DNA of 64,000 nucleotides from Pararhodobacter zhoushanensis (GTDB lineage: Bacteria > Pseudomonadota > Alphaproteobacteria > Rhodobacterales > Rhodobacteraceae): positions 62,001 through 126,000 of the forward strand of contig NZ_JAPDFL010000001.1 in the NCBI RefSeq assembly GCF_025949695.1, in the 5' to 3' direction. Positions 1 through 64,000 of this stretch are shown piece after piece. A program made the position numbers and the translations under genes. Every line of letters begins with the position of its first letter. The first letter of the stretch is position 1. The notes below the pieces were generated by a model. It was given only the letters and a program-made list of their open reading frames with translations. It had not been told where the DNA came from and did not search any database.

Positions 1-1995
1 CTGGACCGCGTGCGCTTTGCCGGTGAGGCCTATGCCGCCGTGATCGCCGAGACGATGGAGCAAGCCAAGGACGCCGCCGAGCTGATCGAGGCCGAGTTCG
101 ACGAACTCCCCGCCGTCACCAACGCGCTGGCCGCGCTGGCCGACGACGCGCCGCAGCTGTGGGACACCGTCCCCGGCAACCTGACGCTGGAGGCCGAACT
201 GGGCGATGCGGCGGCGGTCGAGGCCGCCTTTGCTACAGCCACCCACCGCGTCCGCTTCACCAGCCAGATAAACCGCGTCACCGGCGTGCATATGGAACCG
301 CGCACGGCGGCGGCGGCCTATGTCGACGGGCGCTATGTGATGCATTGCTCGGCCGGGATCGGCGTGGTGCAGGTGCGCGAGCAGATGGCGGCATCGCTGG
401 GTGTGGGGCTTGAAGCGGTGCGCATCGTCGCCCCCGGCGATGTCGGCGGCAATTTCGGCACGCGCAACGCCACCTATCCAGAATGGGTGGTCATCGCCCA
501 TGCCGCCAAGCTGCTGGGTCGTCCGGTCAAGCACCGGGTCGAGCGGCTGGAGGCGTTTGTGTCTGACTATCAGGCGCGCGATCTGCATGTGGATGTGGAA
601 CTGGCGCTGGATGATGTCGGCACTTTCCTTGCCCTTCGCTGCGTGAACACCTCGAACCAGGGCGCGCACACGGTCAGCTACACACCGCTGAACAAGGGCG
701 TGCAGCTGATGACCGGCGTGTACCGCGTGCCGGTCGCGCATGCGGTGGCGCGGGCGGTGGTGACGAACACGCCCTCGACCATCCCCTACCGCAGCGCCGG
801 ACGACCCGAGGCGATGTATGCCATCGAGCGCCTGGTCGATCTGGCCGCGCAGCAATGCGGCTTTGACCGGATCGCGCTGCGCCAGCGCAACATGATCCCC
901 GTCGATGCCTTCCCCTACACCAACCCTTTCGGCGTCACCTATGACAGCGGCGACCATCTGGCGACGCTGGCCACGGCGATGCAGATCGGCGATGTTGCGG
1001 GGTTCGAGGCGCGGCGGGCCGAGGCGCGGACGCGCGGGATGTATCGCGGCATCGGTATTTCGAATTACATCGAAGGAGCGGGCGGCTATCCGCAAGAGCG
1101 CGCGGTGGTGAGCGTGCTTGAGGACCGGATTGAGGTCACGCTGGGCACGCAGGACACCGGACAGGGCCACCGCACCGCCTTTACCCAGTTGGTCGCGGAA
1201 TGGTTCGGCCTGCCGTATGAGCAGGTCGTGCTGCGCACCGGCGACAGTGATTTCGTCACGCAAGGCGGCGGCTCGCATTCGGGGCGGTCCTTGCGCTTTG
1301 GCAGCATCGTCATGGACAAGGCGACCCGTGCGGTGATCGCCCGTGCCAAGGCGGTTTACGCCGCGTTGACCGGCGCGGCAGAAGTGGACTACGCCGAGGG
1401 ATTGCTACGGGTGCCGGGCACCAATGAGGCGATGAGCCTGTTCGAGCTGAGCGCGCACACGCTGGACCCGCGCGTGCCGCTGGACCTGCAAGGCCCGCTG
1501 GCGGCGGAGTGTAACGAGGTCATCCCCGGCCTCGCCTTCCCCTATGGTGCGGCGGTGTGCGAGGTGGAAATCGACCCCGAAACCGGCGCGCTGACCATCC
1601 CGCGCTATGCCTCGGTCGATGATGTGGGCCGCGCGCTGAACCCGTTGATCCTGCACGGCCAGACCCATGGCGGCATCGTGCAGGGTGTGGGGCAAGCCTG
1701 GCATGAGGCGATCCGCTGGGACGGCGACGGGCAGGCGCTGACGGCCAGCCTGATGGACTATCAGATGCCGCGCGCGACCGACTTCCCGTCCTTTGACACC
1801 GCGCTCAGCGAGGTTCCGGCGACCAGCCACCCGATGGGCTTCCGCCCCGGCGGCGAGGGCGGCACGACCCCGGCACTGGGGGTTTTCATCAACGCGATTG
1901 CCAATGCGCTGGGCGATCTGGGCGTGCATCATGTCGAGATGCCGGCCACGCCCTTGCGGATCTGGGAAGCGATCAGGAGAGCACAGAATGACTGA
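1..1995 (+). CDS. Molybdenum hydroxylase large subunit (xanthine dehydrogenase / CoxL family), 5' partial
   Basis: Molybdopterin-binding catalytic subunit of a xanthine-dehydrogenase-type hydroxylase, which inserts water-derived oxygen into aromatic, heteroaromatic or aldehyde substrates. The frame is open from base 1 (Leu-Asp-Arg precede the first GTG), so the gene starts upstream and about 100 or more N-terminal residues of the usual ~770 are missing. Visible family features are GGNFGTRNATYPEW, IPYRSAGRPEAMYAIERL, GQGHRTAFTQLVAEWFG and a C-terminal GGEGGTTPALGVF, whose Glu matches the active-site base. The CO-dehydrogenase loop (AYRCSFR) is replaced by PYRSAGR, so CO is not the substrate. 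The small FeS and FAD subunits are not in the window. The stop overlaps the next gene start by 8 bases, indicating an operon. The substrate is unknown. Confidence 0.9.
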   Translation: MDRVRFAGEAYAAVIAETMEQAKDAAELIEAEFDELPAVTNALAALADDAPQLWDTVPGNLTLEAELGDAAAVEAAFATATHRVRFTSQINRVTGVHMEPRTAAAAYVDGRYVMHCSAGIGVVQVREQMAASLGVGLEAVRIVAPGDVGGNFGTRNATYPEWVVIAHAAKLLGRPVKHRVERLEAFVSDYQARDLHVDVELALDDVGTFLALRCVNTSNQGAHTVSYTPLNKGVQLMTGVYRVPVAHAVARAVVTNTPSTIPYRSAGRPEAMYAIERLVDLAAQQCGFDRIALRQRNMIPVDAFPYTNPFGVTYDSGDHLATLATAMQIGDVAGFEARRAEARTRGMYRGIGISNYIEGAGGYPQERAVVSVLEDRIEVTLGTQDTGQGHRTAFTQLVAEWFGLPYEQVVLRTGDSDFVTQGGGSHSGRSLRFGSIVMDKATRAVIARAKAVYAALTGAAEVDYAEGLLRVPGTNEAMSLFELSAHTLDPRVPLDLQGPLAAECNEVIPGLAFPYGAAVCEVEIDPETGALTIPRYASVDDVGRALNPLILHGQTHGGIVQGVGQAWHEAIRWDGDGQALTASLMDYQMPRATDFPSFDTALSEVPATSHPMGFRPGGEGGTTPALGVFINAIANALGDLGVHHVEMPATPLRIWEAIRRAQND

Positions 1996-2704
1996 GTTGA
2001 AGATCGAGCAAACCGGCGCGGTGCTGGAAATCACCCTGACCCGCGGCGACGCGGGCAACGCGCTGACCCCGGCGATGGCCGACGGCATCGCGGCGGCGGT
2101 GAGCGACCCCGCGCCCGAGGTCAGCGTGATATTGCTGCGCGCCGAAGGGCCGGATTTCTGCACCGGCCGCGCGCCGGTGATGCCGCCCAAGGGCGCGCGG
2201 ATGACCGCGAACGACCTGCGCGCGCTGATCTCGGACCCGGTGCTGGCGTTTTACGACGCGCTGCGCTCGGCCCCGGTGCCGGTGGTCGCACGGGTGCAGG
2301 GGCGCGCGGCGGGGGTGGGTTGCGCTTTGGCGGCGCTGGCCGATGTGGCGATTGCGGCGGAGGACGCGGTGTTTTCGGTGCCCGAGATGAACCACGACAT
2401 CGCCCCGACGCTGGTGATGGATGCGCTGGTCGACCGGCTGCCGCGCGCGGTGCTGGCGCGGCTGGTGCTGACGCGGCAGCCGGTCAGCGCGGCTGAGGCG
2501 CAGACGCTGGGGCTGATCGGCGTGGTGAGCGATGATCTGGACGGGGTGGTCGCGCAGGTGGTCGAGGCGCTGGCGAAAAACTCCCCGGCCGTGACGCGCG
2601 CGGTCAAGGCGTTCCTGCTGCGCGCGCCGGAATCGTCGGGGGCGACCCGCCGCGAACTGGCCGCGCTGCTCAACGCCAGCGCGACCGCCGAGCGGTTTCG
2701 TTAA
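1988..2704 (+). CDS. Enoyl-CoA hydratase/isomerase family protein
   Basis: Crotonase-fold protein of 238 aa, slightly short for the family (about 255-265). The start ATG lies inside the end of the hydroxylase gene, with an AGGAG ribosome site about 8 bases upstream; a longer in-frame reading is only overlap with the preceding gene. The crotonase core is seen as ITLTRGDAGNALTPAM near the N-terminus, an oxyanion-hole region around DFCTGR and GRAAGVGCALAALADVAIA, and the FSVPEMNHDIAP helix. The usual catalytic Glu pair is not obvious, so hydratase, isomerase or hydrolase activity cannot be told apart. Coupling to the hydroxylase suggests a role in CoA-ester breakdown of the same substrate. Its stop shares four bases with the convergent thioesterase gene. 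Confidence 0.88.
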   Translation: MTELKIEQTGAVLEITLTRGDAGNALTPAMADGIAAAVSDPAPEVSVILLRAEGPDFCTGRAPVMPPKGARMTANDLRALISDPVLAFYDALRSAPVPVVARVQGRAAGVGCALAALADVAIAAEDAVFSVPEMNHDIAPTLVMDALVDRLPRAVLARLVLTRQPVSAAEAQTLGLIGVVSDDLDGVVAQVVEALAKNSPAVTRAVKAFLLRAPESSGATRRELAALLNASATAERFR

Positions 2705-3630
2705 AGGTCCAGCCCCGGGGTGGTCAGCGGTTCCAGCAGCGCGCGGGCGCGGTCGGAAACGCGGATCACCTTGCGCTTGTCGAGGTCAAAGTTGACCGCG
2801 ATGGAATGCATCGTGCCATAGACCCGCCCGGTGATCGGATCGAGCATCCAGAACACCAGCTTCTGCACCTGCCCCTCAATCCCGGCCAGCCCGCCGCGCA
2901 CCTCATAAGCGTCGCCAAGGCGCGGCCAGTCCAGATGCAGGATGCGGAACTCCACCACCGCGCCGCCAACGCGCTGCGGCACCTCGTCGGCGTTCTGGCT
3001 GATGATGTCGCGGAACGGACCGGTGAGCGAGCGGATGCCATCGGACACCGCACCGATAAAGCCCCACGCACCCATCAGCCCGAAGGCATCGGCACGATCC
3101 GGCCCGACAACGCCCATCGCCATCCGCTTGAGCCCCTGCGCGCGCTCAAGCGTAGCGGTCGTCTCCACCGGCCCGGTGCCGGTCGAGCGCGGCTGCGCAA
3201 GGTCGGGCAGATCAACCTTGCGGGCACTCGCCCGCTGCGCAAACTCCGCAGGCCATGCAACCGGCGTCTGAGAGCCGGGGACGACATGGCGCAGGCGGGT
3301 GCGGAAGGTCGCCTTGCATTCCAGCGTGTTCAGATCCTCAAGGATCAGCAGCGCCTCAAGCCCCGTCGCGTCCTGTGACAGCACCCCGCCGGTCATGCGC
3401 AGGGACGCCGAAGCGTGGGCTTCACGGTGAAAGCGGATGTGCATCTCTTCGACGCTGAACGTGCTGGCAGCGCGGGGGCTGGTCATGCCGGGCAGGCCAA
3501 GCTGCGCCAGCAGTGCCGCCAGCCCCTCGACCGCGCGGGCCACGTAGAACCGCGTGTTCATGTGCCCCATTTCGTCACATTCCCAAGTGTTTACGCCACC
3601 GCGCCACACTTCGGTTGTCAGATCGTCCAT
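2701..3630 (-). CDS. Double-hotdog acyl-CoA thioesterase-like protein
   Basis: A 309-aa protein with two 4HBT-like hotdog halves. The first begins TWECDEMGHMNTRFYV, the Asp/His-containing helix typical of thioester hydrolases; the second contains VEFRILHLDWPRLGDAYEV and ends with a WMLDPITGRVYGTMHS strand. The chosen start (MDDLTTEVW) is preceded by GGGAG; an upstream Met adds 22 residues with no family similarity. It probably hydrolyses acyl-CoA or aryl-CoA esters in the cytoplasm. It runs opposite to the hydratase gene, sharing a TTAA that provides TAA on both strands, and is divergent from the Rieske operon. The specific substrate is unknown. Confidence 0.75.
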   Translation of the reverse strand: MDDLTTEVWRGGVNTWECDEMGHMNTRFYVARAVEGLAALLAQLGLPGMTSPRAASTFSVEEMHIRFHREAHASASLRMTGGVLSQDATGLEALLILEDLNTLECKATFRTRLRHVVPGSQTPVAWPAEFAQRASARKVDLPDLAQPRSTGTGPVETTATLERAQGLKRMAMGVVGPDRADAFGLMGAWGFIGAVSDGIRSLTGPFRDIISQNADEVPQRVGGAVVEFRILHLDWPRLGDAYEVRGGLAGIEGQVQKLVFWMLDPITGRVYGTMHSIAVNFDLDKRKVIRVSDRARALLEPLTTPGLDL

Positions 3631-3772
3631 TCCCGTCTCCCGGCTTCCTGCCCGCAAGGTCTGAGGCAAGGTACGGGTCAGGGCAATGTAAGGCAAGTTG
3701 ATACATGCCGCGCGCGCTGCTCAGGTTTTCCTTTACGAATACGGCGGCCTGACATTACGATATCATAACCGA

Positions 3773-3787
3773 TTCAACATTATTGAA
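3773..3787. promoter_or_regulatory. Inverted repeat upstream of the Rieske operon (candidate IclR-family operator)
   Basis: TTCAA-N5-TTGAA is a perfect 15-bp dyad 15 bases before the Rieske ATG, in an AT-rich patch that contrasts with the surrounding GC-rich DNA. The ten bases ATTCAACATT at its left recur at 7697-7706, upstream of the second amidohydrolase of the same cluster. IclR regulators commonly bind ~15-bp dyads, and an IclR gene lies between the two sites. The link is inference. Confidence 0.4.
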
Positions 3788-3802
3788 CGCCAAGAGGCCG
3801 AC

Positions 3803-4168
3803 ATGACTGAATACCGCATCGGCCCCGCCGACCAGATCCCCGAGGGCGGCAGGCTTGTTGTCGACTGCGACGGCCAGGAGATCGGCGTGTTTTGCCTGCA
3901 CGGCACGCTGCACGCCTGGCACAACCTCTGCCCGCATCGTCAGGGCCCGGTGTGTCAGGGCCGGATTTACGCGCGGGTGATCGAGCCGGTGGCGGCAGAC
4001 GGCACCACCCGGCTGCTGGCCTATGACGAGGACGCGCAGCAGATCGTCTGCCCGTGGCATGGCTACGAATTCGATCTGCAGACCGGTCGGTGTCAGGGCC
4101 GCCCCACCCAGCGCCTGCGCCCGGCGCAGCTGCGTGTCGAGGCGGGGATCGTCTATGTCCGCCCCTGA
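3803..4168 (+). CDS. Rieske [2Fe-2S] ferredoxin-like protein
   Basis: A 121-aa single-domain Rieske protein. The cluster ligands are visible as CPHRQG (Cys-X-His) and CPWHGYEFD (Cys-X2-His), about 45 residues apart. The insert between them (YARVIEPVAADGTTRLLAYDEDAQ) is longer than in a standard ferredoxin. The ATG is the first Met that starts family-like sequence; a longer upstream reading crosses the promoter region. It probably donates electrons to an oxygenase or serves as the Rieske part of a ring-hydroxylating system, but no oxygenase alpha subunit is seen here. It overlaps the next small gene by 14 bases and begins a three-gene operon. Confidence 0.85.
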   Translation: MTEYRIGPADQIPEGGRLVVDCDGQEIGVFCLHGTLHAWHNLCPHRQGPVCQGRIYARVIEPVAADGTTRLLAYDEDAQQIVCPWHGYEFDLQTGRCQGRPTQRLRPAQLRVEAGIVYVRP

Positions 4169-4487
4169 TCCCCTGCGCAATGACCACTACGGCTGGATCG
4201 ACGAGGCCGCGCGCCAGCTCGACGCCGACGCCAGCGCCATGGTCGCCGAGGGGCTGGCGGCCCGCGTCTCGGATGAGGCCGTCGCGCAGCTGATGACCGC
4301 CGCGATCCGCCTCTATGCCGCCAAGACCGATGGCGAGGAACGCAGCTTTTGCCCACTGACCGGGGGCGGCGACGGCATCGCGCCGACCGAGCTGCTCACC
4401 GCCGTGTCCGAGTTGCTGCGCGCCCAACATCTCAGCCCGATGGAACTGGCTCTCTGGTTCCGCCACCGCCCGGAGTCCTTTGAATGA
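4155..4487 (+). CDS. Hypothetical protein between Rieske ferredoxin and amidohydrolase
   Basis: A 110-aa acidic helical protein of no family I recognise. It starts inside the Rieske gene (MSAPDPLRNDHYGWID) and ends with an ATGA overlap onto the amidohydrolase, so it is translationally coupled to both. The C-terminal part, ERSFCPLTGGGDGIAPTELLTAVSELLRAQ, carries a single Cys. There is no signal peptide or membrane segment. Position suggests an accessory or small subunit of the neighbouring enzyme, but this is only context. Confidence 0.7.
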   Translation: MSAPDPLRNDHYGWIDEAARQLDADASAMVAEGLAARVSDEAVAQLMTAAIRLYAAKTDGEERSFCPLTGGGDGIAPTELLTAVSELLRAQHLSPMELALWFRHRPESFE

Positions 4488-5704
4488 CCCATGACGCCCG
4501 CCCCCTGAACGTGCAGGAAATCGACGTCTTCACCGACACGCGCGAGGTGCTGGCCCATGCCAACAAGGGCGCCAAGCAGCGCGGGTTTCAGGACTGGCTG
4601 ATCTGCGATGTCGATGCGCATCACGTCGAAACCGTCAGCTGGCACGAGCTGGTGGAATACATCGAAGACCCGGTAATCCGGCATCAGGCGGTGATGTACC
4701 AGAAAGAAAAGATCGGCGGCGCACCCTATGGCCTGAACGGCGACAGCGGGTTGAAGTATCAGGACGTCGGCGGCCGCATCCCGCATCAGGCCGGGGTGCG
4801 CGAGCCGGTCGATGACACCTCGGTCCACCGCGACGTGACGCTGACCCGGCGCGCGATGCAGTCGCTGGGCGTGGACTATATGGTCCTGTTCCCCACGCCG
4901 ATGCTGACCCTCGGCCTGCACCCGCAGCCGGAGATGGAGGTGCATCTGAGCCGCGCCTATAACCGCTGGCTGGTGGACAAGGTGCTGAAAGCCGACAACC
5001 GGATCAAGACGCTGGCCTATCTGCCCTTCAACACGCCCAAGGAAGCCGAGGCGATGATCGAGGAATTCGCCGATGAGCCCGGCGTCATCGGGTTCTGCGT
5101 GCCCTCAGTCCGGCACAAGGCCTTGCACCACAACGACTATATGCGCTGCTACGCGCGGCTGCAGGAGCTGGGCAAACCGATTGCGTTTCATGCCGCCTAT
5201 CACTGGCAAGACCCCTCGCTGGCGACGGTGAACCGCTTTCTGGGCATGCACGCGCTGGGGTTCGCGTGGTGCAATATGGTCCACATGACCAACTGGATCC
5301 TGAACGGCATTCCGGAGCGCTTTCCGGGGCTAAGGAGCATCTGGGTGGAGAGTGGCCTGGCGTGGATACCCTTCCTGATGCAGCGGCTGGATGATCAGTA
5401 CCTGATGCGCCCTTCGGAAGCGCCGCAGCTGAAGAAACTGCCCAGCGAATACATGCGCGAAAACTGCTGGTACACGACGCAACCGATGGAAACGACCAAC
5501 ATGAAGGCGCTGCAGGTCACGCTGGAGATGATCAACGCCGAGACGCAGCTGCTGTTCGCCTCGGACTGGCCGCATTTCGACTTTGACCTGCCGCAGGAAA
5601 TCTACGACCTGCCCTTCCTGTCCGAACAGGCCAAGCGCAACATTCTGGGTCTGAACGCCGCCAAGCTGTTCGGGCTGGACCCAACCCCCGTCAAGACGCT
5701 GTGA
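4484..5704 (+). CDS. Amidohydrolase-2 family metalloenzyme (decarboxylase/hydrolase-like)
   Basis: A 406-aa TIM-barrel protein of the ACMSD/amidohydrolase-2 family, whose members are metal-dependent decarboxylases or C-C hydrolases of aromatic or muconate-type acids. The N-terminal metal motif reads DVDAHH, a D-X-H variant of the usual H-X-H. Later family motifs are IAFHAAYHW, the IWVESGLAWIPFLMQRLD block and FASDWPHFDFDLP with the conserved Asp. It is longer than ACMSD (about 335 aa) because of an insert around residues 70-110. The ATG overlaps the stop of the upstream small gene. Together with the Rieske protein it suggests catabolism of a hydroxylated aromatic acid; the substrate is unknown. 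Confidence 0.82.
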   Translation: MTHDARPLNVQEIDVFTDTREVLAHANKGAKQRGFQDWLICDVDAHHVETVSWHELVEYIEDPVIRHQAVMYQKEKIGGAPYGLNGDSGLKYQDVGGRIPHQAGVREPVDDTSVHRDVTLTRRAMQSLGVDYMVLFPTPMLTLGLHPQPEMEVHLSRAYNRWLVDKVLKADNRIKTLAYLPFNTPKEAEAMIEEFADEPGVIGFCVPSVRHKALHHNDYMRCYARLQELGKPIAFHAAYHWQDPSLATVNRFLGMHALGFAWCNMVHMTNWILNGIPERFPGLRSIWVESGLAWIPFLMQRLDDQYLMRPSEAPQLKKLPSEYMRENCWYTTQPMETTNMKALQVTLEMINAETQLLFASDWPHFDFDLPQEIYDLPFLSEQAKRNILGLNAAKLFGLDPTPVKTL

Positions 5705-5767
5705 GGCCGCGATGGACCGGGCCGGTAAACCCGTCTAGAACGTTTAAAAGCAGGCACGGGATCCCGC

Positions 5768-6598
5768 ATGAAGCGCAGTGAGAAAGACGAAGACTGGTCG
5801 CAACGGCGCATCCAGTCGATCGAGGTGGGGTTCAAGGTGATCCGCGCAATGGAAAGCGCCGATGGCCCGTTGCCCCTGCGCGACATTGCTGCCGCTGCAG
5901 GCATGCCGCCGTCCAAGGCGCATCTCTATCTGGTCAGCTTCATCCGCGAGGGGCTGGTGCGTCAGGACCCGCACAGCGGTCACTACGGCTTGGGCAGCTT
6001 CGCCATCCAGCTGGGACATTCGGCGATCCGGCAGGTCGATATCGTCGATCTGGCGCGCGAAGAGCTGAGCGCCTTGCAGCAGGAAACCGGCTTTGCCGCC
6101 TACCTGTCACTGTGGGGCAATCGCGGGCCGGGGATCGTGTCCAAGGTCGACGGCTACAAGCAGGGCTCGCTGGCGGTGCGGCTGGGCTATGTACTACCTC
6201 TGTCGGCCTCGGCCACGGGGCAGGTGTTTCTGGCCTATCTCGACCGCAGCGAGACGAAACCGATCCTTGAGGACGAAATCCAGATCGCCCGCCACAGCGA
6301 GGAAAACTGGACCATCGCGCCCGAGCTGGCCAAAGACCCCGCCCGGCTGGACGCGCTGACCGACGAGATCCGCACGCGCGGCTACGCCACGTCCAAGAAC
6401 AACATCAACGCCAATTTCGCCGCGATGGCGGCGCCGGTGTTTGATCATTCGGGGCGGATCACCGCGACGGTGACGGTGCTGGGGTCGGACAAGTCGATGA
6501 CCGGCACCCGGGCAAAAGGGGTGACCAGCGCGTTGCTGGACACCACCGAAAGGTTGTCGCGCAGGCTGGGATACAGCCCGCGCGCACCCAAGGCTTAA
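5768..6598 (+). CDS. IclR-family transcriptional regulator
   Basis: A 276-aa regulator. Residues about 15-75 form the winged helix-turn-helix (IQSIEVGFKVIRAMESADG, then LRDIAAAAGMPPSKAHLYL, then the GHYGLG wing). The rest is the IclR effector-binding domain, with LSASATGQVFLAYL and the C-terminal AAMAAPVFDHSGRITATVTVLG. It lies 63 bases after the first amidohydrolase on the same strand and converges on the second amidohydrolase with a four-base shared stop. It is the obvious local regulator of the 3.8-7.6 kb genes, probably responding to an aromatic acid or related effector. Confidence 0.92.
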   Translation: MKRSEKDEDWSQRRIQSIEVGFKVIRAMESADGPLPLRDIAAAAGMPPSKAHLYLVSFIREGLVRQDPHSGHYGLGSFAIQLGHSAIRQVDIVDLAREELSALQQETGFAAYLSLWGNRGPGIVSKVDGYKQGSLAVRLGYVLPLSASATGQVFLAYLDRSETKPILEDEIQIARHSEENWTIAPELAKDPARLDALTDEIRTRGYATSKNNINANFAAMAAPVFDHSGRITATVTVLGSDKSMTGTRAKGVTSALLDTTERLSRRLGYSPRAPKA

Positions 6599-7611
6599 AG
6601 CTTCAGGCCCATCAGCTTGACGGCGTTGTCCTGGAAGATCTTGCGGCGCAGCTCGTCCGACAGGTCCATCCGCTCGATCAGGTTGATCGTCTCACGGATG
6701 TAAAGCGGGCCGCCTTCGGGATCGAAGGGCGCGTCAGAGGCGAACATCACGCGGTCTTCGCCAAAGAACTCAATCGCATGCTCGATCGCCTTGCGCGAGC
6801 CGAACGACGCGGTATCGGCGTAGAATTCCTTGAAATACTCAAGGTGCGGACGCTTCAGCGACGTGCGCACCGTGGACAGGTCACGGTCCGAGGTCCGCTT
6901 GCCCATCTGGTCCCAACCCGGCCCAACCCGGCCCTCAAAGAACGGGATCATGCCGCCCGCGTGGTGGGTGATGACCTTGAGGTTCGGCCATTTGTCGAAG
7001 AACTGCGAGAACACCATGCGGGCCATCGCCGCCGAGGTCTCGTAGGGCCAGCCGAAGGTCCAGAAGATCTCGTATTCCGAGCGCGACTCGCTCTTGTAGT
7101 CCGAGAAATCCTGCCCGCGCGCCGGGTGCAGCCAGATCGGCTTGCCGACGCTGTCCATGTATTCAAAGAACGGCGCATAGGCTGGCAGATCCAGCGGCGT
7201 GCCGTTCACGTTGGTGAAGATCTGCATGCCCAGCGCACCCAGCTCTTCAATCGCGCGCTTGGATTCGGTCACCATCCCTTCGGGATGCGAGATCGGCACG
7301 GTGCCGACGAAACCGGGGAACCGCTCGGGGTATTTCTGGCACAGCTCGGCCATCGAATCCGACCCGATGCGCGACAGCTCCAGCGCAATCGCCGGATCGC
7401 CGAATTTCTCCAGCGGCGGCGAGGCCAGCGACAGGATCTGGCAATAATCCTCGCCGAACATGTCCATCACCTCGAACCGGCGGTCGAGATTGGTCATCAT
7501 CGGCACATCGCCCGACCGCTTGGTCATATCGCTCATCGAGCCGATCTGCTTGATCAGCGCGTTGAAGAAGGGCTCAGGCCATATGTGGTTGAAAACGTCG
7601 ATCTTTTTCAT
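6595..7611 (-). CDS. Amidohydrolase-2 / ACMSD-like metalloenzyme
   Basis: A 338-aa TIM-barrel protein, the usual ACMSD length. The N-terminus KKIDVFNHIWPEPFF aligns with the KIDIHSHILP metal motif, but the first His is Phe and the second His is kept. Other motifs are WLHPARG, ITHHAGGMIPFFEGRV and FASDAPFD, with the family His pair and Asp. A GGAGG ribosome site precedes the ATG. It is likely a decarboxylase or hydrolase of a cyclic or muconic acid. It is only distantly related to the 4.5-kb amidohydrolase, so the two may act at different steps. A dyad at 7707-7721 lies in its upstream region. Confidence 0.85.
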   Translation of the reverse strand: MKKIDVFNHIWPEPFFNALIKQIGSMSDMTKRSGDVPMMTNLDRRFEVMDMFGEDYCQILSLASPPLEKFGDPAIALELSRIGSDSMAELCQKYPERFPGFVGTVPISHPEGMVTESKRAIEELGALGMQIFTNVNGTPLDLPAYAPFFEYMDSVGKPIWLHPARGQDFSDYKSESRSEYEIFWTFGWPYETSAAMARMVFSQFFDKWPNLKVITHHAGGMIPFFEGRVGPGWDQMGKRTSDRDLSTVRTSLKRPHLEYFKEFYADTASFGSRKAIEHAIEFFGEDRVMFASDAPFDPEGGPLYIRETINLIERMDLSDELRRKIFQDNAVKLMGLKL

Positions 7612-7706
7612 GGTTCCTCCGGTCGCGGTCCGCCCTGGCCGCGCAAATCTTCCCCGTCGTGCCCCCCGTGTGAGAGCGGCACGACAAGCGAGCGCTATTC
7701 AACATT

Positions 7707-7721
7707 GTATTTCCAAAATAC
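7707..7721. promoter_or_regulatory. 15-bp dyad upstream of second amidohydrolase (candidate operator)
   Basis: GTATTT-CCA-AAATAC is a perfect 6-3-6 inverted repeat, flanked by ATT and ACAAT that extend it imperfectly. It sits about 95 bases upstream of the amidohydrolase ATG in an AT-rich patch. Immediately to the left is ATTCAACATT, the same ten bases found in the operator-like dyad before the Rieske operon. A 15-bp dyad is the usual IclR-family operator size. Binding is inferred. Confidence 0.4.
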
Positions 7722-7734
7722 ACAATATCGAATA

Positions 7735-8979
7735 TCAGGATTCCTGTCTTTGCTCGTCCCGAGGACGGCAGACAGCCACCAGAACCGCCGCACAGAGCGC
7801 CAGCATGACAGAACCCGCGCTGATTGCCGGCGCGCCCGGCGAAACCGCAGCGATCGCGACGTAAACGGCCATCACCGGCAGAACCGCCATGCGGTAGCGG
7901 CTGCGCGTCTGCACCGCCGATTGCACGAAAACCACGCAGGCAACCAACGCCAAGATCTCGCGCGGGATGGCCGGGGAGAAGAGGACAAAGGCTATGAAAA
8001 CGATGGAAAACCACAGCCGCGTGCTGGCAAGAACCAGCGTTGCCACCCGGGGTGAGAAACGGCCAGCGTAGACAGGCGACAGGGCCACCAACAGCTTTTG
8101 CAGCACGAAGGTTTCTTTACCGACCAGCGTCACCAGCCGCCGAAAGCCCAGACGCGCCGTCGCCAAAGGCAAAGGCCTCGCGACCGTGTCCCGTTGCTCG
8201 TCACCCTCTGCACGAACGCGTCTGGTCGTGCGCAGCATCAATTCCTGAGTCGGTGCCCGGGGGAATGCCGCCTCGGTCGACGCAACCGCAAGGTTGAACT
8301 GAAAGGTCGTGTCCGGCGACCAGATCCCATGCTTGCGCTTGTTGTGCAAAGCCATGGCTGCCGCCGCCAGCATTGTCGGCAGAACCGCTGCCGCGAGCGC
8401 GCCCGGCGACCCGGGAAACGCCACCAGAGCATGGACCACGGCAAACACGGCCAGCACCGTAAAATCGACCCGAATCAGGAACCCGACCGCCGCCAGGGCG
8501 CCGATCCACAGCATGCCGTCCGGCGCGGCGATCGCCATTGCGAAGGCCAGCAGACACAGGCCCATCAGCGTGTCAGGCCACAGATGGATCGCCAACACCG
8601 CGCGCTCGGCTGACGCCAGCAGGATCAGCCCGGCGGCCAGCCCCGCCGCAAGGCCCGCCTGCTCACACGCAAACCAGCCGCCAATCCCCACCGTTGCCGA
8701 GGCAATGAGCGACACGATCAGCCGCGCCCGCCGCGCGACATCTGCCGCGTTCGTCTGCCGCGCAATCCAGACCGGCAGCGCCCCCAGGGGCACCCGCACC
8801 CAGACACTGCGAACCGGCGCGCCGGTGGCAATGGCCAGATAATCGCGCTCGTCCCCGATAAGGGTTTGCGGATCCAGCCGCGCCAGAACCGCGCGCTGCA
8901 CCATGAAGGCGAGCAAAAACAGGCCGAGCCCCACCGCAGGCCCAAGCAATCCCTGCGCCGATACAATGCCGGTTTCCAT
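7735..8979 (-). CDS. Polytopic membrane protein, glycosyltransferase-C-like
   Basis: A 414-aa integral membrane protein with about 9-11 hydrophobic segments, beginning LLGPAVGLGLFLLAFMV and ending MLALCAAVLVAVC. The soluble N-terminal loop contains GDERDYLAIATG, an acidic pair in the first periplasmic loop like those of GT-C glycosyltransferases (dolichyl-phosphate-mannose-type). The chosen Met has GGGAG nine bases upstream; an upstream extension of 97 residues is not hydrophobic and looks spurious. No clear family assignment is possible by eye, and no glycan genes lie beside it. Confidence 0.65.
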   Translation of the reverse strand: METGIVSAQGLLGPAVGLGLFLLAFMVQRAVLARLDPQTLIGDERDYLAIATGAPVRSVWVRVPLGALPVWIARQTNAADVARRARLIVSLIASATVGIGGWFACEQAGLAAGLAAGLILLASAERAVLAIHLWPDTLMGLCLLAFAMAIAAPDGMLWIGALAAVGFLIRVDFTVLAVFAVVHALVAFPGSPGALAAAVLPTMLAAAAMALHNKRKHGIWSPDTTFQFNLAVASTEAAFPRAPTQELMLRTTRRVRAEGDEQRDTVARPLPLATARLGFRRLVTLVGKETFVLQKLLVALSPVYAGRFSPRVATLVLASTRLWFSIVFIAFVLFSPAIPREILALVACVVFVQSAVQTRSRYRMAVLPVMAVYVAIAAVSPGAPAISAGSVMLALCAAVLVAVCRPRDEQRQES

Positions 8980-9279
8980 GAGCGTCTCCCAACGGTCCAG
9001 CGCGCCTTTCGCAGCAAAGGCACGGATCGAATCGCCTGTCGGCGCCGCAACTGTCGTCAGATTTTCTTGCCCGCCCGCGCGACATCGCGCAACCGGCCAA
9101 TGCAACAGCGCCAAACCGACGGGGCGTTGCCCGTCGCGCAAACAGTCCGGCAAAACAGCCCCCTGGACCGCAATGCGCCGCCTTGCAACAAGCCTGCCGC
9201 ATCGCATCGGCACTACCGATACGCGACCGAAACGCTTGCCCAAAAGGCAATGGCATCTCTCAGCAATCAAAAGGAAACT

Positions 9280-9355
<76 letters not shown>

Positions 9356-9544
9356 AAGTGCACCGTATGCCGTCACCGGCAGCGTCGTTGCGAGTGGCGG
9401 TTTAGGGCCTGCGCGGGGGAGATCAAGCGAAAACTTTGCCCCCGCGCGCAGGTTTTTTCGCCATGCTTGCGCATAAAGAAAACACGCGGACATCAGGGAT
9501 GCCCGCGTGCTCACATGTCTCGATCGGCCCGGATTCGGGCGCGC

Positions 9545-9877
9545 TCAGCTGTCGTCGTCGCTGTCGGCGACATCGCCCAGCTCGTCGAACGAGACGGTAT
9601 CGTCATCTTCGTCCTCGAGCAGATCGTCGTCGGCCTCGACCGTGACGTCGTCATCATCGTCCAGCAGCACGTCATCATCCGTTTCCAGATCCTTGACGAC
9701 TTTCGGCTTGGCCTTGACGGCCTCGGCAGGAGCCGCGGACGACCCCTTGCGACCCGGAACGTCGATCGGAACGATCTCGCCGGTATAAGGGCTGATCACG
9801 GGCGACTTGTTCAGGTCAAAAAAGCGCTTGCCGGTGGTCGGGCAAATGCGCTTAACACCCCATTCTTCCTTGGGCAT
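9545..9877 (-). CDS. TIGR02300 / FYDLN-acid family protein
   Basis: A 110-aa protein with the conserved N-terminus PKEEWGVKRICPTTGKRFFD, a variant of the FYDLN motif (here FFDLN), followed by SPVISPYTGEIVP. The C-terminal half is a strongly acidic low-complexity tail of Asp/Glu runs. This is a hallmark alphaproteobacterial family of unknown function. The single Cys in ICPTTG suggests a half zinc-ribbon at most. It is a stand-alone gene beside tRNA-Ala, divergent from the peptidase gene. Confidence 0.92.
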   Translation of the reverse strand: MPKEEWGVKRICPTTGKRFFDLNKSPVISPYTGEIVPIDVPGRKGSSAAPAEAVKAKPKVVKDLETDDDVLLDDDDDVTVEADDDLLEDEDDDTVSFDELGDVADSDDDS

Positions 9878-9993
9878 AGACGGTCCTTCCCATGCTTGGA
9901 TCGACGCCGGTTGCCATAGTTGGATAGGGTTGTCAAAGCCTTTCCGCCGTTGTTTTGTCCCCCGGCAGGGGCCCTTCGCCCCGGAGCTCCCCG

Positions 9994-10695
9994 ATGTTCA
10001 GCGACCCCGACCAGATCGAGCTTCCCGGCGACCCGCCTCTTGCGGTCCGCCTGCGGCGCTCGGGCCGCGCGCGTCGGGTGGCGCTGAGCGTCTCGCGACT
10101 GGATGGCACGGTGACGCTCACCCTGCCCACCCGTGCCTCCCTGCGCAGCGCGATGCGCTTTCTGGACGAACGGCGCGACTGGCTGGCGAACGCGGTCGCG
10201 GGGTTGGAAGGCCCGGTCATGGTCGGGCCCGGCACGGCGCTGCCGGTCGAGGGTACGCTGCTGACGCTGACCGCGGCACCGCTGAGCAGCGCCCGCATCG
10301 ACGGCACGACCCTGCTCGTGCCCGCGGCCCGCCCGGTCGCGGGGGCGCTGGCCTATCTGCGGCTGCGCGCGCGCGATCGTCTGGCCGAGAGGGTGAACAT
10401 CCACGCACAGACGCTGGGGTACAGCATCGGCAAGCTGACCCTGCGCGACACCCGTTCGCGCTGGGGGTCGTGCACGTCCACCGGCGATCTGATGTTTTGC
10501 TGGCGGCTGATCATGGCCCCGCCCCGCGTGCTGGACTATGTGGCGGCGCATGAGGTGGCGCACCGCGCGCAGATGAACCACTCTGCGGCCTTCTGGGCCG
10601 AAGTCGCTCACCTTTTCCCCGCACATGTCGAGGCCCGCCGCTGGCTCAAGCAACACGGACCAGCGTTGCATCGCTACCGCTTCAGCGCGTCTTGA
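9994..10695 (+). CDS. YgjP/DUF45-type metallopeptidase
   Basis: A 233-aa protein of the SprT-like/DUF45 group. The zinc motif HEVAHRAQMNHSAAFW (HEXXH plus a downstream His) is near residue 190, after the family signature TRSRWGSCTSTGDLMFCWRL. The ATG at 9994 has GGAG nine bases upstream; a TTG 39 bases earlier is possible but less likely. It is predicted to be cytoplasmic. Its physiological target is unknown. The family is present in most alphaproteobacteria, often near the FYDLN gene. Confidence 0.88.
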   Translation: MFSDPDQIELPGDPPLAVRLRRSGRARRVALSVSRLDGTVTLTLPTRASLRSAMRFLDERRDWLANAVAGLEGPVMVGPGTALPVEGTLLTLTAAPLSSARIDGTTLLVPAARPVAGALAYLRLRARDRLAERVNIHAQTLGYSIGKLTLRDTRSRWGSCTSTGDLMFCWRLIMAPPRVLDYVAAHEVAHRAQMNHSAAFWAEVAHLFPAHVEARRWLKQHGPALHRYRFSAS

Positions 10696-10726
10696 CGCTT
10701 TGGGATGCGTGTGATCACGCTGGGCG

Positions 10727-11383
10727 ATGCAACGCCCGCTTCGCCCTGTCCTTGATCCTTCCGCCCTCTCGGCCCATGACCGCGTCTACCGTGCCCTGCG
10801 CACGCAGGTCATGCACGGCGAGCTTGCGCCGGGCCATGCCCTGACCCTGCGCGGCATCGCGCGGGATTTCGGTGTGTCGATGACCCCGGCGCGCGAATCG
10901 ATCCAACGGCTGGTGGCCGAGGGGGCGCTGACCATGTCGGCCAGCGGACGCGTCTCGACGCCCGAGCTGGGCACTGAACGGATCGAAGAGCTGGCCTCCA
11001 TCCGCGCGCTTCTGGAGCCCGAGCTTGGCAGCCGGGCCCTGCCCCGCGCGCATTCGGCACTGATCGACCGGATGGAGGCGATCAACGCCGCGAACACGGA
11101 CGCCGTGCTGCGGCAAGACGCGGTGACCTATGTCCGCACCAATCTGGAATTCCACCGCACGCTCTATCTGCGCGCGCAAAGCCCGGCGATGCTGGCCATG
11201 GTGGAAACCATCTGGCTGCAACTCGGCCCCACCATGCGCGCCCTATACGGCCGCCTGCGCCGCAACACCCCCCTCCGCACCACCGCCTGATCCTCGCGGC
11301 CCTTCAGGCCGGGGACGAACCCGGACTGCGTCTGGCGATCTCGCACCGATGTGACCCAAGGCCTGCGCCACCTGACGCAGTAA
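10727..11383 (+). pseudogene. GntR-family (FCD) regulator with two compensating frameshifts
   Basis: Residues 1-80 are a GntR winged helix (ALRTQVMHGELAPGHALTLR, FGVSMTPARESIQRLVAEGAL), followed by an FCD effector domain. As written the frame stops at 11290, after RRNTPLRTTA. Adding one C to the run of six Cs near 11267-11272 restores PPHHRLILAALQAGDEPGLRLAIS, and dropping one C near 11342-11344 then gives TDVTQGLRHLTQ and a stop at 11381-11383. The two shifts cancel and recover a normal FCD C-terminus. This is either a decayed gene or two base-call errors. A GTGATCAC palindrome just upstream may be an autoregulatory site. It probably regulates the BKACE/amidase genes that converge on it. Confidence 0.8.
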
Positions 11384-11400
11384 GCGCCCGATCCCGGCAC

Positions 11401-11636
11401 CCGGGGGACGCACGCGTCCCCCGGACCCCTTTGTGGATATTTGAAGAGCAAAGAAAGCTCGGTTAACAAAGCGTTAACGCCCTCTTTGCTCTTCAAATAT
11501 CCCCAGGGGGTGAATTCGGCGTCAGCCGAAGAGGGGGCAGGAAGCCCCCTTCTTGCGCGCCGCGCCAGCGGCGCGCCGGGTCGCGCGAGGGCGCGGCGGC
11601 GTCAGCCGTCTCGGCCGAGGGCGAAACCCGCCCCTG
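11401..11636 (+). repeat. Intergenic palindromic element, copy 1 (type A stem)
   Basis: Modular element between convergent genes. It has: a GC hairpin (CCGGGGGACGC, AC, then its complement, 11401-11424); a perfect 20-bp inverted repeat with left arm GGATATTTGAAGAGCAAAGA at 11435-11454 and right arm at 11483-11502; a 28-base loop holding two GTTAAC; then GGGGGTGAATTC, a small GGC/GCC hairpin, an AGGGGGC/GCCCCCT hairpin, and a GC-rich tail to about 11636. The tail is nearly identical to that of copy 3. A bidirectional terminator role is plausible at this site. Confidence 0.85.
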
Positions 11637-11639
11637 CCC

Positions 11640-12572
11640 TCAGAACGCGACTTGATCGCCGCCTTTAAGCGCCAGAATCTCGCGGGCCTCGTCCGGCGTG
11701 GCCACGGCGTTGCCCAGATCCTCGATGATCCGCCGGATCTTGGCCACCTGTTGCGCGTTCGACGTGGCCAGTTCACCGCGCGCGATGAACAGGCTGTCTT
11801 CCAGCCCGACGCGCACATGCCCGCCCATCTGCGAGGCTGTTACCGCCATGGGGATCTGTGCTGCGCCGGCAGCCAGCACCGACCAGTGGTATTGATCGCC
11901 AAACAGCTTGTCCGCCGTGCGCTTCAGAAACACCAGATTCTCAACATCCGCGCCGATACCGCCCTGAATGCCCAGCACGAACTGCAGGAAGATCGGGGCC
12001 TGAAACAGCCCCTGATCCAGCATGCTCTTCAGGTTGTACAGATGCCCGACATCGTAGATCTCGTGCTCGAACTTGATGCCGTGCGGGGCCAACGTCTGCG
12101 CCGCCTCCTTGATATCCTTGAAGGTATTGCGGAAAATATTGCCTTCCGACCCTTCGACATAGGCCTTCTCCCAGTCGAACTTCCACGCCGTGTAGCGCGC
12201 CGCCAGCCCGTGGAAGCTGAAGTTCAGCGAGCCCATGTTCATCGAGCACATCTCGGGCGAGAAGGTCTTCGCCGGGGTGATCCGCTCTTGAATCGTTGCG
12301 GTCAGCGACCCGCCGGTCGAGATGTTCACCACCGCATCCGTCGCCTGCTTGATGCGAGCAAGGAAGGGCGAGAAATCCTTGGGGTCAATCGACGGAAAGC
12401 CGGTGTCATTGTTGCGCGCGTGCAGATGCAGGATCGCCGCCCCGGCCTCGGCCGCCGCAATCGCCTGTTCCGCGATCTGGTCATAGGTATAGGGCAGCGC
12501 ATCCGACATCGTCGGCGTGTGGATCGCGCCGGTCAGCGCGCAGGTGATGATGGTCTTTGGCTTGCGTGCCAT
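11640..12572 (-). CDS. Beta-keto acid cleavage enzyme (BKACE, DUF849)
   Basis: A 310-aa TIM-barrel zinc enzyme of the 3-keto-5-aminohexanoate cleavage family, which condenses a beta-keto acid with acetyl-CoA to give acetoacetate and a new CoA ester. Family features are the N-terminal KTIITCALTGAIHTPTMS, zinc ligands HLHAR near residue 50, VVNISTGGS, MCSMNMGSLNF and the C-terminal GGHVRVGLEDSLFIARGE. GGAGG precedes the ATG. It lies 36 bases after the amidase gene on the same strand, so the two are probably cotranscribed. The substrate side chain cannot be read from the sequence; lysine fermentation is unlikely given the context. Confidence 0.92.
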   Translation of the reverse strand: MARKPKTIITCALTGAIHTPTMSDALPYTYDQIAEQAIAAAEAGAAILHLHARNNDTGFPSIDPKDFSPFLARIKQATDAVVNISTGGSLTATIQERITPAKTFSPEMCSMNMGSLNFSFHGLAARYTAWKFDWEKAYVEGSEGNIFRNTFKDIKEAAQTLAPHGIKFEHEIYDVGHLYNLKSMLDQGLFQAPIFLQFVLGIQGGIGADVENLVFLKRTADKLFGDQYHWSVLAAGAAQIPMAVTASQMGGHVRVGLEDSLFIARGELATSNAQQVAKIRRIIEDLGNAVATPDEAREILALKGGDQVAF

Positions 12573-12608
12573 GGTATTTTCCTCCCGGAACGTCTGAAAT
12601 TTTCGGGC

Positions 12609-13945
12609 GTCAGACGCCCAGTGCCGCCTCGGCCGCAGCGCCCAGCCGCAACAGACGGGCCTCGTGCCCCGCCCCCGCCATCAGCGAAATCCCGGTCGAG
12701 GGCACGCCCGTCGGCAGTGTCAGCGCGCAGAGGCCCATCAGGTTGCCGATTCTGCGTGTTGCGCAGGGTCATCAGGTTTTCGGCCGCAAAGAACGCGAGA
12801 TCTGCCAGCAGATCATCGATCTTCTGCGGCACCGTCGCCACCGACGGAACCAGCACCGCGTCATAGCCCGCAACCGCCGTTTGCCACTGGACCCGCAACT
12901 CCTCAAGCCGTCGCCAGGCCTTGATGTACTCATGCGCCGGATACGCCGCACCCGACCGGAAGCGGTCACGCACCGGCGCGAACATCACATCGGGCTGGGC
13001 CTCGATCGCCGCGCCCCAGACGCCGTAGCATTCGGCGGCAAAGACGATCCCGGCCAGATCCATCGCCTCGGCCACGGCGGGAACCGCCGCATGGTCGATC
13101 CGCGCGCCCGCCTTGGCAAACCGCGCAACCGCGCTCTCGAAGCCCTTGGCCGGGGCCGGATGCACACCGTCCAGCGCCACGGTCTCCAGCACCAGCAGGC
13201 GCGTCCCGCCCAGCGTCGCGCCGCGCAGATCGGGCGCGGGTGAGGCGTCGAGCAAGCCGAAGGCCAGCGCCGCGTCCTCAACCGTGCGCGCCAGCGGGCC
13301 GACCGTGTCAAACCGCGGCGCCAGGGGCACCGCGCCGCGCAGAGACACGCGCCCGGCGGTGGTTTTCAGCCCCACGAGGTCATTCCACGCCGCCGGCACC
13401 CGCACCGAACCGCCGGTATCCGAGCCGATCGCCAGCGGCGCCAGCCCCCAGGCCACCGACGCCGCCGCACCCGAGGACGAGCCGCCCGGCACCGCCTCAG
13501 GATCATGAATATTCGGCGGTGTCTGCGTGACCGGGTTCAGGCCCAGCCCGGAAAACGCCAGCTCGGTCAGATGCGTCTTGCCCAGCGGCGGCAGGCCCGC
13601 GCCGGTCAGGCGGCTGACTACCTCGGCGTCATGCAGGGGCGTGCGGCCCTTGAGCAGCAGGCTGCCCGATTCGGTTGCCACCCCGGCGGTGTCGAACAGA
13701 TCCTTCCACGAAACCGGCACCCCATCCAACACCCCGCGCCGCAGGCCCAGCTTGGCCCGGCCCCGCGCGGCGGCGGCAGTGTCCAGCGCCTGCTGTTTCA
13801 TGGTGCGCGCATAAATACGGTCGCGGTAGGGATGCGCCGCGATGGCGTCCAGAAAGGCTTCGGTCAGGTCCACCGGGCAAATCTCGCCCGCCCCGATGCC
13901 GCGCCCCAGCGCCGCTGCGCTCATGCTGCGCCACTTCTCGCTCAT
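12609..13945 (-). pseudogene. Amidase (amidase signature family), frameshifted near the C-terminus
   Basis: The amidase signature is intact: PVSWKDLFDTAG holds the catalytic Lys, and PGGSSSGAAASVAWGLAPLAIGSDTGG the Ser-cisSer-Ser region. After ENLMTLRNT the frame changes. Removing one base in the TT at 12750-12751 restores QIGNLMGLCALTLPTGVPSTG, then GAAAEAALGV and a stop at 12609-12611, the expected end. As written the frame continues as unrelated residues into the BKACE start region. The catalytic core is complete, so only the last 45-50 residues are affected. It probably hydrolyses an amide whose acid product feeds the neighbouring BKACE. A one-base error or a recent mutation are both possible. 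Confidence 0.85.
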
Positions 13946-14028
13946 ACCTGCCCCCGTGTGATGCTGCGCGAACGCTAGCGCGCGCGCGTCGCATGGACAA
14001 TCCCGCGCGCGTGGCTAGTTTGTCGGGC

Positions 14029-15255
14029 ATGAAACATGACGCAGATATCCTGATTGTGGGCGGCGGGCTGAACGGCCCCGCTTTGGCGCTGGCGCTGGCG
14101 CAAGGGGGGCAGTCGGTTGCGGTAATCGACGCGCGCCCGGCCGGGTCGCGCGCCGAGCATGCCTTTGACGGGCGTGCCTATGCGCTGGCGCTGGCCTCGG
14201 TCCGGGTGCTGCAGGCGCTGGGGATCTGGCGGGGGCTGAAGGACAAGGCACAGCCGATCCTGGGGATCAAAGCCAGTCAGGGCCATGCCGGGCAAGGCCC
14301 GTCGCCGCTGTTTCTGGGCTTTGACGCCGCCGAAATCGAAGAAGGCGTCATGGGCCAGATGGTCGAAGACCGGCACCTCTATGCCGCGTTTCTCGATGGG
14401 ATGGCGGCCGCCCCGGGCGTCACACTGCACTCGGGCGCACGGGTTGTCGCGCAAGAGACCAGCCCGCAGGGCGTGGCGGTGACGCTGGACGACGGGCGCG
14501 TGCTGCGCGGGCGGGTGCTGGTCGGCTGCGACGGGCGCGACAGCGCCGTGGCCCAGCGCGCCGGGATCAAGCGCTGGGGCTGGGATTATGGCCAGACGGG
14601 GCTGGTCTGCGCGATTGCGCATGAGCGCCCGCATGAGGGCGTGGCGCATCAGTTTTTCATGCCGCCGGGACCGCTGGCGATCCTGCCGCTGCCGGGAAAC
14701 CGGTCGTCGATTGTCTGGAGCGAGCGGACAGAAACGGCTGCGGCGATTCAGGCACTGAGTGACGCGGACTATCTGGAAGTCCTGCGCCCCCGGTTCGGGG
14801 ATTTTCTGGGCCAGATCACGTTGGCAGGCAAACGCTTTGCCTACCCCCTACGGCTGACCATCGCCGAGCGCTTCGTCGCGCAGCGGCTGGCACTGGTCGG
14901 CGATGCGGCGCATGGCGTGCATCCGATCGCCGGACAGGGCCTGAACCTGGGGCTGCGCGATGTGGCCGCGCTGGCCGAAGTGCTGATCGAGGCCGCGCGG
15001 CGCGGTGAAGATATCGGCGCACCGGATGTGCTGGACCGGTATCAGGCGTGGCGCCGGTTCGACGTGACGCGGATGGCGCTGGGGATGGATGCGGTGAACC
15101 GGCTCTTCTCGAACGCCAACCCCTTGCTCGAAGCGGTCCGGGGGCTGGGACTGGGCGCCGTCAACGCCCTGCCCGGCCTGCGCCGTCACTTCATCCGCGA
15201 AGCTGCCGGGCTGAATGCCGCCGAGCCGCGGTTGATGCAGGGTGAACCGGTCTAA
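14029..15255 (+). CDS. UbiH/UbiF/VisC/Coq6-type FAD-dependent hydroxylase
   Basis: A 408-aa flavin monooxygenase of the ubiquinone-biosynthesis hydroxylase group. It has ILIVGGGLNGPALALALAQ (dinucleotide-binding GXGXXG), VLVGCDGRDS (the DG motif) and VGDAAHGVHPIAGQGLNLGLRD (FAD ribityl binding). Length is normal. The ATG at 14029 starts MKHDAD; longer readings run back into the divergent amidase promoter. It probably hydroxylates the ring of a ubiquinone precursor at the membrane. Which carbon it modifies (UbiH, UbiF or UbiL type) cannot be decided from sequence alone. It is divergent from the amidase and convergent with hrpB. Confidence 0.88.
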   Translation: MKHDADILIVGGGLNGPALALALAQGGQSVAVIDARPAGSRAEHAFDGRAYALALASVRVLQALGIWRGLKDKAQPILGIKASQGHAGQGPSPLFLGFDAAEIEEGVMGQMVEDRHLYAAFLDGMAAAPGVTLHSGARVVAQETSPQGVAVTLDDGRVLRGRVLVGCDGRDSAVAQRAGIKRWGWDYGQTGLVCAIAHERPHEGVAHQFFMPPGPLAILPLPGNRSSIVWSERTETAAAIQALSDADYLEVLRPRFGDFLGQITLAGKRFAYPLRLTIAERFVAQRLALVGDAAHGVHPIAGQGLNLGLRDVAALAEVLIEAARRGEDIGAPDVLDRYQAWRRFDVTRMALGMDAVNRLFSNANPLLEAVRGLGLGAVNALPGLRRHFIREAAGLNAAEPRLMQGEPV

Positions 15256-15267
15256 GGGTTCGCGGCT

Positions 15268-15464
15268 CGGGGGGCATCGAGCCCCCTCTCGCCGCGGCGC
15301 GCGTACCGCGCGCAGGGGGCCAGCCCCCTCGGCCTTGCGGCCTCACCCCCGGCGCATTTAGGGCAAGATGAAAGCGCTTGGATGCGCGAACAATTTATCT
15401 AAAATTCGCGATACTCATGAGCACCGGCCTACGACATCGCATTTCATCTTGCTTTAAATACGCC
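15268..15464 (-). repeat. Intergenic palindromic element, copy 2 (type C stem)
   Basis: Same architecture in reverse orientation, between the convergent hydroxylase and hrpB genes. From the left: a GGGGGGC/GCCCCCT hairpin, AGGGGGC/GCCCCCT, a GGCC-TTGC-GGCC hairpin, TCACCCCC, then the long stem. The left arm at 15351-15376 and right arm at 15438-15464 pair through GCAAGATGAAA, with flanking ATTTA/TAAAT and GGCG/CGCC and a loop of about 61 bases. The inner stem sequence differs completely from copies 1, 4 and 5, yet both arms match each other. Confidence 0.7.
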
Positions 15465-15485
15465 CTTTGCAACACCTCCCCCCGC

Positions 15486-17936
15486 TCACGTCCCCCGGGG
15501 CTTGGCCCTGAGCGTCGGATCGGCCTCGCGCGGGTTCTCCGGCCAGGGGTGGCGCGGATACTGCCCGCGCATGTCCTTGCGGACATCGGCGTATGATGTG
15601 TCCCAGAAGCGCGGCAAGTCGGTGGTCACCTGTACCGGCCGCTGTCCGGGGCTGAGCAGTGTCACCTTCAGCGGCAACCGGCGCGGGCCGATGCTGGGGT
15701 GTTCGGTGGTGCCGAACATTTCCTGCAGCCGCACGCTGATCTCGGGCTGGCCATGCGCATAGTCGATGGGCACCTTGCGCTGCATCGGTGTGATGTAATG
15801 CGCAGGCGCGAGTCGGTCGAGCAGTTGCTGTTGCTCCCAGTCCAGTGCGTGTTTCAACGCTTCGGTCAGGTCCAGCGCCTTGAGGTCATCCGCTGTGCGG
15901 ATCCTGGTGAGATACGGCAGCAACCAGTCTTCGGCGCGGGCGGTCAGGGCATCGTCGGTGAAATCCGGAAGGTCTGTGCCTTCTGCGCGCAGCAGCGCCA
16001 CGCGCGACTGCAGGCGGCGGGCGGCGGGGGTCATGCCGCACAGGGCCAGCCCCAGCGCGCGCACCCCGTCGAGCGCGGCCTTGGCCCGCGCCTCAGGCGG
16101 CGCGGCCCAGGTGCGGTCGGCCAGAACCAGAGCCCCCAGCGTTTCGCGCGATTTTGCGGTGATGCGGCTTTCGCGCTGATTCCATTCGCACAGGTCGTGC
16201 CAGTCGATCCGCTCGGCGAACAGGTCGCGCAGCGCGGCTTCGCTGATCGGCAGTGCCTGCCGGATCCGGGCCTCGCGCGGGTCGCCGTCCAGATCGGTTG
16301 CCACGATCAGGCGGCTGTTGGCCAGCGGGTCGGCGGCATCGAACACCGCCCCCTTGCCGCCCGACAAAAGGTAGCGCGGCTGGTCGCCCTTGCGCCGCTG
16401 ACCGATCCGGTCGGGATAGGCCAGCGCGGCCATCTCGGCCGGATCCAGCCCCTGATCGGCCGGGGCGAGGCGGGCGAGGCGTTTGGCCTCTTGCCGGATC
16501 CGCTCGAGCGTCTCGCGCCGCAGTGGCCAGGGGTGGTCGGCGGCATAGGCGCGCGGGTTTTCCAGCGCCTTCAGCCGCAGGGACAGGTCGGCGGGCGCAC
16601 CGTTCAGCGGGTCACGGTCGGCGATCAGGGCAGCAAGGGTCGCCGCCGGTTTGCCCGCGCGCAAGAGCATATGCGCCAGACGCGGGTGCAAAGGCAGCGC
16701 CGCCATCGCCTTGCCATGGGGCGTGATTCGGTCCGCGGACAACGCGCCGAGATCGTGCAGCAGCACGCGTGCTTCGGCCAGCGGGCCGGGCGGTGGCGGC
16801 GTGAGAAAGGCGAGGTCGGACGAGCCCCAGAGCGCCAGATCCAGCGCCAGCCCGGTAAGGTCGGCGGTCTCGATCTCGGCCGGTGCAAAGGCGGGCAGCG
16901 CCCCCTCTTGCCCCTTGGTCCACAGCCGGTAGCAGATCCCCTCGGCCACGCGCCCGCCCCGGCCCCGGCGCTGTTCGGCCTCGGCCAGACTGACGCGTTC
17001 GGTCACCAGCCGCGACATGCCCGAAGTCGGATCGAACCGTGCCCGCCGCGCCTGCCCGCCGTCAACCACGACACGGATGTCGGGGATGGTGAGCGAGGTC
17101 TCGGCAATTGCCGTCGCCAGCACCAGCTTGCGCCCGCTCTGCGCCGGGGCCAGCGCCGCACGCTGGGCCGCGAAATCCATCGCGCCAAAGAGGGGGTGCA
17201 GCTGCACCTCGGCGGGCAAGCGTGACGCCAGAAGCGCGGCGGTGCGGCGGATCTCGCCTTCGCCGGGCAAGAACACCAGGATGCCGCCTTCGGTTTCGGC
17301 CAGCGCCTTGAGGGTCAGCGCGGCCACCGCCTGCGGCAAGCGGGTCTCGCGCGGCACCGGGGCATCGAGCCATCGGGTCTCGACCGGATACGCGCGCCCC
17401 TCGGCCGTGAGCAGGGGCGCGCCGCCCAACAGCGCCGCCACGGGGGCTGCGTCAAGCGTCGCCGACATCACCACCAGATGCAGATCCGGGCGCAGTGCCG
17501 AGCGGGCCTCCAACACCAGCGCCAACCCCAGATCGGCGTTCAGGGAGCGCTCGTGGAATTCGTCAAAGATCACCGCGCCGATGCCTTCCAGCGACGGGTC
17601 CGATTGCAGCATCCGGGTCAGAATACCCTCGGTCACCACCTCGATGCGGGTCGCCTTGGAGACCTGCGCCTCGCCCCGGATGCGGTAGCCGACGGTCTGG
17701 CCGACGGATTCGCCCAGCGTCTCGGCCATGCGCTCGGCGGCAGCGCGGGCGGCAAGACGGCGAGGTTCGAGCAGAACGATGCGGCCCTTGGTACCCGCCA
17801 GCAGCGCCAGCGGCACGCGCGTGGTCTTGCCGGCACCGGGCGGCGCTTGCAGCACCGCCTGCCCCTGCTCTGACAATGCCGCAACCAGCGCGGGCAGCAG
17901 CGGATCGATAGGGAGGGGCGCGCCGGGAAATTGCAT
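15486..17936 (-). CDS. hrpB: ATP-dependent helicase HrpB
   Basis: An 816-aa DEAH-box helicase of normal HrpB length. Motif I is APPGAGKTTRVPLALL near residue 35, motif II is IFDEFHERSLNADLGLALV, motif III is VVMSATLDAAPV, and LATAIAETSLTIPDIRVVVDGG and EQRRGRGGRVAEGICYRL follow. The C-terminus has the HrpB-specific MFGTTEHPSIGPRRLPLKV region. The start MQFPGAPLPIDPLLPAL is the first that fits the family; the longer open frame (177 more codons) reads through a repeat element. The role of HrpB is poorly defined; it is a putative RNA helicase. Confidence 0.95.
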   Translation of the reverse strand: MQFPGAPLPIDPLLPALVAALSEQGQAVLQAPPGAGKTTRVPLALLAGTKGRIVLLEPRRLAARAAAERMAETLGESVGQTVGYRIRGEAQVSKATRIEVVTEGILTRMLQSDPSLEGIGAVIFDEFHERSLNADLGLALVLEARSALRPDLHLVVMSATLDAAPVAALLGGAPLLTAEGRAYPVETRWLDAPVPRETRLPQAVAALTLKALAETEGGILVFLPGEGEIRRTAALLASRLPAEVQLHPLFGAMDFAAQRAALAPAQSGRKLVLATAIAETSLTIPDIRVVVDGGQARRARFDPTSGMSRLVTERVSLAEAEQRRGRGGRVAEGICYRLWTKGQEGALPAFAPAEIETADLTGLALDLALWGSSDLAFLTPPPPGPLAEARVLLHDLGALSADRITPHGKAMAALPLHPRLAHMLLRAGKPAATLAALIADRDPLNGAPADLSLRLKALENPRAYAADHPWPLRRETLERIRQEAKRLARLAPADQGLDPAEMAALAYPDRIGQRRKGDQPRYLLSGGKGAVFDAADPLANSRLIVATDLDGDPREARIRQALPISEAALRDLFAERIDWHDLCEWNQRESRITAKSRETLGALVLADRTWAAPPEARAKAALDGVRALGLALCGMTPAARRLQSRVALLRAEGTDLPDFTDDALTARAEDWLLPYLTRIRTADDLKALDLTEALKHALDWEQQQLLDRLAPAHYITPMQRKVPIDYAHGQPEISVRLQEMFGTTEHPSIGPRRLPLKVTLLSPGQRPVQVTTDLPRFWDTSYADVRKDMRGQYPRHPWPENPREADPTLRAKPRGT

Positions 17937-18000
17937 GATGGTTTTATGCGGGGCCGGACAGGTGAAGGGAAGGGCCCGCGCTCGGTTCGGGTTGCGAGCG

Positions 18001-18244
18001 CCGGGGGCCAGCCCCCGGACCCCCGGGATATTTAATGAGCAAAGAGGCGCAAATTTGAGTAAAATTATCCGCAACCAGTGTGACCCGCGCATTTTCTGTC
18101 CGAAAATATCCTTGGGGGGTGAATTCGGCGTCAGCCGAAGAGGGGGCTGACAGCCCCCTTCTTGCGCGCCGCGACAGCGGCGCGCCGGGTCGCCCAAGGG
18201 CGGGACGGCGTCAGCCGTTCTGGCCGAGGGCGAAACCCCGCCCC
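18001..18244 (+). repeat. Intergenic palindromic element, copy 3 (hybrid stem)
   Basis: Lies in the divergent hrpB-aroC interval, so it cannot simply be a terminator. Outer hairpin GGGGGCC/GGCCCCC-like at 18003-18017, then left arm GGATATTTAATGAGCAAAGA (type A) at 18026-18045. The right arm at 18090-18111 is type B (CATTTTCTGTCCG followed by AAAATATCC). Only the outer GGATATTT/AAATATCC can pair, so the long stem is lost. The tail from GGGGGGTGAATTC (18114) to about 18244 matches copy 1 with few differences. The remaining 75 bases before aroC hold only its ribosome site and GC-rich sequence. Confidence 0.8.
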
Positions 18245-18321
18245 GCACTTGGCCCCCCGCACTTGGGGCTTGAGCGGGAACCGGCCCAAGGCTAGACCGG
18301 GCGGCGAAAAAGGGGGCGCGC

Positions 18322-19425
18322 ATGTCGTTCAACAGTTTTGGCCATCTGTTCCGCGTGATGACCTGGGGCGAAAGCCATGGACCAGCGCTTGGCGCAACCG
18401 TGGACGGCTGCCCGCCGGGTGTCCCGCTGTCCGAGGCGGACATACAGCCGTGGATGGACGCCCGCAAACCCGGCCAGAACCGGTTTACAACCCAGCGGCG
18501 CGAGGCTGACGCGGTCGAGATCCTGTCGGGCGTCTATGAAGGCCGCACCACCGGCACGCCGATCCAGCTGATGATCCGCAACACCGACCAGCGGTCCAAG
18601 GATTATGGCGAGATCGCCAAGACCTTCCGGCCCGGCCATGCCGACATCACCTATTGGCAGAAATACGGCATCCGCGATCCGCGCGGCGGAGGCCGCTCCA
18701 GCGCGCGCGAAACCGCCGCGCGGGTGGCAGCGGGCGGCGTGGCGCGGCAGGTGCTGGCGGCGCTGGCCCCGGGCCTCAGCGTTACCGGCTACATGGTGCA
18801 GATGGGCCCGCGCCTGATCGACCGCGCGCGCTTCGACTGGGACGCCATCGCCGCCAACCCCTTCTGGTGCCCCGATGCCGAGACGGCACAGCTCTGGGCC
18901 GATGACCTCGACGCCCTGCGCAAGACCGGCAACTCGGTCGGTGCCGTGGTCGAGGTCGTCGCGCGCGGCGTTCCCGCCGGTCTGGGTGCGCCGATCTATG
19001 CCAAGCTCGACAGCGAACTGGCCAGCGCGATGATGAGCATCAACGCCGTCAAGGGCGTCGAGATTGGCGCCGGCATGGCCTCGGCCGCGCTCACCGGCGT
19101 TGAGAATGCCGATGAGATCCGCATGGGCCCGAACGGCCCCGAGTATGGCTCGAACCACGCGGGTGGCGTGCTGGGTGGGATCTCGACCGGACAGGATGTC
19201 GTCGTGCGCTTTGCCGTCAAGCCGACCTCGTCGATCCTGACCCCGCGCCAGTCCGTCACCATCGACGGGCAGGACACTGACGTCGCCACCAAGGGCCGCC
19301 ACGACCCCTGCGTCGGCATCCGCGCCGTGCCGGTGGGAGAAGCGATGATGGCCTGTGTGCTGCTCGACCAGCTGCTGTTGCACCGCGCCCAGATGGGCGA
19401 GGGCCTGCGCGGCTCCATCGGGTGA
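18322..19425 (+). CDS. aroC: Chorismate synthase
   Basis: A 367-aa enzyme converting 5-enolpyruvylshikimate 3-phosphate to chorismate with reduced FMN, the last step of the shikimate pathway. The three family signatures are present: [18 protein letters not shown] at residues 17-34, [18 protein letters not shown] near residue 125, and the C-terminal [22 protein letters not shown] precedes the ATG. The next gene starts at a GTG overlapping this stop (GTGA), so the two are coupled. Confidence 0.98.
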
Positions 19426-20225
19426 GCTGGCAGCCGACGCCCGCGCGCGTCAGCGAGGTTTTGCGCCCGTTCCCGGCGCAAGCGATGGCCGCAACGCTGA
19501 ACCGGGGCGAGAGCTTCGCGCCCGGTGATCCGCTGCCGCCGCTGTGGCACTGGTTCCACGCGCTGCCTGTCTATCCTTTGGATCAGGCCGGGCCGGACGG
19601 GCATCAGGCGCTGGGGCATTTCCTGCCGCCCCTCCCCTTGCCGCGTCGGATGTGGGCCGGCGGGCAATTCACCTTTCACCGGCCCCTGCGCATCGGGGCC
19701 GAGGTCACGCGCACATCGGTCGTGACCTCGGTCGTCGAGAAAGCAGGCCGCAGTGGCCCCATCGCCTTTGTCACCGTCGCCCACCGCTGGCGCGATGCCG
19801 ACGGCCCGCTGATCACCGAGGCTCAGGACATCGTCTACCGCCGCGCCGATGCTCCGCCGGGTGCCGTCGAACGCGCCCCTGCGGGCGAGACCCTCAGCCG
19901 GGAGATGACCGCCGATCCGGTGCTGTTGTTTCGCTATTCGGCGCTTACCTTCAACGGTCACCGCATCCACTATGACCGGGCGTTCTGCGCGACCGAAGGG
20001 TATGACGGCCTCGTCGTGCACGGCCCGCTGCTGGCGACGCTCCTGCTGGATCTGCTTCGCGTCGACGGCGGCGCCCTGCCCCAGAGCTTCCGCTTTCGCG
20101 CCAAAGCGCCGATCACCGATGGCACGCCCTTCACACTTTGCGGGCGGATCGACGGGGCCGAGGCGCATCTGTGGGTGCGGCGCGCCGATGGGGTGCTGGC
20201 GATGGAAGGCTGGGCGGGACTTTAG
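19422..20225 (+). CDS. MaoC-type / FAS1-like dehydratase (mesaconyl-C4-CoA hydratase-like)
   Basis: A 267-aa protein with a degenerate N-terminal hotdog and a C-terminal MaoC-like hotdog. The C-terminal part has [19 protein letters not shown] and [17 protein letters not shown], the hydratase-2 region of HTD2 / mesaconyl-C4-CoA and itaconyl-CoA hydratases. The GTG start overlaps the aroC stop. Genomes with an ethylmalonyl-CoA pathway (ccr is at 60-61 kb) often carry such C4-C5 dicarboxyl-CoA hydratases, but the substrate is inferred. Coupling with aroC is probably only positional. It converges on the GNAT gene with a shared TTAG. Confidence 0.8.
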
Positions 20226-20660
20226 AGCCGCTTTTCGAAATACACCCGGTCAAACCCGTCGGTGACCCGGCGACCGGTCTGGGTGAAGCCGAGATAGGGA
20301 TAAAGCGTCAGGTTTTCGGTCATCGCGGCATTGGTGTAGAGCCGGATCGCGCCCAGCCCCTGCGCCCGCGCCTCCGCCTCGGCATGGTCCATCAGCGCGC
20401 GGCCCAGTCCCTGACCTGCGGCCTCGGGCAGCACGGCGATCGCATCGAGATAGAGGTGATCGCCCAGCGGCCAGAACGCCGCATAGGCAAGGGCAGCGCC
20501 GTCACCGGCAACCCAGACGCACCCGTCAGCGATCAGCGTGGCATAATCGGCATCCATCGGCGCAGGGCGGCGACCGATCTCGCGGGATGTAGCGGGCATA
20601 GGCGGCCTCGGCGCAGGCGCGAATCGCACCAAGGTCAGCGGGGGTGGCAAGACGGATCAT
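20222..20660 (-). pseudogene. GNAT-family acetyltransferase, frameshifted
   Basis: The N-terminus MIRLATPADLGAIRACAEAA and the acetyl-CoA-binding core LDAIAVLPEAAGQGLGRALM are in different frames. Dropping one base near 20576-20584 joins YARYIPR directly to IGRRPAPMDADYATLI and gives a normal N-acetyltransferase of about 145 aa ending [11 protein letters not shown]. The motif-A pattern (Q-G-L-G-R) is intact. No other lesion is seen. As with other frameshifts in the window, a single-base sequencing error is as likely as true inactivation. The substrate is unknown. Confidence 0.8.
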
Positions 20661-20691
20661 GCCCCTGTTGAACACCAAAGCCCCTGAATGG

Positions 20692-20717
20692 AAAAGCCCC
20701 GCCGAAGCGGGGCCTTC
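20692..20717 (-). terminator. Rho-independent terminator after rpmB
   Basis: On the minus strand GGCCCCGC-TTCG-GCGGGGC forms a stable tetraloop hairpin followed by TTTT. It sits 23 bases after the L28 stop codon. Confidence 0.85.
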
Positions 20718-20739
20718 CGAAGAACAGGCTTGGAAAGGA

Positions 20740-21021
20740 TCAGGCAGCAGCCTTGGCGATCTCTTTCTTGATGGCCAGAGCGCGGGTCGACAGTTCGACA
20801 TCCTTCGCCTTGGCAAGGAACGAGTCGAGGCCACCGCGGTGGTCGACCGAGCGCAGGGCAGCGGCCGAGATACGCAGTTTGTAGGCACGGCCCGTGGCAT
20901 CCGACGCCAGCGTGACATCCACCAAGTTCGGCAGGAAGCGCCGCTTGGAACGGTTGTTGGCGTGGCTTACGTTGTTGCCCGACATCGGGCCTTTACCGGT
21001 CAATTCGCAGCGGCGCGACAT
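20740..21021 (-). CDS. rpmB: 50S ribosomal protein L28
   Basis: A 93-aa basic ribosomal protein beginning [29 protein letters not shown], which contains the L28 signature (CxxTGK, N-N-V-S-H-A-N). Alphaproteobacterial L28 is typically longer at the C-terminus, as here ([16 protein letters not shown]). It is a monocistronic gene with its own terminator. Confidence 0.98.
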
Positions 21022-21125
21022 GGTGTCATCCTCGTCTGGTTCAGTCGGGCACCGGGTCCACGAAGCGGGGGCGCCGTCAAAGCTTAGAGCACTGGCAAGC
21101 AGTGCCCGGAATATCGAACGGGGTC

Positions 21126-22130
21126 TTAGGGTGAATTCGCACCCTCGTCAAGGGATTCGCCACACTTCGTGAGCGAAGATACCATCGCCCGGGCCGCAGC
21201 CCCTGCTGCGGTCTCGCCCCGGGCGACGGCAGCGGCGAAATCGGCCATGCGGGCGCGCGCGGCGGGGGTCTGCAGCTGCGACAGCAGCGCCTGCCGTACC
21301 TCCTCGGTAAACCAGTGCCGCGCCTGCTCGGCACGGCGGCGGTCCCAGTGGCCCTGCGCCTTGCGCCAGCCCGACAGCGCCGTGATTTCGGCCCAGACGG
21401 CATCCAGCCCGCGCTCTTCCAGCGCCGAGGCCGTCATCGCCTTGGGAAAGCCCGGTGCATCCTGCGGACGCGGGCGCAGCAGATGCAGGGCCCCGGCATA
21501 ATCGGCGCGCGTGCGCTGTGCGGCGGCTTTCAGATCGCCATCGGCCTTGTTCACCACGATCATGTCGGCGGCTTCCATGATACCGCGCTTGACCCCCTGC
21601 AACTCGTCGCCACCTGCCGGGGCGAGCAGCAGCACAAAAACATCCGACAACTCGGCCACCACAGTCTCGGATTGCCCGACGCCGACCGTCTCGATGAGCA
21701 CCACATCGAATCCCGCCGCCTCGCACAGCGCCACCGCCTCACGCGTACGGCGCGCCACGCCGCCCAGATGGGTCTGGCTGGGTGAGGGCCGGATGAAGGC
21801 GCCGGGCAGGCGCGACAGCCGCTCCATGCGCGTCTTGTCACCCAGGATAGAGCCGCCGGTGCGCGCCGAGGATGGGTCAACCGCCAAGACGGCAACCTTG
21901 AGGCCTTGCTCGACCAACAAGGTCCCGAAACTCTCGATGAAGGTCGACTTGCCAACCCCCGGCGTGCCACTCAACCCGATCCTGAGCGCCTGCCGCCCGT
22001 GCCCGGCCAATTCCTCGAGCAACGCGGTCGCCTGTACCCGATGGTCAGCGCGGGTCGATTCCACCAGGGTAATCGCGCGCGCCAAGGCGCGGCGGTCGGC
22101 GGACAGGATGCGGGTGGCGAGTTCACTCAT
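21126..22130 (-). CDS. meaB: Methylmalonyl-CoA mutase-associated GTPase MeaB
   Basis: A 334-aa G3E-family GTPase that protects and loads adenosylcobalamin-dependent acyl-CoA mutases. Motifs are [18 protein letters not shown] (P-loop near residue 55), [30 protein letters not shown] and NKAD. MSELATR is the start because it has GAGAGG upstream and matches the family length. With ccr in the same window it fits the ethylmalonyl-CoA pathway, in which ethylmalonyl-CoA and methylmalonyl-CoA mutases both act. The mutases are not in the window. Confidence 0.95.
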
Positions 22131-22194
22131 GGCAGGCCTCTCAGTTGACACCCTGATGCCCAACCGGCGACGGGCTGTCCAGTGGAAGGCCGGG

Positions 22195-22345
22195 AAAGGG
22201 GGCTGTCAGCCCCCTCTTTGGCTGACGCCAAATTCACCCCCGAGGATATTTTCAGACAGAAAATGCGGCGTTAAGATCGCGTTAACTGCATTTTCTGTCT
22301 GAAAATATCCTCCAGGAGGGTCCGGGAGGATGGAAAATCCTCCCG
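22195..22345 (-). repeat. Intergenic palindromic element, copy 4 (type B stem)
   Basis: Reverse orientation, between meaB and the DUF1150 gene. The tail is at left: AGGGGGCTG-TCAGCCCCCT, TTTGGC-TGAC-GCCAAA, then TTCACCCCC. The central stem is a perfect 23-bp inverted repeat, arms 22244-22266 and 22288-22310, with outer GGATATTT and inner TCAGACAGAAAATGC, and a 21-base loop with GTTAA/GTTAAC. At right a hairpin GGGAGGAT-GGAA-ATCCTCCC follows. This type B inner stem matches the right arm of copy 3. Confidence 0.85.
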
Positions 22346-22415
22346 GGCGGGTCTGGGCGGCAGCCCAGAGCGGCGCGAGGCCCCTCGATGGGGCCGAGCG
22401 CCGCCTCCCCGTTGC

Positions 22416-22637
22416 TCAGTGCGTGCTGAACGGCTCGAGGTCGTTCTCACGCGCCACAAAGAACGCCGATCGGCGGTCCTGCGTCAGGGCGAGGCATTCA
22501 CCATCGACCCGGTGCACGCCCCAGACCTGCGTTCCGCCCGGGATCTGCGCGCGGATGTCGTCTGGCAGGGTGTCGGGATCGATTTGCCGGATATAGGCGA
22601 TCTTGCCTTCCGGGGTGTAGGCATAGGGAGTTTGCAT
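22416..22637 (-). CDS. DUF1150 family protein
   Basis: A 73-aa protein, MQTPYAYTPEGKIAYIRQID through VWGVHRVDGECLALTQDR to ENDLEPFSTH, matching the small DUF1150 family of alphaproteobacteria. It starts 13 bases after the Hsp20 stop on the same strand, so it is probably cotranscribed and heat-responsive. The family's function is not known. The longer open frame upstream overlaps Hsp20 out of frame and is spurious. Confidence 0.88.
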   Translation of the reverse strand: MQTPYAYTPEGKIAYIRQIDPDTLPDDIRAQIPGGTQVWGVHRVDGECLALTQDRRSAFFVARENDLEPFSTH

Positions 22638-22650
22638 GTCTCGCGTCCTT

Positions 22651-23064
22651 TCAGCCACGGGTGATGGGGATCGTACGAACAACGGTCTCGGGCTCGCAGC
22701 GTTCCAGGGTGATTTGCAGCAGGCCGTTGTCCATATGCGCGCCGCTGACCTCAACCCCCTCGGCCAGGGCAAAGACCCGGCGGAACTGGCGCGTCGCAAT
22801 GCCGCGGTGCAAGAAGACCCGCTCAGGCTCGGGGTCGTCCTGCTGGCCGTGGATCACCAATTGCCGGTCTTCCAGTGTCACGGCGATATCGGCCAGCGCA
22901 AAGCCCGCCACTGCCAGGGTGATCACAAACCGGTTGGGCTCGGCGAGTTCGATATTGAAGGGCGGATACCCCTCCGCCCCGGCGCGCGCCGTGCGTTCCA
23001 CGAGCCGTTCGAGCGGCTCAAACCCCAACAGCAACGGATGCGAGGGAAAAACGAATTTTGTCAT
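22651..23064 (-). CDS. Small heat-shock protein (Hsp20/IbpA family)
   Basis: A 137-aa alpha-crystallin-type chaperone. The N-terminus FVFPSHPLLLGFEPLERLVER and YPPFNIELAEPNRFVITLAVAGF are IbpA-like. The crystallin domain ends with VSGAHMDNGLLQITLER (the A-x-x-x-N-G-L motif), and a short C-terminal I-P-I tail follows for oligomer contacts. It acts as an ATP-independent holdase in the cytoplasm. It is first gene of a pair with the DUF1150 gene. A possible heat-shock sigma promoter lies upstream. Confidence 0.95.
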   Translation of the reverse strand: MTKFVFPSHPLLLGFEPLERLVERTARAGAEGYPPFNIELAEPNRFVITLAVAGFALADIAVTLEDRQLVIHGQQDDPEPERVFLHRGIATRQFRRVFALAEGVEVSGAHMDNGLLQITLERCEPETVVRTIPITRG

Positions 23065-23134
23065 GGCCTTGTCCTGATCACAGCGACGCGGGTCCCGGCC
23101 CCCATAGAGTGCGGCTGACCGGGGTATGGAAAGA

Positions 23135-23163
23135 ATATGTGCATCCTGCGCCGACCCTGCAAG
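23135..23163 (-). promoter_or_regulatory. Possible RpoH-type promoter upstream of hsp20
   Basis: On the minus strand CTTGCAG is followed after about 15 bases by CACATAT, close to the alphaproteobacterial heat-shock pattern CTTG-N17-CCATAT. It lies about 70 bases before the Hsp20 start. A short, hairpin-prone 5' leader would leave room for a thermosensor, but I could not establish a ROSE-type fold by eye. Confidence 0.35.
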
Positions 23164-23235
23164 GGGGCGCGAAGGCTTTGCCAGAGCAGCGAAAACACGC
23201 TAGAGTGCGAAAAAATAAGATCGAGTCGAACCGCG

Positions 23236-23505
23236 ATGAACGCTCCCACCGAGTTGAACCACGAAGAGGTGCTGCGCGTTAAACTTGAGGTTCTGCGCCG
23301 CGAGCACCGTGATCTGGATGAGGCCATCGCCGCCATGCACGACCGGGGCACGGGCGATGAACTGGCGATGAAGCGGCTGAAAAAGCGCAAACTGTCGCTG
23401 AAAGATCTCGATCTCTCGGATCGAAGACGAACTGACCCCCGACATTATCGCCTGAACTTTTTTACCTCACAACCGGGTGTTGCGCTGTTGAAAGACTCGC
23501 GCTGA
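23236..23505 (+). CDS. YdcH-family (DUF465) protein, C-terminus shifted by one base
   Basis: A small helical protein: VLRVKLEVLRREHRDLDEAI then ELAMKRLKKRKLSLKD is the DUF465/YdcH pattern (RLKKRKLxLKD). As written the frame then continues RRRTDPRHYRLNFF to 23505. Dropping one base near 23407-23409 gives KDLISRIEDELTPDIIA and a stop at 23453-23455, the exact family ending, for a true length near 72 aa. The gene is therefore probably a normal YdcH with a one-base insertion here. It is divergent from the Hsp20 operon. Function is unknown. Confidence 0.85.
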   Translation: MNAPTELNHEEVLRVKLEVLRREHRDLDEAIAAMHDRGTGDELAMKRLKKRKLSLKDLDLSDRRRTDPRHYRLNFFTSQPGVALLKDSR

Positions 23506-23593
23506 AGCTGTCGTTGCGTTTACCGTTTGCGCATCAATTTGACTTAAATTTTCCAGCCCCCCCTTCGCCCCCCTCCCTTTCCAAGGAGCGCCT

Positions 23594-24130
23594 ATGACCC
23601 GTCCAGTTCTCGCGCTGATCGCAGCCCTTTTCACCGCCACCTCCCTGCCCGCCGCCGCGCAGGACGGGATGGTCTGGGCCTACAACCGCTATATCGAGGC
23701 CTCGCCTCTGGATACTTTTCTGGGACTGACCTACGGCATCCCCGAAACGGACGCCGTTCAGGCGTCGATCACCTGCGCGATTGGTGCGAACTGGATCTAC
23801 GGCGATGTGACCGTCGGCGCTGATGTCGAAGGACTGGCTGACGGTGCCGATGTTGCCCTTGCCTTTCAGTCGCCGGGTTATTCCGCGACCCATCAGGGGA
23901 CTGTGATCCGTCAGGAAGAGGGGATGTGGGGCGTCAGCTTCGCGGTCGATCTGACCGATCCGTTCTGGAACGCCCTGATGACGCAGCCCGCGCTGACCTA
24001 TGGCGTGCCCGGTCGCCCGACACTGACCCTGCCGCTGGCCGGGGCGGATATTCCGACGCATGATTTTCTGGGCGACTGCACCCAGATCGGCGATCTGCAG
24101 CCCGAGGCCGCGCCTTCCGCCAGCAAATAA
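23594..24130 (+). CDS. Secreted hypothetical protein
   Basis: A 178-aa protein with a clear signal peptide (MTRPVLALIAALFTATSLPAAAQDG, cleavage after AAA or AQ). The mature part has two Cys (TCAIG and GDCTQIG) that could form a disulfide, and is rich in beta-type alternation. AAGGAG lies seven bases before the ATG. No family is recognised. It converges on the RNA methyltransferase gene with a 6-base gap. Confidence 0.8.
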   Translation: MTRPVLALIAALFTATSLPAAAQDGMVWAYNRYIEASPLDTFLGLTYGIPETDAVQASITCAIGANWIYGDVTVGADVEGLADGADVALAFQSPGYSATHQGTVIRQEEGMWGVSFAVDLTDPFWNALMTQPALTYGVPGRPTLTLPLAGADIPTHDFLGDCTQIGDLQPEAAPSASK

Positions 24131-24136
24131 CCGCCT

Positions 24137-25252
24137 TCAGCGCTGCGGGATCGTGCCCTCCCAGAGCACAACCTTGGTGCCGCCCATGTCGATGGGCGCG
24201 CCCAGCGGCTTCAGCGGCAGTCCCGTCGCCTTGACCAGCCCGGCATCCGGCGACACCAGCCCCAGCCGCCAACCGGCGAATCCTTCGCCCAGCACGCGGC
24301 CCAACGAGCCATAGAGCGCGAACAGGAGCTTGCGCTCGCCAATCCGCGCGCCCCAGGGCGGGTTCACCAGCACCAGCCCCGGCACCGCGCCTTCGGGCGG
24401 CGTCAGGTCGCTGATCGGCTTGCGGTCGAACTGGCACCAGTCGCTGACCCCGGCCCGCACGGCATTGGCGCGCGCGCCGCCCACCGCCCCCTGATCGCGG
24501 TCCGAGCCGAAGAAGCGCAGCACCGGCGGCACGGCAGGCGTGCCCTTGAGCGCGGCAAACGCCGCCGGCTCATAGCCCGCCAAGTCCTGAAAGGCGAAAG
24601 CGCGGTCGCGCCCCGGCTGCAGCCCAGCCGCGATTTCGGCCGCCTCGATCGCGAAGGTGCCGGAGCCGCACATCGGATCGACCAGTGTCTGGCTGCCGTC
24701 AAAGCCCATCTGCCGCAGGATCAGCGCCGCCAGCGTTTCACGCATCGGGGCCTTGCCGACGGCCTCCTTGTGGCCGCGCTTGTGCAGGCTCTCGCCCGAG
24801 GTATCCAGACTGATCGTCACCAGATCATCCTCGATCCGCGCCTTGACCACGATGGCAGCTTCGGCAGCAGCGGTGACGATGGGCGCGCCCAGTTCCTCGC
24901 GAATCGCGGTCTCGATGCGCTGGGTGGCGGCCTTGGCGTGGTAGATCTTGGACTGACGGCAGGTCGTCTCGACCCGCACGGGCAGATCAGCGCGCAACAC
25001 GCCCGCCCAGTCCACCTTGCGCGACCGCTTGTCCAGTTGCGCCAGATGCATCGCCCGGAACGAGGCGATGCGCACCAGCACCCGCGTGGTCCCGCGCAGC
25101 ACCAGATTGGCGCGCCAGACCTCGGGCCAGCCGCCCTGCGCTTCGACCCCGCCGGGCACCACGGTGACGCCCTTGAACCCGGCGGCGCGCGCCTCGTCGG
25201 CAAGCGTGGCTTCAAGGCCGGGAACGGCGGTAAGGAACAGCGTGTCAATCAT
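24137..25252 (-). CDS. THUMP-domain class I SAM-dependent RNA methyltransferase (RlmL-like)
   Basis: A 371-aa enzyme: an N-terminal ferredoxin-like plus THUMP region (VETTCRQSKIYHAKAATQRI, LDTSGESLHKRGHKEAVGKAPMRETLAALIL) and a C-terminal Rossmann methylase with LVDPMCGSGTFAIEAAEIAAG as the SAM-binding motif and LVLVNPPWGARIGE as the NPPW catalytic motif. This layout matches the m2G2445 half of RlmL (YcbY N-terminal part), so modification of 23S rRNA guanine N2 is likely. MIDTLFLTAVPGLE is chosen as the start; the 16 preceding residues do not fit. Confidence 0.9.
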   Translation of the reverse strand: MIDTLFLTAVPGLEATLADEARAAGFKGVTVVPGGVEAQGGWPEVWRANLVLRGTTRVLVRIASFRAMHLAQLDKRSRKVDWAGVLRADLPVRVETTCRQSKIYHAKAATQRIETAIREELGAPIVTAAAEAAIVVKARIEDDLVTISLDTSGESLHKRGHKEAVGKAPMRETLAALILRQMGFDGSQTLVDPMCGSGTFAIEAAEIAAGLQPGRDRAFAFQDLAGYEPAAFAALKGTPAVPPVLRFFGSDRDQGAVGGARANAVRAGVSDWCQFDRKPISDLTPPEGAVPGLVLVNPPWGARIGERKLLFALYGSLGRVLGEGFAGWRLGLVSPDAGLVKATGLPLKPLGAPIDMGGTKVVLWEGTIPQR

Positions 25253-25349
25253 GCCGCGAGCCATAGCGTCAAACGCCCGCATCCGCGAGTGTCTTTGCAT
25301 CCGCGCCGCAAAATGCTAGGGCGCGCGAACGCAACATCCGGAGGGCGCG

Positions 25350-25829
25350 ATGACCGTGGACGTGGGACTCATCATGGGCAGCCAATCGGACTGGCCGACG
25401 ATGCGCGAGGCTGCGGCGATTCTGGACGAGCTGGGCATCGGCTATGAAGCGCGGATCGTCTCGGCCCACCGCACGCCGGACCGGCTGTGGGACTATGGCA
25501 AGACGGCGGCGGGGCGCGGGTTGAAGGTGATCATCGCCGGGGCCGGGGGTGCCGCGCATCTGCCGGGGATGATGGCGTCCAAGACGCGGGTGCCGGTGAT
25601 CGGCGTACCGATCCAGACGCGGGCGCTGTCGGGCGTGGACAGCCTGTATTCCATCCTGCAGATGCCGCGCGGCTATCCGGTGGCGACCATGGCCATCGGG
25701 GGGGCTGCCAATGCCGGGCTGATGGCCGCGCAGATGCTGGCCGTGAGCGACGCGGCGCTGGCCGAACGGGTCGATGCCTGGCGTCAGGCGCTGTCCGACT
25801 CCATCCCGCAGGAGCCGCGCGATGAGTGA
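25350..25829 (+). CDS. purE: N5-carboxyaminoimidazole ribonucleotide mutase
   Basis: A 159-aa class I PurE that interconverts N5-CAIR and CAIR in purine synthesis. Characteristic residues are [36 protein letters not shown] and [23 protein letters not shown] precedes the ATG. It overlaps purK by eight bases (ATGAGTGA), forming the usual purEK operon. Confidence 0.98.
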
Positions 25830-26892
25830 GCCCCTCGCCCCCGGCGCCTGCATCGGTATCCTTGGCGGTGGCCAGTTGGGCCGGATGCTGTCCGTGGCGG
25901 CGTCCCGGCTGGGGCTGCGCACCCACGTCTACGATCCGGGCGCGAACCCGCCCGCCGGGCATGTGGCGGAACGGGTGACGACGGCGGACTGGGAGGACGA
26001 GGCCGCCCTGCGCGCCTTCGCCGCCTCGGTGGATGTGATCACCTATGAATTCGAGAACATCCCGACCGCCACGCTGGACCTGCTGGAAAGTTTGCGCCCC
26101 GTCCGCCCCAACCGGCGCGCATTGGCGATCAGTCAGGACCGGCTGACGGAAAAGGACTTCCTCACCGGTCTGGGCCTCACCACAGCGCCCTACCGCGATG
26201 TGCCGGACAGGGCAGCACTGGCGGCGGCACTGGCCGAACACGGCGCCCCCGCCATCCTGAAAACCCGCCGTCTGGGCTATGACGGCAAGGGACAGGCGCG
26301 GATCATGGCGCCCGGGCAGGCCGAGGCTGCGCTGGCCGAGATGGGCGGGGCGGACGCGATCTTCGAGGGTTTCGTGCGTTTCACGCATGAGGTCTCGGTC
26401 ATCGCCGCGCGCGGGCTGAACGGCGAAGTCTCGTGCTACGATCCGGGTGAGAACGTCCATGAAGACGGCATCCTGCGCACGACAACCGTGCCCGCACGGC
26501 TGGCCCCCGGCCAACACATGGACGCCGTGTTGCTGGCTGGCAAGATCCTGAACGCGCTGGACTATGTCGGCGTGATGGGGGTCGAGCTGTTCGTGACACC
26601 CAAGGGCCTCGTGGTCAACGAAATCGCCCCGCGCGTCCATAACTCGGGCCACTGGACGCAAGCGGGCTGCGCGGTGGACCAGTTCGAACAGCATATCCGC
26701 GCGGTGGCCGGGTGGCCGCTGGGCAATGGCCAGCGCTACGCGGATGTGGTGATGGAGAACCTGATCGGCGATGATGTCGACCGCGTGCCCGCGCTGTCGC
26801 GCGAGGCTGACACGCAGATCCACCTCTACGGCAAGGGCGCTGCACGACCGGGCCGCAAGATGGGCCACGTCAACCGGGTGTCACGCGGGTAA
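25822..26892 (+). CDS. purK: 5-(carboxyamino)imidazole ribonucleotide synthase
   Basis: A 356-aa ATP-grasp enzyme making N5-CAIR from AIR, ATP and bicarbonate. It begins [24 protein letters not shown] and contains [40 protein letters not shown] and [15 protein letters not shown]. The start overlaps the purE stop. It is followed by a GGGGGC/GCCCCC hairpin and a palindromic element that may end transcription. Confidence 0.98.
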
Positions 26893-27046
26893 CGGGGGCG
26901 CTGCCCCCGCGCGCTTCGCGCTCCCCCGAGATATTTAAGGAGCAAAGAAGCGCAGTTAACAAAAGGTTAACGCCCCTCTTTGCTCTTCAAATATCCTCGG
27001 GGGTGAATTCGCTGCAAGCGAAGAGGGGGGCAGAAGGCCCCCTTGC
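26893..27046 (+). repeat. Intergenic palindromic element, copy 5 (type A stem)
   Basis: Between convergent purK and the aldehyde dehydrogenase gene. Left GGGGGCG/CTGCCCCC hairpin and GCGC-TTCG-GCGC, then left arm GATATTTAAGGAGCAAAGA (26930-26948) and right arm 26977-26995, pairing at 17 of 19 positions. The 28-base loop has GTTAAC and GGTTAAC as in copy 1. The tail is GGGGGTGAATTCGC-TGCAA-GCGAAGAGGGGGGC then GGCCCCCT. Stem and loop lengths equal those of copy 1. Confidence 0.85.
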
Positions 27047-27052
27047 CCGATC

Positions 27053-28531
<1,479 letters not shown>

Positions 28532-28617
28532 GGAATCCTCATCATCGATTGGCCGCCAGAACGGCGTTTGGATATCCAGAGCACATAATACTTAACAACG
28601 CAAGTAATGACCCCGGT

Positions 28618-29406
28618 ATGACCAAAGACCTGAGCCGCGACTACGCGAACGGCGACTTCATCGCCGACGCCGCCACCTATCCGCCACGGTGGGCTGACGA
28701 GGCAGCCGCGCTGCGCCTCAGACTGGGCGACCGGGCCCGGACCGGCCTGCGCTATGGCACAGAACCGCGTCAAACCTTCGATCTGTTCCTGCCTGAGACG
28801 ACACCCGTCGGGCTCATGGTCTTCATCCATGGGGGATACTGGATGGCGTTCGATCCGGCAAGCTGGTCCCATCTGGCCGAGGGCGCGCTGGCGCGCGACT
28901 GGGCCGTGGCCATACCGGGCTATACGCTGGCACCCCAAGCGCGGATCGCGTCAATGACGGATGAGGTGGAAGCGGCGATCACCATGGCCGCCGAGATGAT
29001 CGACGGCCCCATCGTCATCACAGGCCATTCCGCAGGCGGGCACCTGTCGGCGCGCATGGCCTGCGCGGATCGCACGCCGGTCTGGGCGGACCGACTGGTG
29101 CGCGTGGTGCCGATCTCGCCTTTGGCGGATCTGCGTCCGCTGATGGAGACCGACATGAACGCCACGCTGCACCTCGACGCGGCCGAGGCGGCGGCGGAAA
29201 GCCCCGCCCTGCTGGCCAAACGGTCGCAGGTCGACTGCACCGTCTGGGTGGGCGCGCAAGAGCGCCCCGCCTTCCTGTGGCAGGCGCGCCTGCTGTCCGA
29301 GGACTGGGACTGCCCCTGGCACGCCGCGCCGGGCCTGCACCATTTCAACGTGATCGACGATCTGGCCGATCCCGAAAGCGTGCTGGTGCAGACCCTGCTC
29401 GACTAG
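28618..29406 (+). CDS. Alpha/beta hydrolase, kynurenine-formamidase-like
   Basis: A 262-aa hydrolase. It has HGGYWMAFDPASWSHLAEG with the HGGYW oxyanion motif of N-formylkynurenine formamidases and related esterases, the nucleophile elbow GHSAGGHLSARM, and a C-terminal His in GLHHFNVIDDL. MTKDLSRDYANGDFIADAA is the start; the upstream residues in frame lie in the promoter. It may hydrolyse N-formylkynurenine or a similar amide/ester. No other kynurenine-pathway gene is adjacent, so the substrate is uncertain. Confidence 0.82.
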   Translation: MTKDLSRDYANGDFIADAATYPPRWADEAAALRLRLGDRARTGLRYGTEPRQTFDLFLPETTPVGLMVFIHGGYWMAFDPASWSHLAEGALARDWAVAIPGYTLAPQARIASMTDEVEAAITMAAEMIDGPIVITGHSAGGHLSARMACADRTPVWADRLVRVVPISPLADLRPLMETDMNATLHLDAAEAAAESPALLAKRSQVDCTVWVGAQERPAFLWQARLLSEDWDCPWHAAPGLHHFNVIDDLADPESVLVQTLLD

Positions 29407-29409
29407 GCG

Positions 29410-29838
29410 TCAGACGCGCTCGAGCGTGACGTCGATATTGCCGCGCGTGGCGTTCGAATACGGGCACACGGCATGCGCGGCCTCGATCATCGTCTGGGCC
29501 AGTTCATCCTCGACCCCCGGCAGCGACACTTTCAGCGCCACTTCCAGACCGAAGCCGCCTTCGCTGCGCGCGCCGATACCGACCTGCGCCGAAACGGTCG
29601 CGTCCTCGGGAACGGTGCCCAGCTTCTGCATGCGCGCTGCGGCGCGCAGGGCGCTGAGGAAGCACCCGGCATAGCCCATCGCAAACAGTTCTTCGGGGTT
29701 ATGGCCTTTGCCGTTGCCGCCCATTTCGGTCGGCGTGGCCATCGTTACGGTCAGCGAGCCCGAATCGAGGCTGGTGATCCCGGTGCGGCCGCCGCCATTG
29801 GCGGTGGCAGAAGTACGGTATTTGACGTCGACGCTCAT
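29410..29838 (-). CDS. ohr: Organic hydroperoxide resistance protein Ohr
   Basis: A 142-aa OsmC/Ohr-family thiol peroxidase reducing organic hydroperoxides. The two reactive Cys are visible in YAGCFLSALRAAAR and AHAVCPYSNATRGNIDV. The N-terminus VKYRTSATANGGGRTGITSLD is typical. It is divergently transcribed from the MarR-type regulator, the usual ohr/ohrR arrangement, with two operator-like dyads in the shared promoter region. Confidence 0.95.
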   Translation of the reverse strand: MSVDVKYRTSATANGGGRTGITSLDSGSLTVTMATPTEMGGNGKGHNPEELFAMGYAGCFLSALRAAARMQKLGTVPEDATVSAQVGIGARSEGGFGLEVALKVSLPGVEDELAQTMIEAAHAVCPYSNATRGNIDVTLERV

Positions 29839-29865
29839 GAAAAGCTCCTGTCGCTTGTGATTATG

Positions 29866-29875
29866 TCGTGCACGA
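29866..29875. promoter_or_regulatory. OhrR operator-like dyad, site 1
   Basis: TCGTGCACGA is a perfect 10-bp palindrome 27 bases upstream of ohr, followed by TACA. It closely resembles a second dyad 56 bases away, centre to centre, in the same divergent promoter. OhrR proteins bind such dyads next to ohr; assignment to this regulator is by context. Confidence 0.5.
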
Positions 29876-29919
29876 TACAAATAGCGCCGTGAGATGCGCA
29901 TGTCAATCGCTTGCGCCTT

Positions 29920-29933
29920 TATCGTGCGCGATA
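29920..29933. promoter_or_regulatory. OhrR operator-like dyad, site 2
   Basis: TATCG-TGCG-CGATA is a 5-4-5 inverted repeat whose core CGTGCGCGATA matches site 1 (CGTGCACGATA) with one change. It lies 12 bases before the ohrR ATG, well placed for autorepression. Confidence 0.5.
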
Positions 29934-29945
29934 TATTGTGACACG

Positions 29946-30383
29946 ATGACCCTCGCCCCCGCCGACATGCTCTGTTTCTCGCTCTACTCCGCCCAGCAGG
30001 CCATGCAGGCGGCGTATAAGCCCCTGCTCGACCCGCTGGGCCTGACCTATCCGCAGTATCTGGTGCTGACGGCGCTCTGGACGCAGGACGCCCCTCAGAC
30101 CGTGGGCGCGCTGGGGGCAGCGCTGGGGTTGGAAACGAACACGCTCACCCCCTTGCTCAAACGCATGGAAACCGCAGGCCTGATCGCGCGCCGCCGCGAC
30201 GCGGTGGATGAGCGTCAGGTGCGCATCTCGCTGACGGAAAAGGGACAGGCCCTGCAACCGCAGGCGCTTGACGTGCAGCGTTGCTTCTTCGAAGCCACAG
30301 GCCTGTCACTGACCGAGGCCAAGCAATTGCGCGACCAGATCACTGCCCTGCGCGACCGCCTGAACCCGCGCTCACAGCTTTGA
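29946..30383 (+). CDS. ohrR: MarR-family organic hydroperoxide regulator OhrR
   Basis: A 145-aa winged-helix regulator. The N-terminal helix DMLCFSLYSAQQAM contains the single peroxide-sensing Cys of OhrR at residue 10. The DNA-binding core is PQTVGALGAALGLETNTLTP then LKRMETAGLIARRRDAVDER. A second Cys (RCFFEATGLS) near the C-terminus suggests the two-Cys OhrR subtype. It probably represses ohr and itself until oxidised. Its end overlaps the convergent CoA-binding gene by 12 bases. Confidence 0.93.
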   Translation: MTLAPADMLCFSLYSAQQAMQAAYKPLLDPLGLTYPQYLVLTALWTQDAPQTVGALGAALGLETNTLTPLLKRMETAGLIARRRDAVDERQVRISLTEKGQALQPQALDVQRCFFEATGLSLTEAKQLRDQITALRDRLNPRSQL

Positions 30384-30887
30384 GCTGATGACGCCGGTGT
30401 TGAAACCGCCCATGCGCAGCTCACCGAACAGGCGCTGATATTCGATCTTGGGACAGCGGTTCTGGATGAAATCCACCCCGCGCTCGGCGCACATCGCGCG
30501 CGCCTCGTCGCTGGTGACGCCGATCTGCAACCAGACGGTTTTCAGCCCCGGCAGATGGTCCAGCGCCGCGCGCACGATGGGCGCGACATGTTCCGAGCGG
30601 CGAAACACATCCAGCGTATCCACGGTTTGCGGCAGATCGGTCACATCGGCGACAACGGTAGCCCCGAACAACTGTTCGCCCGCATGGCCCGGGTTGACCG
30701 GGACCACCGCCTTGCCCTTGAGCTTGAGATAGCGCGCCACGAAATAGCTGGGCCGCACCGGGTTCGGCGACACGCCGACCACGGCAACGGTCTTGATGCG
30801 CTGCAGGATCTTGCGCAGCACCGCATCATCGGGGGCATCGGGGAAGGACGGCGCGGCGCCGCCCTTCGGGGGAAGAGTATCGGTCAT
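30372..30887 (-). CDS. CoA-binding domain protein (YccU-like)
   Basis: A 171-aa Rossmann-type protein of the CoA-binding family: KTVAVVGVSPNPVRPSYFVARYLKLKGKAVVPVNPG near the N-terminus, VDTLDVFRRSEHVAPIVRAA in the middle, and VWLQIGVTSDEARAMCAERGVDFIQNRCPKIEYQRL. The CoA-binding signature and length match the family. The biochemical role is not established. MTDTLPPKGGAAPSF is chosen as the start. Confidence 0.85.
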   Translation of the reverse strand: MTDTLPPKGGAAPSFPDAPDDAVLRKILQRIKTVAVVGVSPNPVRPSYFVARYLKLKGKAVVPVNPGHAGEQLFGATVVADVTDLPQTVDTLDVFRRSEHVAPIVRAALDHLPGLKTVWLQIGVTSDEARAMCAERGVDFIQNRCPKIEYQRLFGELRMGGFNTGVISSKL

Positions 30888-30945
30888 ATCAGGCTCCGGT
30901 CTGGCGACACCCTCACCCGGCATCGCCTTGGGAACAAGAAGAAAT

Positions 30946-31057
30946 AAAAAGCGCCCGGTGAAAACCGGGCGCGAGTTGGGAACGAGGGACAGTGGAGGAA
31001 ACGCGAGAGTTCCTGCTCAACGCTTCATGTGACAATATGAGCGCTCTTTGCGAAAAT
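30946..31057 (-). ncRNA. Candidate small RNA ending in an orphan terminator
   Basis: Between rlmB and the CoA-binding gene lies a second minus-strand terminator, GCGCCCGGT-TTTC-ACCGGGCGC followed by TTTTT (30946-30972), downstream of the rlmB terminator itself. No reading frame lies between them. The roughly 85 bases upstream include CCTCCACTG and other pyrimidine-rich tracts that could act as anti-Shine-Dalgarno seeds, and TATTGT could be a -10 near 31034. An sRNA about 70-100 nt long would explain the extra terminator. The 5' end is a guess. Confidence 0.35.
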
Positions 31058-31059
31058 AA

Positions 31060-31094
31060 AAGGGCGGTCGCGATTTCGTGATTAACCCGCCCTT
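31060..31094 (-). terminator. Rho-independent terminator after rlmB
   Basis: On the minus strand AAGGGCGG pairs with CCGCCCTT around a 19-base loop and is followed by TTATTTT. It begins 5 bases after the rlmB stop. Confidence 0.7.
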
Positions 31095-31099
31095 AAGCC

Positions 31100-31879
31100 T
31101 CAGCGCCCCACCGTCGCCGCGTACAAAGACACCGCCGCCGCGTTCGACACGTTGAGCGAGCCGAACCCGCCCGCATAAGGCACCCGCACCAGCGCATCGC
31201 AGGTCTCGCGGGTCTTTTCGCGCAGCCCCGGCCCTTCGGCCCCCAGCACCAGCGCCACGGGCCGGTCGCCCACAGCCGCAAGGCCTTCGGCCAGCGTCTG
31301 CTCGGCCTCGCCATCCAGCCCCAGCAGGGTAAATCCCATCTTCTTGAGCGACAGCATGGCATCCGCCAGATTGGTCACCCGCAGATACGGCTGGCGCTCC
31401 AGCGCGCCCGAGGCGGTCTTGGCCAGCGCCCCGGTCTCGGGTGCGGAATGGTGGCGCGGGGCCACCACGGCGCGCGCACCGAACACCTCGGCCGAGCGCA
31501 GGATCGCGCCGACGTTATGCGGATCGGTCACCCGGTCGAGCAACACCACCACCGGCGCGCCGGCCCCCGAGGCGCAGACATCCTCGAAACTGCCCCAGTC
31601 CAGCGCCTTGACCTCAAGCGCCGCGCCCTGATGAACCGAATCGGGGGCAAGCGGGGCCGAGAATTTGCGCGGATCCTCGATCTCGGGCTCCATACCCGAT
31701 TCGGCGATCGCGTCGGCCAGCTTGTCGGCGGCGTTCTTGGTGACGAGCAGCCGCAACCGCTCGCGCTGCGGATTGACCAGTGCATCGCGCACGGCATGCA
31801 GGCCGAACAGCCAGACGGTTTCTGCCGCCGAGGCGCGTTTGGCGCGTTCCTTGTCAATCACCCAGGCCGGTTTTTTCAT
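31100..31879 (-). CDS. rlmB: 23S rRNA 2'-O-methyltransferase, RlmB/TrmH (SpoU) family
   Basis: A 259-aa SPOUT methyltransferase. The N-terminal substrate-binding part is WLFGLHAVRDALVNPQRERLRLLVTKNA; the knot domain has VLLDRVTDPHNVGAILRSAEVFGA, LVLGAEGPGLREKTRE and VRVPYAGGFGSLNVSNAAAVSLYA, the three SpoU motifs. RlmB methylates G2251 of 23S rRNA. MKKPAWVIDKERAKR is the start; the longer frame upstream is antisense to other sequence. A tRNA-Tyr gene lies about 250 bases away on the other strand. Confidence 0.92.
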   Translation of the reverse strand: MKKPAWVIDKERAKRASAAETVWLFGLHAVRDALVNPQRERLRLLVTKNAADKLADAIAESGMEPEIEDPRKFSAPLAPDSVHQGAALEVKALDWGSFEDVCASGAGAPVVVLLDRVTDPHNVGAILRSAEVFGARAVVAPRHHSAPETGALAKTASGALERQPYLRVTNLADAMLSLKKMGFTLLGLDGEAEQTLAEGLAAVGDRPVALVLGAEGPGLREKTRETCDALVRVPYAGGFGSLNVSNAAAVSLYAATVGR

Positions 31880-32127
31880 CGCTTTGCCCCCGGAAAAACG
31901 CCTTATTGCGCTGCGCAGGCCGCGCGCGCAAGTCGGTCGTAATATTCCCGCCCGGGTGCGCGCCGCCAGCTGCCCGAATAAGCGCCCCCTGCGCCCTCTC
32001 ACCTTGCCGCAAATACGCCTCTGCCCTCAAAACCAACCCCGCACCCAAACCATGCGCAAACCCCGCTTTTCCCCCGCTTTCGACCCTTGACGCCCCCTGC
32101 CCCCTTCGGTATTCCCCGCGCAGCGTC

Positions 32128-32211
32128 GGGCGACGTGCTGCAAGGTGCGGCAGCGGACTGTAACTCCGCCGGGGAGACCCACGCCTGGTTCGATTCCAGG
32201 GTCGCCCACCA
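32128..32211 (+). tRNA. tRNA-Tyr (GTA anticodon)
   Basis: Class II tRNA of 84 bases. The acceptor GGGCGAC pairs with GTCGCCC; the anticodon stem GCGGA/TCCGC encloses loop CTGTAAC with anticodon GTA; a long variable arm follows; the T arm is CCTGGTTCGATTCCAGG. The discriminator A and CCA are encoded at 32208-32211. Confidence 0.96.
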
Positions 32212-32490
32212 TAACACTTTCAACAGGTTATGGTGACAGTCAGCGGATGCGGCACCTCAATGCCCGCATGTTGCGACAAAACCTATCTCACACAGCGCTT
32301 CACCAGCCCCCTTCGCGCGGCCTGCAGACCTGAATCATGCCGTCTTGGCGATGATCAGGAAGCTCAGCGGCATCCGCCAACGCGTTCGCCGCGTGCCCTG
32401 CTGGCCGCTTTGCCATCGCCAACAGACGGGACAGCGCGCTGGACGCTGTTCGGATGTCTGCTGGCAGCGGATGGGCGCAGACGGGCTGTT
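32212..32490. other. Gene-free stretch after tRNA-Tyr
   Basis: About 280 bases with no convincing gene. Short open frames here lack ribosome sites and composition typical of the window. I see no repeat of the tRNA 3' end, no integrase and no terminator hairpin. It ends in an AT-rich patch containing the Zur-like box. Confidence 0.6.
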
Positions 32491-32498
32491 TACATTAT

Positions 32499-32516
32499 GT
32501 TATGTTATATCATACC
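32499..32516 (+). promoter_or_regulatory. Zur-box-like operator upstream of aztD
   Basis: GTTATGTTATATCATACC is an imperfect dyad (TATG...CATA arms, 6 of 7 core pairs). It resembles the alphaproteobacterial Zur box in being an AT-rich palindrome with GTTATRTTATA at its core. It lies 31 bases before the AztD start, overlapping the likely promoter, which predicts repression in zinc-replete cells. No zur gene is in the window. Confidence 0.6.
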
Positions 32517-32547
32517 AATCGACTCACCTTAGATTGAGGAGATGCGG

Positions 32548-33774
32548 ATGAACCGTTCCAGATACCTTGCAACCCTGCTGATGGCCTCTGCCGCCGCGAC
32601 GGCGCTCGCCGCCGGTGGCTCGGTCGCTCAGGATCACGACCCTGAGTCTGCGGAGACGCACTACCGGCTCTTTATCGGCGATCACGCCGAAGGCGTGGTC
32701 CGTGCCATCGACCTGGAAGACAGCGCCGACGCCGGCACCTTCCGGATCGACTTGACCCCCGCACTGACCCGCAGCACCAGCGGGCGCACGATCTTTGCCG
32801 TGCAGGGAGAGGCGGGCGCGGTTGCCGTCATCGCCACGGGCATCGACGTCGAGGACCACGGCGACCACCGCGACTTGCACGTGACCGACGCGCGCCTGCT
32901 GGAAACCGCGATCACCGGCACCCGCCCTGCGCATGTGATCGAAGGCTCGGGGACGATTGCGCTTTTCGACGATGGCACCGGAAGCGTGTCGCTGTTCGCG
33001 GAAAACGCCGTGCTGGAAGGCGCGTTTGATCCGGTGGTTCTGGAACCCGGCGCCGCGCATCACGGCCTTGCCGCGCCGATGGGCGATTACATCGTCGTGT
33101 CGGTCCCGCACGAGTCGCCGGACGCGCCGCGCGTCGGCCTCAGGGTGATCGACCGTCAGGGCGCACCCGTGGGCGCGGTGGTCCCCTGCCCGGGTGTCCA
33201 CGGGCAGGCGCAATCGGCACGGGTCTTTGCGTTCGGCTGCCGCGATGGCGTGGTCATCGCGACCCCTTCGGCCGGAAGCGAGCCGCCGGTGCTGGAACAC
33301 ATTTCCACCGCCGGTCTTGGCGAGGGCAATGTCTCGACCCTTAAAGGCGGAACGGCTCTGCAGTTCTTCCTTGGCAACTTCGGCCCTGCGGCGGTCGTGC
33401 TCATCGAACCGGGCAGCGACGCGCCCTTCCGCCGGATCGACCTGCCCACCCGCCGGGTGGACTTCGCCCTCGACCCGATCAACCCGCGCAACGCCTATGT
33501 GCTGACCGAGGACGGCCAGCTTCACCTGCTGGACGTCATCGCTGGCGCAATCACGCAGAGCCTGCAGCTGACAGACCCGTACTCGATGGATGGCCACTGG
33601 CGTGACGCGCGCCCGCGTCTGGCCGTGGCAGGCGACCACATCGCCGTGACGGATCCGCGCGCGGGTCTGGTCCGGCTGCTCAGCATCGACCGCTTTGCGC
33701 AGGAGCGCACAATCCCCGTCGACGGCACGCCCTACACCATCGTCGCCGTGGGTGGGTCAGGCGCGGACCACTGA
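32548..33774 (+). CDS. aztD: Periplasmic zinc metallochaperone AztD
   Basis: A 408-aa secreted beta-propeller protein. The signal peptide is MNRSRYLATLLMASAAATALAAGG. His/Asp-rich stretches suited to zinc binding follow: DHDPESAETHYRLF, IDVEDHGDHRDLHV, PGAAHHGLAAPMG and PCPGVHGQA. AztD chaperones deliver zinc to the AztC binding protein of the AztABC importer. The ATG at 32548 has GAGGAG seven bases upstream; the ATG two codons earlier abuts the ribosome site. The aztABC genes are not adjacent, so this is an orphan copy in the window. The Zur-like box supports zinc-starvation control. Confidence 0.88.
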   Translation: MNRSRYLATLLMASAAATALAAGGSVAQDHDPESAETHYRLFIGDHAEGVVRAIDLEDSADAGTFRIDLTPALTRSTSGRTIFAVQGEAGAVAVIATGIDVEDHGDHRDLHVTDARLLETAITGTRPAHVIEGSGTIALFDDGTGSVSLFAENAVLEGAFDPVVLEPGAAHHGLAAPMGDYIVVSVPHESPDAPRVGLRVIDRQGAPVGAVVPCPGVHGQAQSARVFAFGCRDGVVIATPSAGSEPPVLEHISTAGLGEGNVSTLKGGTALQFFLGNFGPAAVVLIEPGSDAPFRRIDLPTRRVDFALDPINPRNAYVLTEDGQLHLLDVIAGAITQSLQLTDPYSMDGHWRDARPRLAVAGDHIAVTDPRAGLVRLLSIDRFAQERTIPVDGTPYTIVAVGGSGADH

Positions 33775-33795
33775 TCCGGGCTTAGCACAAGAACA

Positions 33796-33825
33796 GCATC
33801 CGGCCTGAGATCGCGGGCCGGATGC
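33796..33825 (+). terminator. Hairpin after aztD
   Basis: GCATCCGGCC pairs perfectly with GGCCGGATGC around a 10-base loop, 21 bases after the stop. There is no clear T tract, so it may be an intrinsic terminator of the GC-rich type or an mRNA-stabilising stem. Confidence 0.55.
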
Positions 33826-34228
33826 GCAAAGACGGGACGGATCGGCGCGAATGTTCCCGTCAGGGCGATCTCGCCGGGGCAGGAGGATAGCCCCGCATCA
33901 GAAGGGTCAAAGTCTCACGTCCTAAGCCGCGTCATGTGCCGCTTTCCACACGTCGTTGTGTGATTGGCCCATCGTCTCTTGTGCGTCATGGCGGGTATCA
34001 GTCGGCAGGGATGGACGCCGTCCAGAAACCGGGATTGGCCGCACACCCTCTACGGCACTGCCCCGCCAGAAGGGGAGAGTTGCCACGTCGTTCAGCACGG
34101 CCACGCGGGCTTTGCCCCCGGACCTGCCGCAAGAAAGCACGCCGCAAGAGGTTGTGACGGTCCCGGATGATGGGGGCAAACCGGTGCCCGGAAGCGGTGA
34201 GGCTTTCGAGCATATCAGCGACGGCGGA
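33826..34228. other. Gene-free interval between aztD and the YgiB-like gene
   Basis: About 400 bases between convergent genes. Several short open frames exist on both strands, but none has a plausible start signal or recognisable sequence and they overlap one another. No repeat, RNA or hairpin stands out. Confidence 0.55.
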
Positions 34229-34846
34229 TCATCCCCCGAAGCTGGCGCCTCCGCCCGTGCGTCCCGCGCCAAATCCACCGGTTGCGCGGACCGAGGCACG
34301 CGTCATGGGGGCGGCACCCGTCGCCGTGGGCGCGGCGCGGAAGTTTGACGGGGCAAGACTGACCGCACCGCGGTTGCCGTTGAGACTGGTCGCCCCGGAT
34401 GCCGTGGAAAATCCGCCGGTCGGGTTGCGATAGAGCGGTTGCGCGCCCATCGTCGCCCTGCCGTTGTTCATCATGCTGCCCATCATGTACCCCATCATCA
34501 GCGGCATGAAGATGCTGCCCCCTCCCGACGCGGCGGCACCGGGATCGGCGACGCATTCGCCGCCATGCTGTTCTTCACAAAGGGCGCGTTCGTTATAGCG
34601 CGGCGCGGTCTCGGCATGGGCGACCTCGGCCAAGGCAAAGGCTTCACTGCATTCACGCGATGAATAGCCGCTGTCGCCGGTCGCAGAGGCCGTACATTCC
34701 TCAAGCGTCGGAAACACATGCGTTTCGACAGTCTCGGGCGTGCAGCCAACCATACCGAATGCAGCGGCCCCCAGAAGGGTGAGGCGAATTGCGGAGGACC
34801 GCTTGGGGCGGGGCAATACTGGTTTCAACGTAAGGGTCCTTGTCAT
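34229..34846 (-). CDS. YgiB-like DUF1190 putative lipoprotein
   Basis: A 205-aa exported protein. A basic N-terminus is followed by LTLLGAAAFGMVGCTPE, a plausible lipobox (MVGC). The middle part EECTASATGDSGYSSRECSEAFALA and RYNERALCEEQHGGEC shows the paired-Cys DUF1190 pattern. The rest is Gly/Ala/Ser-rich with PLMMGYMMGSMMNNG. It follows the YgiC-like gene by 94 bases. In E. coli ygiB and ygiC are likewise adjacent, with the order reversed. One long open frame joins this gene to the YgiC-like gene, but only because of the frameshift in the latter. Confidence 0.75.
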   Translation of the reverse strand: MTRTLTLKPVLPRPKRSSAIRLTLLGAAAFGMVGCTPETVETHVFPTLEECTASATGDSGYSSRECSEAFALAEVAHAETAPRYNERALCEEQHGGECVADPGAAASGGGSIFMPLMMGYMMGSMMNNGRATMGAQPLYRNPTGGFSTASGATSLNGNRGAVSLAPSNFRAAPTATGAAPMTRASVRATGGFGAGRTGGGASFGG

Positions 34847-34940
34847 GAGAGACTGATATGGGGCGGAACGCCTGATTTTCCATATCGCGCCGTCTGGTTT
34901 GGCCGACATTGCTGTCGGGGCAATCGACGTTGCCGGGATC

Positions 34941-36133
34941 TCAGGCGCGAATGAAGTGAGGCTTGAAGCGGCTGAGATCCTGCGTAATGCGCGCGCGGTC
35001 TTCGCGCAGCCCCATTCCGACGCATTTTTCGCCGACGATCCACGAACCGACCACCGGATGATAGCCCCCGAAGTCGGTGATTTCATGGTAGGCCTGCACA
35101 ACCATCGGATGCGCCCCGTAGCGGTTATCCTCGGCGGCGGCGATCGTATCGCCCCCCGTGCAATCGTGATGCTGGAGCCCTCGCGCGAGAAGATCGGCTT
35201 GCGGACGGTGCCAAGGCTCAGGAGGTCTGCCGCGCGATCAACACGCGGGCCACCCTTCTCGATGTCCTCGGCGAAGAAGGCGGGCAACAGGTTCGGATGC
35301 CCCTCAAACATTTCCCACAGTACCGCCAGGATCCCCTTGTTGGAAACGACGGCCTTCCACGCCGGTTCCAGAAAGCGACAGTGTGCGCCCGCAATGTGGG
35401 TGGCGAAATCGTCGCGCAGCATATCTTCCCAAGGATAGAGCTTGAAAAGCGCCCCGATGACTTGAGCATCGGCGTCACAGAACTGCCCCTGATCGGTAAG
35501 GCCGATCTTGTCGATGGGAACATAATGCGCGCCAAGCCCTGCCTCGCGCGCGGCCCAGGCCATGCTTTCGGTCGTGGCATAATCCTCGGGCGCGTTGGCG
35601 AACGAGGTGAAATGCACATGCTCGCCTTCGTCGAAAATCTCGGCAAAGCGCGCGACCAGCGCCTCGTGAATGCCGTTGAACTGGTCGCTGCCATCGGGCA
35701 GCACCCCGGCGGCGATCTGGTCTTCCAGCCACTGCCACTGAAACGCAGCACTCTCATAGAGCGAGGTGGGCGTGTCTGCGTTGTATTCGATCATCTTTGC
35801 CGGCCCCGTGCCGTCATAGATCAGATCGAACCGACCATAGAGCTCCGGGTCACCCGTCGCCCAGGACATCGCGACGAGATCGCGGTGTTCCAGCGGGATC
35901 GCCAGACGCTCCATCAGCTCTTGCGAGCCGACAATCCGCTCGACGGCCTCGCGGCACAGCGCGTGCAATTCGGTGGAAGGATCCTCGATGTCGCGTTCGA
36001 CCTGCTCCAAGGTGAAGGCATAGACCGACTCCTCCGACCAATAGGGCTCGCCGTGCATCTCGGCAAAGCTGAAGCCAGCGTCTTGGGCTTTCTCTTTCCA
36101 GTCCGGGCGGGCACCGAGTTCGATACGGTCCAT
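34941..36133 (-). pseudogene. Glutathionylspermidine synthase-like (YgiC/YjfC) ATP-grasp ligase, frameshifted
   Basis: About 397 aa in the corrected frame. The family pattern is clear: AEMHGEPYWSEESVYAFTLEQ, LYGRFDLIYDGTGPAKMIEYNADTPTSLYES, HVHFTSFANAPEDYATTESM and KPIFSREGSSITIAR. Then the frame is lost at a run of six Cs on the plus strand (35152-35157). Adding one base restores GGDTIAAAEDNRYG, YHEITDFGGYHPVVGSWIVG and a stop at 34941-34943. GAGGAT precedes the start MDRIELGARPDW. YgiC homologues have the ATP-grasp ligase fold but their substrate is not settled. It is first of a pair with the YgiB-like lipoprotein. Confidence 0.82.
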
Positions 36134-36597
36134 CAGAAAATCCTCATCTGTAAGCGGTGCCTCGGATTCGTCGGGCCGAGCCCGGGATGGAGGGGCCCGG
36201 GATGAAGGGGCGTTGTCGAGGACATCGTCTATCGCGTCAACCCCGGGCGCGTTCACCGCCAAAGCCTGAACAGGACGCCTTTGACAAGGGCGACGGCTGT
36301 TGTTGAGCCTGAAAAGGAGACCCTCGGCGCGGCCCCCTGCGGACAGTCAACGCCCCGGCGGCCACCCGCGTCAGTGTCAGGGACGCCGGGCCATCGCTTG
36401 ATCGCGCTAGGATTCTCTGAGCGCGCAAATTATGATCACGCTTGCGCTGGCTGACCCTGATCAACCGGCGAGCGGAAACAGGCTGAGGTTAGCTTCAGTC
36501 GTCGATGACAACCACTTGTGACGTTCAAGCCGCTTTTCGACACCCTCGGGACCGCCGTACTGACCCTTTGTGCCCTTAACAGCGAAACCGCTCCTCA
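36134..36597. other. Divergent intergenic region, YgiC-like / aminotransferase genes
   Basis: About 460 bases holding the promoters of two divergent genes. No long open frame has a credible start and I see no repeat family member or RNA gene. It is among the longest non-coding stretches here and less GC-rich than the genes. Confidence 0.5.
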
Positions 36598-37617
36598 ATG
36601 ATAAAATTCGTTAATCAAAAAGCACCGGATATGGCGCGCATCGCAAGCCTGCTCGAGCACTGCGCCGCGCAGAACACCTGGGCGAACCGCGGTCCTTTGT
36701 ACACGATGCTCGCGCAGAACTACGCGGCCCATTTCGGTCTGGACAGCACCTGCGCGGTGACGCCCTGCGCCAACGCGGGCATCGCGCTTGAGGGCATGGC
36801 GAAGCTCTTGTCCCTGCGTCAGGGGCGCAGGCTCAAATGGGTGGGCTCGGCGTTCAGCTTTCAGAACCTCGGGCGCGGCTATTTCGCGGAGATGGGGCTT
36901 GTCGATTGCACCCGTCAGGGGCTGCTGGATCTCGATGCGGTGCGAGCGCTGCCGCAAGACAGCTTTGACGGCATCATCGTCGTTAACCCCTTCGGGCTGT
37001 TCGAGGATTTCAGCGACTATATCGCCTTTGCCCGCGAAACCGGGAAGTTTCTGCTCATCGACAACGCAGCAGGCATCAGCCGCACCATGCCGGACTGGCC
37101 GTGGCAGGCGCTGAGCCTGCACCACACCAAGCCCTACGGCATGGGCGAGGGCGGGCTGGCGATCACCCCCGCAGACAGCGCCGAGGAGTTCTACAGCCTG
37201 CTCAATTACGGACCCGCACCCCAAGACCCCAGCTGTTGGCTCAACAATGGCAAGATCTCGGATATTGCCTGTGCGTTCCTGATCGACCGGCTCGAGACGG
37301 TGTCGCAATGGGAGCCGCAGTACCGTGAGCAGGCCGAGCGTGTGCACCGGATCGCCAGCGGTCTGGGCCTTGCGCCGCTCCGGCCGTTTGGCCCGACGGC
37401 CCCGGCGATGAGCTGGGGCTACCTTGCGCCCAAAGAGATCCCGCTGGAACGGATCAGCGCGCCCGGGGAGCTGACGTTTGGTAAATATTACAAGCCTCTC
37501 GCCAACCTGCCCCAGACCTTGGCCCTGTATGCGCATCTGGTGAACATCCCGACGCACCCGGATGTCGCGGGCCTGTCCGACAGCGTCCTGGAAGCCGAAA
37601 TCGCGCGGTTGCTATAG
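36598..37617 (+). CDS. DegT/DnrJ/EryC1/StrS-type PLP aminotransferase-like protein
   Basis: A 339-aa fold-type I PLP protein. The Lys that would form the Schiff base is in LSLHHTKPYGMGEGGLAI; the preceding Asp is in GKFLLIDNAAGISRTMPDW. The N-terminus ENRGPLYTMLAQ-like pattern (NTWANRGPLYTMLAQNYAAHF) and TPCANAGIALEGM match sugar aminotransferases. It is short at the N-terminus and C-terminus compared with the usual 370-390 aa. It probably aminates a nucleotide-linked keto sugar for surface glycan. It converges on the NeuD-like gene by overlapping stop codons (CTATAG). Confidence 0.78.
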   Translation: MIKFVNQKAPDMARIASLLEHCAAQNTWANRGPLYTMLAQNYAAHFGLDSTCAVTPCANAGIALEGMAKLLSLRQGRRLKWVGSAFSFQNLGRGYFAEMGLVDCTRQGLLDLDAVRALPQDSFDGIIVVNPFGLFEDFSDYIAFARETGKFLLIDNAAGISRTMPDWPWQALSLHHTKPYGMGEGGLAITPADSAEEFYSLLNYGPAPQDPSCWLNNGKISDIACAFLIDRLETVSQWEPQYREQAERVHRIASGLGLAPLRPFGPTAPAMSWGYLAPKEIPLERISAPGELTFGKYYKPLANLPQTLALYAHLVNIPTHPDVAGLSDSVLEAEIARLL

Positions 37618-38262
37618 CGCAGCCACGCCGGTCTTGATGATCTTGGCAGGCACGCCGACGGCTGTGCAGTGGGGCGGTATCGCGCGGACAACCGCAGCGC
37701 CCGCCCCGATCACAGCGCCTTCTCCGATGGCGACGCCCTGAATGACCGTCGCGCCGGTGCCGATATCGACGCCAGCGCCCAAGGTGACATTGCCCGAAAT
37801 ATTCGCGCCGGGGCTGATGGTTGAATAAGCACCCAGCACGGCGTCATGACCGACCGTCGCGCACAGATTGATGTGAACATGGGCTTCAACGGTGATGTCC
37901 GTCGTCAGGCAAGCCCCTGCGCAGATCAGAACCCCCTCGCCCAGCGAGACGTTTTCGCCGATCCACGCACGCGGGTGAACCAGTGCGGGAAAGGCGTGGC
38001 CGTTGGCCGCCATCCGCTCGGCCACGCGGCGGCGGACCAGCGGCGCGCCGATACCAATGGCCAGATCGGCCCGAGTGCCCCGTTCCAGCGTCGCGATATC
38101 CTCGACCACCGGCAGGCCGTGCACCGTGTCAGGATGCGGGATGCCCGGGTCAACCACAAAGCCCAGACACGTCCACTGCGGCTCTTGTGCATTCAGCGCA
38201 TGGAGGATCTGCAACACCTCGCGCCCGAACCCGCCGCAGCCGTAAATCGCAATGTCGCGCAC
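37612..38262 (-). CDS. NeuD/PglD-family sugar O/N-acyltransferase
   Basis: A 216-aa protein with an N-terminal nucleotide-sugar-binding Rossmann part (RDIAIYGCGGFGREVLQILHA) and a left-handed beta-helix of hexapeptide repeats (VHPRAWIGENVSLGEGVLI, INLCATVGHDAVLGAYSTIS, NISGNVTLGAGVDIGTGATV). His in TVGHDAVLG is the family catalytic base. The GTG start has GGGAG seven bases upstream. It acetylates an amino sugar, perhaps the product of the neighbouring aminotransferase. It is 31 bases downstream of the glycosyltransferase gene. Confidence 0.88.
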   Translation of the reverse strand: MRDIAIYGCGGFGREVLQILHALNAQEPQWTCLGFVVDPGIPHPDTVHGLPVVEDIATLERGTRADLAIGIGAPLVRRRVAERMAANGHAFPALVHPRAWIGENVSLGEGVLICAGACLTTDITVEAHVHINLCATVGHDAVLGAYSTISPGANISGNVTLGAGVDIGTGATVIQGVAIGEGAVIGAGAAVVRAIPPHCTAVGVPAKIIKTGVAAL

Positions 38263-38293
38263 CGTCGTCTCCCTGTCCGCTCTTGGCCGCACC

Positions 38294-39211
38294 CTAACCG
38301 AAACGCGCCTGCAGCACCGCCAGAAATTGCACGACCGTTTCGGTTTCCGAGGCCTTCGCCGCCGCCATGTCCGCGATCAGTTGCCCGCGTGTCGCCTTCG
38401 CCCACGCGATCTCGTCCACGCCATAAGCGACCCCGTTCTTCAGCTCAAACCCGGCCCGCCACTCTTGCGCGCTGAGTCCGGGCTTGGGGATGACAACGGG
38501 GGTACAGCCGCAAAGCGCGGCGTAATAGGCGTACATCGTATAAGGATCGTGGCAGTAGAAGACCGTTGTCTTGTTGAAGACCTCGGCGATTTCGGCGTGG
38601 CTTTTCCCATCCAGAGGGATGGCGTCATCAGGGTGCGGGATTTGATCCAGCGTGTCGGTGCCTTTGCGGATCATCCGGCAGGCTCCCGATCTTGGACCCC
38701 CGCGATCTTGGTAAATATCATCGCGCAGCCAGCGCAATTGCAGCAACCTGTCGGCAGGAATGCCCGGAACGTCCTGCGCAAACGCCTGCTGGTAGAAGAA
38801 CACCTCTTCCCCTGCCGCGATCTCTGCATCCCCGCCCAACAGGCCGGGCCGGTTCAGCAACCAGCGCACCACACGGGGGGCGCGCAGAGGGTTTCCTGTA
38901 ACCGTCTCAGGGTAAACAACGATCGCCGCCTCAACGTGCCCGCGCGGGGCAAGCGGAACATCCATCGACGGGTGCGTTTTGAAGCGCGGCTGCTTGCGGC
39001 GTCTGTTCCACCGCCGCAGGGCGCGGACCAAAGGCGATCTGACCGCGGCATAGTCTTTCTCGATCTGGACAGCATAGGCCTCGACTCCCAGCGCGCGCAG
39101 GCGATCAACAAGCGCGTGCAGCACAATCACACCGCCGCTGTTTTCGTCAAACGACGGGCAGTTTACCAAGATGGGCCGCTGGGGCCGGACAAGGGCGGGG
39201 TCTGGAGCCAT
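38294..39211 (-). CDS. Putative glycosyltransferase
   Basis: A 305-aa cytoplasmic protein. The N-terminus PILVNCPSFDENSGGVIVLH fits a GT-B donor fold with a Gly-rich loop. The C-terminal region FNKTTVFYCHDPYTMYAYYA followed by ALCGCTPVVIP resembles the nucleotide-sugar-binding part of lipopolysaccharide glycosyltransferases. No membrane segment is seen. It is the promoter-proximal gene of a pair with the NeuD-like acyltransferase. I recognise the fold pattern, not the exact family. Confidence 0.6.
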   Translation of the reverse strand: MAPDPALVRPQRPILVNCPSFDENSGGVIVLHALVDRLRALGVEAYAVQIEKDYAAVRSPLVRALRRWNRRRKQPRFKTHPSMDVPLAPRGHVEAAIVVYPETVTGNPLRAPRVVRWLLNRPGLLGGDAEIAAGEEVFFYQQAFAQDVPGIPADRLLQLRWLRDDIYQDRGGPRSGACRMIRKGTDTLDQIPHPDDAIPLDGKSHAEIAEVFNKTTVFYCHDPYTMYAYYAALCGCTPVVIPKPGLSAQEWRAGFELKNGVAYGVDEIAWAKATRGQLIADMAAAKASETETVVQFLAVLQARFG

Positions 39212-39340
39212 GGCGTCATCTTTCAGGGCGGGGCCAAGCCGGGCATCGGCAGGGAGTGATCGACGTTAAGTCACTCTGACGACAGGGGCAATCTTGCCCT
39301 GCCCGATAGCGGCCTGAGCGATGGCCCTTGCGCACCCCTG

Positions 39341-39373
39341 AAAAACCCCGCGCCGGGCGGACCGGGCGCGGGG
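39341..39373 (-). terminator. Rho-independent terminator of the 14-gene operon
   Basis: On the minus strand CCCCGCGCC and GGCGCGGGG form a 9-bp stem followed by TTTTT. It starts 19 bases after the stop of the substrate-binding-protein gene and marks the 3' end of the large operon. Confidence 0.85.
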
Positions 39374-39392
39374 TAGCTTTGGTGAGCGTGGA

Positions 39393-40565
39393 TCAGAACG
39401 GTTCGGTCTGCGGCACCCAGACGCCGTTTTCGATCCGGTCGACCGAGACCATTTCGGGCATCGCGTGGTTCTCGACGAAGCTTTGCTCGCTGTAGGTCGT
39501 GAAGTCGTTGTGCGCCGTGGCGCGCGCGCCCTCGACAAAGCTGTCGGTGGTCAGATCTTCACCCGCTGCACGCAGCGAATTCAGGAACCAGTTGGTGTAG
39601 GAATACGCATTCGCCGCGTTCTCGTCCGGCACGGCGTCATAGGCCTCACGGTAGGCCGCGATGAAGGCCTGCGCGTCGGTGTCGGTGGTGTCTTCACCGT
39701 GCAGACGCCAGCCGCCGACGCCGTAAAGCCCCTCGGTATCCGCCCCGCCCAGACGCGCCACCACGGTAGAGCGGCCCGGAATCGCGGTCAGAACCTTGAC
39801 GCCGTCCCAGCCCAGCCGCTTGATTTCGGCCATGACACCGACCGTTTCGCGGGTGATCGTGGCGGCGATGATCGTGTCGACATTGGCCGCGCGCATCCGC
39901 GCCACCTGACTGGAGAAGTCGATGTCGCCGGGGCGATACGCGGCTTCTTCGGTCACGCTCAGCCCTGCGGCGGCCAGCGCCGGGGTGACGCCCGCGCGGA
40001 TCAGGTCACCGAACGGACCCTCCATGTAGATCACGCCGACGCGCTGCGAGCCCCATTCCGGCAGCGCCCAGTTCAGCGCGCGCTCGGTCGTGGTGTTGTA
40101 GTTCTGCACGGTGGTGAACAATAGCGGCGAGCCGCCCGCCACCTGATGCATGATCGCCGACGCGGCCCAAGGCCCGAAGACCACGGTGCCCGCCTCGACC
40201 GCCGCGCCGATGGTCGCGGCGTTGGTGCCCGAGCCGAACGGGTTGAGCAGCGCGAAGACCTCATCCGAGCGGATCAGTTTCTGCACGGCGCGCACGGCCA
40301 GCTGGGGCTGGCTGCCGTTATCCTCGACGATCAGGCGGACCTGACGGCCATGGATGCCGCCCTGTGCATTGGCCTGCGCCAGCGCCAGTTCGGTGGCGTT
40401 GCGCAGCGCGGGCATGCCCGCAGCGGCGGGGCCGGACAGGTCGAGATGGGTGCCGACGACGATCTCACCGGCCGAAACACCGGCGGCGCGCGCCGGGCGC
40501 AGGCTGCCGCCCAAGGCCAGCGCAGCGGCGCTGGTGGCAAGCATCTGACGACGATTCATAGACAT
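39393..40565 (-). CDS. Branched-chain-amino-acid-type ABC transporter periplasmic binding protein
   Basis: A 390-aa solute-binding protein of the HAAT (LivJ) type. The export signal MSMNRRQMLATSAAALALGG carries twin Arg, so Tat export is possible; cleavage is near ARA-AG. The mature protein begins EIVVGTHLDLSGPAAAGMPA and contains GGIHGRQVRLIVEDNGSQPQ and LLNPFGSGTNAATIGAAVEAG, the two-lobe Peripla_BP_6 pattern. GGGAGG precedes the ATG. It is the last gene of the operon, 69 bases after the ligase gene. In this context the ligand may be an aromatic or apocarotenoid acid instead of an amino acid. Confidence 0.92.
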   Translation of the reverse strand: MSMNRRQMLATSAAALALGGSLRPARAAGVSAGEIVVGTHLDLSGPAAAGMPALRNATELALAQANAQGGIHGRQVRLIVEDNGSQPQLAVRAVQKLIRSDEVFALLNPFGSGTNAATIGAAVEAGTVVFGPWAASAIMHQVAGGSPLLFTTVQNYNTTTERALNWALPEWGSQRVGVIYMEGPFGDLIRAGVTPALAAAGLSVTEEAAYRPGDIDFSSQVARMRAANVDTIIAATITRETVGVMAEIKRLGWDGVKVLTAIPGRSTVVARLGGADTEGLYGVGGWRLHGEDTTDTDAQAFIAAYREAYDAVPDENAANAYSYTNWFLNSLRAAGEDLTTDSFVEGARATAHNDFTTYSEQSFVENHAMPEMVSVDRIENGVWVPQTEPF

Positions 40566-40634
40566 GGCGTCCTCCCTTGATGGACATGGCGGGTTGCTGT
40601 GATCACGAACATGCTCCTCCTTCCCCCTGCCGCC

Positions 40635-42470
40635 TCAGGACGGGTACATGCCGTTGATAAGCGTCGCGTATTTCTGCGCGATGACTTTGCGTTTCAGCTT
40701 CATCGTCGGGGTCAGCTCTTCGTCTTCGGCTGTGAGAAGCTGGTCGATGATGCGGAAATTCTTGATCTGCTCGACGCGGGCGAGACGCGGGTTCACCGCC
40801 TCGATCTCGCCGCGGATCAGCTCGACCACGGCGGGCGCGCGGGTCAGGCTGGCGAAATCGGTATAGGGGATCGCCTGATCCTGCGCGAAACGCGCGACGT
40901 GTTCGAGGTCGATCATCACCAACGCGGTGATAAAGCGCTTGCCCTCACCGATGACCACCGCATCGGTGATATAGGGGCTGAACTTGAGCTGGCTTTCGAT
41001 CTGCGTCGGCGTGATGTTCTTGCCGCCGGCGGTGATGATGATGTCCTTGATCCGGTCGCGGATCGCCAGATAGCCCGCCTCGCTGATCTCGCCGCAATCG
41101 CCGGTGTGCAGCCAGCCGTCGGCTGTGACGGTCTCGGCGGTTTTTTCCGGGTTGCGCCAGTAGCCGGCAAAGACGTTGTCGCCCCGGATCAGGATTTCGC
41201 CCGCGTCACCGATGCGGATCTCGGTGCCGCCAGCGGGGGTGCCTGCCCAGCCCAGCCGGATCGCGCCCTTGGGGGTCGAGGCGGCGAAGCCCGCGGTTTC
41301 GGTCATCCCGAAAGCCTCGCGCAGCTCGATGCCGATGGACAGGAACCAGCGGATCAGATCGGGCGGCACCGGGGCCGCGCCGGTCAGCGCGCTGCGGCAG
41401 TTCTGCAGGCCCAGAAAGATGCGGATGTTGCGGAACGCCAGCCGGGTCAGCAGCCGCGTGACCGGCCCCTGCGACGGCGGTTTGCGCCCCTCCAGCTGCG
41501 CCTCGACGCTGGCAGCGCCGCGCGCCAGCGCATGAGCGTAGACCCAGCGTGCGGGGGCGATGGCGTCGCGCAGGAACAGCTCGATCTGGCTGTGCATCTT
41601 TTCCCAAAAGCGCGGCGGGGCGAAGACGACATGCGGCGCGACCTCGCGGATGTCATTGCTGACGGTGCCCGCGTTTTCCGGGAAATGCACGATCAGCCCC
41701 AGCGCAATCGCGTTGAAGACCGAGGCCATGCGCTCGGCGATATGGCACAAAGGCAGAAAGCTCAGCGACTTGTCGCCCGGCTTGGCATCCAGATATTCGG
41801 GTGCCTTGCTCATCTGGAACACGACGTTGCGGTTCGAGATCATCGCCCCCTTGGGCGCGCCCGTGGTGCCCGAGGTATAGACCAGAAACGCCAGATCCTG
41901 CGGGCGGCTGGCGTCGATCGCCTGCTCGAATAGCCCAGCCTGCGTCGCCGCCAACCCCTCACCGCGCTTGACGAAATCGTCGAAGAATTCGACCGCCGGG
42001 TCATCCAGCTTGCGCAGGCCTTCGCGCTCGATCACCAGAATGCGCAGCAGTTGGGGGCAGTCGGCGCGGACCGACAGCGCCTTTTCCAGCTGCTCTTGAT
42101 TTTCCACCACCAGCACCCGGCAGTCCGAGTCCGTCAGGATATAGCGCAGCTGTTCCGGTGCGGCGGTGGGATAGACGCCGTTGCCGACAATCCCCATGCA
42201 TTGCGCGCCCAGATCGGCGAACAGCCATTCCGGGCGGTTCTCGGCCAGCACGGCGATGCACTCGCCCCGCGCCACACCCAGCGCGTTCAGCGCTAGCCCG
42301 AAGGCGCGGGCGCGGGCGTAATACTCGGTCCAGCTGTAACTCTGCCACAGCCCGCGCAGCTTGTGGCGCAGGGCAGGCTGGTCGCCCCATTCGGCAACGC
42401 GGGCGCGGAACACGCGGGCGGGGGTGTCATGGCCGACAAAGCTGACGGGCAGCGGGGTCATCGCGTTCAT
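40635..42470 (-). CDS. AMP-dependent acyl-CoA synthetase (long-chain/FadD15-like)
   Basis: A 611-aa ANL-superfamily ligase activating a carboxylic acid through an acyl-adenylate to its CoA thioester. Motifs are LVYTSGTTGAPKGAMISNRN (P-loop), FLPLCHIAERM, GMTETAGF, WLHTGDCGEISEAGYLAIRDR and the C-terminal Lys-containing GKNITPTQIES. The layout resembles long-chain or bulky-substrate ligases. It starts with a four-base overlap on livF, so activation is linked to uptake. It probably activates the acid produced by the aldehyde dehydrogenase in this operon. Confidence 0.92.
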   Translation of the reverse strand: MNAMTPLPVSFVGHDTPARVFRARVAEWGDQPALRHKLRGLWQSYSWTEYYARARAFGLALNALGVARGECIAVLAENRPEWLFADLGAQCMGIVGNGVYPTAAPEQLRYILTDSDCRVLVVENQEQLEKALSVRADCPQLLRILVIEREGLRKLDDPAVEFFDDFVKRGEGLAATQAGLFEQAIDASRPQDLAFLVYTSGTTGAPKGAMISNRNVVFQMSKAPEYLDAKPGDKSLSFLPLCHIAERMASVFNAIALGLIVHFPENAGTVSNDIREVAPHVVFAPPRFWEKMHSQIELFLRDAIAPARWVYAHALARGAASVEAQLEGRKPPSQGPVTRLLTRLAFRNIRIFLGLQNCRSALTGAAPVPPDLIRWFLSIGIELREAFGMTETAGFAASTPKGAIRLGWAGTPAGGTEIRIGDAGEILIRGDNVFAGYWRNPEKTAETVTADGWLHTGDCGEISEAGYLAIRDRIKDIIITAGGKNITPTQIESQLKFSPYITDAVVIGEGKRFITALVMIDLEHVARFAQDQAIPYTDFASLTRAPAVVELIRGEIEAVNPRLARVEQIKNFRIIDQLLTAEDEELTPTMKLKRKVIAQKYATLINGMYPS

Positions 42471-43243
42471 CTCCAGGTCTTCCTCCGCTTCCAGCGTTGC
42501 GCGGTGCCTGACAGGCCCTCGCCCCCGCCGCCGCCCAGATAGGCCTCGCGCACGTCTTCCTTCTGGCTCAGCGCGGCGCAGGTATCGGCGGCGACGATGC
42601 GCCCCAGCTCCATGATATAGCCGTCATCGCCATGCTTGAGCGCGACGGCGGCGTTCTGTTCGACCACCAGCACGGCGGTGCCGGTCTCATCCCGGATGCG
42701 GCGGATGATGGTGAAGATTTCCTGCGTCAGCATCGGCGACAGGCCGAGGCTGGGTTCATCCAGCATCAACAGCTTGGGCGCGGACAGATAGGCTCGGCCA
42801 ATCGCCACCATCTGCTGCTCGCCGCCCGACAACAGGCCCGCGTGCTGCGCGTCACGCTCTTTCAGGCGCGGAAACCACTGATGGACCCGCTCGATATCGC
42901 GGGCAATCGCGTCGCGGTCGCGGCGGGCGAAAGCGCCCATCATCAGGTTGTCGCGCACCGACAGGAACGGGTAGACCTGCCGCCCCTCAGGAACCAGTAC
43001 CAGCCCGCGCCGGGCGACGGCGTCGGCGTCCAGCCCCTGAACCTCACCCCCCTCAAACAGCACCTTGCCCTTGAACGGATCGACCACCCCGGCCAGCGTA
43101 TTGAGCAACGTTGTCTTGCCCGCGCCATTCGCGCCCAGCACGGCGGTGATGCGCCCCTCGGCCACGGTCAGATTGACGCCCTTCATCGCGGCAATCGGCC
43201 CGTACCATGTTTCCAGATTTTGTACGTCCAAGAGCATGGTCAT
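42467..43243 (-). CDS. livF: ABC transporter ATP-binding protein LivF-type
   Basis: A 258-aa ATPase. Walker A GANGAGKTTLLN, signature LLSGGEQQMVAIGRAYL and Walker B KLLMLDEPSLGLSP are all present. The short C-terminal end and LVPEGRQVYPFLSV are typical of LivF. It overlaps livG and the acyl-CoA ligase gene by four bases each. Confidence 0.95.
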   Translation of the reverse strand: MTMLLDVQNLETWYGPIAAMKGVNLTVAEGRITAVLGANGAGKTTLLNTLAGVVDPFKGKVLFEGGEVQGLDADAVARRGLVLVPEGRQVYPFLSVRDNLMMGAFARRDRDAIARDIERVHQWFPRLKERDAQHAGLLSGGEQQMVAIGRAYLSAPKLLMLDEPSLGLSPMLTQEIFTIIRRIRDETGTAVLVVEQNAAVALKHGDDGYIMELGRIVAADTCAALSQKEDVREAYLGGGGGEGLSGTAQRWKRRKTWR

Positions 43244-44004
43244 GTCCCCAGATAGGCGCTGATGACATCGGGATGCGCCTGCACCTCGGCCGAGGTGCCC
43301 TGCGCCAGCACCCGCCCCTGCGCCATGCAGACCACGCGGTCGGCAACGGCGCTCACCAGCGACATGTCGTGTTCGATCATCACCACGGTGATGCCCAGAT
43401 CGGTGCGGATATCGTCGATCCAGAAGGCCAGATCGCGCGTTTCCTCAGGGTTCAGGCCCGAGGCGGGCTCGTCCAGAAACAGGATCTCGGGCTCGGAACA
43501 CAGCGCGCGGCCCAGTTCGACCACCTTGCGCACGCCGTAGGGCAGGCTGGCCACCCGCGCGTTGCGCCATGCCGACAGATCCAGAAATTCGATCACCGTT
43601 TCGACCTTGGCGCGGTGGTCTTCTTCACGCCGCGTCAGGCCCGGCGTGCGCAGCACCTGCTGCCACCACGCACCGGCCCCAAAGCGGTGACGGCCCAGCA
43701 GCAGGTTGTCCAGAACGCTGGCGGCATCGAACAGCTCGATGTTCTGGAACGTCCGCGCAATGCCCAGATGCGCGATCTTCGAGCGCGGCGCGCGGGCAAT
43801 GTCCTGCCCCTTGAACAGGATGCGGCCTTTGGTGGCCTCGAACACCCGCGTGACCAGATTGAGCATCGAGGTCTTGCCCGCCCCGTTCGGCCCGATCACC
43901 GCCAGCACCTCACCGGCGTTGACGCTGATCGACAGATCCGAGATCGCCGCCAACCCGCCGAAATGCAGCGCCACCTTGTCGAGTTCCAGCAAGGGTCCGG
44001 TCAT
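43240..44004 (-). CDS. livG: ABC transporter ATP-binding protein LivG-type
   Basis: A 254-aa ATPase. Walker A is GPNGAGKTSMLNLVT; LPYGVRKVVELGRAL replaces the usual LSGGQ signature, as is normal for LivG; Walker B is ILFLDEPASGLNPEET. TFQNIELFDAASVLDN is LivG-like. It is coupled to livM and livF by ATGA overlaps. Confidence 0.95.
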   Translation of the reverse strand: MTGPLLELDKVALHFGGLAAISDLSISVNAGEVLAVIGPNGAGKTSMLNLVTRVFEATKGRILFKGQDIARAPRSKIAHLGIARTFQNIELFDAASVLDNLLLGRHRFGAGAWWQQVLRTPGLTRREEDHRAKVETVIEFLDLSAWRNARVASLPYGVRKVVELGRALCSEPEILFLDEPASGLNPEETRDLAFWIDDIRTDLGITVVMIEHDMSLVSAVADRVVCMAQGRVLAQGTSAEVQAHPDVISAYLGT

Positions 44005-45077
44005 CGGCTGCGCTCCGATTTCATATAGGTTTTCTGACGGCGGAAGGTGTCGCGGCGGTAGAGCGGAAAGCTTTCAAACAGTGCGCGCAGCTTGAGCCAG
44101 CGACCGTTCAGCCCCATCGGTTCGAACAGCACGAACAGCGCCAGCACCAGACCGGCGACAAAGATCTCCAGCCCCGATTGCCGCGCCATCGCGTCGGGCA
44201 GCGCGGATTTCAGCAGCGCGACGCCCTTGGGCAGGAAGCTGATCAGCACCGCGCCAAGGATTGCCCCGCGCAGGCTGCCCATGCCGCCGATGACCACCAT
44301 CAGCACCAGATCCAGCGACAACAGCAGGGTGAAAGCGTCGGGCGTGAGGTAGCCGATGTGATGCGCCATCAGCGCGCCCGCCAGCCCGGTGATCCCGGCA
44401 GACAGGCCAAAGGCCCCGACCTTGACGCGCTTGACCTCGATGCCCAGCGCATAGGCCGCTGCCTCGGAATCGCGCACGCCGGTAAAGGCGCGACCAATGC
44501 CTGAGCGCATCAGATTGGCCAGTGCCAGCAGCACCAGAACGGCGATGAACAGGCAGACATAGTAGAAGTATTTCGGCGCCCCGACCGACACGCCAAGGAT
44601 ACGCGGCGTTTCCACCAGCATCCCCATGAACCCGCCGGTCACCCCGCGCCACAGGCCGATGACCTGCTCGACCACGATGGAAAACGCCAGCGTCACCATC
44701 GCCAGATACAGGCCCGACACCCGGATCGCGGGAATGCCCACCACCAGCCCAGCCCCGGCCGAGATCACCCCGGCCAGCGGCAGCGCCAGCACAAACGGCA
44801 CCCCCTGCGCCAGCAGCCACGCATGGGCATAGGCCCCGATGGCGACAAAGCTGGCATGGCCCAGACTGACCTGCCCGGTAAAGCCGGTCAGCGCCATCAG
44901 CCCCATCGCGGCGATGCACAGGATCAGTACATAGCCCAGCTCACCGATCAGATAGGTCGACGCAAACAGCGGCAGCGCCAGCAGAACCACGGCCAGCAAC
45001 CCGTAAGCCAGCCAGTCGGACGGGTGCCGCAGCAGCGCAAAGCCCTGCCGATAGCGTGTATGATAATCGAACCGCAT
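44001..45077 (-). CDS. livM: ABC transporter permease LivM-type
   Basis: A 358-aa polytopic inner-membrane permease with about nine transmembrane helices. The LivM signature ALTGFTGQVSLGHASFVAIGAYA and the later ITGLAGALMAHHIGYLTPDAF, VMVVIGGMGSLRGAILGAVLI are clear. It starts 3 bases after the livH stop and forms the channel with LivH. Confidence 0.95.
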   Translation of the reverse strand: MRFDYHTRYRQGFALLRHPSDWLAYGLLAVVLLALPLFASTYLIGELGYVLILCIAAMGLMALTGFTGQVSLGHASFVAIGAYAHAWLLAQGVPFVLALPLAGVISAGAGLVVGIPAIRVSGLYLAMVTLAFSIVVEQVIGLWRGVTGGFMGMLVETPRILGVSVGAPKYFYYVCLFIAVLVLLALANLMRSGIGRAFTGVRDSEAAAYALGIEVKRVKVGAFGLSAGITGLAGALMAHHIGYLTPDAFTLLLSLDLVLMVVIGGMGSLRGAILGAVLISFLPKGVALLKSALPDAMARQSGLEIFVAGLVLALFVLFEPMGLNGRWLKLRALFESFPLYRRDTFRRQKTYMKSERSR

Positions 45078-45080
45078 CGC

Positions 45081-45965
45081 TCAGACCCTCCGCCCATGTG
45101 CATCGCCCAACAGCCCGTTGGGCTTGAGGATCAACACCGCGATCAGCACCAGATAGGCCGCGATGTCCTTGAAACCGTCGGGCAGATAGACGCCCGCGTA
45201 TTGCTCGATCAGGCCGATCAGCACGCCGCCCAGCACCGCGCCCGGCAGGCTGCCGAAACCGCCCAGCACGATTGCCGCCAGCGCCTTCAATGTGATCAGC
45301 CACAGCGCGGTGTCGACCAGCGTGACCGGAGCCAGAAACATCCCGGCAATCGCCGCCGTCACCCCGGCCAGCGCCCAGACCAGCGAATTCAGCCGCTTGA
45401 CCCGCACGCCGTTCAGATGCGCGGCCAACTGGTTCTGGCTGGAGGCCTGCATCGCCACGCCCAGCCGGGTCTTGCGAAAGAACACCCACAGCAGCGCGGC
45501 GATGACAAAGACCACACCCATGATCACCAGCGACAGGTCGGCGATGGTGACGCCCAGCACCGTGGTCGATTGCCCCGACCACGGCGTGTCATAGCTTTGC
45601 GAATCCGTGCCAAAGCCCATCATCACCAGCCCGCGCAGCATGAAGGCCAGCGCGATGGTCAGCATGACCCCGGCGAATTGCGGCTGCCCGGCGATGCGGC
45701 GCACGATCACGGCGTCGATGCCGTAAGACACCACGCCGATGCCCAGCGCGACGATGGGCAGCACCAGCCAGAAAGGCAGGCCCGCGCCTTCGATCAGCGC
45801 CCAGGCCGAAAAGGCCGACAGCACCAGCAGGTCGCCATGGGCGAAGTTCAGCACCTCGGTTGCCTTGTGGATCAGCACGATCCCCAAGGCAACCAGCGCA
45901 TAGATCGCGCCCACGGCGATGCCGTTGACGGTCAGCTGCGCAAAGAGTTCCAGCGCGCTGCTCAT
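45081..45965 (-). CDS. livH: ABC transporter permease LivH-type
   Basis: A 294-aa permease with about eight transmembrane helices. It has NGIAVGAIYALVALGIVLIH, the ATEVLNFAHGDLLVLSAF loop, and LAAIVLGGFGSLPGAVLGGVLIG. The start MSSALELFAQL overlaps the stop of the tandem HxlR gene by four bases; a longer frame upstream lies inside that gene and is spurious. Confidence 0.95.
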   Translation of the reverse strand: MSSALELFAQLTVNGIAVGAIYALVALGIVLIHKATEVLNFAHGDLLVLSAFSAWALIEGAGLPFWLVLPIVALGIGVVSYGIDAVIVRRIAGQPQFAGVMLTIALAFMLRGLVMMGFGTDSQSYDTPWSGQSTTVLGVTIADLSLVIMGVVFVIAALLWVFFRKTRLGVAMQASSQNQLAAHLNGVRVKRLNSLVWALAGVTAAIAGMFLAPVTLVDTALWLITLKALAAIVLGGFGSLPGAVLGGVLIGLIEQYAGVYLPDGFKDIAAYLVLIAVLILKPNGLLGDAHGRRV

Positions 45966-46897
45966 GCGGTCTCTCCTGTCTCGAAACGCACGTCCCAGGC
46001 CTTGAGCCGGTCGTGGCAATGGCCGCAGGTCGCGCGGGGGATAAAGGCCTTGCCGCAGGCCTTGTGGCGCGGACGGATCGAGCTTTGCTCGTTGAAAAGA
46101 TGCTCGGACGACCACGTGCTGAGCAGCACGATATAGGGGAACAACCCCCGGCTGGCGGCGGTCAGCAGATAGACGCGGCGGCGACCATCCTCGCGGTCGG
46201 GTTCCACCGTCATCAGCCCCGCGTCGATCATCGCGGTCAGGCGGCGGCTGAGCAGCGGCGGGCTGATGCGCAGCACGTGGGCGATCTGGTCGAAGTGCCG
46301 ACAGCCAAGGATCAGCGCCGAAATGATCATCAGCGTCCAGCGGTCCATGCGCAGCGCCAGATTGGCCATCGCGCCGTCATTCACCGTCACCTTGGGCGTG
46401 CGCATCGGCGCTGCCGGGTCATGCGGCAGATGCGGGTTGGGTTTCAGGCCCAGATCCAGATCGCGCAGCGTGACCACTTCGCCGCAGGCCTCGCAGGTCA
46501 TTTGCGGCATGAAGCCATGGCCGCAGGTCTTGTGGACCAGCCGGGTCGGCAGCTCGATGCGGTTTTCCCCGAAACGCTGCTCCCAGTCCCAGGTCATCAA
46601 CGTCGCCTCGTAGATCGCCATGCCCTTGTGGGTCAGGTGATAGGCGAAACGCTCGGGCCGTTCCTGATACAGACGCGGGCGCAGCAGATCCATCTGGACC
46701 ATGGCTTTCAGCCGTTCCGACAGCGTGCGCCGGGGGATGCCCAGCTTGGTCTGGAAATCGTCGAAGCGTTTGACGCCCATGAAGGCGCCCATCAGGATCT
46801 GCATCGTCCAGCGGTCGCCGATCAGCTTGAGCGCATGGCTCAGCGTCGAAGTCAACAGCGCGTCGCGGATCAGATCGAGATCGGGCTGTTGGCTCAT
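45962..46897 (-). CDS. Tandem HxlR-type winged-helix regulator with two zinc-ribbon-like tails
   Basis: A 311-aa protein made of two repeats. Residues about 10-110 are an HxlR winged helix (LKLIGDRWTMQILMGAFMGV, GIPRRTLSERLKAMVQMDLL), followed by HKTCGHGFMPQMTCEACGEV. Residues about 175-265 repeat the winged helix in weaker form (MDRWTLMIISALILGCRHF, ISPPLLSRRLTAMIDAGLM), followed by HKACGKAFIPRATCGHCHDR. Each C-X(9)-C-X2-C cluster could bind a metal. Ordinary HxlR proteins are about 110-150 aa with one domain. It sits inside the operon, coupled at both ends, and is the likely local regulator. The effector is unknown. Confidence 0.85.
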   Translation of the reverse strand: MSQQPDLDLIRDALLTSTLSHALKLIGDRWTMQILMGAFMGVKRFDDFQTKLGIPRRTLSERLKAMVQMDLLRPRLYQERPERFAYHLTHKGMAIYEATLMTWDWEQRFGENRIELPTRLVHKTCGHGFMPQMTCEACGEVVTLRDLDLGLKPNPHLPHDPAAPMRTPKVTVNDGAMANLALRMDRWTLMIISALILGCRHFDQIAHVLRISPPLLSRRLTAMIDAGLMTVEPDREDGRRRVYLLTAASRGLFPYIVLLSTWSSEHLFNEQSSIRPRHKACGKAFIPRATCGHCHDRLKAWDVRFETGETA

Positions 46898-48071
46898 GCG
46901 ATGCGCTCGATGATCAGGGCCGAGGCGAGGCCTGCCGCGCCACAGGCCGCGATCAGCGCGCGCTTTTCGCCTCGGCGTTCCAGCGCGTCCAGCGCGGTGC
47001 CGATCAGCGCGGCCCCGGTCGAGCCCATCGCATGCCCCAGCGCAATCGCGCCGCCGTTAACGTTGAGCCGGTCCAGCGGCACGTCCATATGGCGGGCGAA
47101 ATGCAGGGCGAGGGCGGCGAAGCTTTCGTTGACCTCAAAAAGATCGATGTCGTCAGCGGTGAGACCCGCTTTCGCCAGTGCCGCCTGCGCGGCCTCGACC
47201 GAGCCGGTCAGCGCCAGCACCCGGTCCACCGACAACTCAGCCACCGCGAGAATGCGCGCGCGGGGTTTCAGCCCGGCGCGCTCAGCCGCCGCCGCAGTTC
47301 CCAGCAGCACCGCCGACGCCCCGTCGGCCATCGCCGGCGAGTTGCCCGCGTGGTGAACATGCTCGATCCGGACCAGCCCGGTATGCGCCATGATCGCCGC
47401 ATCCAGCCCGTATTTTTCGCCCATCTCGGCAAAGGCAGGGGCCAGCGCGGCCAGCCCCTCGGCGCTGGTTCCGGCGCGCGGGGTTTCGTCGGCGGTCACC
47501 TCGCCAACCGGCACCAGCGAGGCAAAGGCCCCGCTCTCACGCGCCGCCACCGCCCGGCGCTGGCTTTCCGCCGCGAAGGCGTCGCAGTCGGCGCGGGAAA
47601 ACCCCTCGGCCGTCGCCACAGCATCGGCACTGATGCCAATCGGGATCAGCCCGGCAGCCTTCTGGAAGTCGAAATCATGGGTCAGCGCGCCCTTGTCCGA
47701 GGCCATCGGCACCCGCGACATGCTCTCGACCCCGCCGCCAATCGCCAGCCCGTCCGCCGCCTGCGCGCGCAGCGCGGCCAGCCCGACAGCGGTAATCCCG
47801 CTGGCGCAATAACGGTTGATGGTCAGGCCCGGCACCGCGTCAGGATAGCCCGCCGCGATCAGCCCCAGCTTGCCGATGTTGGCCCCCTGCTCGGCGGTCT
47901 GCGTGACGCAGCCAAAGATCGCATCGGCCAGCGGGTGATGCCCGTGCCGATCAGCCAGCGCCCGCAAGGGCGCGGCCAGCAGATCCACCGGCTTCACGCT
48001 ATGCAGAGCGCCCTTTGCATTCCCCGCCCGCGCGGCGTACGCAGCGCGTCGATGATGACGATTTCGGTCAT
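46894..48071 (-). pseudogene. Acetyl-CoA acyltransferase (thiolase), frameshifted near the N-terminus
   Basis: About 392 aa in the corrected frame. The start MTEIVIIDALRTPRGRG is in one frame and NAKGALHSVKPVDLLAAPL onward in another. One extra C in the CCCC at 48022-48025 (plus strand) joins them exactly. The rest is an intact thiolase: INRYCASGITAVGLAALRAQ (nucleophile Cys), VNESFAALALHF, NVNGGAIALGHAMGSTGAAL and a C-terminal CGAAGLAS in place of the usual CGGGMG. It probably carries out CoA-dependent thiolysis. It is coupled to the HxlR gene downstream. A sequencing error is likely, because its operon neighbours are mostly intact. Confidence 0.85.
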
Positions 48072-48100
48072 CGTGTCCCCCTTCGGTCTGGTCCGGCCTC

Positions 48101-49309
48101 TTACTGGGCCTCGACCACAAAACTCACGACGGTCCCGAAAGAGCCGCCAATATTCAACGTCTGCATCCGCTGCGCGCCTTCGATCTGCAGGTCGCCCGCC
48201 TGCCCCAGCACCTGCCGCGCCGCGTCGCGCAGCATGCGCGTGCCGGTCGCACCGACCGGATGCCCGCAGCCGATCAACCCGCCGGACATGTTCACCGGGC
48301 AGCGCCCGCCATGCTCGATGGTGCCATCCTCGACCGCCTGCCAGCTTTGGCCGGGCGCGGTCAGGCCCAGATGGTCGATGGCGATGTATTCGGTGGTGGT
48401 GAAACAATCGTGCGTCTCAACCCCGCTGACCGCCTCGATCCCGCCAATCCCGGCGCGTTTCCACGCATCCTCGATCGTCTGGCGCACATGCGGGAAGACA
48501 TACGCGCCGCTGCGTTCCAGCTTGTCGCGGAACCGCAGACCTGCGTTGTGATGCCCCCAGCCTGCGATCTTCGCCGCGCGCTTGCCGGTGCGGCGCGACC
48601 ACTCGGCAGCGAAGGCAGGCGAGGCCAGCACCAGCGAGGCCGCGCCATCGGTGATCTGCCCGCAATCCTGCCGACGCGTGCCCGGCTCGATCACCGGATT
48701 GGCGAAGTCGTCATCGGTGAAGCTGAGATCGGTGAATTCCCAGCCGCGCGTCTGCGCCAGCGGGTTCTTTCGGGCATTCGCGTAATTTAGTTCCGCGATG
48801 CGGTTCAGATATTTGCGATCCAGCCCATAGCGCCGGTCATATTCCTGCGCGGCCAGCCCAAACACCGCGGGCCACAGGAATTTGCAGTCGATATCCTCAC
48901 GCCCCAGCCAGCCCGCGGCGTTCTGGTTGACCGAGGCGACATCGCCCTTGGTGTTCTTGAATTCCTCGGCCCCGACCACCAGCACGCAGTCATACCGCCC
49001 CGCCTCGATCTCGGCCATCGCGGTCAGCACGGCCAGCGAGGACGACGCACAAGCCCCCTCATGCCGCATCGCGGGCACGCCCCACAGTTCCGGCACCACC
49101 TGCGCGACCATGGCGCCCAGATGCGCCTGCCCGCGCTGCATCTCGCCGAAGGCATTGCCGACATGGATGCTGGCGATCTGGCCGGCATCGACCTGCGCAT
49201 CTTCCAGCGCATCCAGAACGGATGCGCGGATCATGTCCGACAGATCCAGCCCTTCCCGCGACCAGGCGCGGGCGAAATCGCTTTGCGAACTGCCTAAGAT
49301 ATAGGTCAT
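48101..49309 (-). CDS. SCP-x-type thiolase / acetyl-CoA acetyltransferase
   Basis: A 402-aa thiolase-like protein of the SCP-x group. The nucleophile is in MRHEGACASSSLAVLTAMAE; SGVETHDCFTTTEYIAIDHL and GGLIGCGHPVGATGTRMLRD are the other conserved blocks. The C-terminus IGGSFGTVVSFVVE is SCP-x-like. It differs strongly from the adjacent thiolase, so the two act on different acyl chains or steps. SCP-x thiolases often process branched or cyclic side chains. The ATG fits an ATGA overlap with the frame-corrected NMO gene upstream. Confidence 0.9.
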   Translation of the reverse strand: MTYILGSSQSDFARAWSREGLDLSDMIRASVLDALEDAQVDAGQIASIHVGNAFGEMQRGQAHLGAMVAQVVPELWGVPAMRHEGACASSSLAVLTAMAEIEAGRYDCVLVVGAEEFKNTKGDVASVNQNAAGWLGREDIDCKFLWPAVFGLAAQEYDRRYGLDRKYLNRIAELNYANARKNPLAQTRGWEFTDLSFTDDDFANPVIEPGTRRQDCGQITDGAASLVLASPAFAAEWSRRTGKRAAKIAGWGHHNAGLRFRDKLERSGAYVFPHVRQTIEDAWKRAGIGGIEAVSGVETHDCFTTTEYIAIDHLGLTAPGQSWQAVEDGTIEHGGRCPVNMSGGLIGCGHPVGATGTRMLRDAARQVLGQAGDLQIEGAQRMQTLNIGGSFGTVVSFVVEAQ

Positions 49310-50222
49310 GCCACCCCCGCCCCAGCCGCACCACGGCAGCGTCAAACTCGCCCGCCAGACGCGCGACAATGGCCGCGACCGGCTCGGTTGCCGTCACCGC
49401 GCCCACGCCCTGCCCCGCCGCCCAGACATCCGCCCAGCGCTTGCCCTTGAAGCTCTGATTGCTGTCATAGGCGCGGTTGGGGGCGTCCGGCATGGCGTCA
49501 GGGTCCAGCCCGTTGGCGCGCAAGGACGGCTTCAGCCAGCTGGCGGGCGTGCCGGTGATCCCGGCACTGACCAGCAGATCTTCGATCTGCGCGGCGACCA
49601 CCATGTCCTTGTACGCCTCGGGCGCCATGCTCTCGCTGGCCGCGATGAACGAGGTGCCCATGTAGACGTAATCCGCCCCCGCCGCGACGGCTCCGGCAAC
49701 ACCCCAGCCATCGCTGATGCCGCCGCCGACGATGACGATCCCGTCAAAGAACGACCGCACCGCGCTGACAAAGGCAAAGGGCGACAGCGTGCCGGTATGC
49801 CCGCCCGCGCCGGCACAGATGCAGGCCAGCCCGTCCGCCCCGGCCTCGACCGCCTTGCGCGCCAGCTTCACGGTGGTCACATCGGCGATGACCTTGCCGC
49901 CGTAAGCATGCACCGTCTCGATCGCCGGTTTGGGCGAGCCGAGCGCGGTCACCACGAAGGGCGGCTTGTGCTTGGCGATCATCTCCAGATCCTGCGGCAG
50001 GCGGGCGTTGGTGGAATGCGTCACCAGATTGGCGCACCACGGCGCATCGCCCACTTCGGCGGTGATCCGGGTCATCCAGTCATCCAGCTGCTCTTGCGTG
50101 CGGGCGTTGGGGGTCGGAAACGCACCGACGATCCCCGCCTTGCAGGCCGCGATCACCAGATCAGGGCCCGAGATCAGGAACATCGGCGCGGCAAAGACCG
50201 GCAGGCGCAGGGTATCAGGCAT
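49059..50222 (-). CDS. Nitronate monooxygenase-like FMN protein, C-terminus probably shifted
   Basis: FMN TIM-barrel of the 2-nitropropane dioxygenase/NMO family. It has RLPVFAAPMFLISGPDLVIA, VTALGSPKPAIETVHAYGGK, ICAGAGGHTGTLSPFAFV (catalytic His in AGGHTG) and GIVIVGGGISDGWGVAGAVA with FMN-phosphate-binding AAGADYVYMGTSF. As written it runs to 49059, overlapping the thiolase by 250 bases with Arg-rich junk. One more C in the CCCCC at 49311-49317 gives RLGRGVA and a stop at 49306, with a normal ATGA overlap; true length is then about 305 aa. Family members oxidise nitronates or act as FMN-dependent enoyl reductases. Its role here is unknown. Confidence 0.85.
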   Translation of the reverse strand: MPDTLRLPVFAAPMFLISGPDLVIAACKAGIVGAFPTPNARTQEQLDDWMTRITAEVGDAPWCANLVTHSTNARLPQDLEMIAKHKPPFVVTALGSPKPAIETVHAYGGKVIADVTTVKLARKAVEAGADGLACICAGAGGHTGTLSPFAFVSAVRSFFDGIVIVGGGISDGWGVAGAVAAGADYVYMGTSFIAASESMAPEAYKDMVVAAQIEDLLVSAGITGTPASWLKPSLRANGLDPDAMPDAPNRAYDSNQSFKGKRWADVWAAGQGVGAVTATEPVAAIVARLAGEFDAAVVRLGRGWHDLYLRQFAKRFRPRLVAGRAGSVGHDPRIRSGCAGRCAGRCRPDRQHPCRQCLRRDAARAGASGRHGRAGGAGTVGRARDAA

Positions 50223-51888
50223 CATTCCTCACGGGTCGTCTGGATTGCGTCACGGCAAAGCGCGGGGCGACGAAACCGAGCGTGGTCAGCGTCGCATTGC
50301 CCGCGCCGTTCAGGCCGGTGACGTGGTAATCGCTGTAGGCAGCGGCAAAATTGAGCGGCATCGCACCGGTCAGGTTGATGGTCAGCTGGGCACCGGCCTG
50401 GGCATAGGCATCCTCGGCCCGCGTGATGAAAGCCTCGTCGCGGGCATAGAGGAAACCGGTGATCCCGCCATTGTTGCGGGCGTCCGTGGTGGCTTGGGCC
50501 AGCGCATCCTCAGCACTGTCGCAGTCGATCACAAAGCCAATGGGACCAAAGCGTTCCTCGGCGTAAAGGTCGCGCGCGTCCTTGCCCAGTTGCACCAGCA
50601 GCGGCGTCGCGGTGCGGGCCTTGGGGAAATCGAGGTGCGGATAGGCGCGGCTGTCGAGCAGCACGCGGCCCCGCGACTGGGCCTGTTCGCGCACCCACCC
50701 AATCAGCCCCAGCGTCGGTTCGGCCTGCACGGTGGCAAGGATCATCGACGCCTTGCGCGGGTCTTGCGTCAGGGCGGCGATGGCATCGGCCAGCTTCTGC
50801 GCCACGACGTCGCGCGGCACCGGGCCTGCGGGCGTGTCGATGACCGGCGGCAGATAGACGTTCTGCGGGCTGGTGCACATCTGCGCCGAGAACATGCACA
50901 TCGTGGTGGCCAGCGCGCGGATCGCGGCGTCCAGATCCTCGGCTCCGGCCAGCACGACCGTGTTGCAACCCGAGGTTTCGGTGAACGCCAGCGCCGGGTG
51001 TGCGTTGGCCTCGACCCAGTGCCCAAAGCGCGCCGAGCCGGTGAAATCGACAATCGCGCACGCGGGGTGCTTGATCAGCACCTTGCCCAGGGGCGCGGCG
51101 ACCGTATCCAGACAGAGCGTCACCAGATTGGGATCGAACCCCTGCTCGGCCAGCAGCGCACGAAACACCCGCACGGTCAGCGCCATCGGCAGCACGCTGG
51201 CCGGGTGCGGCTTGAGGATCACCGCGTTGCCGGTGGCGAGGCTGGCCAGCATCGACGGCCAGGCGTTCCACGTCGCAAAGCTGGCGCAGGTGAAGCACAC
51301 CGCCACACCGCGCGGGATCAGGCGGTAGGTTTTCTCCAGCGCGATCTCGGACGGCCCGAACCGCCGCGCCCAGCGCGCGCTGGGGGCCACGGCGCGCATC
51401 GCCTGCTCGGCATAGACCAGCGCCTCGATCCCGCGATCGAGCGCGTTCACGCCGGACCCGGCATAGGCCATGTTATAGCTCTGCCCGGCCGTGTGCATGA
51501 CCGCGTTGACCAGCGTGAACAGATGGTCACGGTAGAGGCGGTCCAGCCCTTCCATCAACAGCATCAGCCGGGTGTCGATATCAGCGGCAGCCCAAGACGG
51601 GATCGCGGCCTTGGCGGCGGCGAACAGCGTATCGGGGTCGGCCTGCGGATAGGTGATGCCCAAGGGCGCTTGGGTGTAGGGCGAGATTTCCTCGCCCACC
51701 CAGCCGGTCACACCCGGCAGATCCAGCGCAAAGGGCTGGCCCAGCAGCGCCTCGAACGCGGCCAGCCCGGCGGGGGCGGCGATATCGGCATCGGGGTAAA
51801 GCTTTGGCATCTCAGGGAAAGGCGACCAGCATTCGCGGCTGGCGCAGGCAGCTTGCGCGCGCTCAAAGGTCTTTGCATGGTCAAACAT
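50215..51888 (-). CDS. paaN: PaaN-type aldehyde dehydrogenase (phenylacetate degradation protein-like)
   Basis: A 557-aa aldehyde dehydrogenase-like protein of the PaaN family, which lacks the MaoC hydratase half of PaaZ. Visible blocks are LIPRGVAVCFTCASFATWNA, LKPHPASVLPMALTVRVFRA, IVDFTGSARFGHWVEANAHP, FTETSGCNTVVLAG (general base Glu) and MCMFSAQMCTSPQNVYLP with the catalytic Cys. The ATG at 51888 has GGAGG upstream and overlaps the lipocalin gene stop by one base; an ATG four codons earlier lacks a spaced ribosome site. It probably oxidises the aldehyde released by the cleavage oxygenases, though PaaN is usually linked to phenylacetyl-CoA ring opening. Confidence 0.88.
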   Translation of the reverse strand: MFDHAKTFERAQAACASRECWSPFPEMPKLYPDADIAAPAGLAAFEALLGQPFALDLPGVTGWVGEEISPYTQAPLGITYPQADPDTLFAAAKAAIPSWAAADIDTRLMLLMEGLDRLYRDHLFTLVNAVMHTAGQSYNMAYAGSGVNALDRGIEALVYAEQAMRAVAPSARWARRFGPSEIALEKTYRLIPRGVAVCFTCASFATWNAWPSMLASLATGNAVILKPHPASVLPMALTVRVFRALLAEQGFDPNLVTLCLDTVAAPLGKVLIKHPACAIVDFTGSARFGHWVEANAHPALAFTETSGCNTVVLAGAEDLDAAIRALATTMCMFSAQMCTSPQNVYLPPVIDTPAGPVPRDVVAQKLADAIAALTQDPRKASMILATVQAEPTLGLIGWVREQAQSRGRVLLDSRAYPHLDFPKARTATPLLVQLGKDARDLYAEERFGPIGFVIDCDSAEDALAQATTDARNNGGITGFLYARDEAFITRAEDAYAQAGAQLTINLTGAMPLNFAAAYSDYHVTGLNGAGNATLTTLGFVAPRFAVTQSRRPVRNDA

Positions 51889-52295
51889 CAGCGCCTCCAC
51901 CGCAGCCGATGATGGCGCGGGCCTTCCTGTGCAGAGAGCGTCAGGCGGTCGCCCTGCAAATCAACGTTGCGGACCTGTTCCGAGCCGACGAAATCGGGGT
52001 TCAGGCTGTGGGTCACCGAATGGATCACCACGGTTTGCCCGTCGCGTTCCTCGATCCGCCACGTCCCGGCGTAGTGAAAATAGCTCTCGAACGCGGCCAG
52101 CCGTTCGGCGTCAGGCGCCTTGCGCGGGTTGCCGGTGCTCCAGCGCGGACGATCCGCCCGTGCGATGCACGCCGCCATCCCACCGTCAGCGGTATAGTGA
52201 ATGAGACCCGTGGCGTCGGGGCCAAAGGGATGGGCAACGCGCCCATCCCCTGACTCGATTTCCCAACCCAGCAGTTTCCACGTTCCTTCCAGCAT
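51888..52295 (-). CDS. Lipocalin-like domain protein
   Basis: A 135-aa single-domain beta-barrel protein of the lipocalin-5-like family. It starts MLEGTWKLLGWEIESGDGRV (the G-X-W motif of lipocalins) and has GLIHYTADGGMAACIARADR and FHYAGTWRIEERDGQTVVIH. No signal peptide, so it is cytoplasmic. The start overlaps the upstream oxygenase stop (ATGA) and its end abuts paaN. Its place between a cleavage oxygenase and an aldehyde dehydrogenase suggests binding of a hydrophobic substrate or product; this is inference. Confidence 0.8.
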   Translation of the reverse strand: MLEGTWKLLGWEIESGDGRVAHPFGPDATGLIHYTADGGMAACIARADRPRWSTGNPRKAPDAERLAAFESYFHYAGTWRIEERDGQTVVIHSVTHSLNPDFVGSEQVRNVDLQGDRLTLSAQEGPRHHRLRWRR

Positions 52296-53779
52296 CACGC
52301 CACCTGCGCCGCGCTCAACTGATCGCCGCGCACCCAGCACGAATGAAACCCGTGCGGCACCCGGTGTTTCAGGATCACCCGCGCGACCGGCCCCTTGGCG
52401 ATGTCGCGCGCATCGGTGACCCAGACCTCGGACCGGTTCGCCAACCCGTTCCACACGAAGCCCACGACATAGCCGTCGTCCTCTTCGGTCGCCCCGTCAC
52501 GCGGCGCGAAGGGTGCCTCGGAAAACCAGTACCCCTCGCCCGGATGATAGGCGAGCGCGGCGCCGGTCTGCAGGTCGTACTTCACCAGCCCGGCGAAATG
52601 CGGCTGTTCCAGCGTGCGCGGGCGGCCCATCAGCACGTTATAGGTGAAGCGGTTCTTGCGGCCCTGAAACGCCGTGTTGATCATCGGGAATTCGGTGTTC
52701 AGGATGTCATCGACCACCCCTTCGCGTGTCATCCCCGTCGTCAGGTTCATGCGCCACTGGTAGAGCTCGTAATCCGTGCCTTGCGTGCCGATGGTGTAGA
52801 GCAGTTTCTGCACATCCAGGCCCCCGTCATAGCCGCGCGGGTTGACGTAAGGCGTGCCCAGCATGACGATCTCGGTCTCGCCCTGTGCGTTCACCTCTTC
52901 CCACGCATTCGCGACGTGCAGCATGTAGCGCGGTTTGAACTCGAACCAGCGGATCTGCTCGGGCGTGCCGTGGCGCGGGATGACGGCGTAGCGGGTCGGC
53001 CAGTCCTGATGGAACTCAAGGCTGTAGCGGCCCCGCTCCAGCGCGGCGGGGGTGTTGATCAGCGGGAAGTCATGCAGGATCGTGTAGTTCTGCGTGATCG
53101 CGCAGTCGTGCGGCAGGCGCGGGCCGGGCAGTTCGACCGGCATGAAGGTTTTCAGCGCACCATCGGCCCCGATCACCCCGTAATGCATATAGGGATGGCG
53201 GTTGCCATAGGCGAAGAACATGAACTCGCCCGTCGCCTCATCCACACGGCTGTGGGCCGAGATTTGCAGGCCCACCAGACGCGGGTCCTGTTCCAGCTTG
53301 CCCAGCGTGATCAGACTGCCGGGATCGACGGTATAAACCGCGCCGCCGCGATACCACATCGAATAGAGCTTGCCGTTGTGGAACTTCACATCGGTGTTGG
53401 AGACGTTCTTCATCGCGTCATCGGGCAGCACGCCCTCGGGCATGCGCTCTTTCAGACCGGGCCACAGGGGTTCACCCGCCGCTTTCTCGGCCTTCAACCC
53501 GTCGGTTTGGACGAACCGGTTGCGATAGGTCGCCTTGCCGCCCTCAAACCGCACGGCATGCAGCATGCCGTCACCGTCGAACCAGTGGTATTTGCCATGC
53601 GGCGCATGCGCGGGCGACGGTCCGTTGCGGACGTAGAGACCGTTGAGATCGCTGGGCAATTCGCCGATGACCTCAAGATCCTGCTCGACGCTTTCCACAT
53701 TGTTGGGCGCGAAGGGCCCGGCCATGCTGGCGTTTGGGACGAACCAGTCCTGCTCGTCGGGGATATGGTTTACACTCAT
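52295..53779 (-). CDS. Carotenoid-cleavage-type oxygenase (lignostilbene dioxygenase family), paralog 1
   Basis: A 494-aa seven-bladed propeller of the RPE65/carotenoid oxygenase family, which cleaves C=C bonds of carotenoids, stilbenes or phenylpropenes to aldehydes with non-haem Fe(II). The four iron His are at about H176 (LQISAHSRVD), H224 (GPRLPHDCAI), H288 (RYMLHVANAWEE) and H479 (HGFHSCW), spaced as in the lignostilbene enzymes. GLYVRNGPSP, HWFDGDGMLHAV and SEAPFAPRDGATEEDDGYVV are family blocks. The start at 53779 has GGAGG seven bases upstream. It is coupled to paralog 2 upstream and to the lipocalin gene downstream. Confidence 0.92.
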   Translation of the reverse strand: MSVNHIPDEQDWFVPNASMAGPFAPNNVESVEQDLEVIGELPSDLNGLYVRNGPSPAHAPHGKYHWFDGDGMLHAVRFEGGKATYRNRFVQTDGLKAEKAAGEPLWPGLKERMPEGVLPDDAMKNVSNTDVKFHNGKLYSMWYRGGAVYTVDPGSLITLGKLEQDPRLVGLQISAHSRVDEATGEFMFFAYGNRHPYMHYGVIGADGALKTFMPVELPGPRLPHDCAITQNYTILHDFPLINTPAALERGRYSLEFHQDWPTRYAVIPRHGTPEQIRWFEFKPRYMLHVANAWEEVNAQGETEIVMLGTPYVNPRGYDGGLDVQKLLYTIGTQGTDYELYQWRMNLTTGMTREGVVDDILNTEFPMINTAFQGRKNRFTYNVLMGRPRTLEQPHFAGLVKYDLQTGAALAYHPGEGYWFSEAPFAPRDGATEEDDGYVVGFVWNGLANRSEVWVTDARDIAKGPVARVILKHRVPHGFHSCWVRGDQLSAAQVA

Positions 53780-53781
53780 GA

Positions 53782-55278
53782 TCATCCTCCCATCGCGGCG
53801 CGGGCCAGAATGCCGCCGTCGCGAAAATCAACGCCGTTGGCCCAGCACGAATGCGTGCCCGAGGCCATCTGATGCGGCAGTTGCACCCGGCAGATCGGCC
53901 CGTCCGAAAAGCGCTTGCAGTCGATCAGCGCGACCTCGGATTTGCCGGTGGTTTCATTGATGATGAAGGTGACCAGATAGCCGTCATCCTCATCCTTTGC
54001 GTTGATCCGCGGCGCAAACGGCGCTTCGCTGGCGAACTGGCCTTCAGGCAGCCGGATCTCCCAGCTTTCGCCGGTGTGCAGATCGGTCTTTAGGTAGCCG
54101 TTGAAGATGAACCAGCCCGGCACCTGCAGCGCGGAATAGGCATAGCGGTAACGCCGACCTGCATACTTCTGGTTGAACATGCCGAATTCCATGATCCGGT
54201 CGTCCAGCCGCTGCTCGGTGGTCTTGCCGGTCTTCAGATCAAAGCGCCAGCGGTGCAGCTTGGTGCCCATCTTGAACTGGTCGAGATAAGACATCATCCG
54301 CTCGTAGCCCGGCAGCGCCCCCTCATAATTGGTGGGCATCGGGTCTTCCTGGAAATACCCGTCCAGCACGATTTCGTCGCCGTCTTCATAGGCGTTGAGG
54401 AAATGCAGCACGAAGGTCGGCTCGGCCTCGAACCACATGATGTCGTCCACGCCACCGCGGCGCGGGATCACCGCAAAGCGCGACGGCTTGTCCTTGAAAA
54501 AGCGCACGACATGCTTGTCCTGTTTCAGCGCCTCAGGATCCCAGTAGAGCGGAAAATCGTTCAGGATCGCGTAGTTCTGCGTATAGGCCATGTCATGCGG
54601 CAGGCGCGGGCCGGGCAGCGGGATCGGCGTGTAATGCACCAGTCGGTCGTTCCGGTCGACCACGCCGTAATGCATGTAGGGCGGCTTTTTCGAGTAGTTG
54701 AAGAACAGAAGTTCGCCGGTCTGCTCATCGACCTTGGTATGGGCCGAAATGCCATCCTCGGGCGACCAGTCGGGCACGCCCGCCTGCGCCAGCGTCAGCG
54801 GGTCCAGCCGGTAGCCTTCACCGCATTGGAAATAGGTCGTCAGCGCCTTGCCCGCGTGGACCACCACGTCCGTGCTGCTGGCATCCTTCATCGCCCCATG
54901 CGCGCCCCAGCCGGGGCGTTTGGACAGGCTGGGAGCCTCCATCAGCCCGGCCCAAAGCCGCTCGCCGCTTTCAATCTCGGCCTGCAAGCCCTTGGTTTCG
55001 ATATATCGGTTGCGATACTGCACCTTGCCATCACGGAAGGCCGCCATGTGGATCATGCCGTCGCCGTCGAACGGGTGATAGCGCGACAGCGCCTGATGCA
55101 GCGGGTTTTGCGTGTTGCGCAGGTAGACCCCGTCGATGTCATCGGGCACCGCACCCTCAAGAACGATTAGGTCATCAGCATTGACCTCTTCATGCAAGGG
55201 CGCCCAGGGGCCTTGCAGATAAGGGTGATCTCCCGGCTCGATGTTGCCGGTAAAGGTCTTGATCACGTCGTGACTCAT
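53782..55278 (-). CDS. Carotenoid-cleavage-type oxygenase (lignostilbene dioxygenase family), paralog 2
   Basis: A 498-aa paralog and the first gene of the operon. The four iron His are at about H180 (DGISAHTKVD), H228 (GPRLPHDMAY), H292 (FVLHFLNAYEDG) and H476 (SGTHSCW). Family blocks are DIDGVYLRNTQNP, HPFDGDGMIHMA and SEAPFAPRINAKDEDDGYLV. It shares the fold and the ligands with paralog 1 but differs at most surface and cavity positions, so a second substrate, a second bond or a heteromer are all possible. GGGGGAG precedes the ATG. A sigma-70-like promoter lies about 50-75 bases upstream. Confidence 0.92.
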   Translation of the reverse strand: MSHDVIKTFTGNIEPGDHPYLQGPWAPLHEEVNADDLIVLEGAVPDDIDGVYLRNTQNPLHQALSRYHPFDGDGMIHMAAFRDGKVQYRNRYIETKGLQAEIESGERLWAGLMEAPSLSKRPGWGAHGAMKDASSTDVVVHAGKALTTYFQCGEGYRLDPLTLAQAGVPDWSPEDGISAHTKVDEQTGELLFFNYSKKPPYMHYGVVDRNDRLVHYTPIPLPGPRLPHDMAYTQNYAILNDFPLYWDPEALKQDKHVVRFFKDKPSRFAVIPRRGGVDDIMWFEAEPTFVLHFLNAYEDGDEIVLDGYFQEDPMPTNYEGALPGYERMMSYLDQFKMGTKLHRWRFDLKTGKTTEQRLDDRIMEFGMFNQKYAGRRYRYAYSALQVPGWFIFNGYLKTDLHTGESWEIRLPEGQFASEAPFAPRINAKDEDDGYLVTFIINETTGKSEVALIDCKRFSDGPICRVQLPHQMASGTHSCWANGVDFRDGGILARAAMGG

Positions 55279-55326
55279 GGTTCTCCCCCACTGCGTCCGC
55301 CGAATTTAGATACCGTTATTGAACTG

Positions 55327-55355
55327 ATGATTTCGCCAAAAATCGCATCTGTCAA
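55327..55355 (-). promoter_or_regulatory. Sigma-70-like promoter and dyad upstream of the large operon
   Basis: On the minus strand TTGACA is followed after exactly 17 bases by AATCAT (4 of 6 matches to TATAAT), about 50 bases before the first oxygenase ATG. TTGACAGATG and CATCAGTTCAA flank the spacer as an imperfect inverted repeat (arms about 26 bases apart), a candidate regulator site. The assignment is by eye. Confidence 0.5.
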
Positions 55356-55477
55356 CCATCTTCTCAAACTGCCGTTAAATTAGGCACCTGCGTCCGCGCA
55401 TTCCTGCAGCCCTGCCCGTGCAGCAGCGCACAGGCATTTCTCTCGACCGGGCAGATCGCCGCGCCTAGCTTTTGGGC

Positions 55478-56191
55478 ATGCCCCATTCGATCACCCTGAC
55501 CCGCGCCCTTGTTGACCGTCTTCCGCCCCGCGTGGAGTCGGAAGGGCCGCTCCCGGCCGAGCCAACGCCGGACGACTACTACACCGGCATGGCCACGCAG
55601 CTGCTGGCGCAGGCCGATCCGTCGGGGCTGTGGGTCTTTGCCAGCGGCTCGCTGATCTGGAACCCGCGCATGCCGGTGGCCGAGCGCCGCGCGGCGCTGA
55701 TCCACGGCTGGCACCGCAGCTTCTGCTTAGGGCCGATGCTGCGCTTTCGCGGCTCGCCCGAGGCACCGGGCCAGATGCTGTCATTGGATCGCGGCGGCTC
55801 GTGTCACGGGATTGCGCTGCGCATGGAGCCGGGTAACGAGCACGCCGATCTGGTGTCACTCTTGCAAAAAGAGCCGCCCCGCCCGCCCAGCTGGGTGCGC
55901 TGCAAGACGGATCAGGGCGTGGTGCGGGCGATTGCCTTTACCATGGACCGCAGCTGGGTGGCCTATTGCCCCGAGGGCTGCATCGACGAGGTCGCAGACA
56001 AGCTGGCCACGTCCGTGGGCACCATCGGCACGATGGCCGAATACCTGCTCAACACCGTCGAGCATCTGGCCGAGGTCGGCATCCATGACAGCCACCTGTG
56101 GCGGCTGCAGGCGATGGTGGCCGAACGGCTGGAACGGTTGCCCGAAAGGCCCGCCGATCAGCCCTCGACGGCAATTTCTGCGGCGATCTGA
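55478..56191 (+). CDS. ChaC-family gamma-glutamylcyclotransferase
   Basis: A 237-aa protein of the glutathione-specific cyclotransferase family that converts glutathione to 5-oxoproline and Cys-Gly. It has LWVFASGSLIWNPRMPV (the Y/F-G-S-L substrate loop, here FASGSL), HGWHRSFCLGPMLRFRGSPE and GSCHGIALRMEPG. The catalytic Glu region is less obvious. The ATG at 55478 is preferred over a TTG two codons upstream. It is divergent from the large operon and overlaps the convergent OsmC gene by 34 bases. Confidence 0.9.
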   Translation: MPHSITLTRALVDRLPPRVESEGPLPAEPTPDDYYTGMATQLLAQADPSGLWVFASGSLIWNPRMPVAERRAALIHGWHRSFCLGPMLRFRGSPEAPGQMLSLDRGGSCHGIALRMEPGNEHADLVSLLQKEPPRPPSWVRCKTDQGVVRAIAFTMDRSWVAYCPEGCIDEVADKLATSVGTIGTMAEYLLNTVEHLAEVGIHDSHLWRLQAMVAERLERLPERPADQPSTAISAAI

Positions 56192-56628
56192 ACCGGGAAA
56201 TTCACCGACCGGGCGATGAAGCAGACCTTGTGGATCTCGTGGTGAATAGCCTCGGCCCGCGCCAGATCCGCGCCCGGTTTGACGGTGATCCGGGGGCGCA
56301 GCGTGACGCCGACGAAGCGCGCAGCACCGTCCGGGGCCAGCTCTCCGGTGCCCTCGGGGTCATCCTCATACGCGGTCACCACGATCCCCGCCTCGGACGC
56401 CAGATGCAGATACCACAGCATATGGCAGCCCGCCAAAGCGCTCAGCAGCATGTCTTCGGGGTTCATCAACCCTTTGTTCCCGCCCAGAAGCGGGTCATTC
56501 GAGCACTCGATCACCGGCTTGCCCGGCACCGCCACCTCCCAGTCGCGGGTATAGGCGCGGTAATGCGCCGTGCCCTCGCCGGTGTTGCCGGTCCAGCGGA
56601 TATTTGAGGAATAGGCGTGATGTTTCAT
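56158..56628 (-). CDS. OsmC-family protein
   Basis: A 156-aa OsmC-fold protein. It starts MKHHAYSSNIRWTGNTGEGT and contains NPEDMLLSALAGCHMLWYLHLA with the first reactive Cys, and HEIHKVCFIARSVNFPVQI with the second. Such proteins reduce organic peroxides with their Cys pair. It overlaps the LysE gene by four bases, so both are transcribed together. It belongs to a different OsmC subgroup from the Ohr at 29.4 kb. Confidence 0.9.
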   Translation of the reverse strand: MKHHAYSSNIRWTGNTGEGTAHYRAYTRDWEVAVPGKPVIECSNDPLLGGNKGLMNPEDMLLSALAGCHMLWYLHLASEAGIVVTAYEDDPEGTGELAPDGAARFVGVTLRPRITVKPGADLARAEAIHHEIHKVCFIARSVNFPVQIAAEIAVEG

Positions 56629-57245
56629 GCACTTGCTCCCATAGCTTGAACAATCAGACTGGCCGCAATCGCCCACATGACCGCACCGATCATGAGTTCA
56701 ACCACCACCCAGGCGCGGGGCCGCGCCAGCACCGGTGCCAGCAGCCGCGCCCCGTAGCCAAGCGCAGCGAAGAACACCACCGATGCGACCATCGCGCCCG
56801 AGCCAAACAGCCCCTCGTGCGGCGCATACTGCGACGACAGCGCGCCGAGCAGCGCCAGCGTATCCAGATACACATGCGGGTTGAGCCAGGTCAGCGCGAG
56901 GCAGGTCAGCACCACCCGGCGCAGCGGCACCGGCGCGTCCTGCGCGGCAGCCAGGGCTTCGCCGCCTTTCAGCGCGGCGCGAAACCGCAGCGCGCCGTAG
57001 ACCAGCAGAAACACCACCCCGCCCCACAGCATCACCGGCTCCAGCCACGGCAGGCGCTCCGCTGCGGCGTTGAAGCCCAGAACCCCGGCAGCGATCAGCA
57101 GCGCATCGGACCCGGCGCAGAGCGCGACCACCACGCCGACATGCTCACGCCGCAGCCCTTGGCGCAGCACGAACGCGTTCTGCGCGCCGATGGCGGCGAT
57201 CAGGCTGAGGCCGGTCAGGAACCCGGCAACCAAGGCAGCAAACAT
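56625..57245 (-). CDS. LysE/ArgO-family amino acid exporter
   Basis: A 206-aa membrane protein with six predicted helices. It starts MFAALVAGFLTGLSLIAAIG and has the family signature AQNAFVLRQGLRREH and LALTWLNPHVYLDT (the N-P-x-x-Y/x-L motif). It probably exports lysine or arginine. It is the first gene of a pair with the OsmC gene. Confidence 0.92.
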   Translation of the reverse strand: MFAALVAGFLTGLSLIAAIGAQNAFVLRQGLRREHVGVVVALCAGSDALLIAAGVLGFNAAAERLPWLEPVMLWGGVVFLLVYGALRFRAALKGGEALAAAQDAPVPLRRVVLTCLALTWLNPHVYLDTLALLGALSSQYAPHEGLFGSGAMVASVVFFAALGYGARLLAPVLARPRAWVVVELMIGAVMWAIAASLIVQAMGASA

Positions 57246-57298
57246 AAACCCTCAGGCGCTGTGACGCGCCCTTTGGACGCCAGCCCCCGGCAAAAGTA

Positions 57299-57334
57299 AA
57301 GCCGCCAGAACCCGCTGGGGGCCTGACGGCTTTC
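57299..57334 (-). terminator. Terminator of the small secreted-protein gene
   Basis: On the minus strand AAAGCCG pairs with CGGCTTT around a partly paired loop (TCAGG/CTGG) and is followed by TACTTTTG. It lies 19 bases after the stop. Confidence 0.65.
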
Positions 57335-57352
57335 GACCACACAGACAGGCGA

Positions 57353-57655
57353 TCAGCGCGAGGCGCGCACCAGACGGGCACCGGATACCAGACGGGCATA
57401 GGTGCGCGCGGGCATCGCGGGACCGGTACGCTGGATGCTCAGGCCCGCGCTGTGCGCCGCGCCGCCGAATTCCTCGTCACAATCGTTCAGACCCGAGGCG
57501 TTGCCGCATTCGCCCGCATGGTCAGGGAAGGTTTCGACGCACCAGTTGATCACGGCGGTATAGCATTCGCCCAGCGTGGTGATCGGACCGGCACTGGCGG
57601 GCACGGCGGTGGTGATGCTGAGGGCGGTGGCGGTGATGGCGATGTAACGGATCAT
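57353..57655 (-). CDS. Small secreted hypothetical protein
   Basis: A 100-aa protein with a signal peptide (MIRYIAITATALSITTAVPASAG). The mature part is Cys-rich: GECYTAVINWCVETFPDHAG and ECGNASGLNDCDEEFGG give four Cys, likely two disulfides. It has its own terminator and is not coupled to a neighbour. No family is recognised. Confidence 0.75.
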   Translation of the reverse strand: MIRYIAITATALSITTAVPASAGPITTLGECYTAVINWCVETFPDHAGECGNASGLNDCDEEFGGAAHSAGLSIQRTGPAMPARTYARLVSGARLVRASR

Positions 57656-57748
57656 TCTGAAAGTCCTTTGGTTGAAACAAAACCCACAATGGGCTCTCTT
57701 GTGTCGGGCGGCCCCGGCACACGGTTCAAACAAAGAGTCCCGCGCGGA

Positions 57749-58588
57749 TCAGAGACGGCTGGGCGGGCGATCTTCTGACATCAACGCGGTCAGATCGCGG
57801 CCAGACATGGCCTCTTGTGCATAGCTGAACGTCCCTGCCCCCAGCACCTCTTGCGCGGCGCGCTGCAACCCGCCGAAAGCCGCGCGGGCAAACGAGCCGC
57901 CGACGCTGATCCGCCGCACCCCCGCCGCAGCCAGCTGAGCCACCGAATAGCGCGGACCTTGCAGGCCCATCACCACGTTGACCGGCTTGTCCACGGCGGC
58001 GCAGACGGCACGGATCGCTGCCAGATCGGGCAGACCCGGCGCATAGAGCACATCCGCCCCGGCCTTTGCGAAGGCCTGTAGCCGGGCGATGGTGTCGTCC
58101 AGATCGGGGCGGTCCCACAGGAAATTCTCGGCCCGCGCGGTCAGCAGGAACGGCAGGCCGCGCGCGGCCTCGGCGGCGGCATGGACCCGTTCAACGGCTT
58201 GCGACAGATCGTAGATCGGCGCGGCGGAATCGCCGGTGGCATCCTCGATCGAACCACCGACCAGCCCGACTTCCACAGCCAGCCGGATCGTTTCGGCACA
58301 GGTTTCGGGCGCGGGACCGAAGCCGTCCTCAAGATCGGCACTGACCGGCAGGTCGCAGGCGGCGACGATCTGGCGGGCGTTCTCCAGCAATTCCGTGCGG
58401 CTCAGCCCGGCGAACGAGTCGCGCCGGCCGACCGAAAACGCATAGCCCGCGCTGGTGGTCGCCAAGGCTTCGAACCCCAGATGGGCCAGCAACCGGGCCG
58501 ACCCCGCATCCCACGGATTTGCCACGACAAACGCGCCATCGCGCGTGTGCAACGCCTGAAACGCCGCGAACTTTGCTGCCTGATCCAT
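57749..58588 (-). CDS. Isocitrate lyase / PEP mutase family protein
   Basis: A 279-aa TIM-barrel enzyme of the ICL/PEPM superfamily. It has VVANPWDAGSARLLAHLGFE, LPVSADLEDGFGPAPETCAE (metal-binding Asp pair) and GVRRISVGGSFARAAFGG. It lacks the KKCGH motif of isocitrate lyase, so it is more like a phosphonomutase, oxaloacetate decarboxylase or 2-methylisocitrate-type lyase. No phosphonate gene is nearby. The exact reaction is uncertain. Confidence 0.88.
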   Translation of the reverse strand: MDQAAKFAAFQALHTRDGAFVVANPWDAGSARLLAHLGFEALATTSAGYAFSVGRRDSFAGLSRTELLENARQIVAACDLPVSADLEDGFGPAPETCAETIRLAVEVGLVGGSIEDATGDSAAPIYDLSQAVERVHAAAEAARGLPFLLTARAENFLWDRPDLDDTIARLQAFAKAGADVLYAPGLPDLAAIRAVCAAVDKPVNVVMGLQGPRYSVAQLAAAGVRRISVGGSFARAAFGGLQRAAQEVLGAGTFSYAQEAMSGRDLTALMSEDRPPSRL

Positions 58589-58648
58589 GGCTCTCTCCCG
58601 CGTGGCCTTTCGCGAAAGCCTAGCTCAGAAAGAACGTAAAGGGAACTC

Positions 58649-59920
58649 TCAGCCGCGCGCCGCCGCGCGTTCGCGCCACCAATCCTGCACCTGCAACGCC
58701 CAATACGTGCCCTGCGCGGCGATCAGCCCGGCAGGGCCACCGGCCCAGTCCAGCCCGTATTCGCCAAACAAGGCGATGCGATCCGATTCCCCCAACAGCT
58801 TTTCGCCCAGAACCGTGCCGCCGATCGCCGTGGTGTTCAGCCCGTGGCCGCCAAACCCGGTCACGTACCAGACCTTGGGGCCAAGCTTGCCGATCTGCGG
58901 CATGCGGTGGCGCGCATAGGCCATCAGCCCGCTCCACGCGCGTTCGGTCTTCAGGGGCGCGAGCTGCGGATATGCGCCCAGCATCTCGGCCCGCAGGGAC
59001 TGCGTGATGCCGGGAACATTGGCAGCGCGGGTGGTGATCCGACCGCCCCACAGCAGCCGCTGGCCGTCCGCGACCAGCCGGTAATAGTCGCTGGCGCGGC
59101 GGTCGTCGCCGATGGCCATGCGGGTCTGGATGGCGGTTGCCAGCAGATCGGGTGCCGGTTCCGAGACCATCACATAGGTTGCAATCGGCAGGATCGCGCG
59201 GCGCAGGCGCGGCACCAGCGGGCCGGTGTAGCCGCCCATGGCAAAGATAACCCGCTCGGCCGTGACGCGACCCTGCAGGGTGCTGACGCTTTTGGCCGGC
59301 CCGTTCAGATCGGTGCCGATCACCGGGCTGTTCTCGAAGATCCGGCCACCCAGACGCTCGACCTCGGCCGCGATGCCGCGCAGGGTGTTGAGCGGGTGGA
59401 TGTGGAACCCGCTGCGGTCTTCGATCCCATGGAGATACCGGGTAGAGCGTATGTGCGCCCCGATCGCCGTTCGGTCCAGATAGGGGCTGTCGGCGCCTGC
59501 TTCGGCCTGCAGGTCCGCCGCGCGGTCAAAACGGCGCAGGCGCAGGATGCCGGGCACCGGATCAGCCCCGGGGATCGCCAGATCGGCGATGGTCCGGCGC
59601 ATGATGTCCACCCCTTCGACCGAGAGCGCCTGCAACGCCGCCGCGTGCTGTGTCCCGACGCGCTGTCGGATCGCCGCCGCACTGCTGGCAAACCCGTCCG
59701 ACACAAAGCCGCCGTTGCGCCCTGACGCCCCGAACCCCACCGACTGCGAGTCGAGCACGACGACCCGCATACCGCCCCGCGCCAGCGTGAGCGCCGTGAA
59801 CAGACCCGCGAATCCCGCGCCCACGATGACGCAATCGGCAGCAATATCGCCGTGCAAAAGCGGCCGGGTCCGGGTGTCAGCCAAGGTTCGGCTGTAGAAC
59901 GTATCTGGATAAGAAAGCAC
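58649..59920 (-). CDS. FAD-dependent amine/amino acid oxidase (PuuB/DadA-like)
   Basis: A 423-aa DAO-family flavoprotein. DCVIVGAGFAGLFTALTLARGG near residue 30 is the FAD-binding GXGXXG; SVGFGASGRNGGFVSDGFAS is the second flavin contact and typical of gamma-glutamylputrescine oxidases. VWYVTGFGGHGLNTTAIGG is the C-terminal FAD motif. It probably oxidises a primary or secondary amine or amino acid with release of an aldehyde or keto acid. It is a single gene. Confidence 0.9.
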   Translation of the reverse strand: MLSYPDTFYSRTLADTRTRPLLHGDIAADCVIVGAGFAGLFTALTLARGGMRVVVLDSQSVGFGASGRNGGFVSDGFASSAAAIRQRVGTQHAAALQALSVEGVDIMRRTIADLAIPGADPVPGILRLRRFDRAADLQAEAGADSPYLDRTAIGAHIRSTRYLHGIEDRSGFHIHPLNTLRGIAAEVERLGGRIFENSPVIGTDLNGPAKSVSTLQGRVTAERVIFAMGGYTGPLVPRLRRAILPIATYVMVSEPAPDLLATAIQTRMAIGDDRRASDYYRLVADGQRLLWGGRITTRAANVPGITQSLRAEMLGAYPQLAPLKTERAWSGLMAYARHRMPQIGKLGPKVWYVTGFGGHGLNTTAIGGTVLGEKLLGESDRIALFGEYGLDWAGGPAGLIAAQGTYWALQVQDWWRERAAARG

Positions 59921-59979
59921 GATGCCCTCGGGCTGAAATCAGCGCCAAGCTAGGCCAGCCGCGCGCGCCCTGCAATGGG

Positions 59980-60141
59980 TCAGTGCAGATGTTCACGCGG
60001 GGGAACCGGCCCCTGATTGGCAATCTCCAGTTCGGCTAAAAGGCGTCCTTGATCAAGATGTTCGACAAGTTTTTCCATGCCATGCAGACGCGCATAATTC
60101 TGCAGGTTTTCAAGCGTCCTGAACATCCACTCATGCGGCAC
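59980..60141 (-). CDS. Small conserved-looking protein of 53 aa
   Basis: A short frame with a GTG start and a well-placed ribosome site, AGGAG seven bases upstream. It encodes MPHEWMFRTLENLQNYARLH and then helical sequence (MEKLVEHLDQGRLLAELEIA) to PREHLH. It ends 59 bases upstream of the PuuB-like start codon on the same strand. No signal peptide or Cys. Low Arg/Pro noise and a consistent amphipathic helix argue that it is real. Family unknown. Confidence 0.6.
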   Translation of the reverse strand: MPHEWMFRTLENLQNYARLHGMEKLVEHLDQGRLLAELEIANQGPVPPREHLH

Positions 60142-60220
60142 CGCGCTGCTCCTTGTTACCTGAAGCAGAGCCTGAGACCACAGAGTTTAGAAAAGGTTTC
60201 GGACCGCTAAAATCGCGAAC

Positions 60221-60249
60221 AAAAAGGGACCACCCCGAAGGGTGGTCCC
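60221..60249 (-). terminator. Rho-independent terminator after ccr
   Basis: On the minus strand GGGACCACCC-TTCG-GGGTGGTCCC is a perfect 10-bp stem with a TTCG tetraloop followed by TTTTT. It lies 23 bases after the ccr stop and upstream of the 53-aa gene. Confidence 0.92.
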
Positions 60250-60272
60250 TGACCGGACGTCTCTGCGAGGGT

Positions 60273-61562
60273 TCAGCGGCGGCCGGCTTCGAGCGCATCC
60301 TCGAAGGTGCGCAGCCCCGTGGTCGGTGCTTGCACCAGTACCGCCATGTTGCCCGGCTTATGCTGATTGCGCAACATCTTCACATGGGCTGCGGGAATAT
60401 CCGCCCATGGGAACACCTCGGACATGCACGGATCGATGCGCCGCTCGAGCATCAGACGGTTCGCCGAGGACGCCTGCTTGAGATGCGCAAAATGCGAGCC
60501 CTGCAAACGCTTCTGGTGCATCCACATGTAACGGACGTCAAACGTGCAGTTGAACCCGCTGGTGCCCGCGCAGATCACCACCATGCCGCCCTTCTTGCAC
60601 ACCAGCGCCGAGACCGGGAAGGTCGCCTCGCCGGGATGCTCGAACACCATGTCGACGCTGACGCCCTTGCCGGTGATCTCCCAGATCGCCTTGCCGAACT
60701 TGCGCGCCTCTTTGAGCCACTCGTTGTATTCGGGCGTGTTGACCGTGGGTAGTTGCCCCCAGCACTTGAAATCCTTGCGGTTGATCACGCCCTTGGCGCC
60801 CAGCCCCATGACAAACTCGCGCTTGTCCTCGTCCGAGATCACCCCGACCGCATTCGCCCCCGCCGCGTTGATCAGCTGGATCGCGAAAGACCCCAACCCG
60901 CCCGACGCGCCCCAGACCAGCACGTTCTGGCCCGGTTTCAGCTCGTGCGGGTGATGCCCGAACAGCATGCGGTAGGCGGTGGCCAGCGTCAGCGTGTAGC
61001 AGGCGGCCTCTTCCCAGGTCAGGTGCTTGGGACGCGGCATCAGCTGCTGGGCCTGCACGCGGGTGAACTGCGCGAAGCTGCCGTCCGGCGTCTCATAGCC
61101 CCAGATGCGCTGGGTCGGTGAGAACATCGGATCGCCGCCGTTGCATTCCTCGTCGTCGCCATCATCCTGATTGCAGTGGATCACCACCTCGTCGCCGACT
61201 TTCCAGGTTTTCACCTTGTCGCCAACCGCCCAGACGATGCCCGAGGCATCCGAACCGGCGATGTGATAGGGCTGCTTGTGGCCATCGAACGGGCTGATCG
61301 GCACACCAAGCCCGGCCCAGACGCCGTTGTAGTTGACGCCCGCCGCCATCACCAGAACCAGCACCTCATAGCTGTCGATCTTCCAGGTATCGACAACCTC
61401 GACCTGAAACGACTTGTCCGGCTCGCCGTGACGCTCGCGGCGGATCGACCACGCGTACATTTTCGGCGGCACGTAGCCGAGCGGTGGCATTTCACCGATC
61501 TCGTAGAGGTCTTTTTCAGGTGCATCGTAGGGAACGATACCGGGGTTCACATCAAGCGCCAT
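60273..61562 (-). CDS. ccrA: Crotonyl-CoA carboxylase/reductase
   Basis: A 429-aa zinc-independent MDR-family enzyme that reductively carboxylates crotonyl-CoA to ethylmalonyl-CoA, the key step of the ethylmalonyl-CoA pathway for acetyl-CoA assimilation. The sequence is Ccr-like throughout: PLGYVPPKMYAWSIRRERHG, AAGVNYNGVWAGLGVPIS, IHCNQDDGDDEECNGGDPMF, QRIWGYETPDGSFAQF, LVWGASGGLGSFAIQLINAA (NADPH site) and VFEHPGEATFPVSALVCKKG. Length matches the family. It is a monocistronic gene with a strong terminator. This enzyme implies growth on acetate, C1 or acetyl-CoA-yielding substrates without a glyoxylate shunt. Confidence 0.98.
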   Translation of the reverse strand: MALDVNPGIVPYDAPEKDLYEIGEMPPLGYVPPKMYAWSIRRERHGEPDKSFQVEVVDTWKIDSYEVLVLVMAAGVNYNGVWAGLGVPISPFDGHKQPYHIAGSDASGIVWAVGDKVKTWKVGDEVVIHCNQDDGDDEECNGGDPMFSPTQRIWGYETPDGSFAQFTRVQAQQLMPRPKHLTWEEAACYTLTLATAYRMLFGHHPHELKPGQNVLVWGASGGLGSFAIQLINAAGANAVGVISDEDKREFVMGLGAKGVINRKDFKCWGQLPTVNTPEYNEWLKEARKFGKAIWEITGKGVSVDMVFEHPGEATFPVSALVCKKGGMVVICAGTSGFNCTFDVRYMWMHQKRLQGSHFAHLKQASSANRLMLERRIDPCMSEVFPWADIPAAHVKMLRNQHKPGNMAVLVQAPTTGLRTFEDALEAGRR

Positions 61563-61671
61563 GAGTCACTCCTGATTCACTGTGCCGCAATGCAGAAACC
61601 ATGCAGCAGTTGCAGCATGCATAGAATCGGTCGCGCAACAATGCAACCCCACAAACGTCAGTATTGAAACT

Positions 61672-63114
61672 TTATGTCTCAGTGACATCCGGGAGTGTCA
61701 GAGGCTCCAGCCCCTCGGACAGGTCAGCACCGGGTTCGGAAAGCCGTTGCTCAACCGATGCCGCGTAGTAGGCCAGCGCCGTCTCCTTGCCCGGCGCGAT
61801 CCGCAACACCTCCGCGTCCTGCCGCAGGATCTTGTGGCGCTGCAGCGCCTCGGCAGCGAAGCGAACGGCCTCGACCACGGTGCCGCCGGGCAAATGCAAC
61901 GTTGCACCCTTGGCGCGCGCTTCCTCGACCAGCGTGCTGACCCCGCTTTCCAGTTCCGGCAGGCTGGCGCTTCCGCCCAGCCGCGACAGCGCCGCAGCGG
62001 TCAACGGAACCGGCAGCAAGGGCACGGCGGCGCGGATACGGGTCATCAGTTCCTCGGCCAGCACCTCGGTGCTGCGCTCGGATCCGATATCGGTCTGGCC
62101 GGTCAGATGCGCGCGCAGCGACAGCGGCGTGCCATAGCAGACAGCGGCATGACCATAGGTGCTGGTACGGCGCAGCAGCTTCTGCCACAGAATCCAGAAG
62201 AACCACCCCGCCGCCTCACCCAGCCGCAGCCGGAACCGGCGGCTGCCGGTTGTGCCGGCCGCGATCAGCACCTCATCCTCAAGCACCCGGTCATAGTTCA
62301 GCGCGACGGGGACAAAAACGACGTCCTGTTCCGCGTCCGGCTCGAAGGCGCGCACGATGTAATGCAGCAAGCCCTTCTTGGCCGACCCGACCGCCCCGGT
62401 CAGGCTGAGCCCGCCTTCGGGGAACATCGCTTGCGTGACCCCCTCCTGCACCGACATCTGCACATAGCGCGCCAGCACCGCGCGGTAGAGCGTGCTGGAA
62501 TAACGTCGCCGGATGAAATACGCACCCATCCCCCGGATCAGCGCCCTCAGCGGCCAGACCCGCGCCCATTCGCCCACGGCATAGCTGAGCGTCGAGCGAT
62601 CCGCCGCCAGCCATGTCACCAGCACATAATCCATGTTGCTGCGGTGGTTCATGACGAAAACCACCGCCGACTTGGGGTCGATGTCGCGCAGCGTCTGCGC
62701 ATCGCCCCGGCCCAAATGGACCTTGTAGAACAAGCGGCTAAGACCCCGCGCCACGCGGATGGCAAAGCCGAAATAGGTGGCGGTGGAGAAGCCCGGCACG
62801 ATCTCGCGCGCATGGCGGCGCGCCATCTCGAAGGCGACGGAACGCGGGATACCCTGCTCGCGCGCATAGTCGGCGACGGCGGCCATCACCTGCGGGTCAT
62901 AGACCAGCCGGATCACATTATCCTGCCGCCGCATCAGCTTGAACGGCTGGATCGGGCGTTCAAGCCGCTTGTTCAGCTCCTCGACCGCGCGCTCCATCCG
63001 GCGGCGCAGGAACCAGCGGACCGACGGGAACAGAAAGTGCGACAGAAACGCGACCGCTGCAAAGAGCAGGATCAGGCTGAGCAACCATAGCGGGATTTCA
63101 ACACGTTGGAACAT
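61672..63114 (-). CDS. PlsC/PlsB-type glycerophospholipid acyltransferase
   Basis: A 480-aa membrane-anchored acyltransferase. An N-terminal helix (PLWLLSLILLFAAVAFLSHF) precedes the acyltransferase motifs VVFVMNHRSNMDYVLVTWL (HX4D) and TQAMFPEGGLSLTGAVGSAK (EG motif), then VPVALNYDRVLEDEV. It is longer than PlsC and shorter than PlsB; alphaproteobacteria often use such a glycerol-3-phosphate or 1-acyl-glycerol-3-phosphate acyltransferase. The position acylated is not certain. Confidence 0.88.
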   Translation of the reverse strand: MFQRVEIPLWLLSLILLFAAVAFLSHFLFPSVRWFLRRRMERAVEELNKRLERPIQPFKLMRRQDNVIRLVYDPQVMAAVADYAREQGIPRSVAFEMARRHAREIVPGFSTATYFGFAIRVARGLSRLFYKVHLGRGDAQTLRDIDPKSAVVFVMNHRSNMDYVLVTWLAADRSTLSYAVGEWARVWPLRALIRGMGAYFIRRRYSSTLYRAVLARYVQMSVQEGVTQAMFPEGGLSLTGAVGSAKKGLLHYIVRAFEPDAEQDVVFVPVALNYDRVLEDEVLIAAGTTGSRRFRLRLGEAAGWFFWILWQKLLRRTSTYGHAAVCYGTPLSLRAHLTGQTDIGSERSTEVLAEELMTRIRAAVPLLPVPLTAAALSRLGGSASLPELESGVSTLVEEARAKGATLHLPGGTVVEAVRFAAEALQRHKILRQDAEVLRIAPGKETALAYYAASVEQRLSEPGADLSEGLEPLTLPDVTET

Positions 63115-63166
63115 GGCGCGAGAGTGTCACCAAGCGGGGCCGGGGACAATCCACCGCGCACGCGAC

Positions 63167-63859
63167 TTAGCGCAGCATGGGACCAAAGACGCGGGCCAAA
63201 TAGTCGCGCCCGCCTTCAGGCACCGGCGTGCCATGCGCCATCACCACGCGCTCGGCGGGCCAGTCCAGCACCCGCCGCAACCCGGCGCGCGCCGGGTCGT
63301 TGCGCATCGCCAGGCGGAATTTGACCGGCACGCCGGGCTGCGGCCCGGTCATGCGGTCCAGCCGCGCGATCAGCGCGCGCCAGCCGTGATACCAGTCGGC
63401 GGGCATGTTTTGCAGCAGATCAGCGGTCAGGACCGTGGCGCTGGCAAGGTGAAAGAGCACCACCTCGGGCGCGATGGAATTGGGCACCAGCACGGCGTCA
63501 AGCTGACCGTCCCAGTGCGCGGGCATCTGGCCGGGCAGCTCGGCAGCGAAGGCCAGATCAGGCCGCTTGGCGCGCAGTTTCGGCGCAGCGTAGAGCGCGG
63601 CCTGCGGGAACGCCTCGGCCCAGTCGCCCAGAAACACATGATGCAACGCATTGGGTGCGACGATCGCCTCAACCGGCCCCAGCGCCGCGATCTCGGCGCG
63701 CAGGTCTGGATCGGCCTGCACCGGCGACCACAGCACCAGCCCGCCCGACCCCAAGCGCAACACCGCCATGCGAATTGGATAGCGAAAACCCAGCGCGGCA
63801 GTGATCGGCGTGCCGTCAGCCAACCAGAGACCGGGGGCAAAGGGGTGCAGTCGGGGCAT
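63167..63859 (-). CDS. DUF4336 family protein (metallo-hydrolase-like)
   Basis: A 230-aa protein: MPRLHPFAPGLWLADGTPIT and YPIRMAVLRLGSGGLVLWSP, then IVAPNALHHVFLGDWAEAFP, FHLASATVLTADLLQNMP and RVVMAHGTPVPEGGRDYLAR. This matches DUF4336, a group with a metallo-beta-lactamase-like fold and reduced metal motif (NALHHVF in place of HxHxDH). The start at 63859 fits; the upstream 14 codons are intergenic. Function unknown. Confidence 0.85.
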   Translation of the reverse strand: MPRLHPFAPGLWLADGTPITAALGFRYPIRMAVLRLGSGGLVLWSPVQADPDLRAEIAALGPVEAIVAPNALHHVFLGDWAEAFPQAALYAAPKLRAKRPDLAFAAELPGQMPAHWDGQLDAVLVPNSIAPEVVLFHLASATVLTADLLQNMPADWYHGWRALIARLDRMTGPQPGVPVKFRLAMRNDPARAGLRRVLDWPAERVVMAHGTPVPEGGRDYLARVFGPMLR

Positions 63860-63976
63860 CGCGCGGCCTTTCCTTTGCACCGACGCTAAAACCCCGCGCA
63901 AAGAAGGACAACAGCGGGTCTTCTCAGCATCCGGGTGCGACCCTACTTTTATAAGGCAGAGCGAAAGGACGCGGCC

Positions 63977-64000
63977 ATGGCAGGCGGATGGGCAAAAGAC
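63977..64000 (+). CDS. Start of a DksA/TraR (YbiI-like) zinc-finger protein, 3' partial
   Basis: Only eight codons are in the window: MAGGWAKD, after a GAAAGGAC ribosome site. This N-terminus is characteristic of the small YbiI-type DksA/TraR C4 zinc-finger proteins. The remainder lies beyond the window edge, so this rests on a very short match. Confidence 0.5.

Follow-up and report, generated by a model that had tools for sequence, protein, structure and literature searches.

A conserved, uncharacterised catabolic operon with two carotenoid-oxygenase-family enzymes in Pararhodobacter zhoushanensis

Gene Content and Layout

The window analysed here is a stretch of 64,000 nucleotides of the Pararhodobacter zhoushanensis genome (contig NZ_JAPDFL010000001.1, positions 62,001–126,000). 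The operon consists of 14 minus-strand genes between positions 55278 and 39393 of the window (Table 1). All 14 open reading frames (ORFs) of the original prediction were found in place, and the Pfam families agreed with its gene assignments: RPE65 (two ORFs), Lipocalin_5, Aldedh, NMO, two thiolases, HxlR (twice in one chain), BPD_transp_2 (two), ABC_tran (two), AMP-binding, and Peripla_BP_6. In the window as assembled, overlaps of 1–8 bases were found at 9 of the 13 junctions, including one of 4 bases between livF and the ligase gene. The other junctions were gaps of 3 (LivH-LivM), approximately 30 (SCPx-THI) and 69 bases (ACS-SBP) and a 251-base overlap (NMO-SCPx). The expectation that nearly all junctions are small start-stop overlaps thus held for nine and failed for these four. 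The anatomy bears out, at the level of sequence, the predicted single transcription unit.

Table 1. Positions of the operon genes and flanking signals in the window
Feature	Position	Strand	Remark
Sigma-70-like promoter, TTGACA-N17-AATCAT	55327..55355	-	TTGACA in 7/7 upstream regions; −10 varies
Conserved block CAATAACGGTATCTAA after −10, possible operator	55306..55321	-	1 match in window vs 0.23 expected
CCO1, carotenoid-oxygenase-family enzyme, 498 aa	53782..55278	-	Four Fe-ligand His present
CCO2, carotenoid-oxygenase-family enzyme, 496 aa	52295..53785	-	44% identity to CCO1
Lipocalin-fold protein, ~135 aa	51888..52295	-	
Aldehyde dehydrogenase (ALDH), diverged PaaN_2 branch	50215..51888	-	
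NMO/FabK-like flavoprotein	49059..50225	-	Frame over-runs usual end (~49306) after G-run deletion
SCP-x-like thiolase (SCPx), PRK06289 group	48101..49309	-	564.5 bits, cut-off 375
Acetyl-CoA acyltransferase-type thiolase (THI)	46894..48071	-	First ~15 codons out of frame, G-run 48025
Tandem HxlR regulator, two HxlR domains in one chain	45962..46897	-	
LivH-type permease	45081..45965	-	
LivM-type permease	44001..45077	-	
LivG-type ATPase	43240..44004	-	
LivF-type ATPase	42467..43243	-	
Acyl-CoA ligase (ACS)	40635..42470	-	Nearest NCBIfam model FadD11, 390 bits, cut-off 950
Periplasmic binding protein (SBP), Liv/HAAT type	39393..40565	-	
Intrinsic terminator hairpin with T-run	39340..39374	-	Folding

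The region was compared with another P. zhoushanensis genome, the nearest named one (94.5% DNA identity over 15.4 kb; ALDH 97% identical). The window has two uncompensated one-base gaps against it in coding sequence, both in G-runs, at 49318 and 48025. One G fewer at 49318 makes NMO run 251 bases into SCPx, and one G fewer at 48025 leaves the thiolase ATG (48071) in a different frame from the remainder of the gene. NMO has 388 codons in the window, 306–313 in six of the seven Pararhodobacter-type relatives read (L024, L025, L026, L028, L029, and L084), and 324–341 in three betaproteobacterial relatives. The six share an ATGA overlap between the NMO end and the SCPx start; the seventh (L030) reads 415 codons from an upstream ATG. 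In L024, L025, and L029 the thiolase gene starts in frame. Each deletion resembles either a homopolymer error or a lesion of very recent date, and an assembly error is likely. As assembled, the out-of-frame thiolase start counts against the reading of the operon as one catabolic unit.

The lipocalin protein is an eight-stranded barrel close to solved lipocalin-family proteins and has the lipocalin fold. A role as phenolic acid decarboxylase was considered for it, but no such enzyme was among its matches listed (50 of 921 in Foldseek, and a further 50 rows). The SCP-x-like thiolase was assigned by its NF004936 score (Table 1) and a catalytic Cys, the motif being read by eye. SCP-x thiolases often handle 2-methyl-branched 3-oxoacyl-CoA, a preference that would suit a terpenoid chain. 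Two permeases, two ATPases, and a Peripla_BP_6 protein make up the HAAT/Liv importer, whose binding protein matched amino-acid and other HAAT proteins alike at 25–68 bits.

Promoter and Terminator

Seven upstream regions with differing flanks were compared, namely those of the window, four named Pararhodobacter, Rhodobacter sp. NTK016B, and one MAG. TTGACA was invariant in all seven and parts of the following block were kept, whereas the −10 hexamer was not invariant. The terminator folded at −36.1 kcal/mol (z −2.85), and none of 200 shuffles was equally good. The predicted sigma-70-like promoter and strong terminator are supported by these results, though site counts were close to chance: promoter-like sites over the region numbered 2 against 2.5 expected from shuffles, no excess, and terminator-like sites 13 against 9.3 in shuffles, which was judged no commoner.

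Conservation of the Gene Order

Related loci were collected with the ALDH as the only bait, and the best 80 of 87 were taken, many of which stop at contig edges. The counts rest on tblastn, with Liv counted at >50% identity and a thiolase query that included approximately 30 out-of-frame N-terminal residues; they are not based on the gene calls of a GC-position script, which contain antisense false calls in the relatives. The best 80 of 87 loci held CCO (70), lipocalin (70), NMO (63), SCPx (53), HxlR (35), THI (34), at least two CCOs (28), Liv (26), and ACS (23). In the 36 of these loci of at least 21 kb, the counts were CCO 35, NMO 34, lipocalin 32, SCPx 30, HxlR 21, THI 20, at least two CCOs 19, Liv 15, and ACS 14.

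Limnohabitans, a betaproteobacterial genus, also has the order CCO1-CCO2-lipocalin-ALDH-NMO-SCPx-THI-HxlR-LivHMGF-ligase, with proteins 49–77% identical to those of the window. Five Limnohabitans loci (L032, L043, L047, L060, and L098) have the window's order from CCO1 through ACS, in fetched DNA that ends before the end of the binding protein gene; some Limnohabitans loci have a DUF1295 gene after SCPx. An unconserved gene order had been named as grounds for refuting the original prediction, and the same order was found in Pararhodobacter and Limnohabitans. Limnohabitans is common in lakes.

The operon was patchy closer to home. A match at E 1e-120 was found for CCO1 in 3 and for CCO2 in 2 of 248 sampled family genomes, its own included, and CCO1 was matched at E 0.001 in 9 of 18 genomes of the genus. 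The strong similarity between this alphaproteobacterial genus and Comamonadaceae, together with the patchy presence around it, suggests that the operon moved horizontally between Rhodobacteraceae (Pararhodobacter) and Comamonadaceae.

Alternatively, a separate acid-uptake module, made up of the Liv importer, ligase, and binding protein, may by chance be co-transcribed with a CCO module that serves another purpose. This would fit the long loci, fewer than half of which have Liv and ACS (15/36 and 14/36); the other loci lack them in the fetched DNA. We consider it improbable: where Liv and ACS are present, their order is the same in alpha- and betaproteobacteria, the junctions in the window are tight, and other clusters have a ligase with an importer of a different type.

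Related Clusters with Other Importers

Looser CCO clusters with other importers were found in other alpha-, beta-, and gammaproteobacteria, sharing CCO, tandem HxlR, NMO, ligase, and thiolase in varying sets. The importers were TctC (Comamonadaceae, Cupriavidus), TRAP (Pararhodobacter), and TonB receptors (Litorivivens, Roseateles, Sphingopyxis), and MFS or porin genes also took the transporter place. This variation of the transporter counts against our preferred reading, a single catabolic unit with its own uptake.

A further 33 CCO loci (L118–L150; 5 plasmids and 28 genome loci) were found with CCO2, and their partners were counted by eye. Of these loci, 16 had HxlR, 18 a thiolase (one weak), and 16 NMO (one weak). 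Seven of the 33 had a CCO with no partner in the fetched DNA, which also counts against that reading.

The window genome carries a second cluster on contig 2 (L108), comprising by similarity IclR, thioesterase, HxlR, CCO3, hydrolase, NMO, ligase, SCPx, and TRAP genes. A cluster like it lies directly upstream of CCO1 in P. aggregans (L114). An operator common to the operon and L108 was rejected, the pattern being absent from L108 with up to two mismatches allowed.

Some relatives hold SDRs, a DUF1295 protein or, at one locus, an enoyl-CoA hydratase. A ready-made 3-oxo acid had been considered as the ligase substrate because no hydratase or dehydrogenase was initially seen in the clusters; these genes weaken that idea. 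On a Sphingopyxis granuli plasmid, the cluster includes a VanA_C Rieske oxygenase, an SDR, and an ALDH nearest to HpaE, and the VanA-like oxygenase points to an aromatic substrate there, a further point against the preferred reading.

Carotenoid-Family Oxygenases

CCO1 and CCO2 belong to the carotenoid cleavage oxygenase (CCO) superfamily, with a PF03055 match and four iron-binding His. Most of the bacterial oxygenases of the carotenoid family whose role in catabolism is known act on lignostilbenes (lignostilbene dioxygenases, LSDs). The 147 aligned CCO rows comprised 135 nearer to CCO1/CCO2 and 12 nearer to LSD, with many close relatives and few outsiders, and are not independent. The iron-ligand His was present in all 135 related rows at three positions and in 133 at the fourth (2 gaps).

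Tyr101 and Lys134 of LSD bind the 4-hydroxyl of the substrate, as described in the available part of PMC8191317. Both positions were located on the LSD of this genome, and the numbering matches that of 5j53. They are Leu/Phe in CCO1 and Leu/Tyr in CCO2. The pair was found in none of the 135 CCO1/CCO2-side rows (one has Tyr and two are gapped at 101); position 134 was Tyr in 113 of these rows, and position 101 was Leu, Ile, or Val in 125. The LSD-like rows showed the pair in 3 of 12 (the own LSD twice, with differing ends, and an S. bisphenolicum plasmid enzyme), so the Tyr/Lys pair marks true LSDs and not the whole LSD side.

FastTree split the 12 LSD-like rows from the 135 at support 1.0. A 129-member clade including both window enzymes had local support 1.0, leaving out L133, L134, L148, and L162–L164, and a 133-member group had 0.977. 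LSD models matched the window enzymes at 180–228 bits against cut-offs of 650–800. On NF053778 (LSD, cut-off 800 bits), CCO1 and CCO2 reached 206.6 and 227.9, whereas a true LSD encoded at another locus of this genome (C1:764197) reached 846.7.

Shared superfamily membership and these matches are what would recommend CCO1 and CCO2 as LSDs that turn phenolic stilbenes into benzaldehydes. Such lignostilbene-type catabolism is highly unlikely, given scores far under the cut-offs, the split from the LSD-like rows, the real LSD at another locus, and the missing pair, which nine of the 12 LSD-like rows lack too. CCO1 and CCO2 were therefore set aside as LSDs, and the phenolic stilbenoid among the substrates first proposed loses its support.

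The best NCBIfam scores of both enzymes, 218.1 and 242.9 bits, were on NF052295 (8'-apo-carotenoid 13,14-cleaving dioxygenase), below its cut-off of 675. Its three best matches in 142 class genomes (L162–L164) scored 383–403 bits, none over the cut-off, and lie outside the 129-member clade.

Aldehyde Dehydrogenase Branch

The window ALDH scored 538 bits on PaaN_2 (TIGR02288), below the cut-off of 578.75. Two of the three complete orthologues from CCO clusters were over it (L041 592, L074 610, and L092 574), and a fused frame of L102 gave 430 bits over part. Searching 359 phylum genomes at E 1e-100 gave 12 matches. Nine scored 689–903 bits; the remaining matches, those of the window, G748, and G932, all lie in CCO clusters, and those of G748 and G932 exceed the cut-off.

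No CCO was found near the nine high-scoring loci in the 9.9–18 kb fetched (three cut at contig ends). A Liv importer lies beside four of them, and the three that are annotated carry paa-type ligase and thioesterase genes, which we take to have the usual roles of their families. The operon holds no further paa-type gene, and its genome encodes a separate PaaZ. The predicted PaaN-type ALDH is thus right as to family, but within it the enzyme belongs to a branch that has diverged. For this CCO-cluster branch, "phenylacetic acid degradation protein PaaN" is probably a wrong annotation.

Proposed Pathway

The operon is on balance probably a single regulated, horizontally spread catabolic unit that imports and cleaves a hydrophobic conjugated carboxylic acid. 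We infer its substrate class, order of steps, and enzyme roles as follows. The Liv/HAAT importer would take up the acid, which most likely has no 4-hydroxyphenyl group; candidates are terpenoid acids, such as an apocarotenoid acid, and aryl-alkenoic acids that are not phenolic. The ligase would form the CoA ester of the acid, and the two oxygenases, of a distinct CCO clade, would split C=C bonds to give aldehydes. Binding of the hydrophobic substrate or of the aldehyde is the probable role of the lipocalin-fold protein. The PaaN_2-derived ALDH would then oxidise the aldehyde, perhaps with CoA on the other end. Relatives of this enzyme in phenylacetate breakdown oxidise an aldehyde while the other end carries CoA, and by family logic action on CoA-linked aldehydes may perhaps extend to this branch. 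The NMO/FabK-like flavoprotein may reduce or oxidise a conjugated bond, the two thiolases would release short acyl-CoAs, and the tandem HxlR protein would control the single promoter.

The substrate could also be a lignin- or phenylpropanoid-derived aryl-alkenyl compound other than a 4-hydroxystilbene (with a methoxylated or otherwise blocked ring), from which the CCOs would produce aryl aldehydes. A PaaN-type ALDH with a Liv importer recalls phenylacetate clusters, the Sphingopyxis granuli cluster described above fits such a route, and the true LSD at another locus suggests exposure of the organism to stilbenes. We hold this aromatic route to be possible but rather unlikely, as the LSD phenol-binding Tyr and Lys are missing, no ring-cleaving dioxygenase or demethylase is among the 14 genes, and a CCO-adjacent Rieske gene occurs in one related cluster (in L119, a 27% Rieske match lies approximately 8 kb from the CCO).

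For the preferred catabolic unit, uptake and CoA-level catabolism stand as originally predicted. To call the pathway "complete" was too strong, because related clusters vary in their transporter and ligase, and any hydratase or dehydrogenase steps, if needed, lie elsewhere. Targeted searches of open-licence literature found no such cluster, in line with the prediction that no named pathway has this gene set; the papers listed, on steroid, hydrocarbon, and other degradation, were judged not relevant.

We speculate, with more doubt than confidence, that this CCO clade cuts CoA-activated polyene or terpenoid acids and that the PaaN_2 branch, recruited from phenylacetate ring-opening, oxidises a CoA-linked semialdehyde before thiolysis, in a widespread and undescribed route. 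If so, bacteria of lakes, seas, and soils would regularly draw carbon from apocarotenoid-like acids.

Comparison with Known Systems

The operon is a real, conserved, and uncharacterised catabolic operon. Its oxygenases represent a separate CCO clade that synteny links with CoA catabolism in alpha-, beta-, and gammaproteobacteria, Limnohabitans among them. Knowing the substrate would put a name to a carbon flow now hidden under "carotenoid oxygenase" and "PaaN" annotation and would set right the PaaN label of a branch whose neighbours are CCO and not paa genes. The operon also offers a small group of enzymes, open to testing, for the cleavage of conjugated double bonds.

The ifc isoflavone cluster of Variovorax V35 (PMC11069340) is likewise a Comamonadaceae catabolic cluster for a conjugated plant compound. 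The available part of that source names a hydroxylase and cupin proteins, and its main text, as available, does not contain the words carotenoid, thiolase, nitronate, or aldehyde dehydrogenase. On the genes described there, ifc was set aside as the same system.

Phenylacetate (paa) clusters resemble the operon in combining a PaaN_2-family ALDH, a Liv importer, a CoA ligase, and a thiolase. The operon differs in having CCOs and in having no paa-type ligase, thioesterase, hydratase, or reductase, PaaZ being encoded elsewhere in the genome. The 8'-apo-carotenoid 13,14-cleaving dioxygenase is the best-scoring model, yet the window CCOs remain far below its cut-off. LSD catabolism in Sphingobium SYK-6, in the available part of PMC8191317, shares with the operon the carotenoid-oxygenase fold family, the four iron-binding His, and the expected aldehyde products. 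In contrast to it, the operon's oxygenases fall in another clade without Tyr101/Lys134, and the operon has a CoA ligase, thiolases, and an importer.

Related loci in the same genome

Besides the operon, the genome carries a further cluster containing a carotenoid-oxygenase-family (CCO) gene, which is likely a partner or paralogous pathway to the operon. A repC-type replication gene lies within a few kb of this cluster. The genome also encodes a genuine lignostilbene dioxygenase (LSD), and ABC-ATPase-like genes a few kb from it showed 26–27% identity to LivG, the ATPase of the operon's Liv importer.

Coordinates of the loci and sites discussed
Feature	Position	Details
LSD (L110)	C1:764197-765633	846.7 bits
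Second CCO cluster (L108)	contig 2, 170001-190000	IclR, hotdog thioesterase, tandem HxlR, CCO3, a/b hydrolase, NMO/FabK-like flavoprotein, ligase, SCP-x-like thiolase, TRAP genes
G-run, NMO end	window 49318	one base short
G-run, thiolase start	window 48025	one base short
Joined frame (L102, Polaromonas sp. P2-4)	10032-13028	999 aa

The G-run deletions, scored against P. zhoushanensis, suggest homopolymer errors in the window assembly.

Loci in other genomes

Two MAG contigs labelled Actinomycetota (L034) and Singulisphaera (L055) bear cluster genes with 55–75% identity to those of the window, resembling betaproteobacterial versions. Misbinning is likely, because the contigs are short. In Polaromonas sp. 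P2-4 (L102), a single open frame spans the PaaN_2-family aldehyde dehydrogenase and the CCO, which may reflect a fusion or a frameshift. A limonene-epoxide-hydrolase/SnoaL-like small protein, annotated in L119 and with homologues in L138, L143 and L144, is encoded close to the CCO clusters of these four loci.
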